Shown in pieces: positions 1 to 64,000 of a DNA stretch of 64,000 nucleotides (its first letter is position 1; each line of letters begins with the position of its first letter). This stretch comes from Opisthocomus hoazin. Its lineage: Eukaryota; Chordata; Aves; Opisthocomiformes; Opisthocomidae. The notes below the pieces were generated by a model that did not search any database, was not told the DNA's origin, and saw only the letters and a program-made list of their open reading frames with translations. The DNA lies in assembly GCF_030867145.1 (NCBI RefSeq), contig NC_134429.1:18647115-18711114 (forward strand), in the 5' to 3' direction. The translations under genes were made by a program, and so were the position numbers.

Positions 1-2379
1 TTAGGCCAAAGTGGAACATTTGGACAAGAGGGTAAGGATGATGTGTATCATGTTAACAAGTGTTTTTAGATATAGTAAATGGCTAAAATCAGAAATACTC
101 CTAACAAAGAAGCTGCTGGAAACCACTCCGTTAGGTGGTATTGAACCTTGATGTTGCTGTGAAGGAGGCAAGGCAGGACGTGTCAGCTCCGACACACAAA
201 TGTGTATCTTCTCGGAGGGACAGTAACGCTTTCTTCTCTCCAAACAGTGGTCAGAGTTGTGATGTATTCCCATGGCACAGCCCTTGTCCAGGAGCCTGAA
301 AGATTTGCTGGTAATGGTGCCATGCTCGGCTGTGAAAGGTGGCTAGGGCAGGATGCTGGCTGCAAAGGTCGTTCTTCCCAATTACTGTTCAATTATATCG
401 CCACGGTTGAACAGCCTATGAACTTTCAACCATACAGCCTGCCCTGTTACAGGCAGGGCTTTCAGCTTCTAGAACAGGGAGGTTTATCACTCTCATCATT
501 CCATTAAGAAACAAAAGAATTTAACCCAGGCACGGAACAACTGCTGAACGCTTACCCTGCTCTACCTAACCACGCAGAGGCACGTGAAGAGCGACCGCCT
601 CCCCAGAATTCATCCTAACTGTGTAGCAACACACGTAGAGGGACACTGCTGCACCAAGTGTGAGAGTGGATGAGGTTCTGATTAGAAGCTGGGACTCCTT
701 AAAGAAATACGTACTCTTAGATGGCACAGATGTCAGATTTAAACAAGTTTCCTGGGGTGACAGAGGAGCCAAGTGCTTGAGGAGACCTCTTCTTACTATG
801 AGAGTACTCTGTTCGTGACCTATCGCGTAGTATCTGAGCCAGATCGTCCAGCTCCAGCTGCTTTATCAAGAAAGCACAAGTTTCAGCACTGTTAATGGCA
901 ATATTGATTCCTGCCTTAAAGATCTGATTCCGCAAGCAGATTCTGGGATTGCTCACATATCAAAAGCAAAGCATGTATTTGCAGGCCAAATTTGGGGACT
1001 AAATTAGGTACCAGTCTTGCTGTCCTTTAGTGATATTTAAAGCCTCGCCTGAAATGCACGTACATATCCAGGGCCAGTCCTTGCTCACCCTTCAGCCCTT
1101 GACAGATCAATCCCAGCCAGTATTTTGAGGACAGCCCGGTCTCTCTGTAGAGGCTGAGAACTCAGGTCAGAACTCCTTCACAGGCCGCTATATGAGCTGA
1201 GGTTCATCCTTACCCAAGGAGCATTCAGCCTGCCTGCACTTCTGAAAGACCGTTAAAATTTTAGGGCTCGTGGGGCTCTAACTCGAGGCGGGATGGTGCA
1301 CAGCTCTTCAGCGTTGTACCCAATGGTTTTTCCTTTCCGTGAGAAATATAAGGCAATGTTACACGTGCTCTGACCATGCGCTCCTCACCCCCGATCTTTA
1401 AATGGATTCCAGCTATTGATTTGTGTTTGAATCACAGCACCGAAACATTTTCCTCCTCCTCGCCTTAGCGTTAATCCCCTCCCTCGCCCCAGAATGGGAC
1501 TGGCATAGCAACACGGTGGTACCCAGGCAAACTCTGCGCTCGCTGCCTTTGCCACTGGAAACCTGTAAATGGTTTTTCAGCACTTTGCAGTAAGCTGGGT
1601 GTATGATTTCTTTCCAAAAGAAAATACAGGTAATACAGGAACAGCAGGAAAAATGAACATATTGGCATGTAACTTAAACTATAACTAAATTAAGGAGCTG
1701 GCTGTGATGGCTTTGACTCCACTGGTTGACTCAAACTGGAACAAGCTCAGTTTTGTGTTTGCCCTTGCAGGCTGTAATTCTCAGGAAAACAAGCGAGAGA
1801 AGGAAGCAGCAGAGGAGCGTTCTTTGGTGATTAGCCTCTGTGTTAATAAGTAACTGGTTCACCAGGGATTGAGGAAATGGTGTGAAATTTGAGTGACTCT
1901 GCAAATTGGCTTTTAACAAGCATTTAAATAAGATGAATTGGAGTGCACGCCTACCTCCCATCCATCTCTTCTTAAAAGTGTGGGTCCTGACCTTGGATGG
2001 AGTTGAGTAAATAAATAAATAAATAAATAAGATAACTGTAATTGGGCAGCCATTGGAATGTCGCCTTAAAAAAACCCAAAATGGAGACCAGGGAAATGCC
2101 CCCCTCTCCTCCCCCACGATGATGTGTGCTTAGGAAAGTGTCCATTCCCTCTTCTCTCAGAGAGAGACAGTCATGAGAACCAGGGGCATCCCAGAAAAAC
2201 CCCCTTCTGCCTCAATATCCTCTCCCTCCCCTTCTCCTACGGATTTCCACCTCGCTTAAATCAGCTTCACAGCAGAGCAGTTCTGCGGACGGTTTCAGAG
2301 CTGTCTGAGGCCTCTTCCGCACCCGACTTAATTCTTTTTTAAGTTGTCTCGCTGAGGGGAGTTTTAGCATTGCTGAGGG
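1..2379. other. No supported gene
   Basis: AT/GC-mixed noncoding DNA. A 79-codon minus frame at 717-956 has coding-like residue content but no family match and no convincing splice pair. Nothing else can be supported here. Confidence 0.5.
2008..2030 (+). repeat. (TAAA)n microsatellite
   Basis: Five to six uninterrupted TAAA units lie in unassigned noncoding DNA. Confidence 0.95.
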
Positions 2380-2500
2380 CAGAGCACGCCGCTGAAACCC
2401 GGGCATCCCCGGTCTGTGCTGCCGGAGCCGCAGCGCGCGCGGCGCGGCGAGCAACGCCACAGCCAGGCGGATGCGCCGGACAGAGCCGGCGGTAAGTGAA
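2380..2500 (+). promoter_or_regulatory. Short CpG island with plus-strand donor
   Basis: CpG is very dense across about 2388-2500 in otherwise CpG-poor DNA, the mark of an unmethylated promoter. On the plus strand it ends at a strong donor, CGGCG/GTAAGTGAAG, after 2491, so it could be a first noncoding exon. In human, C1orf159 lies upstream of TTLL10 on the minus strand, so this could also be its promoter. No coding exon of C1orf159 was recognised. Confidence 0.4.
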
Positions 2501-5039
2501 GCGCTTCGCCGTTTTGTTTTTTAAACTCACCTACTGCTGAACTGGAAACAGTTGTGTTGTCCTAATTGTACTGCCTCGTAATCAGCAAGTATTTCAAGTT
2601 AAATATTTACTGATTATTGCTTTGTCTAAGGGAGAGGCCCTTAGCCTTTCCCTGCCCTATCTTTTTAGCCCTGAATCTGGAGAAAGTCCTTTAACGTTGG
2701 TGGTTTCCTTTAGCCTGAGTGCCTGCTGATTGCTGTCTTACCAGGCAAAGTTAGATCTAGCTATTTGTGTCTAATACTGTCTGGTAATGCCGTCAATCGC
2801 ATCGGCAAAAATCTTCGTCTTGACAGAAATATGGAGAAAAAAAAGCTTGCCTTTAGCAGAAGAATCAGTGAAGTCTGGTGTCTGGGCCTTCTCACTGCAG
2901 TCTGGGCTTATGCTGAAAGCTCGTTCAGGTGCCCTGGTTCTGCGTCTGTCCTGTTAACGCTGTAACACCTGCAGAAGTATGAGGAGAGGTGAGCACAGTC
3001 AGGAGAGTGTAAGCTTGCATGTCCATTAACATGTAGGTAGGTCAAGCTGTGCTTTCTGAACTTGCTCCCCTAAGGAGCGAGGCTCCTGTACTCACCAGCT
3101 GCCCATAGAATCACAGAAGGGTTCAGGTTGGAAGGGACCTTAAAGATCATCTGGTTCCAACCCCCCTGCCATGAGCAGGGACATCTTCCACCAGACCAGG
3201 CTGCTCAGAGCTCCATCCAACCCGGCCTTGAACACTTCCTTTTGGACCTATTGCCAGAGCTGCTTGTAATTTGATGGGTGCAGACCGAACAACCCCGTAG
3301 CTCTGAGAAAGACATCATAAAACTAAATCAGCGAAGCAGAGACCACCGTTGCTCCCAGTGAGGGCAGGACTGCAAAGGCAGCACGGCTGAAAACGCCCAC
3401 TGCCACGGCATAGGAAGTTCATGGTTTCTGAATCTTAAAATCTGCATCACAAAGGGTCACTCCTATAATCAATACAGAAAACACTGAGGCTTTTTTGTTG
3501 TTGTTTAAGATGAAGAGAATTTCTCTGGGTAAACTTGGGCCATTTAGCCATCTGAGGTTACTGTTTAAAAGTACTTGTTTAAAAGTAGCTGCTTCTGTTA
3601 TTTGTTAAATGAGCAAAATGCAGCAATAAATCAGTGCACCCTGTTACTACCTTGCAGTGTCAGATAAAGCCTGCTTTAATTTTTCCCTGACAGAAAAGTA
3701 CTTTAAATGTATCTTATAAAATAAAAGTGTTTGCAAAGCCCTCAGTTCGGCAAATCTATTTGAGCAGTAGCTGGTCAGATTGTACAGTAAGCAAGGGGGC
3801 CTCCCTGAGAAATTCTCCAATTCCCCGCACGTGGCTACCAGCCTTTGCCCTCCCCGTACCGAGAAGCAGCAGTAGCCTGTGCCAGCCACTGGATTTCTGA
3901 ATACGGCAGCCCCTGGGTGTACGGCGTAACAGCGGTGAGAGGGAGTAGTAGCGTGACAGAACGTACGCCTGACCTCCGCTGAGGAGCATCCTGTGCCCCG
4001 GGGCACGCGGATGGAGACAGCACAGCTCTCTAGTCGAGTCTCACGGAATCGTCAGGAATTTCCCAGTTAGGGTATCGCCGTGCCCCACGCTGCTCGGCTG
4101 GTGAAGATGGTATCTGTATCCTAGGTAAAATGACTCACGCTGGCAAGTCTCACTTTGCAGTATTCCTTTTCACGGTGCAACTATTTCACGGGAACTTGCT
4201 GCTCCTTTTGGTACATTGCAGTGGCTCATCAAGGTGTTAGTCCACTACATTTTATATTTTTACCTGTGCTATCCCTCAACTTCAGCCGTTGGTTTCCTTG
4301 TTTTCCTTTCCTCCACATGCCTCTCTCTGTCCAGCGCCTACCCTTTGGGTTTCACAGCAGCTACAGGTTCTTCTTGGAAGCTTCACTGTTTCTGTCTTCA
4401 TGAGATGCTCAACGTGATGTTCAAGGGGTTTTTTGGAGCTATGGTGTTTCCCGAAATGAAACAACTTTGACCTTTCAGCAACACTACCCTTTACTAATTC
4501 TCTTTAAGAGAAGCAAGAACAAGAACTACGCGCCTTTTATTATTGGGTAAATTGGCAACAAAAAAAAAAAATCCCATGAAATGTCTTCTGCCATCAATTT
4601 TAAACGGTAGGTATGCATGAAAGAGTCTCAGAGAAGGCAAAGAGACAAAGATACGACTCTAATCCCTAATGCTGCACTCACATATTCTGTTACCAGTAAC
4701 TTACTGTAATTATGAATATTCTACTGTCACTGTTTTTATCGCTAGAATCCACATGTGGATAAACATGTAACTAAAGATTGTTTTCTTTGTAGAAATAGGA
4801 AGAACAATTTCACTAGCTGCTGTTGTATAGATACATTTTTATCTCTCACATTCTATTTAATGTGCTATTTCACTGCCTTTGAGCACTTCTGTTCATAATT
4901 TTAGCATTTTAGTTGTGTATTTAATAAAAGAGTCGATTCTCAGCCCAGCTCTGAGTTGAATTTATTTTGAAGTAGTACAGAATTCTGTGTGTTTAAACCA
5001 AGCAAGCAGTGTTCTCCCGATGCTTGAATTCAGGCTAAT
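2501..5039. other. No supported gene; one CR1 piece
   Basis: Apart from CR1 3104-3238 and a short A-run at about 4559, nothing is recognisable. The open frames are short and overlap on both strands. Confidence 0.5.
3104..3238 (-). mobile_element. CR1 retroposon 3' fragment
   Basis: The block starts with AGAATCACAGAAGG and continues GGTTGGAAGGGACCTTAAAG and CCATGAGCAGGGACATC, the reversed 3' end of a CR1 LINE, the commonest bird retroposon. It is 5'-truncated as is usual. Confidence 0.88.
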
Positions 5040-5300
5040 AATTCCTGTCCAGGGGCGGTTACTGCTCCTCCGCCAGCTCGGCCGAGTACTCCCTGCTGCT
5101 CTGGGTACAACGCGGCGCGGGTGCAGCTGCGTGGCCGCGCTCCGGAGCTCTGCTGCTGCGGCGTTTCCCTCAGCCGGGCTGTGCCGGGCTGACACAGCTT
5201 CTGGCCAGCTGCACCTCTGTGAAGCCGAGCTGGGGCTCCAGGCAATGCTGATGAGACGTCGCCTTCTCCTTGCCCCACTCGTAAAGCTCCAGTCAGACAG
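5040..5300 (+). promoter_or_regulatory. GC- and CpG-rich patch with plus-strand donor
   Basis: The patch is GC-rich with many CpG between AT-rich flanks and ends in CAGACAG/GTGAGG (donor after 5300). It may be a promoter with a noncoding first exon. The open frames on both strands are a by-product of GC content. Confidence 0.3.
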
Positions 5301-5873
5301 GTGAGGCTGACACCAACTCGGTAACCTTGCAGCGAGCTCTACTTTGAAATAGCCTTGATTTCCGATCAAAGGACCTGCCACTGTGTGTGGTGGGGCGGGG
5401 TGGGGGGGAAGGAATTTCTCAGTACACTCCCAACTGAAAAAAAACCCCTTTATCCAGAAAAAACAGTCCTTACACAAGCCAGGAGCTAGTGCCTCTCACA
5501 GAATAACAAGCATTAAACTCTCCTTAAAACTCCTCAACGTATATATATTTAATGTCACTTGTCCTCCTGAGCTGTAGTCTGCAGCAAGCCAAGGAGATGT
5601 TTGACTTGAATCCTCTCTTCTGATCCTCGAGCTGGCAAGGCAGGTCCACCTTCACAAAGCAGGAGAGACCCAAAAAGAAACCCCCCTGCGAGGAGAGCAG
5701 TGGGAAGGAAACGAGTGACAGCTATTCCAGCGAAGGCAAGGTTGCTCTTTCTCTGACTGAGAAGGGAAGGACCTGGGTCGGTCATCGGGGCTGAGCAGCA
5801 GAGGAGAAAGCCCGATCGCCAGCAGAACAGCCGGGGCTCGGACAACATGAAAGCCGAAGCAATCCGCTTCTGC

Positions 5874-6236
5874 CTCACAGAATCACAGAATCCCAGAATG
5901 TTCAGGGTTAGAAGGGACCTCTGTGGGTCACCCAGTCCCCCCCCCGCCCAAGCAGGGTCACCCAGAGCAGGCTGCACAGCACCGCGTCCAGGCGGGGTTT
6001 GAATATCTCCAGAGAAGGAGACTCCACAGCCTCCCTGGGCAGCCTGGGCCAGGGCTCCGTCACCCTCAGAGGGAAGAAGTTCTTCCTCGGGTTCAGCTGG
6101 AGCTTCCTCGGCTTCAGTTTGTGCCCATTGCCCCTTGTCCTGTCGCTGGGCACCACTGGAAAGAGTCTGGCCCCGTCCTCCTGACCCCCACCCTGCAGAT
6201 ATTTGTAAGTGTATGTTAGGTCCCCTCGCAGCCTCA
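5874..6236 (-). mobile_element. CR1 retroposon 3' fragment, about 360 bp
   Basis: It starts at the CACAGAATCACAGAATC end and runs through the GGGAAGAAGTTCTTCC block into the end of the CR1 ORF2 region. The minus-strand translation contains RKNFFPLRVTEPW and LPREAVESPSLEIFK, typical of the ORF2 C-terminus. 5'-truncated. Confidence 0.9.
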
Positions 6237-8876
6237 CGTAACTACATCTCGCTTTGTCGATTAAGGGCTTTTATCCTAAAAGCAAGGCAGTAGGAACCTT
6301 CCAGCTACTTGTAGTATCTTCAGCAATGCTCTGAAGGCTACAGCAATTCCAAACACAGTACCTAGTGCAGTCCCTGGCGTCTAGGTACAGGCAAAAACTC
6401 ATAATCCCTGCCTTCAGTCTCGGTACCTAGTAGATTTTTTTTTTTTTTGTAACAAAGATTTGTAAGCAAATTATTATATCGGGGCCAAAAGAAATTGGGC
6501 AAACATTCACTTTGATCTCCTTCCCTTTAATTAATTGTCAGACTTAAAATGTTTTGGCACTGAAAATGTTGAAAATCAGAGACAAATATTGGCTTTAATT
6601 TGAGAAAAGGAAAATTTTCCAGCCTTCTTTGTTCCTCCCAAACCCTGAAGCCCCTATTTCAACGTGCTTAACAGTCGAAGGTGATCATGGGTTCTCCCAA
6701 AGTTAAATTCAAGAACTAAATAAAATATGATTTTACCAGCCCACAACTTGTGCTATGGCGTACAAAAAAAACCCTCCGTGGCGTTACACTTTGCACACCA
6801 GCAGGTAGAACACGCAGGTCCGACACCGTCCGGCCGCAGCCCACCAGGCCACCAAGCGCAGCGTCAGGCTGGGGACAGCAGTTTACCAACCCCTCCCGTC
6901 TGCTCGCCTCACACAGCCACGCAGGCGTCAGCCATGCTTCCCGCTGCTGCTGAGCACCAGGCAGGCTTCGGCATTGGCTTTGTTTGCTCTCATAATAAAA
7001 TGTCACCCACCTGTTAGTGCTGTACCCTGCACCTCATGAGACAGCCACTTCTCCCCCAAACGCTACTGGCATTGCAATCAAATTGCTATGTATTAATTAC
7101 CTCTGTGTTAAAACTGGGGAAACGCAGGCACACACAGAAAACAACTTGTCCAGACAGCTGCAGAAGAAAATAACCAAGAGACTTTATTGTAGACGCTCAG
7201 TATTCAGACTTCTTATTTGGCTTTAACTTACTAATATTAAAATTTAACATACTGGCAATACCAATGTATGGTCTGAAAAAAAGGTTCAGCACCTCCTTCC
7301 CTCTTCTACAATTATCAATTTCAAAAACAAGCAAAAATAAACCAATAAATTACTAACAGGGAGCTGAGCAAAGACACAGAAAAAGCAATTAGCTTTCCTA
7401 ACATTTTGTCCGAATCAAAACATTTAGGGGGGAAGCCAGCTGGAACCCTTCTAACTACTTCATTAGTCATCGTGCAGCAATGAAAACTCCAGGGCATTAA
7501 AAACACTTCGTACCACCTCTAAGTGTGATGAAAACCCAATCAAAAGGACTGTTCTCAAAGTGGAAGGCGTGTTCTTCACACCTTCAGCATATCAGCCCTA
7601 ACCGTAGGGTAGAAGGCTGTGCAGACACTCCGGTGGTAGGGAAGAAAAATACAGCACCTTGGCTTCTCCAGAACCTTCTGCCACGTTCCCTTGTCAAGGA
7701 AAGGTGGGGTCAGCGCCCAGGGCAGGGCCTTTAACAGGCACCTCCTGGCACAACCGTCACAGTCTGAACTGATTCAAGAACAAAGTTCAGGCCATTTAGC
7801 CCTACAGAAACTACCAACACATAATCTGATCATTTTACTCAACACAGGCGGATTTAAGCATTAAAGAAGCTGCTTAATGAATAATATGCATGTCTCTAAA
7901 TCTACATTTTTCAAGGCAACAATGTTTTGTTTTTCTCAGCTGTTGTGAATTCGCTTTTAAAGCAGATGGGAGCAGAGCTCCCTCCAAGTCCGGGTTAGGG
8001 TCCGAGTGCTTGTGCCTGGCTCGGGAGGAGACCCTGGGACCAGGGGCCGCAGGAGCACAGCGCATTCCCCGTCCCCCTCCGAGACCACCGGCTCACTTCT
8101 CACCGGTGTCAGAGCCACACGTCTTCAGGGGACGCTGGAAGGGCCAAGAGGATCTGATATTCGATAAAGATTTAATTTTGGTGCCCGAGTACCAATCACT
8201 TCATAGCATACATGAAACCATTCCCTCAGTCCCTCCAGCTGGGAGCCGAAGCCGAAGCCGGGGAGAGGCTGAGCAAACAGCGAGGAGGAACAACCTCATT
8301 TGGATTGCTAATTTTATTTGCATACCAAACACCACTTTAAACAAACCCATTTGGATTTCTGTGTGTGAGCCTAACTCGTTATTCACTATCTGCTGTTTGA
8401 TGGCTTTGTGAGCCTATCCTTTCAACAAACGCCTGCGAAGTGAGAGCAAAAGCCTTTGGTTCTGCTGAAAAAAGGGAAACCGGACAACAAAGTAGGATGA
8501 GTTCACAACACGCCACTCTTTCGGCTTGCTTACTTGTCTTTGGCCTCTATCTCCCTTACGCCAGGTCCTAAAATCAGGGCCATTCTAGAGCTGCTCGGGA
8601 ACAAAGGAATTGCCTATAAATATACTTTAAAAAATAACAAGCAGAAGACTAGAAAGAGTCAGAGCAAACTGTGGTTGTGCGGTGAACAAAGTCAATCAGA
8701 CACAGCCTGCATTTAACTCTTTTTTTTTTTTTTTTAAATTAGATCTCTCCCATAGCTGCAACTAAGAAGCTTGAGGCATGACGATGGCGGGACTGAGAGG
8801 CCTCCTGGTCCCTGCTGCACCCCATCGTCCTGCCCTTTGTCTGGATAAGGGTATGGGGGGGAGAAGGGTGTGTTTT
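6237..8876. other. No supported gene
   Basis: Noncoding DNA with homopolymer T runs (about 6435 and 8720). The 173-codon plus frame at 7890-8411 crosses GC-rich DNA and has no recognisable domain. Confidence 0.45.
8720..8735 (+). repeat. T16 homopolymer
   Basis: A run of 16 T lies about 140 bases before the large CR1 copy at 8877-9391. No element body was recognised between them. Confidence 0.9.
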
Positions 8877-9391
8877 CATAGAATCATAGAAAGTTTTGGG
8901 TCGGAAGGGACCCCTAGAGGTCATCTAGTCCAGCCCCCCTGCAGCGAGCAGGGACACTGCTAACTGGATCAGGTTGCTCAGAGCCCTGTCCAACCTGGTG
9001 TGGAATGTTTCCAGGGATGGGGCCTCCACTGCCTCTCTGGGCAACCCGTTCCAGTGTTTCACCACCCTCATTGTAAAGAATTTCTTCCTTATATCCAGCC
9101 TAAACCTACCCTGTTTTAGTTCAAAACCATCACCCCTCGTCCTGTCACTGCTGTCTCTACTAAACAGATTGTCCCCATCTTTCCTATAGGCTCCCTTTAA
9201 GTACTGAAAGGCTGCAATCAGGTCTCCCCGCAGCCTTCTCTTCTCCAGGCTGAACAAGCCCAACTCTCTCAGCCTGTCCTCATAGGAGAGGTGCTCCAGC
9301 CCTCGGATCATTTTTGTAGCCCTCCTTTGGACCCGCTCCAACAGTTCCATGTCCTTCTTGTGCTGAGGGCTCCAGAGCTGAACGCAGCTCT
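8877..9391 (-). mobile_element. CR1 retroposon, about 515 bp, with open ORF2 C-terminus
   Basis: This is the longest CR1 copy here. The minus frame 9350-8925 stays open for 141 codons, with [51 protein letters not shown] and [19 protein letters not shown]. These mark the C-terminal end of CR1 ORF2 (reverse transcriptase protein). Openness over this length suggests it is younger than the other copies, but it is heavily 5'-truncated. Confidence 0.93.
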
Positions 9392-9459
9392 TTGTATTGT
9401 TCTGTTTTCAATATTACACTAATTTGGCAGCTAGTTATCGAACATATATAAGATTTATA

Positions 9460-9740
9460 CATGTTCCTTTTCTGGGTTAAGTAAAGGTGGCCCGTCCACC
9501 TGGAGTCAAGTCCGGTAGATTTGTCTCAATTTGGTATGCAACGCGTCATGATCTCGAGTGCCCAATATAGTCCCTACGTACCACGGAGACCGGAGGTGTA
9601 GTGTGGGGTGTACCACAATGTCATCATTTCATTTTTTCTTTTATTGGTAACAGTTAGGGTACAACATTGGGGATAACAGCGAAAGAGTCAAACAATCAAA
9701 CCGTACAATCCCGAGTTCGCAAACTCCTAAATGGTGAGGG
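9460..9740. other. Unassigned block with unusual CpG and base pattern
   Basis: Just beyond the CR1 copy lies a block with scattered CpG (ACGCGTC, CTCGAG, CTACGTACC, CGGAGACCGGAGG), unlike its AT-rich flank, and then TTTTATTGGTAACAG. It may be a piece of an old inserted element such as an LTR, or a low-methylation island edge. No ends or family can be shown. Confidence 0.25.
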
Positions 9741-9799
9741 ATTTACTCCCCGCTCCTCTTCCCAGCCTCCCAGCACTCACCCATACCAACGCCAGCGCT

Positions 9800-10210
9800 T
9801 GCTCTAGAACAGAGCAGGAAAACGAAGCAGACCGGGGAAACGCCTGCTGCTCCCCGACACCCCACTTTCCCCCGGGCAGGAGAAGGAGCCCGTGCGCGGT
9901 GCTGGAGGGGGAAGCTGGGCATGAGATGGAGCCAGGAACGGGCACCACGCGCCGAGGGACCCGGCCGGGCAGCGAAGCCCCCCGCAAACACCCCGGGGCC
10001 CCGCTCCCTCGCCATGTTTGCACTACGAGATGACGCCGCAGCTCCAAGCCGCTGCAGCAGCAGATCTGACCGGGTGAAGCCAGACGCGTTTCTTACCTGG
10101 AAGCCCTCAGCACCACGCAGAGCAGCAGCTGGGCAGGTTCCGAGCGGAGCGGGACTCCCACGACGCTTCTGGACTCCTAACGCTGGCTGTGATCGCTGTC
10201 CTAGAGCTGG
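9800..10210 (-). promoter_or_regulatory. CpG-rich patch with minus-strand donor
   Basis: A GC- and CpG-rich stretch holds a good minus-strand donor, GGCTTCCAG/GTAAGAAA, with the exon side ending at about 10100 and running up to about 10210. It could be a 5' noncoding exon of a minus-strand gene whose coding part lies to the left, for which C1orf159 is the syntenic candidate. Unproven. Confidence 0.3.
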
Positions 10211-12406
10211 CCCCCAACTGTCGGCAGCGTCTGTAACGCAGAGGTTTTACGTTTGCTTGTGGTTACAAAAATTAAAGCAGCTTTGCTTAAGCTCTCAAAA
10301 TTCCAGCCACCAGGAATGTGGTTTTTAAGCAGCCACCGGGAATCTGGTTTTTGAACAGTTTGGAAGCTTTTTCTGGTTTCAGTCTGAACTAAATCCTGGA
10401 TGAAAGTTCCCCATCTGCAAAGGCTCTGCATATAAATACTGTACGTGGCATATTTTTGGGGTTTCAGAGAAATGTGGGTGTGAGCCTGCCGTGTCCCTGT
10501 TTTTTCTGAGAATATCCCAGTCTTTTTCAGGTTGATGTCTCCAGTGGCTTGCTCTGATTGACTGTTACTAAATTCAGCTACTTCTCTTCACAGGTACTAT
10601 TGTCCAACCACTGCTGATCCTGCAAAAATCTATTTTTGCTATAGGCTCAACTTGAGAGGTCAGCTCTGATTCTAACTGTGTATGTGGATAGTTTTACCCA
10701 TTTCTGTTCACACTGAGAGGTGCATTTCTCTGCGGAAACCCTGCACAAGCAGCCAGGAGATCCTGTTTCTGTGGAAATGAAACGCAGAGTTAATCATCCT
10801 TTCAGTACCAACAGAGTCGATCTCGGTGAGGCCATTCAAGGCCAGCGCTGCAACCGTCAGACGCTTCGTGACACCTCACCAGCCCTTCAGGGCCTTTTCA
10901 TTAACTTTATAAATCAAGTTAATCTGCCACCAAGCTCAGCAGTTATTCACAGCAGACTCTGCCTTTCCAGTAAGGGACAAGTATTTGGTGCAGGTAGCTG
11001 ATGGAACAGAAGGTAGCTCTGTCTGGAAAAAGCCACCAGAATACTGAATATTTTTAAAAATAGAATTTACAGGCTGCATCTGCATGTAGCTCGAAAATGT
11101 ATAGCCATTTCTTAAGAGAGTAGTCCACATCTATTCCAGGTTGATGTTGCCAAAATCACAATGGCCTTTTATTGCTATTTAGTGACCAGGGTGAAGTGAG
11201 GGTCCCGTCAGCCGAGCCTACACTGTCCACTTACTTTACAAGGAGTTGAACTGGTAGATGCTAATGGAGTATCTCAAAAGAGAAGCCAGGCTCTGGGGCA
11301 CTGTCAGGGAACCTTTCCTCATCTGAAGCTACAGGTGGGCAGTGTAAACAGTTCACAAATGGCAAACAAACGGTGACGTTTGCTGGGTTGCTCTCCATAA
11401 GGAAAAAATAAAAATAGCTAGCAGCACGGCTCCGTGGGATGGTCTTTGCAGTTTATGCAAAACATGATTGACAACATGCATGAAAAATTGGCCCCATCTG
11501 ATACAGTAAACAACCGCTTCTTTGAACTGCAGCACACTGCCAGTAACTCCCAGCAACAGCCGGGGCCCCGTCAGGGTTTGAAGAGCCCACAGGGTACAGA
11601 AAGGAATAACCAGAACGACACACGCCTCGTAACAACCTGAGAAAAAGCCATAAAACCCTGCCGAAACGACTGCCATAGTTTGCCCTCAGACCACTGGAAC
11701 ATCAGCTCTCACCAGAACTCCATTCCAGGAGCAGCTGAGCACCCCTCTTGCCTTCCCGAGGAGGGCAGGCTGCGGGTGGAGCGTCCCGGCTCGCTGGCAT
11801 CGCTTCAGAGTCCGCCAGGCATCCGAGAGACAGGTCCGGGCTTGAGCGGCTGCGGAGTCTGAAACGAAGCACGGGTGTTTCTGAAAGACGACGCTGTTAG
11901 CCTGACTGCTACAGCAACGAGAAATTCATTTAGTCTCAGGAAAAGTCCCGCCAAGCCATGGTTTTTGTACTTAGAAAGCTTTTGAGAGTCTCCCGAAGCG
12001 GCACATGAAATGAAACACCCAAAGAAAATCCCGCAGTAAATAAAAGAACACCGAAACTCATCTAGGGAGGTAAAAGTATTGAGCTCAGCATAAACAGGGA
12101 CGGCTCTGGGTCTGCAGTCTCCCTCACCCCCCCAGACTGGCCCTCTGTGGGCAGTGCTGACAGCACCAGCGTCTCGGGGAAGGTCAGCATGGCCAGTGCG
12201 GCTGCCGAGCTTCACAGGGGTGACACCGCACCGGGGAACGCACGGCTGCCGTCGAAAGGGCCAAGGCAGCAACGTGCCCAGATCAAACCGGAATTCAATG
12301 GGCTTTGGGTGCTCAGCACCCCACGACCTTTGAAAACACCACCACTGATTTGAGAACCTGCATCACTCTGATAGGGAACCAGTCCAGGTGGCTGTTTTAT
12401 AGTGGC

Positions 12407-12474
12407 TTCATCCCACCACGAAATGGAATTTCACTCTTGCTTCACCCCACAATGAAATGGAATTTCACTCTCGC
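12407..12474 (+). repeat. Tandem duplication, 2 x 34 bp
   Basis: Units 12407-12440 and 12441-12474 share GAAATGGAATTTCACTCT and differ at four positions. Confidence 0.9.
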
Positions 12475-14402
12475 TCTTTCTCTGAAGTTTGGCCATATAA
12501 ATCGAGAGACCAGAGCAAGCACAGGCAAACGGGAGGGAACTTTGAATAGCGTGGTGACCCTCTGCTGCAGCAACACCTTAGCAGTAGTTTATCTTAAAAA
12601 AAAGCAGCAAAACAAGATGACGTTTTTCCTCCACAACTACTACTCCTGCTCAGGTTTGTCCCGAATTTCCTACAGGCTCTGGAAGTCGGCTATCCGGGTA
12701 GGAAACTGGAGCCAACGAAGTCAGAGGTGATTCGATCTCCTGTGAGTAAAATCAGAACTTGTGCTCAGCCTCCCACAGCCGTAGGGTGGTTTTGAGCGGC
12801 CTCAGTACAAAACTATGACAGCAGCCAGCCAAAAAAACTTGCTTTTCATGTTTGAATCTTTTTTTTTTTTGTCTTCTCCTAACCGCACAGCTTTGTTTCA
12901 GAATTTGGGCTTAATCATTAATGGCCATGGGGCCGTGGCCTGCATGCCTGCGGCGCAGTGAGGGACAGGGCTAGACTGATAAGCCGCTCTGGGAAAGCCG
13001 GTACACGCTGTGCTGCTGCCTGTTACTTTCCCTCTGGTACTGAAATCAAACCTCCACACGCCGTGACTGCAGCAGGATTCTGGGTGGGGACCACGCAACT
13101 CTCTACTGGGAGGCCCAAGTATGCGCTGTTTAATTTCAAAGCAATTTATAATTATCCATTATTGTTAAAGTCTACAACATGTAAATATGTTTTTTTCCAT
13201 CATATAGGTAAGAAAACAAAAATCTAGAAGAGTATATGAGTTTCCTTGTCTCTTATGGTGGCTTTCTTGCAGAACCAAGGGGACATGATGCTTTCTGACC
13301 CTTACAGCCCTGCTGCACGCTCCAGAGAACACTGGTACATGGCCGCGCGTAGTCCGTCCTGGCTTTCGGCACGAGGTGGGTTTCTCCCTCCCCAGCAGTG
13401 CTCTAAAAACATGCTCTGTAAAACACACTGCTGCTGTTAGAAAATAGCAATGCCAAGCTAGGAAAAAAAAAATAAACCGCATTGGAATTGACCTCGTCTC
13501 AGCTCCAGAGGTGCTTTGGGAATTACTGCCAGCCCCGGCCGCGCCGATCCCGGCCCCAAGCACTGGTTTTTAGATGGAATAGTGCTGCTCCCCTGGACCA
13601 GGAGCTGCTAAGATGTCTCTCCTAAGCCACTGGAACAGTAGTTTTCCATCCTCAAATTACATCTATTTACAAGACAAGCATCAAAAAGCATAATATTCCT
13701 GCAGTAAAGCTAAGATTGGGTTTCTTCAGCAATAAAATATAACCACGTGTTTATGTAGCTCGCTCCCTTCCACAGTATGCTTTGTGAAATCCATCCATGA
13801 GGTGGTTAGAAAAACTGAGAACAACGCAGACCCTCTGCAACCTGCTCTCTTTTCTACCTGCAGTCGACGCGTGACGTGAGCTCTCTGTTTTGTGTTCCTG
13901 GCTGCTGAAATTGCAAGGCTCAGCTGCTCGCTTTGAGGTTCTGCCTAAGTAACGATATAGAACGTTTATTTTTTTAAAGGATCTTTCTGTGGCTTAAAGT
14001 TTGAGTTTTTACTGGTTTTTGTTTTATACACCGCTCCTTGCTTTTTGAGCTTGGATTTCATGAGAACCTTGAACAAGAATTCTAACCTTATTGTATCTTC
14101 TGTAGTGAAAATATATTTATTATATAAATCTTGATATATTTCATAGTCAAGGGACTAGTTTGTTATATGTGTATTTTGTATGGATCCCATAAGTCTTTCA
14201 GAAATGGCAAATGGGCCTTTCATATCCAAACATTCCAACTTTATACACTTAAAAAACAGCCCAAAAGCAGCAGCAAGCTGCCCCGCTGTCCGATTCCCAA
14301 AACAGAGGACTCAAATGCTGCTTCTATGGCTAACCAAGTCACAGAAACTCTTTGACAGAAGAACTACCTCGAATTAGTAATTATTATTAATTATTAATTA
14401 AT

Positions 14403-14473
14403 ATCATGGGGGTTGGACTAGATGACTCACAGAGGTCCCCTCCAACCCCTAACAGTCTGTGATTCTGTAATTA
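14403..14473 (+). mobile_element. CR1 3'-end remnant
   Basis: GGGGGTTGGACTAGATGACT, then GGTCCCCTCCAACCCC and TGTGATTCTG form the CR1 3' terminus on the plus strand. About 70 bp survive. Confidence 0.85.
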
Positions 14474-17448
14474 AACATGCGCTGTACCTGGGTTGGCAGC
14501 CCACATTCTTTCCCGTTGGGTGTTATCTATTGAGCCTGATTTTCCAAGATAACAAGGATTAAAGAGCCACTTTGTCATTTCTTACTCTAGTGACTTTTAA
14601 ACCTTTTGGCCAAGTTGTGCAAAACTCAGATTTTTAAAGGCCGCTTGCTCTCTTGCAGGTGCCATGTAAACTGGTGGTGGAAGAGGGAGAGGTGATGAAT
14701 GCTCCTTCCCCCTCCCTGCCTCCTCCCATCCGAAGGAAAACTCGCAGCATTCTTTGAATTACGTGCTTAGCACTAGAGACCCAAACTGAAAAGGTGTCCC
14801 ACGTGCATTTAAAATAGCCTGAGTTGGGATCTGAAAACACAGGGCAAATGTGTAGTTCAGTCTCTCTGGTAATTCTCTAAGGAAAGTCTCATTTCACTGC
14901 ACGCAGAGGAAAACTGGAGCCGCGCATGTGAACGTCTCAGGTGAATAAAATGTCTCTTGTAACTCTCTCACCGTCAGCCTCTCCCCTTCTCCAACAATTG
15001 GGCAAGATTTCCTAGAGGGTGTAACGTTTGCTGAAAGTATTTGCTGTGCCGCAGGTTGCAACACCGCGTCCTCCCACTCCATGCTGTTCCCCGTATGACC
15101 AGAGAGATCAGCTTGGGTGGGTTGGCCATGAGAGGTAATCCAGGAAGGTTGAAGGTGAGGCAAGGACAGGATCCCGACGGGCTCTGCGTGAGCGCTGGCG
15201 CCGAGCAGAGGCATTGTGCACGAACAGGAAAATACAGAGAATGTTCTTGAAGGTCACCGTGACCGCCGGCAAGGAGTGCCAGCGTACTGACGCTGGCTTG
15301 GCACATCCACATTGGAGGATGCTGGGCCAGCCCAGAGAAAGGTTGAATCGAAGCCAAATTCCACCTTCCATCAACTGTTCTCATCCTTTCTGAGGGTGAG
15401 GGAGTTACCACGTAAGAAAACATACATTTACTGCTGGAGTAAACGTACATTTACTTCTTCCTCCCTTGTAGTTTTACTCGCGAGGAGCTGTCTGCGTTCC
15501 CTGGAAGGGGATCTCTCTCCTCACGGAGATTTCAGCATCTCGGGTGCTGCTGGCAGACATGGAAGAAGTTTTATGGGTAGGCCAATAATTGAAGTGTTGT
15601 TTCTGCAGTCGGAAGCGCGAAAGCCTGGCAGTAAATGCAGACCTGTCCAAGCTTTATCTTCTGATGTTAACCCTGGAGATGACCTGCTCTCTTTGTGCAT
15701 ATCCAGGTGAGGTCACAAAAAAACCCACGTTATGTTTTGTTCCTGCATCTGAAGGACAGAAAAATCGATACAGAGAGAGGAATTTAAGGATACATAAACA
15801 GGCCTTCCTATCTTTATATTTTTGACTAAGGCTCCATAAGTGTCAAAATCCTTCCCTATAGCTAGTTTGATAGCACAAAGCGGCTGCCTGAAAAAATCAA
15901 GGTCCCATTGTTTTAGCCACTTTTCACTGCACTCGGATAATTCATGGCCTAATAAAAACAAAAATGTGAGGGAGGAGAGGCTCCTATAGAAATAGTGATT
16001 TGTCATAGTCATAAAATGGTTCATTTAGTCATAAAACTGGCAATGGATGCACTCCATTTGGTTAGAACGTCATTTTTGAGAAGCACCTAAAACCATAGAG
16101 TTGTTCCTTTTCCATACTTATCCCAGCATTCTCAGACTCCCGGAAACACAGGTAGGCCCTGATGAGGGTTGGAATGAAGAGCGGAATGCAGGACTCTCTC
16201 CTCTCCTCTTCTTTCTTTTCCTTTCCACCCAGTTAATCCCTGGGTTATTGTAGGCTCAGCTCACCAGTACCTGCAGCTTAGTGACACAGTAAAACTACCC
16301 AAGGGATTCACTAACTAATTATAGGGAGTCTCCTAAGAGAAATCTCTGTATTTGGCAGCTATCTCACACTATCTTTAGCTTATTCCCCCTTTTGGAAATA
16401 AGTTTGAATTTATGTCTTTTATATAAATCAGTGTCATTTTGTATCAGTGTCACCACTGCCTTTTTTAATGGCTACAGGTGAGTTTGCAGGTGTGCTTTTG
16501 GTCACAGCTGGCACGCAATTTTCACAGAAATAGCATGGTTGTTCCTCCTCAGCATGCTTTGGCCCAACGCTTGGGTGGTCTCTGAGCTGACGGACTGGAG
16601 TCTGTTTGGACATAGCTGAACCAGGGTGGGCACTCACCCTGTCCCACCAGTAAGGGATGGCCCCGAAGGGCTGGTGTCCACAGTGCACACATTATGGAAA
16701 AGGTGTACTCCCTCTCTCTGCAGATCCACTTCTAGTGCTAGATACAGATATCTACAGATACAGATACATCTGCTGAAGCAGAGCTCACCTTCGCACGGAG
16801 CAGTTTTGGTCGGCTCTCAAGGGCTGCCACAGGAGCTGCCCTTGGCCTCCAAGGGGCTCTTCAGCACTTTGCAGAAGGATTTACCTCCATTTGCTAAAGA
16901 AACAAAGGACTTACAAGGATTTAGAATGGTAATTTTGCCCTCTTACCAGTTTTCACAATTCGATTTGGTCTCGGGGAATTTAACTGCACGCTGCACTGGG
17001 CTGACTCCAGCACTCAGCATTAACAAAGCACTGAGCTACGCAAACTCTGCCTCAGAAAGGAAAACTACATTACAGACAAAGGATGTATTTTCAGGTCTTT
17101 AATCTGCTGTCCTAGTGGTGATTGTGCACTGGCCAGAATGAAATCGGACTTTCCGGTTTGCTACTCGGAACAGCGCAAGCGGCAAGGGTGTCTCAGGCCG
17201 AGGGGAAGCCTGACCTTTAGAAGAGTTGAGCAAAGCCACAGAAGAGTGAGCAGAAATACGCCAGCCAGCAGACACGCCGAGAACTGGTTTTCCTCGTGTT
17301 CTGTTACGCAATTCTACTCCGATACACACGCGCCGACTCGCTCAGCAGCCCTCCGCTAACGCTGCCGTTGGACAGCTTTATCTAAAAGCACACACATTTG
17401 TGGGAATCCCTTGGCATTTTTCGCCTCAGAACGCCTTGTGTGATTACC

Positions 17449-17560
17449 AGCAGTTGCCAGGCAGCCGTTGCTAGGGGATCGGCCTGTGTTTGCAGCGCTG
17501 AAGGCCGGCTGACCCTCCCAGCCAGGCGCAGCGGAATCTCGATACGTAAAGCAGCAGCAG
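17449..17560 (+). promoter_or_regulatory. Candidate TTLL10 promoter with RFX X-box
   Basis: The GC-rich patch contains GTTGCCAGGCAGC at 17453-17465, one base from the X-box half-site pair GTTGCC-N-GGCAAC, followed at once by a second half-site-like GTTGCTAGG. RFX X-boxes are known to drive cilia genes, and the first TTLL10 coding exon lies 3.1 kb downstream behind an acceptor, so a noncoding first exon is expected upstream. A possible donor, GATAC/GTAAAG, ends such an exon at 17545. The assignment to TTLL10 is inference. Confidence 0.4.
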
Positions 17561-20500
17561 GCTGGGTTTCTGAGCCGCCAGCTTGCTGCTGCGAATCCAC
17601 CTTTCCTCAGTCCATGAAATAAGGCGGTCTGTGCTCTTCCAGAGCGCAAACCTGCTCCATCACAGGACGGTTTGCTGCTTTAGAGCTGTTTATGGCCTGA
17701 CTAGAAGTCAAGTGCAAGTTCTCTGAACTGAAGGCAGGGGAGGGACCAGTTAAAGCTCTGCTAAAGTGTTTAGAAACTGCCAAGCAAAGGTTAGAATTTC
17801 CATTATTTTTTGTTAGCTTAAGATATCATTCTAGCCCCTGAAAGCAGGGGCTAAAAGGCAAGAAGCTGTGGTTGCACAGAATGCCTCTCTAATCTCCGCG
17901 AATACATGGTACAGAGTGATTTATCAGTGAGATGCTGAAGCCATTTTATGTCATCTAATGACAGCAGTGCCAACTTATAAGCTAAACAGCTATTTGCATC
18001 CCTATTGTGATATTTTGAGTGAATGTTCCAAGTCGTCACTCCAAATAGGACTTGGCAAATCCTCAAAGCCTCTTCTCTGAGATCTCATCAGCCCACCAAA
18101 ACTGGGCAACCTGCTGTCATCAGATACACTTTGCTAAAAACACTCAACTGTTTTGTCGAGTTGTTGCAGAATAATCACCTCTCCAGACAAACAAGACGAT
18201 GCCTAAAATGTTGTTCTTTGATACAAAAGGCTTTACAATACATTCTGGATACAGCAGCACCACCTCCCTATTACCACCAGCGACCACTGTAACTAAGAAG
18301 GTGCTACAGAGACACACGTCATTCAACAGACATAAAAGGAGGAGGCTTTTCACTTACTACAGACTTCTACTGTTTTTCAGTCCTTTTATTTTGCCTGGAG
18401 AGTGTGTAAAACAACAACTTGGTAGCTGGGTGTAAAGGCACACACAAGCTGTGAGGCCACTGGGTGCATTAATTCCCCACGAGCAGTTATTTGCTCCATT
18501 CGAGTCCTTCAGCCTCACAGGGAAGCGATGGGTGAGTGCTCAGCTACATGAGAAGAGAAACTTCTGAGCAGCACTTCTCCTGAAACGAAGCTACAGGAAG
18601 AGCCTGGGATAAGACACAAGCAAACAGCAGATTGCCAGCAGAATGGAAGAGCTGCTTTTGCCTGAGAGGAAGATTTCTGCTTTTGATGCTTGACATCACA
18701 TCAGGGACAACTGAAAGAGAAACGTTAAACTCAGCATATCCTCAGCACGATGAGGATTTCTTCACGCGTGTTTTTCAATTACATGCCTGAGCCTCACTTC
18801 TTTCCTGACCTGTGCACTTCAAGTGTGGGAGAAAGCACTGCAAGGTTCCTTCCCGCAACTGGACTAGCAAAGAGAAACCTACCTGAACACGAAACACCAT
18901 GCACCATCCCTGCTCCCCCTCCACAGGTTCCCTCTTCCTCTACAGCTCCACACAGAGCAGCCTTTGCTGGAGTCACGACCCTAACCTAAGCCTAGCAAAC
19001 CCCTGCTTTAAAAACTCTCGGCAGTTCTTTCCCTGTCAGGATGCGTCCTGGTCTGAGGGCGAGAGTGTGGTTAGAGGAACAGCTTCCTATTCCCTGTCAC
19101 TCCTCAGGGGATCTGAGAGCTTCATCTTACCATCTGGCAAGAGCCCTCTGCCAGACCCTTTTGGGTGGCAGCTACTGTGTATCATGCCAAGCCCCCTTCC
19201 TTGGGAGTCTGAAAGAATCTTTTCTCCTCTAATTCCCCTCGTGGCTTTGCCAGACTGAGGTTTAGCGAAAGGCAGGTGTCCCGAGGTTCCACAAAACCTG
19301 CCTTTCGCTAAACCTCCAATTTTTTTGAGACAGCTTCTTTTTCTTTAAGCTGTCATGTCATGGGAAACTGCAGGGATCTTTGGCCTCCAGCTGAAAAAAC
19401 TCCACTCAGACGGCATTGAACAGTCAGTCTTTGACTGCTCTACAAAATGAGAATTCCAGCCCCACTCAGTTACGCAGCTCTTACTCAGACTTGCAGAAGG
19501 GGGAACTGGCACTGTGACGCTTTTGACACAGACACGATGGATCAGTGACACCGAGATGCTTGCCTGCCTTCCCTGCCCACCCACTCCAACAAATCACTCC
19601 GGGGGAGGACAGTCTTCAACAGGAAATATGCTTTAAATATATCTAACTGTAAACTCAACAGCTCAGCTTTATAATTTACCTTACTGCATTATATCTTCCT
19701 ACATAAGAATATTTACAGTAACTAGCACTTTTATATTTGTTCCCCTTACCAACTTTAAACTTCTCAGTATGTATGCTCCATTTCTTTGGTGTTCTTAGAC
19801 TGTTACTTTTGCTTGTAAGTAAAAGTAGCAAATATGTATTTCCCTCTCTAATTCTAGCTGATGTTTCAGTTGCCCTATGCTTTCCAAGTGAAGCATCCTT
19901 CCTACAAAAGTTGCAGTCTTGACTCTGAATGAGTCCTTTTTCACAACTATTCCAAGCATGAAACTGGCTAAAAATATCCTGCCTATCCTACGTCCAACAA
20001 TTATTTGGGATTATGGTTGCTATCTCCAGATAGAATATCTCATTTATTGTTTTCATATCCATTGACAAAAATGGATCTTAGCTTTCAAGCTCCCCAAAAA
20101 GAAGCCTGCCTTTTATCCCAAGGCTGAACAACTGGAGCCCGACGATGCCACAGACCACGAACACCAGATATATCTGACAACAGCTCTTGGACACTGCTCC
20201 ACCACGAGCAGCAGACTCGGGGAAAGCACCCAGCTAGTTACAGCAAATTGACAAGGCAACGCAAGACCTACACCGAGTGCCACCCATGGGAAGGAAGTAG
20301 AAAGGGCACGAAGATTAGATACAACAGCCCTCAGCTCACCAGCCCAGTCACCCACAAGCTTATCACTAGAGACCAGCCGTAAGGAGCTGTAGACAGAAAG
20401 CAGAGCCGATGTATTCCCAGCTAAACAGCTGTGTCAAAATAAAGATTCTGAGGACATGAAAAAACTGCAGATGGTGAAAAATGGCAGCTACAATCAATAG

Positions 20501-20595
20501 AGCAAATGATGACAAAGAGAAAAATACGTCTTACAGCTTTTCCAGATCACTCATTACCCTGACAAAGTGGCTGATGCTGATCTTTCCTTTCGCAG
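17561..20595. other. Presumed TTLL10 5' intron or upstream DNA
   Basis: No coding exon was found. The stretch holds the perfect 21-bp hairpin (19257-19316). If the promoter is at 17.45 kb, this is the first intron, since the acceptor at 20595 needs an upstream noncoding exon. Confidence 0.4.
19257..19316. repeat. Perfect 21-bp inverted repeat with 18-nt loop
   Basis: Left arm 19257-19277 and right arm 19296-19316 are exact reverse complements (core TTTAGCGAAAGGCAGG and its complement). The loop is 19278-19295. No mismatch in 21 bp points to recent origin or to selection. Confidence 0.95.
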
Positions 20596-20606
20596 GCCGG
20601 GCTGAG

Positions 20607-23600
20607 ATGGCCTTTGTGCCAACCAAGAGGAAAAGTAACACCAAATCCACGACGCGAGGAAGTACCCAACAACAGCCTGGATCATTACCAGCAGACAGAG
20701 GTGAATTTTGTATCCTTGTTTTTAGCTATTAATTGTGCTGAGTCCTTCGACCAGGTTCTCCGTTGATGCCAGTATCAAGGGAGCTACATCTTCTCATACC
20801 AGCCAAAGGGCTGGCCGCTGATTTATGGCATAAATTACAGACCTATCGCACATAATTTACACTGTTTTCATTTAAACCACATGAAAATACAAGCCCATCC
20901 CTTTGCTTCTCAAATAATTCAAGACCAAAATTATTGATATTGGCTAACAAATATCTAGTGAAATGAAAATATTTTATACTAACATTTTAAGTGTTTTGTT
21001 GAAAACGTGAAGAAAAATACAAGCTATCAGTAAGCAGTTCCTCTGAAAAGAAACCATTACTTTTTTATGGAGAGATAATTTGGCTGAAATGCCACAAATC
21101 TTTCAGTGACAAAACCAACAGTATTACTTTTCTCATATATTTGTTGTTGAAGTCAGCTCTGTGCACTGGCAGTAAAAAAAATATACTCATTTGTTTCAGA
21201 TGAAAACCTTTCTAATACAGAGCCAATCTTTAGGGCAACGCTTGCCTTTAGAATGGTGATTAGATCACTTAGCTTTCTTAAACAAAAATTTCAGCTAGAT
21301 TAAAACTGGATTCTAGAGAAATCAGCCAGCTGCTATTCTGTTAAACCTTCCTTTACATGGAAAGGGGAAAAAGGAAATTCTGTGTTCTAAGCTCTGCTTT
21401 TTTCTTTCTTTTGGTAGCAAATGCCACCAAGCAGACTGCACCCCTGCCAGTGTGTTTACCCTCGTGTGCACTGAAAGCAGAGCTGAGATAGGAGCTTCTA
21501 ACACTGACACCGCCGACACATAATTCCCAAAGAAATTAATGAGCTGAGTTCAAAATTCTCTCAAGCATTGTAATTTACTGGCTGCAGCTGGTGTGAAGAC
21601 AGTCTCTGGGGGGGCTCTCTGGAAGGGAATCATACTGTTTAATTTCATGCTGCTAGTTTATGTGCTGCGTTAGAAGACTGCTTCCCCAAGGGCTCTCCCC
21701 TCCTCCCCGTCACGAATACCTTTTTAACAGAGAAAGGGTCTTTTACAGGACGACGTAGAACTGAGTTCAGATGCCCAAACTCAGCCTCTGAAATACCCAC
21801 TCTTCTCTGCAAGCCAAGCCACACTGCCTGTTCTTTCCAAAGGGCTCAAGTCCACACAAGCATCTAATCCCACCTCTGATAAACAAGTGAAAAGGCCCTT
21901 GCCTGAAATTTATGCCACCAGGCAACGGGAATAAGCCCCTCCATCTCTGTCTCTCCTTACCTCTTTAATAATCAGCCATCTAAGGATGCAAAACACACAA
22001 ACAAATGAAGAGTAAGTGGACTCATGCTTAAATAATATATGTCAAAAGATTCAGTGAAATGAAGGTTCATCCTGAATACTGGGAGATTCCATAATTAGAC
22101 AGAAAAGACGATAAAAGATTCCCACCCCTTGGGTCTCTGTATAAAGATTAGAGAGGGAGAGACAAGTACGTGTTCAGACTAATGGAAGAATACCTTACCA
22201 GCACTTCAGTCATTGCAGGATATTTCACGTGTCCGTGTCTCAGCATAAACGGGACTGTTTAAAACTGGTTAATTTCTCAGCAATCCAGGCAAGGAGGGAG
22301 ATGATAAAAGAGCCAAAAGCTCTCACAGGAGGTATGAATGAGCAATTAAATGTTAAAAATAGATAAATAAGTATTTACATTCCCACATCAAAGAGTAACA
22401 AGAACAGCACTATAACACACCGTGCCAAGGCAGAGAGGAGAGATCAGCCTCTCTGGTGGAAGATACCAGTAGCTGGAGGGGTGGTACCGCTTTGCCGTAC
22501 AACCTTTTAATAAAATGCATTGGGTCTTGGAAACAGTGGAGCTGTACTACTTATCTGCATGTCTTTTAATTTGCCTGATGCTTATGCATAATGCATCAAC
22601 CCTGTCTTTGAGCTACTTTCAAACAGTTTGTTCAAAAAATTGGACTGAGTCGCTAATGACAGGCTCCTCTGGAGGAAGACAGAATATGTTCTGTTTTTGT
22701 CCATATGTTTTGTGACTGGTTCTGTGGAGCCAAGACTACGCTCCACAGAACCGTGGACGGCTATGATGGCAAAATGAGACAGTGACCACAGCACCAGGCA
22801 CCGTGCTCTGCTGGAGAGCCCTCCCCATCGCAACCAGCAAGCGTAGTCTCGGCTCCACAGAACCAGTCATAGGCAGCCTGAAATTCACTGTGCAAAAAGC
22901 TCATTTCAATTGGTTACACGAGGCAGTGCTCTCCATCATGGACTTTGTGCCCTGGCTTGCTTGAACTGGTGGTTTAGCATGTTCTTTTGGTTTGGTTTTA
23001 GTTTAAGGAGGAAATTCAAGGCAGGAGTCCAGGGATTAGCACTGATACTGCTGCAGTCTGTGACAACACTCAGGCTTTTACCGTTAGAACACTTTGGTGC
23101 CAAGTACTACACGAAGTAGAAACTTCAAGCCAGTCCCACCTCAAAGAGTTTGCAGTCTGCTCCCTTTATTCCAAAGCAAACGGAGCCAGGTGTGGGAGCC
23201 TGCTGGGAAATTCAATAACAGCGGGCACACACTTCGCTGCGGGTTGCACCTGTGCTCATAGGCGCAGTACAGCAAAGACATAAAACGAGTGCTTGTAAAA
23301 TACGAGAGATAACAATGACCGATACCTTTGCTCCACTTAAAAGAGTTTTGTCATTCAGATGGCAGTCCTTACTCACGCGATCACAAGGCGTACTATAATA
23401 AATAACGATAAAAGAGCAGTCCAAAGAGTAGGTAACTCCAGCCTGCTTGCTTCCTGCTCTCTCCTTCCCTGCTGCCACAAGATGTCTGACAAAGTCCCGG
23501 GCAGCAGAGGTCTGCCAAGTTAGAGCATGCCATTTAGCACTGACAGACTAGGGCTGATTGGAATGGTCCCTTCTGCTACATATTTTATTACATTTCCTCT

Positions 23601-26600
23601 GTTTTTCCATTTAATATTCCGCAGTACCTGCTACTAGGTTACAGCAGCAATAATTTCTGAATTGCTTTAAGACAACGCCCCTAGCGATAGCTACAAAACC
23701 AATCGAAACAGTCCCTTACCTGGCAGTACTTTCTCCTGTAACACCTGTCTTTCTAGATGTGCATTTTATGGAGAAGATCCCAGGTCATCTGAAGTTTCTC
23801 AATTTCCACTTTTCCAGCAACTTCTACTAACTCTGAAGTGGACCTTGACAAAGCCAAGTCTAATGAGAACAAAACACAGGGTAAGGCATGTCCTCATGAA
23901 AAACAGCCAGAAGAAGAGATACCAAAAGAACCAATGGGACCAGGACCATATTTTTACATCAGTGGATCCAACGGAGCTGAGCTGTAAGTAGGTCCTCTCA
24001 GCAGACTCATGTGAACAGTACTATAACCATATAGGAAGCCACGCAATATTATCCAGTATCCATTGGCCTCAAATAATTTCCCTTTGATTTGCTGTCTTTT
24101 TGGAGTGGTACACCTGGGGAACTATTTAAAAATAATTCAGATAGGAAAGTACCCACCGTCAGGCCACCTGTGGTAAAGTTGCTAACTACTATAGCTTTGC
24201 AGGGAAAAAAAAACACCTCTATTTGTTTAACAAAAAGTTTCTCTGTTGGGGCTGTTCAGGAATCACTCTGCAACATCATGTAGCAAATCTGCCAGCATCA
24301 TCACCAGAGCTAGGAACCGCTGTTGTTGATCGACATTCTGTTGTGCTAAACATAAAACGAGCGAAAAGTAAGAAGAGATTTCTGCCCAACAAAACTGTCA
24401 GATCGAAAGTTCCATTCGTTGCTTTGAGTTCTCTCCAGCGTGCCGGCATTCCTCTCTAGGTGTTGTCACCAGCAAGCACCACAGAATCTCTGCTGCAAAC
24501 AGCACTTTCCTTCCTATGTTTCCATAGTTTTGTCTACAAACAGCTTTTTCTCTTGCTGCTTGTTATCTTCCCCTAACTCCTCAGCAGAGAGGCTCCTTAT
24601 TACTTGTTATCTCTCCCTAACTCCTCAGCGGAGAGGCTCCTTATTAAGACTGGACCCTGACCATCTCTATACCGTGGGTACCACCTGCATTCTAATTGGA
24701 CAAACCCTGCTGAAATGATTCGAGTTCTCATTAGAGCTGCTGAACCCAGTGTTCTTAGCATCCTCAGTTACTCCTCCACCCCCTCAAGTCCAGACCAGTA
24801 GGTCCACTAGCAGCTGTTCTAATTAATGCTTCCCACCTTATCCCCCACCCAGGCGCTTCTGGGCATGTTAGGTCAGGTTCCCAGAGGAAATTATTAGGAG
24901 TTCAAGGGATATGAGCTAACTAAGCATTTATTAATAGAAGGGAGGCTACTTTGTTATTTTGTTTTCCATATGCAGTGTGAGCATCTATTGCCAGAACAGA
25001 GGCTGGCAGCGTATCTATGACAACAGAAGAGAGGATTATGCACTGAAATGGTGTGAAATCAAGTGCCGAGAGACCTATTACCATTTCAAAGAAGGTAGAG
25101 GTGCCTGTGGGCCTTGAGTGGGAGAGGGCAGTGGGAAAAACTTGGGAATGCTGGACTTGTGACTCCCAGGGCAGAGAAGGTCATCTGGGGGGAGGAGAAA
25201 CAGGTAACCTCAACTTCTTGGCAGACCTCAGAGGGGACATCGAAGCTGGATCGCCATGGTGATTAAAGAAAGAGTTTTAGCCAAGAAAACAGCTTTGGGA
25301 GAAAAGATACCATTGCAATGAACTAAGTATAGTGAAATGTGGTACTTCCTCCAGATTTGAGCACCAGCTGCAGTAGGATGGACACAGCACGCAGTCTGCT
25401 CCGGACATGGTTTAGCAGGCACGGTGGTGATGGGTTGACAGTTGGACTGGATGATCTTGGAGGTCTTCCAACCTTAATGATTCTATGATTAGTCTACGCC
25501 TTGCATACGGAAGGTGCCTCACATTTAGAGACGCTCCCCACTGTGGAGGTGGGCAGAGGAGAAAAAGAAGGAAGGCTGCACTGGAAGACAGAAGTAAAGC
25601 ACGCTCAAGATGGGTCACCCCACACATCCCAGGCCCAGCTATCTCTATGTAGGAAGAACAGAGTCACTAAATGCCAAACCACTCCACTGTATTAGCAAGT
25701 AACTTTTTAAATTGCGCTCTGCTCTTCGTCTCATCAGTGCATCCTGACTTCACAGGGCCCAGCCAGCTTTCCCACCAGAAAGGCATAAAATCAAGGACTC
25801 CCACAGCAATTTCTCTGGCCGGCACCCTCGAGCAGTACTTTGTATAACAAACACAAAACTCCCTGAGCACAGCTCTGGGGCAATTCTTTTAATTCTGGGA
25901 GCTGGTCAGGACCCGTGCCCTGGCAAGCCTGAGCATCATGGCACAGAGCTGCTGCCTCTCCTGTAGCAGAGGGAGTGTGTTACCACTTCCCTACCAGTCC
26001 ACATACTGCAGCTGCCTTTCCCTCCTGCCAGCTCCGACGGCAACGTGGTGGCTGCTTGTCAGGCTGCACCATTACAGCAGTTGGCCTAATACATGGCGGT
26101 GCAGATAAGGCTGTGTTTCAACACAATTCTGCAGCTGGAATGGTGTGATGGCAACGGCACCTTTGGAGCAGGCAAGAGATGCACTATTCCATGAAGCCCC
26201 ATCAGGTTGGTCTGTTTCGCTGCAAGGTTGGACAGAAACGTGTTTGCAGCAAGTGATTTCACTGCTCTCTGAGTTGTGAATAAACAAATAAAGCAAACTG
26301 GTGAAAGTCTACAGTGAACAAAGGCAGCTTCATCCTGCAGATTCTGCTGCATGGGACAAAGAGGGTAAGCTTTTTTTTGTTTTCTTCTCATGCAGGTGAG
26401 CAGCTTCTCTATCAGATTCCCAACAATGGAGTCCTCACCAGTAAGATAGGGCTTTTATGCTGCCTGAGAGAGCAAGAGCGGGTGATGAAAAAGATCAGCA
26501 GGAGCTCTAATTCCAAGTAAGAACTCTCAACTCTTTGAACCCTGACCAGAAACACGCCAGCAGAAAGTGAGAGCACATAAACAAAGGACCAGTTTCTTCT

Positions 26601-29600
26601 GGATGGATAACAGTACAGGATATAAAGTATATCGGCTTTTATGTCTTTCTTATCTACTAGAAAAAAACCACTTTTTTTCCAGAATTACATACATCAGAGA
26701 GAATTTCTTCTTTTTCTACATCTGGAGCTGTAAGGGTGCCAGGTCCCCCAAAGACAACAGTCACAGTAAAATTCCCTTGGTTTGGGGACATCGTCCTACT
26801 ACAAAGGCCACAACTTCTTGTGTCATAGACACTGTAAATGTAAGAGAAGCTTATTGCCATTTCTGCTCCTACATTTTTGACTTACCAAAAAATCAAATGG
26901 CAATCCTGTACCTGCAGTCTTCTCAACTAGTTTTCAAAAAAACTGAGCATATGAAGAATGTCTTAAGGCTAACATATATTCTTGAAAGCTTGTGGAATGA
27001 GGCAGCTCTGCATACAACAAATACACAACTGTCTACAAGCAGGAGAAAAAGCACCATTTCTTAAGTTTCTGCTTGCAACCATCCTTTGTGAAAGTAACAG
27101 AGGAATGAATGTGCTGGACAGGGTTTTCAACTTGTACTTGATTCTCCCATAGGTTACTGAAGATGGAAGAATTCTTCCCACAATCTTTTCGCCTGGACTT
27201 AAAAGATGAGAGAAACGCCTTTTTTGAGCTTTACAAAGGTGAATTATCTTAATCATGGTGGCAACCAATTTAAATAGCTATGTGATCCTCTAAAATGTTC
27301 ATAAAAGTACACACAGTGATAATAATTGATACCTATATGCATGTGTATGTATATGCATACGCACACGTTCAAGTGAGCAGTTCTCAGAGCCCACTAATGG
27401 GCACATCAGCATTTCATACCACACACTTTACTGTAACAGACTTATTCTCTCTGCAGAAGAACAGATTTGGATCTGCAAACCAAGTTGCTCTAACCAAGGT
27501 CGAGGAATTTTCCTGCTTAAAAATCCAGCTGCTGTCAACACCCTTCAAGCCGAGCTCCACAGCACTGAGGAATACCGACTCAGTAAGAAGGTGCTACACA
27601 AGGTTCCCCAGGCAAGAATCGTGCAAAGGTAGAGACTGAAGCCTGGGAATTAATGTGTGAGTTGTGTGCTTCATTAAGCACGCTGGCCTCAGAGAGCTGA
27701 ATTGTTCCATAGCTATTTAATGTGGTTACACCGCATCTCATCAGCCTGGGAGATTTCATTTTGTGGGAGAGGGGCTATTTCTCTGGTTAGTCTGTCTTGC
27801 ATCTGCACCTCAGTCATTTCAAGGTAGATCTTTGTCATCAGAAAGATTTGAGTTTATCTTTGTCTGCAAATTTAAGAATGACTTCAGAAAGCCAGATGCT
27901 ACAGCTCTGTACATGAATGCTATACACCAAACCTTGTGCAAAGCAATTTAAATTAGGTATTATCCCAGCTTCTTATACAAAGCTAGCATTTTACAAATGG
28001 TAAAGCTACATTATCTGTTCCATACAATCTATTAAAGCCTCACAAATATCTTCCTCACTCTGCCTCAATGCTGCAAAAGTCTATACCTCAATCATCAGGC
28101 AGTAGCTAGCAGTCATTAAAATATTTGGTTTGGGTTGTTCGGTTTTATTTTTTATTCCTTACATGAGTAAAAGAACCACAAAGGTGGTTCTTTGTAGAAT
28201 ATATACCCTCTCAGCCACTGCTAGAACATTTCGTAGAGTGGCAGAACAACATAAAAAGGAAGGGAAAAATAAGGCGGCAGAAATCATGGGAACAGTTTCA
28301 GCTACTGAACATTACCTGCTTAGTCTTACACAACTCACTTGACTGCCCTTCGCCTCAGCGTCCCTCCCGCAATTGAGGAATGCATTATAATTAAATTACT
28401 TCAGTGCTTTGAGATGACTGAATAAAACTTTCAGAGAAATGCAAAAAAGATGTTTTCATTATTTATCCTAGGAGCTGCAGTTCCCAGCTGCCTTTGACAC
28501 CGCTTTTGGTGTGCACAGCTAGGCACACAGGGCACTCAGAACTTCAAGGTGCCCACACATGCATGACATTGCCTGGCATCATCATGAGGTGTCAGCAATG
28601 ACAATGTGATACACTCCTGTCTACGCTGTAGTATTGGCATGGCAAAACCACGTTCTGCCATGTAGTGATCACTGCACGTCCTGGCAAAGTGATGGTACCA
28701 ATTCCGCACGCTGGCCCTGTGCCACTGCCCTGACATTCTGCCTTGGCATCTGTATCTTGCAAGAGAACACAGCGCACAGCAACCTTTCCAAGAGCTGCCC
28801 TAGCCAAAGCAAGCAATATTCTCCGCTTACATCCATCCAAACATTTATTTTCATAACAAAGGAATGGCTGGCCTCATTGAAAAGGCTACAGGAGATTTGT
28901 AAAATGGCAAACTGGAATGATGATGTTACTGGCTTTCTGCAATAGGCTGGACTGTGTTTATGCAGCAGCCGGTATGTGGAGCAGAACAACAGCCACCTGA
29001 CCGTGTCAGACCAAGGGCCTTAGACCAATCTGTGGTCTTTGGCATGCACAAGCAGCAGTGCTGGGGGAAGAAGTGGTTGGACCCTATCTTAGATCTCATC
29101 TTGATTCCTATTAGCATGGCTTATGCTCTGAAGGATGAAGCTCGATACTACTTTGAAAACTGTTGCTAGCATTGATTGTTTTAACAGCATATCCTTGTTA
29201 TTTCTGTAGACATGCAGCAACCTTTGATGATAAACGCAAACAATTCCCAGATCACATCGCTCTGGCAATAAAACCAGTGGTGCTGCATGAAGGGCTCTTT
29301 GTGTTCAGACATACACTTTGTATATTATCCAATAAATATTAGTAAATCTTTAATTACCTCCCGCTCTGAGACTCGAACAGCTTCTCGCCCTCTCAAAAGG
29401 AGCTGTTCTTGGCATTTCCAACCTCTCCTGCAGGCGCCCTCTGCTGCCATCCACCTTAAAACCGGTGCTGGAAAAAGGGACAAAGAGACCAGTTCTGTTG
29501 TGTGCGACGAACTGGCTGTGGGGCTTTGCGTGAGCTTTGAATCGCCGTGTACTATGGCTGCTTGTTAGTGACGCGTGTTGAAATACTTCTCTGACAGGTA

Positions 29601-32600
29601 TATTCACCAGCCTCTGCTCCTGGAAGGGAAGAAGTTCGATGTCCGCTCTTACCTCCTCATCGCCTGCACTGCACCGTACGTGTTGCTCTTTGCCCAGGGT
29701 TACGTCCGGTTGACCTGTGTCAATTACGACGCGGCTTCTGATGATCTGACGGTTCATCTGACCAACCAGGTAAACTCAGGTCCCTCAGGGCCGAAGAAGG
29801 GAGGGGTGGTTGACAGAGACGGGAAGCAAAAAAGACTTTTGAAAGGCTAAAAATAAACGTCTCATGCATGCAAAATCGCTGCACCAAGGAAACGGATGCA
29901 GGCTTATGGTCAGGCGTAGCAACAAGGCTGAACAGAACCAGCACCAGACCAGGTTCTGTTGTCTGCCACGGACCAGTTCTCTGCTTAACCTGACTATTTC
30001 TTTCCCTGGACCTCTTACTCCTGCCATTATTCTCTCATGTATCTGTAGACTATAAGCTTCCTAAGGCAAGAAGCTTTTGATTGCAGCTACCTAGCACAAA
30101 GAAGCCTTAATCTTGGCTAAGGATTTTGTTGATTTTCTTGTGCTTAAACACAACAATCCTAACGATGTAAGATGCAGATGTGTTCTTCAAGAGCCATCAT
30201 TCCAAAATCTCCATCTTTGCTTGTCTTGCTCCTCAAACAAGACATAAATAGATATATTTAAAAGACTGCTCTGACTTGTATCCCCATACCTCATCACACA
30301 AAATAGAAGCCTGCCTTGCTCAGATCTACCTGTGATTTTGCTTCAAATAAGGCCCTTCGGTAGTTAGAATGTGCCCTGATGAAAGAAGATTAAAAGAATC
30401 AGAAGGAATGAAACAGTTTGCTTTTAAAGCCCTTCTCTCCTTCCAGTGTCACAGTGTGCTCTGAGAACCAGCAAAATACACATCAGAGAGGTATCAGACA
30501 AGCCCACTTCAGCTGGAGTTTTACGGTTCCTGTAGCAGCGCAGCAGATGATAGCTGCTTCCTGCAATATATGCTATTATCAGTATGCCACTTGTTTCCCT
30601 GGACTAGCTTGTTTGCTGAGCTAGAGAGCTATCCACATGGGAATTCAGGTGCTGGGGTAGGATCCCATGGCACAAGTAACATTAAACAAAGGACAGGTGT
30701 TTATTAGCAGAAGGTAAATTATCTGGGTTCCTGCTGGGAGGAGGGAAACAGAATTTACAGGAGCGGCTGGTAACAGGCCAGACTTCTTCAAATTATAGTT
30801 GATTCCGCTCTCATTCCCTTCCTACCCTTTCATTCCACCTGGAATCAGCCATTTTCCTACTGTATTTCCAAAAGACACGAGGCAGCAGAGACAGCATCAC
30901 CAACCAGAAGCTTTGCAGCCTCACAGAAACTGTCCCACTGCAGTTGCAGCAAAGCCCAGCCATCTCAGAGGGAAAGGGGACTTGCCTTTGACTGAAAAAT
31001 GTAACTACCCCATTAGTGATAAAGTCCAGCTGATGCAGGATTAATGAGACCGTGGAAGGGAGAAGCCCTCACCTGGGTTTCCTCTGGTGATACATCCATA
31101 CGCCTCTCCCAGATGTGCTCTCCTCTAGGAGAGTACTAGGCAGATAGACACTGGAAACAGATTTAGTCCAAAGAATATCATGACCATGACTTGAAAGCAC
31201 CTCTCCCTGTCTGCCAGCCACTGCTCCAGACGTATCATACACACACAGGCAGAGAGAACACACCGCTTTGACAGCGACCTTGGGCAATTGTCTCTACAAC
31301 GCCCACGTGGGTCAGGCACGTTTCTGCCTCTGGCAGTGCTGTACACCATGGGAGTCAGCCCATTTGCTCTGGTGCAGCTCTGCTAGCGAGGGGCCCTATT
31401 CCCTCCACCTCTATAACTTGATCCTGGGGTTCTTCCCAACTCCAGATGCCTGGAACAACTCGGGGTAGAGTTGGATGCCTGCCACGCAAGTCGGTTCCCA
31501 GTTACTCTTCACTGCCAGAAATCTAATCCTCCCTTTGCTCTGTTTCCCCACCTCGCAGTACATGCAGAAGAAGAACTCCCTGTACAGCCAGCTGAAAGAT
31601 GAGACAGTTTGGTGGATGGAGCACTTCAACAGCTACGTTAATGAGAAGTTCAGAAAAACCAATGGCCTCCCCAAAGACTGGGTTTTCACTGTGTTTACTG
31701 TGAGTGCAAGCAAGTGTACGGTGTGCTAGCCTGCCTAATTAGGGTGACAGGAATAGGGAGAAAACCCATCAGTTCACTGGAGCCTCCAAGGAAAACACAT
31801 ACACCAAGTGAGAAGGTATTGATGGTCCCTTGGTAATCATTTATCTGCAGATGCTAAACACAGAAGTGAAGACACAAAGCATTTAATTCTAATAAAATGG
31901 GTAAAGAGCTGAAAAATAGAGTGTGAATGTAAATGCTAGCTACAGAACCGCAATTATGGCCTTCACGTTCCTGGCCCAATGCTGTGGTCACGCATTAAAA
32001 AATAAAGTACACATTAGAGAGCTCTCCAGCCTGACAGGTCTTAGCCTGAAAAGGGACTTCACTTCCAGTGGTCTCTTTCTTGTCTGACTTGGTCTCACCC
32101 TTCACTTTCCTTTTCTGATTTTGCCACATGAAAATCATGTCAGGGCCTTAGATCTTATCACGGAGGAGAGATAACAAGACTCAGCTGGCTTGATTTCTTA
32201 CCATCTTCCTGTCTCATTGAAGAAGCAAAGTGAAGAAACGGTCTGAGTCCCTGAGACTTCTTTTCATCAGCCTGAGTCTAATGATGCATCAGTTCCTCAC
32301 ACGACTTGCTGAGGTGAAAAAGGGAAGAGAACACAGCTTTCCCAGCTTAATTTTGGAAATGCTGTAGTTTAAAGCCAAATACAAAGAAAATTAAAAAGCT
32401 AAAAACTTTGTTAAAATATGCTTTTGTTTAGAAAAGCAGCTCAGAAGCAAGTCTAGTTGAATTTGTCAAGTTTCTCAGGGGATCAGAAACTTTTCAGCCA
32501 ACTTTATGGTAACTCTCTGCATGCAGAGATTCCCCACTATGCAGTTCAGCTCCACACCGAGTGAAACTGAGCATCACCTACTGCAAGGCTTCTTTATAAC

Positions 32601-35600
32601 ACTGAAGGGGGTTGTGTCGCCACTGTCAGAAATGCCTGTGTTCAGCTCACATCTAGGTGTCCCCATAGGAGTAAATGAAAGAACACCACTAAAAATTCCA
32701 GACAGCTCATTCTGAGTAAGGGACAAGGGCCACGATTCCTTCATGCACCAGCGCAGCAGTCTGAAGAATCAAGTTCAAGAGAGCGTTTCAATCAACTCAA
32801 AGTGGACAGATGTACGGTCTGCAAAATGCAACAGCCTTCCAAGTCTAGAGAGGAGCTGTGCTGGAGGCAGGAGAAGAAAAAAATGTCCCTAAACCTAGAG
32901 GACACCTATGACTTACAGTGACTCCTATGCCCTTGGCATTCACAAGGACGAGTTACAACCGTTCCCTGTCTTCTCTTTCAGAAAAGGATGCAGCAGATCA
33001 TGTTGCAGTGCTTCCTGGCAGCCAAGTACAAACTGGATCGCAAACTGGGCTACTTTGATCTTATCGGCTGTGACTTTTTAATCGACGAAAACTTTAAGGT
33101 ACAAACGCAATATCGTCAAACGCCAAGTATGATATTGTCCAGCACGGTTGAGACAGGCTCTGGTGCTAGGAATTAAATAGAGCATTTAGTCAGTCAGCTG
33201 TGAAGCTCAGGATTCATTTTTTCTCCGCTTCCACTATCCAGCATCAAGACATGGCACCTGTCTTGCCTGCACAATTATTGCACAATGAAACCCTAGCGTT
33301 AACAGCTCAGGGTGGAAAGAAAAGTACTCATTGCAGCTGAAACTGTTCCGTGCAGAATTTACACAGGAAAGCCGAGCTCACAGTGAGAAGTATGGGAATT
33401 TTAATGCCCACTCAGTTTGTCCTTTCTCCAGAAACCAAACATGCCAGATGATCAGCCAGATAAACCAGCGTGTAATGCCTCTAACATCACATGAAGCATA
33501 CTGATTTACACTAGCCGGGTATCCATCAAAGGCAACAAAGAACTTGCCCTCACCATTCTGAAGAATCAGTCGTTATTGATTCGGATGTCGGCATCAGCAT
33601 CTCCATGTTCACTGTAGGTTCACCATTTAGCAACAGGTCAGCCCACTGAGTCTAATAAAATCTGCTAGAATTACAACTCAAACTTGTAAAGAGTGAATGA
33701 AACAGAGACAAGGAAAGCCAGAAGAAAGGGAAATGTTCAATACAGTGTTTGAGGTGCTTTCAACGCAGCACCTGGCCTAAACATAACAGAAAGCCATCTG
33801 GCAGATTCTGCTATTGCTAAAGCAGAAAGGAACTCAAACATATTCCAGCAAAGGGCAGTGGGAACAGCAAACCCTATGAAAGAACGGAATTAATGTATGC
33901 AGCAGTGGGTAAGGCACCCGAACAATAGCCGCCTTTGTACAGGAAGTCAATGGCACAGGAGAGTAAATGGCAAAGACATAGAAACTGGTGCTTCTCACAT
34001 TTCAGTGGGAATTGTCTTTTGCAACGTTGGCATGCAAAGTCCTGGCTGTGTAAACTTTAAGTAGAATAGAAGATCCAGTATCACTCTATTGTGGTAATTC
34101 CTACTTGGCTAGTTAAAAACTTCAACATATGGGGAGATAAACAAAATCTGTTTCTTGAATCGTATTATCTGTAAGAATCAGGAGGATTTCTGGACCCTTA
34201 GTGGTGACAGAGTCACTTGGAACCTGGAACTTCCCTTTGAGAGAGATTAGTGTGGAAATTTAGGCATTTATTTAGCATATTATTAGGTTTGTCCACGATT
34301 TCCTGCTGCTGCTGGGGAGCACCAAGTACTGGTGCAGTGCTGCATCAAGCGACACCCGCACGCTCCCTGCAGATGCAGCGTACCACAGCCGGACGCAGCA
34401 CTGACAGCTTCAACCCACAGTTAACACAGGTCGGCGCAGCAAACTCCCACTTTTCTGTGGGCTGACATTACAATTCCTGGTCTGACATCATGTCCTCTCC
34501 ACCTAGAGTGCACAGCAGCCTTATTCTCCGTCATTCTATTTCACAACACGTGTAGAATCTGCTTTATGCCGATTTAACACAGTCTTATGTGTTCAGTCCT
34601 ATAGCTCATCCCGTCTATCCCTTCCTTATTTGTCTGAGATACAAATGCCCCCAGCATCGTTCCTAATAATTCTTGAAGGCCCTGCAACATCCCGATTCAG
34701 TCTTTGGAAGGTGTTTTTCCTGCCTCAGAGTTCTCAGAAGCACAGACGATGAAAGCAGGGCCTGCTGAGAAACCACAGCTTTCTGTAGGGCTTTGCATAT
34801 TCATCTGTAAGCTGAAATAAGGATGAAGCACTTTAAGAAGAGAGGGAGCAAAAGTGACGGATGTGGTTTTGCTGCTGCTGGCTTTTTTCTTACTGTTTTC
34901 TGGAGCTTCCTTGTGCTGCACTGTAAATGCCTACGTCACTACACAGCTTAGGACAGTGCCATTTCAATGCCCAAGGAACCTGTTTTCAGAAAGCATTGCG
35001 CCAGCCGTGCAAAAGGGCTTCTCTCCAGAGGTGTGCTGGGAAGGCAGATGTGTAAATTTTTTATCAGCCATAAAGGGATTCAGCTATCTGTCAGCAGAGA
35101 ACAGGCTGAACTTAGATAAGCCACTTGCCAATTTGTGATAGATGTACATAAATGCAGATAACACTCCAATCCTTCGTTAAAGCAGAGACGGTTCCTTTGA
35201 TTTGAATGACATAGCTTTGCATTCACCCTGGGAGAATGAGGTACCACAAGGATACTGTAGACTTGGTTGTGCACACCCCAGGTCACAATGATAAAAAAAA
35301 TATGAGAAAAACTTGTTAAGACTGTGGAAAATGTAACCTCACTGCCTTAGCCTGTGGTCTCCACTATTAGTAAGTGGGTCCCGTTCTGGGTCAGCAATAT
35401 TGGAACAGCCCTTCCAGTGCTTGGTTTGTGACTGTGCACGTGGCTTCCGCTATGTCCACACAGGACACAGACCAAGCTATTTTATTCCTGTTTCTGACTG
35501 GTATGTCAGTGCTGCTTAGAGCTCCGGCCAGAGGTCAGGCTCCCTGGACACCTGCTGCTACACAAATGCAGAACAAGATGGTCCTGTTGTGGATAGCTTT

Positions 35601-38600
35601 GGGCTTTACAGCATCTGACAGCCATCCTCTCTAACAACAAGTTCTGATGTAGTGAGATGTACACATTCCCATTCAGTCTTGGCTACCACATCACTTGGAG
35701 CCTCTGGGAGAATGGTCTGATGTCCTCTTCCCTTCCTGAGACACCAGCAGGATGTTTAGCTTCCACCTGTCAAGCTCCAGCAAAGACCCACACAATTAAA
35801 TAAACTAAATGCTTTTTTATCAGAAACAGAACAGAACTTTGTCTCCAACATGCGTTTCCTGCACACTAAAAAGTCTTACCTCTGCCTGTGTTGGCAGGGA
35901 AAGGAGCTTTCAGACAGGTCTTATGCCGTCTGTTAGCCACCATGTCAACACGTGACAGCACCTAGTCTCATCATCCAACGCTCCTTCGAAAGACATTGAA
36001 CTGCTGCTGTAAGGATGGTTCTACAGCAATGAGACTACAATAGTAATCAAACTAGATGAAAATAAAAAGTATTCAGCAGAGGCTAATATTGCACCTAGCG
36101 CTATACAAAGCAGAAGAAATGAGACCTCAGATCCTCTTGTAATGCAGGATCTGGCTGCAATCAGCATGTTGTTCAAGAACCTATGGCCAAATCCAACTAC
36201 TTAAAGTTTTTAAGCCTACCTGCGATGTCTTGACAGAGCAAGTTTAAGGTGTGACAGAACAATGAGTTGTACTGGCAGGCTGCAGGGAGCTGTAAGCTCT
36301 TCATCCCTGAGAAACATCCACAGCAGCACTTCCAACAAAAGCCACGGCGCACTCATCGCTGCTCTCATCCCTTGAAAAGCCTGAAGAAAAAGGATGGTTC
36401 ATGGTTAGGAAGTCAAGGACAGCCATTCCGGGTTTTGGTTTCCTTTCTTTGTCATATGTCTGCTAGGAAATTTTGAGCACGGCACGCGCATGTCAGATGC
36501 AGGGAGCAGCACGGGAATTTCATTCTACATGAAATTCCCACGAAAGGTATGGATACTCACACAGATATGGTGAATCTTGGCCTTATTCTCTCTGCTCTTC
36601 ATGAACTAGAACAAAGGGCATTTATTAACTTGCCCTGGTTGCTGAGAGGTTAAGGGCATTTAAAAGCTGCGAGACATTCAGACAGTACGATAATGGGGTC
36701 GTAGAAGATGAACAGCAAGATAGATGTCACAGAGAACTTTCTGCCTCCTGTTTGTCAGCTTTATTCGTTTCAAAGGAGAAGAAACCAAAACCTAATCAAG
36801 ACAATTACGAAGGTTCATCGAGCTTGTCTGTCAGCACAAAATCTTATGAACTTTTAATAGGAAAAAGAATACTTACGAGTTACCAAGAAAAACGTATGTA
36901 ACTTCTGTGCCCTCTATTGGCATCTGCAAAGCAGGCTTTTCTGAGGAGCTGCTCCAGTTATTCTCTGAAAAAAAAAAAGATATTTCACTGCCCTCCCTTA
37001 CCAGTCATCTGTTTAGTAAACTACTTCAAAGTAGTGAAAATTATTATTTTATTTTATTCTCAGAAAAATAAAATGCCAAAGTGAAGGCTACTGTGTCACC
37101 AAAATCTACCAAACACTTTGACTTCATTTCACAGGTACTTGCAAGCAAATTCTTTGCTGCTTCAGGAAAAAAATTTAAATTATTTTAAAAAATCAATTAA
37201 AAGGGAGTAAAATTCTCCTGGGTCTGTTACATGATTAAATATTCTTCCCTACAAAATGCCAAATAGTTCCTATATGTGTTATCCACAAGATGCAGCACCA
37301 TATGGTGGAGGCAGGAAGCGAACAGATGAGTTTCTCTCACTACAGGGAAAACAAACAGTAAATAGAATTACATGCAAGTCAATTGTTTGGTTTCACACAG
37401 ACTTCTAACTGGACTACCACATTCTGTGGCTTGTAGCTTCAGATGCTGGCACTTCAAAGGGAAACGGAGATGAGACTAGTACAGACATGAGAAATTAGGA
37501 TCTTACATGGCTTCTATCTGCAACGAAAGCTTACCCAGGAAATCAAGGCCAAGGGTTCATTGAAAAATCAGTACCATGTTTGCTTAGTTTTGATCCCACG
37601 TGCACCTGAACTCAAAATGGTTCCTAGATTCCTTATAACTTTACTTCACGGTATCCAAAAAACTGAACTAGAAACCGTTACGGAAACTGGTATATTAAGA
37701 AACACAGTGCCTTTGCACATCTATAGAGCAAGAGTTAATCTAAAGAGCATCAGTTAGAGACACAAAATAATGTGTAGTGTTGTTCTGAAGTAACTAAATG
37801 TAAGCAAAAAGGGATTTTGTTTAGTTCATCCAGCCCTCATGAAGATTCTGTTCTGCCTGCATTCTGTGTTACGGGATTTTGTGGGATTTATCAGTAGCCC
37901 TGCCTCTCAAGGCGTTCACAAAAGGGCCTTGCTCTGACTCTCAGGAGATCCAGTCTCATTTCCTGATGGGCCACCTTCTCTCCTAGGTCTGGCTTCTGGA
38001 GATGAACGCAAACCCAGCACTGCACACCAACTGCAAAGTCTTGCAAGATGTCATCCCAGCTGTGGTCTATGAGAGTCTTGGTAAGTGAACAAGTCACAGG
38101 ATGGCCAGCAGCAGCTGGTCACATCATTCCACTGCTTGTCCAAGGAAAGACTCCTGTTTATACCAGTTGCAGGTCCAAACCAATCTTTGAATAAAGATCT
38201 CTCACTGCTGAGCTTATAAGCAACTTAGCAGGCACGGAAAATTCTAATTCACGCAGACCTAGAAAAGCTATGGTCTTTTTAGTCATGCACCCATTAAAAA
38301 GAAATAAGTGATTACATTTTTTTTTAGTTATAATTGTTTTTAAGAGTGCTTTCTTATATATTCATGTATAAAAGGCTAAATCTTAATACATGACTCTACA
38401 AGCTGCACCTGCACGTTTTTCTCATGCTTGTTGTTCTCAATGTGCAGGAGTTTAAGCTGGTTTGCACAGCGTGGCTCACACAGCCCTGGCAGTGCTTAAA
38501 TGCCAGCGCAGCCCACTGACTTCACTAATACAGCTGGCAACTGGCACAGGAACTACACAAAGACTGAAAAAATCCTTACGAAGTCTGATATACGTTAACT

Positions 38601-39397
38601 AGACCTGGTCCTGCCTGGAGGACCAAAATCTCTTTCACCCCGACTTTCTGTGATATCACTGTACATGTAAGAAGTAGCAAAGGGAGAGTCTGGGTCTGCA
38701 TGAAAGGTGTTAGCAATAGCCTGCTTACGCTTACTTTCATAGCGACAGTTACCTTCCTGTGCATATGTGTGTTTATTTTGGGGTGTATTCATACCCTGTA
38801 TTGCATTGTAAGCAATTTTACAATATTTTTCCTACTAATTTCCTAAAACTTTTCCAGTGGAGCTGAAGCTGGCTGAAGTGAATGCAAGAAAAGTGTAGTT
38901 GGTTGAGGGTTTTTTTGCCTTTTTTTTGTTTTCTTAATAGTAATAGTCCGAAGAGGCCACAGATCACAGGTTGGAAACCACTTCCCCTCCCCAGCCCTTG
39001 TCCTTCCCACGCACGCAGCTGCTTGGTGTGAACACATGACAGCTTGGGTGTATTTCAGCGTCAAGAGCGTTTAGCCCATCTCACCTCTGCCTCTTCTTTT
39101 CTAGACTTGGTTCTCGAGGTTTTCAACAAGCGCCTCAAAGGCCAGAGCGTTTTGCCTTTAGAGACACGCTGCCATTTTGTGCTTCTCTACCATGAGGATG
39201 CTGCAGACCTTGGCCAGAAACCACCCTGGAAGCCCAGAGCTGGCCTGCGTACAGGCCAATATCTGCGGCCACACAGAGGCAGTACCAGCGACCACGGTCA
39301 GAGCCCTGCCAAAGTGCTGAAGAACTCTTCCAAGAAGCCTGGTTGCTCTAGAGAAAAGATTGCCTCGTTGCCCAGAATTGTCAACAAACTGTTCTAA
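20607..39397 (+). CDS. TTLL10: TTLL10, tubulin tyrosine ligase-like polyglycylase, 11 coding exons
   Basis: TTLL10 enzymes lengthen glycine side chains on tubulin and other proteins, mainly in cilia and flagella. Coding exons by GT-AG and phase are 20607-20700, 23818-23983, 24976-25094, 26396-26516, 27153-27238, 27457-27628, 29598-29769, 31559-31699, 32982-33098, 37987-38080 and 39105-39397. They total 1575 nt, 524 residues plus TAA. The TTL core opens with GPYFYISGSNGAEL near residue 73. It contains WICKPSCSNQGRG (200-212), KKFDVRSYLLIACT (264-277), YFDLIGCDFLID (381-392) and EMNANPALHTNC (401-412), the ATP-grasp lysine, arginine, aspartate, glutamate and asparagine positions. The acidic N-terminus and basic C-terminus look disordered. 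I chose ATG 20607 because it lies 11 nt after a strong acceptor (ends 20595) with G at -3 and +4. An in-frame ATG at 20481 would add 42 residues if that acceptor is unused. No break was seen. Confidence 0.96.
22713..22869. repeat. 30-bp inverted repeat, 157 bp end to end, in TTLL10 intron 1
   Basis: Arms 22713-22742 and 22840-22869 pair with a single mismatch. A nested 12-bp palindrome (22718-22729 with 22741-22752, GGTTCTGTGGAG) shares part of the left arm, so two alternative hairpins compete. No target-site duplication is visible at the outer ends. Confidence 0.93.
24559..24646 (+). repeat. Tandem duplication, 2 x 44 bp, TTLL10 intron 2
   Basis: Units 24559-24602 and 24603-24646 differ at three positions. 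Each contains CCCTAACTCCTCAGC and GAGAGGCTCCTTATTA. Confidence 0.93.
25430..25491 (+). mobile_element. CR1 3'-end remnant in TTLL10 intron 3
   Basis: TTGGACTGGATGATCTTGG, then CTTCCAACCTTAATGATTCT and ATGATT are the CR1 3' tail. The piece lies in the intron between exons 24976-25094 and 26396-26516, in the sense direction of the gene. Confidence 0.88.
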
Positions 39398-39494
39398 CTG
39401 TACCACACGCGCAGCTCTTCAACCACCATGGAAAAACCCTCTGAACCATTATAGAGCAAGAGGGTTTTCACAAGTTCAGAAGACATAAAAAGAA

Positions 39495-39500
39495 AATAAA
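39495..39500 (+). terminator. TTLL10 polyadenylation signal
   Basis: A canonical AATAAA lies about 100 bases after the TTLL10 TAA (39395-39397), so the 3' UTR is short. The next plus-strand gene begins its coding about 780 bases further on. Confidence 0.75.
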
Positions 39501-40275
39501 AGCTAAACCTCTATATGCTGTGCATGTCCAGCTCATTTTCACCTTATATAAACAAAAAAGGCATCAACTTCAACTGGAAAAGCAGTAACTATTTCTATAA
39601 GTACCTGGTTCTTCTGTAGAAAGTAATACTTTAACTAGCCAGCCAGAAATTACAGGGGAGTTAGTTACAGAAAATGAGACAACTGTCACCACGTTAAAAC
39701 TTATCCCTTTTAAAAACGATGTTGATCTGACTGGTGCGATCCAGACACAGGTCAAACTTCTTACACACAAAGTCCTTCTACAAAAAGGCAGGGAGAGAAG
39801 CTGCAAAAACCAAACCTAAGGCTTAACAGTGGAAATCCCCCCGTTTGTCCCATCATTTGTAGCTGTCATGCCCAGCTCCCTCACTCATTAGATTCTCTGT
39901 GCCTTGCACATTTAGCCTCGCTATATTAAGACTCTCTTTCATTTTTCTTTTGGTTGAGGTGACAGCCAAGCAGCAGCACACACTTACCGTATCATGCCAC
40001 CATCTCAGCAGGAAACAATGACGCTGGGGGGACCAAGGAGACAGCCAGGAAGGCAGAGAGGTTTAAAACCAACAGGAAATGCTTTTACATCTCAGGCGCA
40101 GCTGCTTCTAACCCAAGAGGAATTTAAATGAGCAGTAAGTTGAAGGGTACATGCGCATTTCCTTCCCCTCCTGTGCTTACTCTAATTGACGGTAGTTCAG
40201 ACACGTTCATGGGATCCTGTGACTGCAGCATCACTTTGAAGCAAGCATCCGTGGACGGGGAGCTGGTGACCAGGC

Positions 40276-43200
40276 ATGGGATGCTGCAGCCTCAGCGCCA
40301 GGCAGGCTGGCTCTGCAGGAGCAGGCCAGGACGAGGTGGAGCTGCTGAAGACAGCCAGGACCAGGTAGGCAGCCATGCTGAGGGCACAAGAAAAAAGCCA
40401 GTCAGCTCCACTCAAACAGAAAGACATTTGGTGCTTGAAACTGAAACTCAGTAGCTGTATCTCCTTTCCAAATATGAATCCCTTAAAAGCTTTCTCTTCT
40501 TCTCTTCTTCTAGCCAGAATTTAGAATCATGCTAAGTGTCAGATTCATCTAATCTTCTGACTAGAGGCTGTTTACTTCTCCTCAATACATCCCCCCAGGT
40601 GTCGCAGTCTTTTAAGATCCAGGGTCAGCATTTGAGCAACCGAAGGTGGAAGGTGGAAGCATTCCTTCCTGCCTCGGATGTAACTCTCTCTGGTTTGGGC
40701 GGGCAATCACAACTAACTCCTGGGGCCCTGGCAAGCACCACTCATGTTTTGTCAGAAATGGGTGTTCTCAATCCAACTGTCACATGTCAAAGACAGATTG
40801 GAGGTCTGAAAAGAAGCTCAGGAGGCCTTTAGTCCTCCTTCCACCTCTGGAGCAGCCTCGGCTCTTCCTAAATCTTGCTTGACAGATGCTTGTGTAACCT
40901 GTCCTTGAAAACCCCCAGTGAGGAAGGTTCTGCAACGTCCCAGGCAAGCCATTGTTTCTTCCTAACAGCTAACCTTTAATGCAGGTAAGGCCGTTGTCTC
41001 CATCTTACTCACCACTAACAAAAAGAAAAAAAATGTTCCACTCTTCTTTCTAGTGGTCTTTTCCATATGTGAAGACTGATACCACACCACCTCAGTATTC
41101 CTTACTTTACACCAAGTGTTGAGCTACATTAACAAGAGTGCCTTCATCCTGCCTACACTCTTTCCTATGTAATGCCTGTGGAAAATCAGGAGTCTAAGTG
41201 CTTTCTTGAATTTAGGACCTAGTCTCTGCTTAATGTGAGGGGACATCTAGTGGTATGTTCCCCCGAAGTTAGCTGTGTTACTCCTTGATATGCCTGCTTT
41301 CTGATTCTGCATCTGCTGCATTTTTTTTCCCTAGAGTTCACTGAGCGGTTATCACCCAATATTCCTGTTGAAAACAGCATATTCTAAAATGCATCAAGTT
41401 GATGCCAGAAATCCTTAAATTTGTCCGCTCGCTGAGCATTACTCACTCTCTCTCCTTTAAAAATTCAACTCATGTAAGTGCTTTCTTATGCCTCTCCAAG
41501 TTCCCTTCCATTTCAGAACGTGGTCCAACTCAGAAGGCCAGAGTGAGGCATCCCTCCATTTTAAGGACCCTGCAATCCTAGCAGAAACAGAAGATGTGAG
41601 TATGAGCAGGGTCATGCAAGCAAAGATTTGTATGTAGAATCAAGGAAGACATCAGAGGCCTATTTATGTCACCCACCATGGCATTATCCTGACGCAGTAT
41701 CCCATTACAGCAAAGTGCCAGAGGCTATGGCACACCCTTTGCTCTGAAATCAAATAATCAAGTTATCTCTGTTTTGAGGTTCAGGTGTAGGTTTTCAACT
41801 TTTGTTCTACAAACTCACATGCAAGAAAGTTTGTCATCACAAGTCAGTTTTGGTTTTTTTCTGGGGACAATGTTTTATCACCATTGTTGAGAGAAGATGC
41901 TCAGAGAGGGGAAGGGATCTATGCAACTTCACATATATGGGTCAACTTCCAAATTTCACCTTGGCTGGTCTGCAAAACCCCCCTTCTCTCTTTTAGCTAG
42001 TGTTAGAAATCATTATCATATGGCTCTCACTACCATTTTTCCACCTCTAACTGTCTTACTTTACAGGATATTCCTGGTAAGATTACCAGAAGAAATGCAT
42101 GCTAACATCTGTGTGTTTCAGACAGAAGTATTGTGGGGAAGAACACAGGAGGAATTAGCGAACTTGTTGATCACGCAGCCTATCAGCGGCTGGGAAGGGA
42201 TGAACATCCACTCTCTTGGGGAAATTATTTGGTCCTCCCTGGTTTTTCTGAGAAGTTATTGCATGGAGGTAATCATCCTCTTAGTATAACCACTGAGTAA
42301 TAGGCAAGGGGTAAGGTGGGGGTAAATTTCGATTTCATACATCCTGTCAAACTCCTGCAAAACCCCAGGGCTTGACTGAAGATACAGTTTGTCCGGACCT
42401 TTGTTTTCAAGAGTTAATGGTAATATGTTCCACTTTTTTTACCAGTGCCAGCAAAAGCTGAATGGAGTTCATAGCCACTTCCTTGAGCAGCGTGAATCTT
42501 TTCATTCACTCCCTGGGGAAAAAAAACCTGTTGTTTTTTTTTTCCCAGAAGTTTCTTACATTCTTTTTCCCAAAGAGATAAGGACCGGTTATTATAGTTG
42601 CAAATTTCTATGTGTAACAATCAAGCCCTCTCCACGTGTACTGGTGGTGACTGGTAAATCTAATGCAGTGTGACTGCCATTACCCTGGTTTTGATGAGGT
42701 CAGAAGAGGGAAATGAGATCTAGTCTAACTTTGCCATGGATTCACGTCTCTAACTGCACATCACTCTATCTGGCCACATACACACAAGTAAAACCTCCCC
42801 ATCTCACAGGAATGCCATGGTCTATGCGTCAAGAGAGGATATAGTGATCATTTAAGGAAAGATGACATAAAATTACAAAGGACTGACATAAAGTTTCAGT
42901 CAACTGTGACCCAGTGCAAGCCAGTCCAGCAGTTAAACACTGCATAGTTCCCAGTTACCAACCAGTCACTAAGCATGACAGCCTGTCAGCACTGGCTGCA
43001 CATAAAGATGCACCGAGTACTGCATCAGCAGAAAGGAAGGGAAGGTGAAGAGCTTTGAAGAAATATAATTTCCTTTTTTTTTTTAAAAAATGGAAACATT
43101 TTGGAGGAAAGATATAACTGATCTTATTTCAACAGGAGATGTGTGAACGCTACATTGTGCTGTCCTCCTCTCACTTGCTGATTCTTTCAGTGGATCGTAC

Positions 43201-46200
43201 AAAGAAGGCACTTGTTTATGAGGTAAAGCGCAAGAAACCTTTTGTCTGTTGTATCCGTGTCCATATTCAAGATTTCCTAAATGTCTCTGTACTCATAGCT
43301 CGAGCATGTACAAAATGAGTACCTACACTCAGTGCCCTGCGAAGAGGAAGGCTCAGGATGGAGCAAACATGCAGGTCCCATCAGCCAAGACAGAGACATT
43401 TCACTGGGTTCAGTGGAGCTTTGTTGCGTAGCACAGTAGCTCACAATTCTCCTTTTTTCAGCATAATTTGAACACAGAAGTGAGTCTGCTCCAGGGATTG
43501 AAAAGGAAGTGCCAGTTTGCATTTATATGCCTACTTCTATAGATCTATAGTGTTAGCTGGCCTCTTATCACCCAATTTGTTTACCCACGGAGAGGGATTG
43601 CAACTCCATACGAGTGAGCTAAGCAAACAAGGCATCAACCAGGAGGTGTCGAAAGAAAGTTATACGAACAGGAGATTACAGGAGAGAGAGTTAGGAAAGG
43701 TATATCGGGGGACAGATAGGGTGTACCAAGGAGAGACATATCCAGAAGAGCTGCCTTCAGCACAGCACTGTCTCCTGATGGCTCTCTCTGGTGCATCTCT
43801 GTGGATCCTAAATGTGAGGAAACAAAATGAGCCAAACTAGAAAACTCGTAACTACAGAAAGCAGGTCCTGGGTCTGTATAACACTGGAGTCGATAAAGAT
43901 CTAAGTCCCTCCATCGGTTAAGGCTGGCAGTGTAAGAGGACACAGAAAAGAAATCATCCGTTTATGAAATATAGGATCCAAAAACTGGGGCCTCTGTCCT
44001 GAACATGAATGTGGTCTTCTAGCGTGGTTTGGGGCATGGGGCAGGAATTCAAGAGAGGGAAGCTGCAAGGCAGATTAAATCCTATCTAATTCAAAGTACT
44101 TTTCAACACCAGCCTTGGTCTATTGGTGGAGCTCACTCCTACATCTCAGAGCACTTCATGAAGGAGGAGAGTCATTTTATGGGTAGGGAAACATGAATAA
44201 ACCCCTGATTTCCTGAGTCTTCAGACAATGAGCTGAATGCCATCCCACCCAGACTTCCTTCAACTCAAAGGTTCGCAGGATGGGAAATTCTTTAGCCTGG
44301 CTTGCAGAAAAGCGTTCTGCTGTAGATCAGAGGGACCACAGCAGGACACAGTTGTCATTACCAAACAATTTCTAACGCAATTCCCTACCACACCAGGGTC
44401 TCCTTCCTCTTGCTGGGATGCATCTGAGAGAAATTGCGAGTGCCATCAGCCACACATTTGAAATTTCTGGTAAGCCTGTTCTGCAGCTCCTGAAGGGGCC
44501 TGTGATAGTCTTAAAGCAGCAATACCTATGCTCTAGCCTTCAGGGACTGGCCCACGTGGCTAGAAGGTGAGAGGGGTTACACAGCCATGCAGAGGACTGC
44601 TGAAGAAGGGATATGCCTCCTCTCCAACATCCAGCCATGCTGGAGAACAGCCATGCCTTTCAGGACTGGACTCTCACCTGCAGCATACACTACAGTTGCA
44701 CAGAGAGATGAGGCACAGCTAGATGGAAGGAATTCGGAATATTAGTTTTTACAGGTGGACACAACTGCTGCACAGCCTTAAACCAAGAATGCCTTAGGGT
44801 TAACTAGAATTCCTCACATGCAAGGCAATATAAATTACAGGTTTCCCTTTGCTCTAATTTTCTACTGAAATTAAACAGTAGGCAAATACTGCTGTCTGCA
44901 TGTAGAGGAAGCCACCTAACTGTCCCAGAGCCAACCCAGTATCCGCCATCAGGAACAACTCAAGACAGACACAAGCTTGTTTCATCATGAGATATCAAAG
45001 CACAGGAGGAACATGGCTATAGGGATAATCGATTGAGTGAAGGGGCATCACACAGAGTTCACCCGTTTGGCTCAAAGGTGGCTCGCAATCGTCCTTCCTC
45101 AGACCCAGCGGCTGTACATTTCTTTGCACAGGGTCCATGATAGAATCCAGGCTCATCTGCTGCCAGAATTCAGCTGACTTTGACATGTGGGTTCACCACC
45201 TCCAGCACCAAATCAAGGTGGCAAATGTTCACTGCCCAGTCAGACCCAACAATATCATCTCTTTTCTGGTGAGTCAGTGCCTAAGAGGTGTAAAGGGAAT
45301 GGGATGAGAACAGGGAACAGTGGCAGCTTTGAAATCAGACAGGGTTTTTCAGGGATTCTTGGAATGCAGGGTGGAAATGAACAGCAGTATTTCCTGAGGA
45401 TGCTGCTGTAGGCTATGGTAAGTAAACTTGCTACACACAATTTTGCAACTGCTACTCTGTGCTCATGAGAGATTTTTAGAAAAATTCCTGATCGTTTTTT
45501 TTCCTGGGACGTAACTACTACACAGGCAAAAAAAATTAAAAAAAAAAAAAAAATCAAATTTCCTCTTAGTTAGTGTCACAAAATAAAGCCTTTTGGATAC
45601 ATGCAGACTGTCACACCCGTGGCAGCGCACACTGCACCATCCCGCAGGGTCACAAGATGGCAGGATTACACTGCCACTGAAAACACCCAGGCAGCGGGGC
45701 CTCAGGGATTCCACCACCCGTCCTCCCAAAGCTTGAGCCCATGTGGTGCTATGCTCAGATTCCTAAGGGTAAGGGTAAACTCGAAAGCCAGCCTGTCTTT
45801 CCTGCCCCCAGTTCTGCTAAGGTTTCCCCTTTTTTTAAATACTCGCTCTGCTGTCCTTGATGTCCAGCATGGCATAGACTGCAGGGCAACACTGTGCCTT
45901 AGCTGTGCCTAACAGCATGCTTGTCTTCAGTTTGGGAGGAGAAAGTACAACCCAGAGCACCCATCCTTAAGAGATGCTGATTTCTGATGTTCCCTGCAGT
46001 TCACATAATTGTTTGTAGCTAGTGGATATAAGATAATTTTATAGTAGTTACCCCAGGTGGTCCTGCTCTAAGGATTCAACGTAGATTGCACAAATCCATC
46101 CAGGACCCAGCACAGCCCTGGACACCAGGAGCCCACACTGAACCCCACTCCCGTCAGCTGGACAGCACTGCTTTGAAGGAAAAGGAAAACATCCCCTAAT

Positions 46201-49150
46201 AAAGGGACTTCAATGCCAAGCTCAAAGTGCTTCGAGCTAAGGGGAAATACTAATTCAAATGAAACCACAGTCTCAGCCAACCTCTTCTGAGGGGGGAGAA
46301 GGAAACTGAAACCTTTCCATTTTAACAGCTAAAGCTGTTTGGTTGTGTCTGCTGCTGCTCATGAAACCACAGTACAGACAATTTTGTTCAAGTAGGTTGG
46401 AAACCTACAGCAAACTAGGAACTCCACCAGAGGGCTGGGACCCCTCTGCTGTGAGGACAGGCTGAGAGAGTTGGGGCTGTCCAGCCTGGAGAGGAGAAGG
46501 CTCCAGGGAGAGCTTACTGCGGCCTTTCAGTACTTAAAGGGGGCTTGTAAGAAAGACAGGGTCAAATATTTTTATCAGGGCCTGTTGCAACAGGACAAGG
46601 GGGAATGGTTTTAAACCAAAAGAGGGGAGATTTAGACTGGATATAAGGAATGACTAGATGGCCTTTAAAGGGTCCCTTCCAACCCAAACTATGATTCTAT
46701 ACCTTAAATACTTTCTTTTACCACCCAATAACCCTGAAAAACACCATACTTGTAGTTTTATCTCATTTGGTTCTGTTTAAAAACAAAATAAGGTGCCATG
46801 TGATGAACAGTGGAAGAAAAGGGAGCTGATGAGACATCTGTTGTGCAATACCATTCTGAAGTGGGAAGGAAAACCTATTCAGCATCTGGGAAGGATACAG
46901 TATTTGATGATGGTGCAAGTGGCTAGTAGCTGCATGGAGGTAATGTACAATGTATACTGCTCTGACATGTGGGTGGCTTTAACATGACTGGAACCAGTGA
47001 AAGTTTAGGCTCGTGTGGAACTGTTGCTTAAAGAAACAGACCAAAAAAAAAAAAAAGGCCAATTATGTCAAAAACTCACAGTATTAAAGAGATAAAAGGA
47101 AATGCAGTTGTATTTCTGAAAGCTGCTTCTGACAACGTGTCCAGAGTTGCACTCAGTTTCCAAGGGAGTAGAGCTGGGAGGGATAGTCCACCCCTTCCCA
47201 ATCACACAGCAAGATCAACATTTTCTAAACATCTCCTTGCAGATGTGTACCTCACCTATTCTAAAAAAACCTCACCACTTTGTGATATTGTGTCAGCTTT
47301 CTAAGCAATGAATAGCCAACCTGAATAAGAAATACAAAGAATAGTAGCTGTGGCTGGCACAGGAGCAACTGGGTGCTGCAGACAGTTTTAAGTTTTGGTG
47401 TATTGTCATAGTCATTAAACTTCATATTCTGCCTGTGACTGAGTGGAATTTATTGAAGGTTTTTACTGTCTCTAAGATGCTTCTTTTCCACAGGACTCTG
47501 AGGAAAGACTGTTGATCCTGTTTCCAGAAGACTTGCTTTTCCTCTCTGTGGATAAGGACAGAACTGCGTTCACATACAAGGTAACAGAGGAACTACAGGA
47601 AATGGTCAAGTAAATGAAGAACTAAAAGGAGCTGGAGCTAGTGACCTACACTGGGTGATGAAAATGTTTGAATAGCAAGGAGAAAAGGGAGGAGGCAAAG
47701 GAAAAACACCTTTTTTGTTTTCTTCTTTGAAGGGAAAACTCCCCCTAACTGGAATCCAGGCAAAGGAGAAATCTGCTATGCTGGGGAGGCTACAGTTTGA
47801 AATTACAGGTATGTAACTGTGAAAGAAAGATGACAGCAATGAAACACAGGAGCTTCTCTCTGAACACAAGGAAACAGTTTTATACTGTGAGGGTGACTGA
47901 GCACTGGGACAGGTTGCTCAAAGAGGATGGGGAGTCTCCAACCTTAGAGATACTCAAAAGCCATCTGGGCATGCTCCTGGGCAACCAGCTCTGGGTGGCC
48001 CTGCTTGAGCAGGAGAGTTGGACCAGGTGACCTCCAGAGGTCCCTTCCAACTTCAACCATTTTGTGAATCTAACGACAAACTGCTTAGGCTTGCCGTGAG
48101 GATGGGTGATCTTGTGAAGTTGTCTTCCCACACGGGACAGTCCTCGTGACTTTCCTTGCCATAGGCTAATAAACTGTGTGTCACAGCAAACTTTGCACAC
48201 TTTTCCATCACCAAACCATTCCGTGCTAATGTCTTGCAGGAAGCCTGACAGAACCACTCCTTATTACCTGTTCCACGGCAGAGGATTATGAAAAATGCCT
48301 CTTCTACCTACAGAAGGTATTTTTCAGAGAGCTTTACTGCAGCAATATCTCTTTTCAAGCCTGGGATTTTCCTAGCCATAGGTTCACCTAAGATGTATCA
48401 TCACCCTCCCAACTTTTCTCCTCCTTTTCCACAAAAGACTCACCTGAGTAGGGAGTTTTCTTTAAGCCTATTGTTCTCCTGATAAGACTCATCCATTTGG
48501 CCAGTAAAATATCAGTAGGTAATCAAAAATAGAAAAACACTATCAGCAGGGGTTGAATTTGGGTCCTCTCAGGCAAAATACCTACCTACTCTAGAAGTGA
48601 AAGACTGATACCTAAGCACTCAACTTGCACTGATTTTAATGGAAATTACATACTGAAATAAGTAGAACTACTGAGGGGAGGAAGCAGGCCATTGGACTCT
48701 ATTTTATTAAGCTAGAGAGACCCATTCTCTCACACTGCCTCCTAAAATACCCACGATTGCACCAACAGCTTATGACCTGGTTCCCTGTAAGTTAAATCCA
48801 TGCAAACAGGAGCTAGTTTCAAGTAGGTCCTTCAAAATTTGACCTTATCTAGGTTCTAGCTTTCAATCATTTTTCATTGGCCAGCACATATTGCACACCC
48901 TACAAAAGGGATAACCCTGTCTGGGTTCAGAGAAGAGAAAGGTGAACCAGAAGTGGATGTCTTAAAAGCAGAAGACATCTGGGGCTCCGAGCATTTATTA
49001 ATCAATGTGGCTATTCTATAGTTGAGCATGGCTACGTTTATCTATGTTTCACGTGCTGAAAATGTGTTCCAGCCAGAGAAAATCCTTGATCCTCTGACTC
49101 TGCTGCCACCACCACCGACCATCCCTAAGAAATCCCGACAACATCAGTAG
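40276..49150 (+). CDS. PLEKHN1-like protein with two PH-like domains, 11 exons
   Basis: Exons chain by GT-AG and phase: 40276-40364, 41517-41595, 42122-42268, 43136-43222, 44397-44469, 45132-45268, 46793-46939, 47494-47580, 47733-47808, 48240-48316 and 49073-49150 (TAG). They sum to 1077 nt, 358 residues. The N-terminus MGCCSLSAR suits myristoylation at Gly2 and palmitoylation at Cys3-Cys4. The two PH-like units span about residues 83-189 and 231-333. Each has WEG..I..LG.I, then a strand ending in SVD, then GLLPL or GKLPL, then F.I.G.., ending W/C..HLQ or YLQK. The same order, including GLLPL and a C-terminal DRW/DYGHW helix, is what I recall of human PLEKHN1 (CLPABP), which binds cardiolipin and phosphatidic acid. 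The protein is about half the length of human PLEKHN1 and lacks its long Ser-rich tail. The acceptor at 46792 is weak but is supported by phase and by its paired exon. The start and last exon are less sure than the middle. Confidence 0.82.
40840..41000 (-). mobile_element. Old CR1-like remnant, doubtful
   Basis: TGTAACCTGTCCTTGAAAAC, then CCCCCAGTGAGGAAGGTTCT and CAGGCAAGCCATTGTTTC resemble an old reversed CR1 segment. It lies in intron 1 of the PLEKHN1-like gene. Divergence is high, so the family call is tentative. Confidence 0.5.
42122..45268 (+). other. First PH-like exon cassette of the PLEKHN1-like gene
   Basis: Four exons of 147, 87, 73 and 137 nt with phases 0, 0, 1, 0 code the first PH-like unit. 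Key pieces are GWEGMNIHSLGEI (exon 42122-42268), SSSHLLILSVDR (43136-43222), GLLPLAGMHLREI and HTFEISG (44397-44469), and LICCQNSADFDMWVHHLQ (45132-45268). The last exon runs on for about 20 residues as the linker to the second unit. Confidence 0.82.
45538..45553 (+). repeat. A16 homopolymer in PLEKHN1-like intron 6
   Basis: A run of 16 A is preceded by another A-rich stretch (45528-45540). It could be a retroposon tail, but no body is recognisable upstream. Confidence 0.85.
46428..46703 (+). mobile_element. CR1 fragment in PLEKHN1-like intron 6
   Basis: It contains GGACAGGCTGAGAGAGTTGG, CCAGCCTGGAGAGGAGAAGG, CCTTTCAGTACTTAAAGG, TTTAGACTGGATATAAGG and the tail AACCCAAACTATGATTCTAT. This is a CR1 3' region with an internal gap between the GGATATAAGG and GGCCTTTAAAGG parts. 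Confidence 0.92.
46793..48316 (+). other. Second PH-like exon cassette of the PLEKHN1-like gene
   Basis: Four exons of 147, 87, 76 and 77 nt repeat the first cassette in order and phase. Pieces are KWEGKPIQHLGRI, LILFPEDLLFLSVDKDR, GKLPLTGI with LQFEITG, and LLITCSTAEDYEKCLFYLQK. Exons one and two equal their partners in length exactly, and exon three differs by one codon. CR1 pieces lie in the intron before the cassette and in its third intron. Confidence 0.82.
47848..48070 (+). mobile_element. CR1 fragment in PLEKHN1-like intron 9
   Basis: It contains CTGAACACAAGGAAACAGTT, GAGGGTGACTGAGCACTGG, GACAGGTTGCTCAAAGAGG and TGACCTCCAGAGGTCCCTTC, the CR1 3' region in sense with the host gene. It fills most of the 430-bp intron 47809-48239 yet leaves both splice sites clear. 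Confidence 0.9.
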
Positions 49151-49431
49151 GACATTAGCATGCACCAACAAGAAGAAGGTATGTAAGAACAGAGTGGAAA
49201 TTGGAAACCAATTTCTTTCAGACTGAGAGGTGAACAAGGGTCTACAACCTATTCTCTATTGGCTGCTGTTTTGAACGGGCCACTGCAATCTATGTAGGAT
49301 CTTGTGATTCTGATTCTGACCTCAGCTGTACATCTGCCTCAAGGAGAAATCTTTCTCAATTTTCTTATGATATTTCTTGCCTGATTCTTATCATAAAAAG
49401 AAACATTGTAAAATTCTGTGAAAATACTAGA

Positions 49432-49437
49432 AATAAA
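49432..49437 (+). terminator. Polyadenylation signal of the short PLEKHN1-like isoform
   Basis: AATAAA lies about 280 bases after the TAG at 49148-49150. It fits the 358-residue model, but this hexamer also occurs by chance in AT-rich DNA. Confidence 0.45.
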
Positions 49438-51551
49438 ACCCACTTACCTGAGCCTAAACCATGCGTAGAAAGCAGCATTCGGATAACTGTTGGTTGGGAG
49501 AGCCATCGCCTTCCTTTGAAATGGCAGGCACAGTGCAGTTCTTGATGGTGAACAGTACCTTTTCTATAGCTTTTCTGCCCTGCCCAAATCAAGAAGAAAT
49601 GTTAATCCTGAAAGTTTTCACAAACCAAAAAATTGTTTCCCCATGTACTCATTGCTGTTTTCTGCCTTCCAAGAAGAACAACCCAAAAAACCTCTACGTT
49701 GAATCAAATCTATTCACTTTGACAATTTCAAAATATTTCATTTGGATTTTGAATACCTTAAGAATTCTTTCCCCACTCCACATATATGTAGCACGGAAAA
49801 GGAAGAATTGCTACAAACCAAAAAAACAAAGCATTTAATTTCCAACAGAAGTTCCCAGTTACCTGTAGCTTAATTGTCCAGGCTGCCTCTGTGGTACAGC
49901 TGCAAAGTCACCTGAACAAGCTTTGTGTGGTCCCATGGTCCCTGTTCTATTGCAGTTTTCCTTTATGCGGCCTACACTGGACACATGTAAATCAAGAAAG
50001 CAGACAGCTGTGTAAACTGTCAAAAAAAAAAAAAATCAGTAATTTTAGAAGAAAAAAAAAACAACTAACAAAGGCATGCCCACAAGCACCATAAATTATG
50101 AGTCTCTCTTCCAGATGCTTTTAAGAACTGAACACCTCTGCCAGGCTGGACTGAAACTAGCCAGGAAGTTGAGAAGTTATTTGGAAAAACAGATGTGTAA
50201 TCACACAATTGCTTAATTTCCCTTTCCTTAGAAAAGGAAACAAAAAAAAATTAAGGACATGAAGTCCCGTGAAAATATTGTTTTACCTTCTTCAGTTTCA
50301 GAACACTAACAATTTGCAGGAAACATGAGCAGACATGGCAGCATAAAAACCCACTGCCTGCACATAGCCTTAGCTGCCTTCTGTTGGAGCAAAACCTCTA
50401 GTTTGAGAAAAGCTGTTTCTACACCTCAGGCATTTCTCTTATCCTGCTACCCTTGCATTCTTTTTTGCAGCTAAAAGATGAAGAAATCCCCAGAGCTCAC
50501 TGGGGCCCCAACCACCCGTGCTCCTTCGTCATGTGAATGACTATGTAAAAGGGGATCACCTTAATTCTCCTAACTGCTACTCTGCATTTCCTAAAACAGC
50601 GTGGGAAGGTCTTTATCTGATTCTGAACAGCAAGCTACTTCTAAGTATCAAACACTGTCTTAAAGTTTAAAACTTTATCTGAACAGCATGAAGTTTCTGA
50701 AACATTTACACGTAGACAAAACCCTGAATAACTGTAGATCCAGAAGAATTTTTTTTTACTAAACTTTTGGAGAAGGTGCACCAAAACAAAGACAGAAAGA
50801 TAACTTCTCTCCTCTGCTAGGTGCTACTTCCCTGCCCCGAACTTTTGCCATCGTAGCTTTTATGTTAGAGGTCAAAATTCATGAATACAGATCAGGATTA
50901 GTAGCACAAAATGCTAAATGGTAACCCTTCTGTTACGGTAAGGTACCTGGCACCAGGAAAATAATATACATTACTCAGGGAAAATAATATACATCACACA
51001 GAGAAAAGCTGCTACATTTGGTTCTAACTTCAGAGCTGTTACTGGAAGATTCCAGAACTCCGAGCAGTCGGAGGTTTCCCTCCTGAAGGCATTTCAATTG
51101 CCACTCTGCCAGTCGCTTCCCCTTTATCTGGGGGCAGGCAAGGGAGCCTCAGGCACAGCTAGGCGATGTCAGCTTCTAAGAAATCACAAAACATGTTCTA
51201 TTAGTAGCTTCCTAGAATTTGTTAATGGTCTCATTGGTAACAACACTTCCTTTCTAAGTATTATTAAAGGACGTGCTAAAAGAGCTGGCTCTTAAGATGG
51301 TGAAAGGTTTTGCCGACCAGGTCTGAGAACTCAACCCCCTGGCAGCTTGCGAGGCTGTCTCAAGTGGAACGGAAAGTGGAATGAAAAGGCATGCTCTCCA
51401 GCACGGAAGAGGCTTCTTCCACCTCTGTTGTATAAACAGACTTGCTCCAGAAATTTCTTAGTGAAGTGCTATCCGCTTTTCAGAGTCCTTGCTCATGCAC
51501 AGGCTGCAGGACACAGCTGTGTGCAACACCTTTTATCTGCCATTTCCTCAG

Positions 51552-51848
51552 CCAGCAACAGGCAAACCCTGTGAAAAGCTGTCACAGCCGTGCTCCAGGT
51601 CCAGGCGCAGGCAGCCTGCCTCCGCGGAGCAGAAGGGGTGTGGGGATGTCAGTCAGCCTCCAGGACAGACAGACCCCACCACCAAATCCAACCCCAAGGC
51701 ATCCCCCGAGAGCTGCGTCTCTTACGGCCAAAGAGGGATGCTGCCAGCAGAGCTCCACGCCATGGGGACAGACACAGCCACCTCTGGGCTCGGCAGCCAT
51801 GACGGAGCAATCCACATCCTCACCTCTCGGATGGATCCATGCCTGTGA
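51552..51848 (+). CDS. Possible alternative terminal exon of the PLEKHN1-like gene
   Basis: A strong pyrimidine-rich acceptor ending CCTCAG at 51551 opens a frame of 98 codons to TGA, GC-rich against AT-richer flanks. The acceptor is phase 0, as is the donor after the second PH unit (48316), so the exon could replace 49073-49150. The product would be a polar, Ser/Pro/Gln-rich, disordered tail (starting PATGKPCEKLSQPCSRSRRR), as expected of PLEKHN1 proteins. An AATAAA at 52044-52049 follows. A second open frame overlaps it, so the GC content alone could explain the openness. Chance is a real alternative. Confidence 0.3.
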   Translation, partial: PATGKPCEKLSQPCSRSRRRQPASAEQKGCGDVSQPPGQTDPTTKSNPKASPESCVSYGQRGMLPAELHAMGTDTATSGLGSHDGAIHILTSRMDPCL

Positions 51849-52942
51849 AGCCAGGGACAGCATGAAGATCGCTGGTGAGGGCAAACGCTGCCCACAGACA
51901 TGACAAAATAGGTACCTCGGGAAGAGTCGCACTAAATAGCAGCAAGTCTTTACTCATCACTGGCAGCCCAAGAACTTTTTTGACAATTAGATTCCTCAGC
52001 TCACAGGGCAACTCAAACACAAGTTAAGTGCTGGACAACTCCTAATAAAACAACAACTGAGTGGTACCAACTGTCTCATAAAAACTTGCATTTTTTTCCA
52101 TAATGATGAAATATACCTCTTAAGCTTCACCTACATATAGTGTAAAACTTACTATGCCCTCAGTTCAGCTGTAATTTGATGTCATTTTGGAGCCTGCACA
52201 TTTGCCCTTTCATTAGCACTGTCAAGGAACTTTGCGTTTTGTTGTTTAAGATATCACCATGTATCATATTTTAACCATTTACTTGTGACAATAGCATCAA
52301 TGGAACACTGTCTTTCGAAATTTGCTTGATTGTTTCACCTCTAAAAACGTTAGGATATTTTTCAGGGATGTTTTATTTTCTCTTCTGAAAAGAGATTCAA
52401 GCAAAAAAAAAATATATATGTATTGTTACAGACATTTAACTGGATGTAAATGATTTGAGGGAGAAGCCTATTTTAGCCTACAGTCCGCATGCAGAAGTCA
52501 AGCTGAAGTTCAAATCAGAACTTGAAAAACCCCATAAACTCCAGGATTTGAGCTTAAAAATTCAGCCATGATCTGATTCAAATATTGCAGTAATTGCACA
52601 CTGATAAAACTATTATTCTTTCTGAATGGAAACTTAAAATATAGTGCTTTCTTACAAGCTTACTTTTCTGAGCCAATAGCTTTCATTTCCTTCGATGCAA
52701 AGAACAGCTCTTTTACTGAAATTCTCCAGGGCTGAAATGATTCACACTTTGGGTTTTTCCCTCTGAACTGGAGCTTTAAGAAGTCAGGAAATTGGTTGCT
52801 TTTCCCATCAACAGGCAGCCATAAAGTAAGGTGGTTAGGTAAGCAGGAAGTGGAACTCTTCTTCAAGGTAGGCATATAGAAACCCAAAAGGCCACTGTGC
52901 AAATTTCCAGTGAATAATACAGCTCTGTTCATCATGTTTCAG

Positions 52943-53075
52943 TATTAAACAGCAGCGGTGTCGGCTCTTCAACACCCACAGCCCAGAAAGTCTGGTACAC
53001 CTCACCAAGATCTGCCGCGTGGTGCCAGAGGCACAGACTTCCACTAGACGCTCAAATCTTTCATTCCTCAAATAG
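52943..53075 (+). CDS. Possible alternative last exon, 44 codons to TAG
   Basis: After the acceptor TGTTTCAG (ends 52942) a phase-2 frame reads IKQQRCRLFNTHSPESLV and on through LTKICRVVPE to a TAG at 53073-53075. It would join in frame to a donor-like GTAGGA inside the 49073 exon (exon end 49146), giving a 401-residue isoform. An AATAAA lies at 53391-53396. The sequence looks coding in composition but I cannot match it to a family. Confidence 0.27.
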
Positions 53076-53396
53076 TAAGCTCTGCTGAACTTTTTTTTCC
53101 CTCAAATGTTGCTGCTTCTCTGCCACTGTCAGGAACGGAAAGAATTGTTAGCCACAGTTTCCTGCTATTTTGGTAGTGGGTAGCTGAAAAGCTGGTTTAG
53201 CCGGCAGCCAGGAAACGTTAAACCGCTTGCTTAAAAAGTGAAAAAAGTGCAAGTGCACTGAGCTAAAATTCAGTGACAGAAGAGTTTGGCTGGGGGTACA
53301 TTGCTGAAATAGCCAGAGTTCTGTAAGAGAGGGGAAGTGAACTGGGAAAGCAAAACTAAGTGCACTCAAGAACACTGGGACAACCTGAAGAATAAA

Positions 53397-56240
53397 CCCC
53401 TTCCTTTCCAATTTGCTTAATTATATCACATAGGCACTTCATTCAATTTTCAAGTTTATTTTACCTTTACAAAGGGTCACAATCAGCAGTCTTGTTGAAA
53501 AATTTAAAAAATCAAGAACAGGCAACACAGAGATGAGAACAAACATGGCCAACATAGCAGGAGGAGTAAGAAGTGTCTTTACCAGCCAGTGTTTAGACTT
53601 CTGAGTATATTAAATCCCACAGCGAAACTGCTTACAAGGCAGAGACAGTCTCGCACTGTAAAACAGTTAACCCAGTTAATCCAATCCAATGCTTTCACCT
53701 TTCCTCGGCTGAATGTCTAGCTCACCTCAATTAAGAATCTGCACATTTCCCAAAGCAATGGAGAAAAACTCACTCTTTTTAAGTGAATTTCACATAGGGA
53801 TTCTGATGAGAAAAATTATCAGTAACACAAGAACTTAACAGTAAGAGGATCAAAGGCGGCAAAAATACATTGAAAGTACAACATCATCCTTTTAGGGCTG
53901 AGAAGTACCACTGCTCCCATTCTGCATGAAGGGGAAGCTAAGACATAGGGGTGTCCGTTGCAGTAAATGCAATAACAGAGAAGCTACAAGATTAAAAGTA
54001 GGACTACAGACGAATACGTTATCGTGAATAAGGATAACCCTTTGCACTTCATTTTTCCTTACAACTATCTCACCCAGTTAAAAGATTCTATAATGCACAA
54101 AACAAAAAAAAAAAAAGGCAAAAAGTAAAAAAGACAGGATAACTCCTCTTGACGTAATCACTGAAGAAAGGTTCAGCAATAAAAGCATGAATCATAAAAT
54201 TAATCCCTCGGCTCTATTCGAGCTTGCCAAGACCTCCTCCAGAAAATGCTTCAAGAAAGACCAACTGGAAAGAGTTTAGAGAGCCAGAGATTAAGAGGTC
54301 TAGAAACCACAACTTGTGAAGCAGGGTAAGAGGCCAGAGAAACCAAGGAGAGATGATAGCTCATGCATGCTTAAAAAGATTCTGAAGAGTCAATTCTTCC
54401 TCATAATCATAATGGATAATATAAATTTTCACTAACAAAATCTCTCCCCTTCTCTGACTTGAAATCAGTCATCAGACTGGATTGCCTCGAGAGGTCGTGG
54501 AGTCCAAGCCTGCCTTGGAGCACAGAGGCTATGGGACTAGCTTACCAAGGTAATAACCTGTCCCACTTCTTAGGATTCTCCACCCAAGTGCTTTTGCAAC
54601 ACACGTCTGTGGAGGCAATAACTTCTGCTCCGCAGCTATTGTAATTTCACAGAGCCCTACTCAAAACAGCAAGTCATTCAGACTTGGAACAGTCCGCTCT
54701 GAGTATTTAGCAAGGCGATTAACAGAAATTTCATTATTCTGTCAAGATTTAATTTAGAAGCCCTATACTGTTTGTGTTATCTGTAAGAAATTGTGAGGAA
54801 GATGATGCAATGGCTGTACTGCGAGATATTTATAACCCTTCATGTGAAGGTTGAGTCAAAACTCATTTTTTTCCGGAGCTGATTTGGTCATAAAAGAGTC
54901 TACTCCAAGCAGCTTTCACCAGAAGGCCAGATCAGAAGGCATCCGGAGCTTTGAATCTATTATTGCAGTCACATCACACGAAAATAATTATATAAGAGAG
55001 ACATGTGAGTTTTAACTAGCTGAAGCCACAGGCTAGATTCTTATTTGAAATCAGTGTCAATTCACAGAAAGCAACCAATCCCAGCTGAAACCCTGCCCCT
55101 GTAACTCAGGCAAAACAATTAATTCTAGCCATGTTCGAGCTCTATGAAACTCCGTGGTACAATTTTCAGTAAGCTGATGATCAAGACACTGGAGGTACGC
55201 TGGTACACACTAGCAGATGCTCAGGCTCTTTTTCTTCTGAAGCAGGCAAAAAAAAAAGCATCAAGAAAAAATGCTGGGTTTTTCTCTGTTTTCCGCTGTT
55301 TTTTCCCACTCTATAAACTCGGTGAGAAGAGAGCATCAAATCGAATGCCTTTCTCTAGACAGCGTGATCCTCATTTGAGCTTTTCAGAAGTCTCCCTTTT
55401 GTAATCCAGTATTCCAGGTAACCAGGATTGCTGAGAAGGAGAAGGACAAACAGAAGAGAAGGAGGATAAACATGACTCCCTTGTTGCCCTAGTTTCCCTG
55501 GAGTGGATGAGGGGATCACAGAACTTGCATAGAAGAATCTCTGCGAGCACAAATGAGGTGGGCATGGCAGTGTCACACTGGCACCTCTGTGCACTGAGAC
55601 TGGCCTAACCAACACCTTCTGTCGGGACTGGGGAGTATTTTACAGATTAGGAGCAACAGCCTTTTGCTGCCTAACAACGAGGACAATTTGGCAGGAGTGA
55701 AAAGCACTACCTGCTTAGAGAAGAGCAGTAGATATGGTTGCTAGGCACAGTGCCTTATTCCCTTAATATGAGCATCAGAACACATCCTGGAAATAGAGAG
55801 CCTGTAAAAGCTGTGAGAGTGCCCTATAGGTATGACTGCATTTCCTGTAGCACTGAAGGGACTGATGGCAGGACACCGGCCTTCTGCGTGCATATCAGTC
55901 TGCAGGAGCACCACAGAGACATGTGCAGAAGATGCAAAGGGGAATAATGACAAGAAGGGTCCTTGGTTCCAAAGTGAAAAAGAAACCAAACAACCCAGGA
56001 AACTTGCAATAATGCAACGCAGACGAGCTGAACATCAGCCTGACTTAGCAGATTTTCTGCTTGCTGGAAACCAGCTTCCTAGGTTTGCTGAGAAGAAACA
56101 AAGCGAAACTCCCACCAAACCCATTCCCCACTGCTATGTACATAATGATGCTTTATGCACACAGCCCCTCCCTTTTTTTTTTTTTTTGAAAAGCTGAGCT
56201 CAGCTCCGCATTCTCATAGCACATTGCAATTTATGTGTTT
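53397..56240. other. Intergenic DNA between convergent genes
   Basis: This lies between the tails of the PLEKHN1-like gene (plus) and TNFRSF18 (minus). It includes a T15 run at 56173-56187. No AATAAA for TNFRSF18 was seen close to its stop at 56241. Confidence 0.5.
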
Positions 56241-59200
56241 TCACTGTAGACTCTGTGGGTGGAAAAAACAAGGCTTTTCTTCTGGTGTTTTGCCTCCATG
56301 TTCTTCTTCTGGAAACTGGCAGCTGTAAGTCTCTTCTCTATGGTGTGACAGTTGTGAAGCCACCGGCAGCCTAGGGAAGTTATGTTCCAGATCTGCAGTG
56401 AGAATAAGCAAAAGCACTGCACATACAAGAGGTCTTCACACATCTCAGTTAGCTGCCCATTACCTTTACCAACACAGCCTGTCTCTGAGGAAAGGACAAA
56501 GATGCAGGCGATGCACTGCATCTTAGTGAAACTAAGTAACCCACCCAAAATCACAAAATAAGCCCATACTGACTCTATTCATTTAGCTTAATTTATTCCA
56601 TTCTGATTCTGGATGAACAGACACAATGTTCACCACTGAAAAGCTACACAAAGGCATGCTTACCGTCAGCTGTGTGGTATTTTTCTCTCTTCAGTGACCA
56701 TATGCAGAAATGCAAGAAGAAAGTCAGCAAGATGAGAACAAATACAGCCACTGCAGTAAGGATGGCCAGGATGGTGGTATAGAGAGAGTCATTTGTAATA
56801 GGAGCTGCAATTAAATACACTTCGTAAAGATTCAGAAATCATGTGCCCAGACTATTGTTAAAGGAAAGGCAGTTCTTTCAAGGAAAACTAGAGATTAAAT
56901 TCCTCTTTCTGTGGAAAATAATTTTCCAAGGAAAAAAAAAACCAGTGCGGATACTAACAATAAAACTGAGTGCTCGAAGTCAAGGGTGCACTAGATCACC
57001 GCCTGTGGTAAGAAGCATTCAAGCAAAGAACCCACACGCGTCTGATCTCTTCATCGCTCAATGTCTCTCTTGCAGCTATCACTTGTTCTGCCTACACTGT
57101 TTTGGTTTTTGCTTTCTGGGAGGATTTGGCTTCAATGTTTCCCTGAATAGCACTGCAGGAAGCCAAATTTTCACGCCTGTGTCTGCCTCATTGAAGTTAA
57201 AAGTAGCACATTTTTGCAATTTGTCTCAGCAGAACAATACTGAATGAAGGGCCCAGACCTGAAAGGCACCAATTCATTGTAGGAACAAGGGTGGGGGCAA
57301 AGGCAGGAGCAGTGCAGCTTGCTGTCTTCAAGATACTCTGTACCTGCAAAGCCTGTGCCCACCTACTCCTATCTAACTGGATCCATGATAAGACATTAGA
57401 TTTCAATTCTGTGCGTTGTGGACTCCACCAATACTTGTTAAGGAATTGGATGACTAACTAAGCTACTGTCTTCCTAAGAAAATCTAGCAAAACAGCAAGA
57501 GCAGTTCAATGGAAAACTCTGACAATTTGCCAAATAAGCGTGCTCTATTCAAGGACAATTGTCAGGCTTTTCTCTACCTTTATTACTGACATTGCTTTAA
57601 TGGTGGAATCTTTGCCCAGGTCAACAATTCTACCTGTATTAATACTTCCAGAAACACAATAATTTTCAAAGCAAATTCTCATGATAGCAAGCTCTGGATG
57701 ATAACTATGCAGCAAGTCACCAGCTGAAGAAATGCAGAGAAAAGCTATAGGCTCAAAGAAATAAACCATTGTGAGACAGTACCTTGCTCCATATCTTTTG
57801 GAGGGAAACCACAGACTGCATTATGCGTACTGTTGCCTCGCTTGATTGTTAAAAGCCCAGAACTTTCACATCTAAAAGAAGAATAAGAGTCACATTTAGA
57901 ACGTCCCTGCCTTTCCCATCATTCCTCTCCAGCCTTTCTCTTGGCTCCCTTTCTTCCTTCCCTCTGCTCTTTCCACAACTTGTTTCCTTTTTTTTCCATT
58001 TTATAGCAGTGCAGGTAAAGTTACAGCTGTTCCCCGACAAGATAACACTACATGACAATTGTTTATGTGCACACTTTTTCTAGTCCCTTTGTTTCAAGTG
58101 ATGTCCATGTTTGGAATAATTTTGTATCAGTCTGAGCGGGACTTGGAAGCAAGTTGAATACACAGCAGTTTGTCTTTGGATCTGCTCTGAGACCGACTAT
58201 TTATCAAGCCAAAGGAGAGTACAATATCACAGTGATGAATTTTAAAAATTCAGCATTTAATCTCATTGGTGATATCATCTTTGACTCAGTTTTATTTTCT
58301 AATTTAAGTCTTAATAATTTGAGAATTTTTACATGCATATTCCCAAAGAAGGAAAGTATCATTAAATACATACTCGGTCCAGTTACGACACCAGCCATTC
58401 TTAACATCGGAATAGGTTCCTATCTTACATGGTTTACATTTGAATGTGAAGTCTAAAATGCCTACAAGAAAAGAGAACATGAATTATTAGTGATCAGTGC
58501 CTTTACTGAAAGATGGGGATGTAACAGATTCGAGCAGAACGCATTCCCTCCACACTCTTTCTGCATTAGGAATCACCCCCCTGGAGAAACACGTAATTGG
58601 TTCTTGCCACCTTTGCGTTTGGGAAAGGTATGGGCGGACCCCTTGTAGAAGAGGTACAGAATAGTCTGGTCTGGCAGCAGAGGGTGTAAAGTGAAGAGGC
58701 AATACAGAGTAAAACAGCATTCTACTGACAGTTCTAGCAGCTTGGAAGAAAAGTAATGAAAGTCTAAGCACGAAAGTGAAAGACTCAAATTTAGGAGGGG
58801 AGGAGTTATAAAACAGGAAAGCAAGAGTTTTAGTCAGAGGCCACAGTATAAAGGCCACTTCTCTCTGCATCACGAGCCTTCCCAAAAACAGGTTATAGTA
58901 AGTGAAGGAAACTGTCTGCTGCTCAGCCAGGCACTTCTATTGAATTCTGTCTTTTAGAGTCGTTTGTGTTTGTTTATTTACCAAGCTTAACCAGCTCCTC
59001 GCCCTCTGCACATTCAGGCAGTTTGCTGCAGTAGTGACATGCACTGTCAGTACAGCTGTATCCCTGACGACATTTGCAGTCAATGTCCTCAGTATTTTGA
59101 CACGCGCCGTTGTCTCCTGTCAAGAAGAAAGAAGTTAGACTTGCCTTTGTCACAGAGGCCAGAAATTAACTTAACCATTAGTCTTACTTGCTGTGGTGGA

Positions 59201-61470
59201 AAAAATGGGTACTAGAAAGATGGCACTCCCATACATACTGGATAAAGTTTACTCAAATTCAGTACCTCTCAGATTTTTACACTACAGTTATCTGAGCACT
59301 GCATGACTTACCACTGTAACCCTTCTCTCTTATCTGGAATACCAGTGTAGGTCGTGGCACACAGAAGTAAGGTGGCAGGTTTGCTTTACTACATTGCGCA
59401 GATTTAGACACTGTGGGGTGAGGAGGGTACTGCCAGTGCCCCAAAGCAGCACTACACATTACCCAGCCATCCAGGCAGCTCTCAGGACACTGCCACAGCT
59501 CTTCTCAGTTAGACTCAGCCATGTTAGAGGAGGGATGCCCAAAAGTTCCTTGGCCAGTGAAGCTAGGGCTCCTTTTCCATGCCTTTCCTAACAACAGCAG
59601 CTGCTTCCTACACTCTGGTGGCAGAACTGGGTCTAAATCCAAGCCATAAAACCAACACCCTTTCTATCCTCTTTCCTTCTATTTCTAGAGGAGTTCTGTT
59701 GTGAACTTTGCTTGCACTCAAAAAATGTCATCTCTAATTCTGAGAGGCTCCTGGGTTCATGACAGCAAAGGATTGAGCATATATACTGATCCCATCAGAA
59801 AACAGTATCAAGCAGTCCTTCAGGCAGTTGGAGACCAGTTAGAGGAAAAGTGCTGTTCAACCAGGAAGCTGTATAACCTTAAAGCAAAAAAAATACAGAG
59901 TGAAATGCTGGCTAGTTCAATAGCGTGCTTAGAAACCCAGAGCGAGTAGCAAAGATCAACCAAAGATTATTTCCTGAGGCTGGTGATGGAATGTACAGGG
60001 CCACCAGTGAACTGCCCACATCTTCCTCTGCCCACTGGCCTCCTCTTACTGGCCTTCAAAACTTCATGATGTCTGGCAGCACAAAGGAAATAGCGTGGGG
60101 ATGCTTCTTTCTGTGTATTACTAGTGTGCGATTCTGGAGCTGATCCCACCAAGCAGTGACTCTCCTACCTCCTGCTGAGTTACTTTATCTCAGTGGGAAG
60201 GGAAATACCCTGGGGTCTCCACACTAATGAGGACTCTATGGCTTTTCACCTATTTATTGCTCATTCCTGCAAATCCCATGTGACCATGCGCTCCTTCCAC
60301 AGGGAACTCTGTGCCCTTGTTGTTGGTTGAGGCTGATATATTGAAGTTACTAATAGGTGGGAGGCTGACTCCTACCCAGGCACCAACAAAAGATGTAACT
60401 TCTCAGCTAACCCTGTTGCTAACCTGCGGCACAACAGCACTCGCATCCTAGCTACACAAGGCTTCCAGCAACCCTGTTTCAGGACAAACTGAAAAGGAAG
60501 GTGTTATGGACAGCACTAATTTAGGAAGAATTGTATGATTGCTCCTGGGACCATGAAAGAGACTATTAGAATCACCTGTTCTGTCCCTCAGCCTAACAGG
60601 CACAGCAATGTCGCCCACTAAATCCTGCTGCTAGCCTGTGCCACCTTTAAGGCCTTAATTTGAGTTAAAATCACAGGGAAGTGAGAATTCATTACCATCT
60701 CGCCACCATCCCAAGATCAGGCAAGGTTACAGGTTAGAACAGGCTGTTGAAACCAATCATCTCTCGAGACCTTGTCTCTGCATTTACTTCTGGGACAAGC
60801 CCAGGTCAGTGGAATGGAGGGACTGAAGCGGGATGCTTCCCACCCTTTAGGACCACCAATTGCAAAGAACAGCCTTACAGAGAGCATCACTCCCTGTATC
60901 CCCGCTGAAGTCTGAATGGCACAGACAAACTTTGAAACCATGTTTTGTGAATCAGTGTTAAGTGAACACCTGCTTTCCTTGTGAGCAAGACCAACCCACA
61001 GGAACTTCGCTTTCTCTTTCCCACTGCAGAAACTTCGCTTTCTCTTTCCTACTACAGAATAACACACACAAGCACATAAACTGAAACATGAGTCCACTCC
61101 AAAGTTCACAGCTCAGGGGCATTATGAATTCAGGGGCCAGGAGGGAAGTCCTTGCCATTTTGTTTTGCATATACGGTTACTCAAGACACATTTACATAAA
61201 CACACACACACCTGCCTGTTCCCCACACCTGATTACCCTGGCTGACATAAAACAATATTGACAAACAGAAAGAAGACAGGCACATAACTCCTTACCGGTC
61301 TTTGAGATGCACTTGGGGCAGCATTTCTTTTCGCCTTTACCTATTATTCTCAGTTCACCATCCTGGCACGGTGTGGCCAGAGTTTGCTGTGTCCATGGCC
61401 ATAGGCAGACCACCAGCAGCAAGCAAGCTTGAATCCTGAGGTGCCTGGCTTCGCTTGGCTGTTCAGTCAT
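56241..61470 (-). CDS. TNFRSF18: TNFRSF18 (GITR), TNF receptor superfamily member 18, six exons
   Basis: GITR is a costimulatory type I membrane receptor of regulatory and activated T cells; its ligand is TNFSF18. Exons in transcript order are 61296-61470, 58982-59116, 58374-58461, 57783-57871, 56664-56804 and 56241-56392, total 780 nt, 259 residues plus TGA; every phase closes. Residues 1-32 form a signal peptide with core ACLLLVVCLW. Cys-rich repeats follow: CCPKC, DIDCKCRQGYSC, CKPCKIGTYSD, then WTECESSGLLTI and GNSTHNAVCG, the last almost identical to human GNKTHNAVC as I recall it. Potential N-glycosylation sites are N130 and N146. The membrane span is about 171-195. The tail holds YSCQFPEEEHGGKTPEEK (232-249), matching the human GITR TRAF-binding tail. 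ATG 61470 is the only ATG at the frame's start. The neighbours TTLL10 and the facing orientation agree with human order. Confidence 0.96.
61002..61057 (+). repeat. Tandem duplication, 2 x 28 bp, in TNFRSF18 intron 1
   Basis: Units 61002-61029 and 61030-61057 share AACTTCGCTTTCTCTTTCC and end CAG. Each unit looks like a splice acceptor on the plus strand, antisense to the gene. Confidence 0.92.
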
Positions 61471-61579
61471 GTCTTGAGCTATACAACCCAAAAGCACACT
61501 AGAGTGGGCTTGTATCAGAACTTCCCTGCAGAAGTGCTCTCTCCTCTGACACTGTGGGAAGGCACTGTACTTTTTGTGG

Positions 61580-61640
61580 CTGCACTCTTCCTGTTTCTTT
61601 AGGGGCGGGCAAAAGATTCTATCTTACGTCATCAAATTCT
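61580..61640 (-). promoter_or_regulatory. Candidate TNFRSF18 promoter elements
   Basis: About 110-160 bases upstream of the TNFRSF18 ATG, read on the minus strand, lie a CRE/ATF-like TGACGTAA (61624-61631), a GC box GCCCGCCCC (61602-61610) and an ETS-like ACAGGAAG (61587-61594). The cluster lies where a core promoter would be expected for this gene. No TATA box is evident. Function is inferred from motifs only. Confidence 0.4.
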
Positions 61641-63453
61641 TAAAACAGCAGGGCTAAGCAACCACGCACCAATGACTCCATTAAGAGAGCTGCAGGTTAG
61701 GAGCAAGATGTAGCATCATGTAATTAGACTTTCAAAGGATTTCGCAAGTCGATATACAATTGAAAACTAATGCAAACTTAAATTAGTGTGTAAACCTCAG
61801 CACCCTCAGACTATTTCATTCTGACTTCAGAGTTCCTAATGAATTTAGAAATGTCCAAGGATTTAACTATCAGACCGCAACATATATTAAGTCCATCCAT
61901 CCACTCAGATTTTCTGATTCTGTTAACTATTTCCAACTTCTTCACCCTTCATCAGGAGACTCTTGAATTATTTGTCAGAGGCCATATAACTCCATATGGA
62001 TACCATGAAACCAAGAGAAAGAATACTGTCTTCCTCACAGGCTGCAAGATCAGCCCTGGCACCAAACCTGAAAATGGCTGCAACGGGCTCTCTAGAGACA
62101 CGTACAGCTCCTCTGAATCCCAGACCCCTGGGATTTAGGTAACAACAGACAGCTGCTCAGCAAAATTGTACATAGGCACAGACATGTTGCCTGTAATCAT
62201 CACCTGCTGCTGGGTTTCAATTCCATAATGTCTTGCCTTATACAAATGCATATGCAAATGTCCATGTCTGGTTTATGCGTAGACAGCTTGCTTGCTTTCC
62301 CCCCTTCCCCTTTGATTTCCACTGTACTCTTGGGTTCGCATCTATCCTTATAGCTTGTGGTTGCTTTTATGTGTGCACAGCGAAGATGGTATTGAAAATC
62401 CAACCTCATTCTCAACTAACAGATGAAATCTGATGCAGACACAGTTTTTAACGGATTCTTTCCCACACCACATGTGATGATAAATAGGTCAAAGCAAGGG
62501 AGAGTCAGACCTGCACAGAGAGATAAGTGCCTCTAGAAAATGCCATGCCTACAGTATTAGACACTTGCCCTGTTAATTCCTCAGTTTAATGCACAGCCAA
62601 TAAAGACTCAATAAACTTTACACACAGACACCATCACTCTTCCTCAGTGCATTCAACACTTTCTTCCTTAAGATTCTCCTATGGATCTCAAAGAGTAGGT
62701 CAGTCAACACATCTTCACTTAGTCTTTGGTCTACTCAGGGATCTCCCTGTGTTCCTGTCATGGGCTGGAAACAACCAGATAGGTTTGATATGCAATTGAC
62801 CCTTCTAGTTTTAAAAATGCATGTGCAAAGCTGCTTGTATGCTTAAATGTACTAGGTGAAATCTTACTATCAAAAGAGGACATCCAAGCTAGCTGCAAGC
62901 AGGCAGAAGTCACAGATCTGTGCTGTCAAGTTTTTCCGACATATTGCCTCTAGAAGGCCAACTGCTCTGTTTCAGAAACTACAAGCCTCCTACTTTGTAC
63001 TTCTGCCACACAGGAGATCCCCTCCTCTCCCCATACAGTACTGCTCCTCACGCTTCTCACAGCCTGTACCACTCACGCTGCGCTGGAAACCGGGACATGC
63101 TGCCTGCTGCAGCTGCTGCCCAGCTGGCCACAGAGAGCCCTGGGCATCCCCATTCTCGGGCTCAGTCCCCCAAGTCTGGATTCCTTTCACCAGCTCTTCC
63201 AAACAGCATAACCACAATGCCTGGGCAACACAGGGAAGGTTTAGAGGGACTGGTCAAGGTGCTGGCCTCGCACAGAGAGCACGGTGCACTCAGGAGCATC
63301 CAAAACCGTCCCACTCTCTTCAGAACTCTGCAGAGACTTACGATGAAGACAAGTCATCAGGCAAAGCACTTGCACGCTGCAGTGATATACTCTGCAGACC
63401 AGTTATGACCATTTCTGAACTGCACACAAGTCCCGACCAAGTCTGAGGATATT
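61641..63453. other. Intergenic DNA upstream of TNFRSF18
   Basis: No Cys-rich receptor exon or other domain was seen in either strand. The 196-codon plus frame at 62856-63446 lacks splice support and a family match. Confidence 0.5.
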
Positions 63454-63459
63454 TTTATT
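63454..63459 (-). terminator. Minus-strand polyadenylation signal near right edge
   Basis: AATAAA on the minus strand lies 480 bases downstream of a splice-site-like CAG/GTGAG at about 63938 and suits the 3' end of a minus-strand gene that enters from the right. By human gene order this would be TNFRSF4, but no TNFRSF4 coding motif is visible here. Confidence 0.35.
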
Positions 63460-63904
63460 GTCTCTGGCTCCTATAAGAATAAGCTAATAATAAGGGGAAC
63501 TCGTTTCAAAATCCTTGCTATGGTGATGTTAGGATTCACCCCAGGGCATACTGGCTGCAATACCATTTGAAAATAATCCTCACATAACAGGGCAAGGAAT
63601 ATGCAGAGCACAGCAAGCCCCTCCACCTTACTGTGGATGCAGCCAGAATTCCTAGGGGCAGAGCAGCCCACATCTGCCCTGACAACAAGTGCTGTTATTG
63701 CTCTTGTGAACAGCGTGCTAGCCAAACTCTCAGTTCCACCTTCTCCTACCCTTTGCCCCTTCCCCAGCACAGGCTGGTACAGTGGGGAAATGTGGCACCA
63801 GCAACTTTTAGAAGTTTAGAGCCAGTGCATCCATAGAGATTGTGGACAGGAGGGGACACACCTTCCCATACGGCCCAACACTTTCCCTGGCTCTGCAAGA
63901 CTTT

Positions 63905-64000
63905 CTCAGAGTCTATAAAAGAGGTACTCCGTCTCACCTGCATGAAGAAAGCAAGAACAAAAGACCCACAGAGGAAAGCCAAATTTCTTGAAATCAAGAT
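63905..64000 (-). CDS. Possible partial exon of next minus-strand gene (TNFRSF4 expected)
   Basis: On the minus strand a long pyrimidine run ends TTCATGCAG at 63938, followed by GTGAGACGG. It can be read two ways. As an acceptor, a short terminal exon from 63937 reads ETEYLFYRL then TGA (63905-63907), with the polyadenylation signal at 63454. As a donor, the hydrophobic frame LISRNLAFLCGSFVLAFFMQ would be an exon cut by the window end. The identity as TNFRSF4 is only from synteny with human. Confidence 0.27.

Follow-up and report, generated by a model that had tools for sequence, protein, structure and literature searches.

PLEKHN1 has been described as a protein that binds cardiolipin and phosphatidic acid (PMC5841295), and the human protein is predicted to carry two PH domains in its N-terminal half (PMC5809941). 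Our literature search found no PLEKHN1 paralog or PLEKHN1-like gene under such names, and a search for work linking ARHGEF6 and ARHGEF7 (the PIX genes) with PLEKHN1 returned nothing beyond an expression data set. In chicken, the SNPs of an eggshell-color GWAS region on chromosome 21 (GGA21) were assigned, in order, to SDF4, TNFRSF4, LOC419425, TTLL10, and MIR429, and SNPs in introns of LOC419425 and TTLL10 lie 1.5 kb apart; the authors of that study found little information on either TTLL10 or LOC419425 (PMC6050282). Another chicken study groups TNFRSF18 in a single region with gga-mir-429 and the cluster of that microRNA (PMC11507135).

Here we analyzed a gene on the forward strand of a 64,000-nucleotide stretch of the Opisthocomus hoazin genome (contig NC_134429.1, positions 18,647,115 to 18,711,114), which is referred to below as the window. 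The initial annotation had proposed a complete 11-exon gene with closed phases, and this model held. The exons span 40276-49150 (+), all 10 introns have GT/AG borders, and the joined frame of 1077 nt encodes 358 amino acids followed by TAG, with no stop or frameshift across its length. Exon sizes range from 73 to 147 nt, as had been claimed. Each of the two PH domains (PH1 and PH2) is encoded by a module of four exons, labeled a to d. In the following list, C1 and C14 denote the genome's two PIX loci.

40276-40364 (+): exon 1, with the start codon and an MGCC N-terminus, a possible N-myristoylation/palmitoylation site
41517-41595 (+): exon 2, linker, with an end phase equal to that of PLEKHN1 exon 2
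42122-42268 (+): exon 3, PH1 module exon a, 147 nt, equal in length and phase to the PIX exon (147 nt) at C1 and C14
43136-43222 (+): exon 4, PH1 module exon b, 87 nt (87 nt in PIX, 81 nt in PLEKHN1)
44397-44469 (+): exon 5, PH1 module exon c, end phase 1
45132-45268 (+): exon 6, PH1 module exon d, 137 nt (134 or 140 nt in PIX)
46793-46939 (+): exon 7, PH2 module exon a, 147 nt, with an acceptor that lacks a pyrimidine tract
47494-47580 (+): exon 8, PH2 module exon b, 87 nt
47733-47808 (+): exon 9, PH2 module exon c, end phase 1
48240-48316 (+): exon 10, PH2 module exon d, short (77 nt)
49073-49150 (+): exon 11, proline-rich tail LLPPPPTIPKKSRQHQ and stop, with a weak acceptor
49432-49437 (+): AATAAA, a candidate poly(A) signal 282 nt 3' of the stop

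An in-frame TGA starts 9 bases 5' of the ATG, and exon 1 was the sole ATG-to-donor candidate with the right phase and a donor equally good or better. No CpG island was found at the start of the gene. Exons 1, 2, and 11 stand without homology support; within the part that was searched (exons 1-2), no homolog of exon 2 was found, and exons 1-2 together with the start of exon 3 gave a single match in PDB, at E 1.3. As a contamination check, exons 3-10 (277 residues) were compared with bacterial and viral contigs, which yielded 4 and 5 pattern matches, respectively, and 0 confirmed. Two CR1-like repeats lie at 46398-46700 and at about 47850-48080, the first ending ~93 nt 5' of exon 7, whose acceptor is weak.

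Splice sites were scored with a matrix built from PLEKHN1 and PIX sites only (18 donors and 17 acceptors). Among 570 local GTs, this scorer ranked all 10 donors of the window gene in the best 13.0%; among 907 local AGs, it ranked 8 of 10 acceptors in the best 18.4%, and the two weak ones belong to exon 7 (92.5%) and exon 11 (67.6%). Because exon 7 is 147 nt long, its skipping would preserve the frame, and the two weak acceptors could reflect in-frame skipping of exon 7 or recent damage to the gene.

The two PH-like units ascribed to the protein were recovered with Pfam, whose PH model (PF00169) matched twice in the 358-residue protein (42.3 bits and E 1.1e-10 for the whole protein, cut-off 25.1); scanned separately, PH1 and PH2 scored 24.0 and 22.9 bits, slightly below that cut-off. 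Against PDB, the sole significant match of PH1 was alphaPIX/ARHGEF6 (1v61, E 1e-19), and the same structure was the best match of PH2 (E 2.4e-15, with four more matches at E 0.7-0.78). When the window protein was searched against its own genome, 14 matches were listed, 11 of them the window gene itself and 3 (E 0.0013, 0.32, and 1.4) at the C1 and C14 loci; among the matches listed, there was no further copy beyond the window gene and the two PIX loci. The PH domain of alphaPIX, searched against the genome, matched four exons each at C1 and C14 (best E 1.2e-6 and 5.4e-9), and its ninth match was the window gene (E 3.7).

Over aligned residues, the PH1 and PH2 domains of the window gene share 34-39% identity with the PIX loci C1 and C14, 31-35% with 1v61, 37% with one another, and 22-28% with a set of four PLEKHN1 domains that includes two from human. 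BLAST with a fixed database size gave E values of 8e-30 for PH1 against PIX C1 and 3e-25 for PH2 against PIX C14, compared with the best PLEKHN1 domain at 5e-12 and 3e-12, respectively; the 9 domains, reversed as a control, produced no match at E<=1. Judged by these sequence comparisons, the PH domains of the window gene are nearer to PIX than to PLEKHN1. With human counterparts excluded, the bird PLEKHN1 domains were also nearest to PIX in BLAST, and the PH part of PLEKHN1 in this genome had alphaPIX as its only PDB match (E 3.6e-13). The initial annotation had called the gene PLEKHN1-like, a description that fits its exon order, phases, and architecture but not its nearest sequences, which are PIX PH domains. 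It had also taken best hits outside the PLEKHN1 family as counting against that description; the best hits are indeed PIX, yet both PH domains of PLEKHN1 in this genome are themselves PIX-type by sequence and exon module.

Identities at codon positions 1/2/3 were 0.52/0.66/0.35 between PH1 and PIX C1 and 0.53/0.63/0.39 between PH2 and PIX C14, the highest of the four window-PIX pairs, across which position 2 ranged from 0.60 to 0.66 and position 3 from 0.30 to 0.39. This pattern, with third positions near saturation and second positions retained, resembles that of a protein long under selection.

The likeness extends to exon structure. The PH modules compared, two each in the window gene and PLEKHN1 and one in each PIX gene, all consist of four exons, and 6 of 6 show the end phases 0,0,1,0. 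The exon lengths are 147/87/73/137 (PH1) and 147/87/76/77 (PH2) in the window gene, 147/87/79/134 (C14) and 147/87/79/140 (C1) in PIX, and 147/81/88/125 and 150/81/70/155 in PLEKHN1 of this genome, the exact sizes of 147 and 87 nt being common to the window gene and PIX. Because the module is in phase 0 at both ends, it can be copied without a frame break. PIX differs from the window gene in carrying DH and SH3 domains, whereas the 358-residue model has neither (a Pfam scan of the model finds PH models only) and sets two PH modules in tandem. We consider it probable that the gene is real and protein-coding, that its 358-residue product is a cytoplasmic adaptor composed of two PIX-type PH modules, that its PH exons come from the ARHGEF6/7 module, and that PLEKHN1 is a cousin assembled from that same module.

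The claim that the gene is distinct from true PLEKHN1 was confirmed by the location of the PLEKHN1 ortholog at C16:18130233-18150152, where 7 of 12 matches of a human PLEKHN1 query were found (best E 3.8e-11). This ortholog is on the same contig and strand as the window gene, and its last matched exon lies ~537 kb (~0.54 Mb) upstream of window exon 1, which rules out that the window locus is PLEKHN1 itself. Exon 2 of PLEKHN1 in this genome ends at a GC donor (AAG/gcaagt). The C-terminal part of human PLEKHN1 is longer than that of the window protein.

The gene had been placed between TTLL10 and TNFRSF18, and the following neighbors were identified in the window.

2729-2797 (+): mir-8/mir-200 family precursor (RF00241, 59.5 bits vs 47), a synteny anchor upstream of TTLL10
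27453-38082 (+): TTL-domain exons (PF03133), TTLL10 by position, at 27453-27539, 29590-29838, and 37984-38082, of which only 29590-29838 is above the cut-off
58321-58470 (-), edges approximate: TNFR cysteine-rich exon of TNFRSF18/TNFRSF9 type, from motif and PDB matches, without a PF00020 match

The TTL-domain hits are consistent with the TTLL10 side of this placement. On the other side, the TNFR-type exon at ~58.4 kb (-) matched TNFRSF9 best in PDB (9.2e-4), with TNFRSF18 at 2.1e-3, and the Pfam TNFR profile (PF00020) found nothing inside the window at E<=10, its two hits ~11 kb past the window being below the cut-off; TNFRSF18 is likely to lie downstream of the window gene in convergent orientation. 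An open frame at 61192-61623 (-) starts like a signal peptide and contains cysteines; as a possible first exon of TNFRSF18, it was searched in PDB and had no TNFR match. In human, TNFRSF18 follows TTLL10 directly, with PLEKHN1 further off on the same chromosome arm. In chicken, LOC419425 resembles the window gene in its position, beside TTLL10 on GGA21 with MIR429, TNFRSF4, and SDF4 near, and from this position it is probably the same gene (PMC6050282). Since the chicken model adjoins TTLL10, the window gene is probably already annotated, and the suggestion that it could easily have escaped annotation is doubtful.

With regard to origin, the account that survives best, to which we give slightly less than an even chance, treats the window gene as a plain PLEKHN1 paralog, derived from an ancestral double-PH gene that was duplicated on this chromosome so that PH1 corresponds to PH1 and PH2 to PH2. 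In the initial annotation, the gene may be an old PLEKHN1 paralog that birds retained and mammals lost. The proximity of the two genes on one contig and strand is consistent with such a duplication, as is their shared layout: in both the window gene and PLEKHN1 (CLPABP), the protein begins with MG, and two short exons with end phases 2 and 0 precede PH1 (89/79 nt in the window gene, 80/100 nt in PLEKHN1), followed by the modules in the same order. However, these N-terminal exons 1-2 show no sequence likeness between the two genes, 1126 of 2000 shuffles scoring equally high. An unrooted maximum-likelihood tree, built on few sites (9 domains, two of them human, and 135 columns), also joins the two PH domains of each gene to one another; its three clusters (aLRT/UFBoot) are window PH1 and PH2 (85.8/81), PLEKHN1 PH1 and PH2 (90.2/87), and PIX (96.5/96). 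The alternative tree, with the PH1s together and the PH2s together, was nevertheless retained by the AU (p 0.197), KH, SH, and ELW tests; bp-RELL (0.0493) excluded it, although the best topology occurred several times in the tree set. A further point against a plain paralog is exon b, which is two codons shorter in both PLEKHN1 modules (81 vs 87 nt) and speaks for duplication or conversion within the gene.

The maximum-likelihood topology and the short exon b shared within PLEKHN1 agree better with a second account, which we hold more tentatively, that the two double-PH genes formed independently, each tandem pair arising from a PIX-type module whose symmetric phases would ease tandem copying. 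Against it, the alternative tree survives the AU test, gene conversion between neighboring modules would yield the same pattern, and the phases of the upstream exons are identical. A scenario that we regard as rather unlikely goes further and makes the PIX PH exons a symmetric mobile module that left its exchange factor and was duplicated in tandem on two independent occasions, one leading to PLEKHN1 and the other to a gene that was kept by birds and is missing in mammals. A decaying pseudogene, its frame still intact through chance or because the loss was recent, would fit the weak acceptors of exons 7 and 11 but is very improbable in view of the 1077 nt without stop or frameshift, the PH homology retained while third codon positions near saturation, and the chicken model at the corresponding place (PMC6050282).

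For the gene product, our best guess from the sequence is a membrane-fixed tandem-PH adaptor made from copied PIX PH exons. Under this reading, the gene would be expressed, and its protein would be anchored to the membrane by lipidation of the MGCC N-terminus, a start that we liken to dual-lipidation motifs. The two PH domains may serve chiefly to bind proteins, with acidic lipids, which PLEKHN1 is reported to bind, as possible further ligands; the proline-rich tail may attract SH3 proteins. Each PH core carries a net charge of -3 over about 100 residues, which makes a classical PIP3 pocket unlikely.

Taken alone, the window gene is an ordinary uncharacterized paralog. Through sequence and exon structure, it ties PLEKHN1 to the PIX exchange factors, and it suggests a product for an uncharacterized chicken gene model in a reported eggshell-color region. 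If mammals lack the gene, it would represent the lineage-specific loss of a signaling adaptor.
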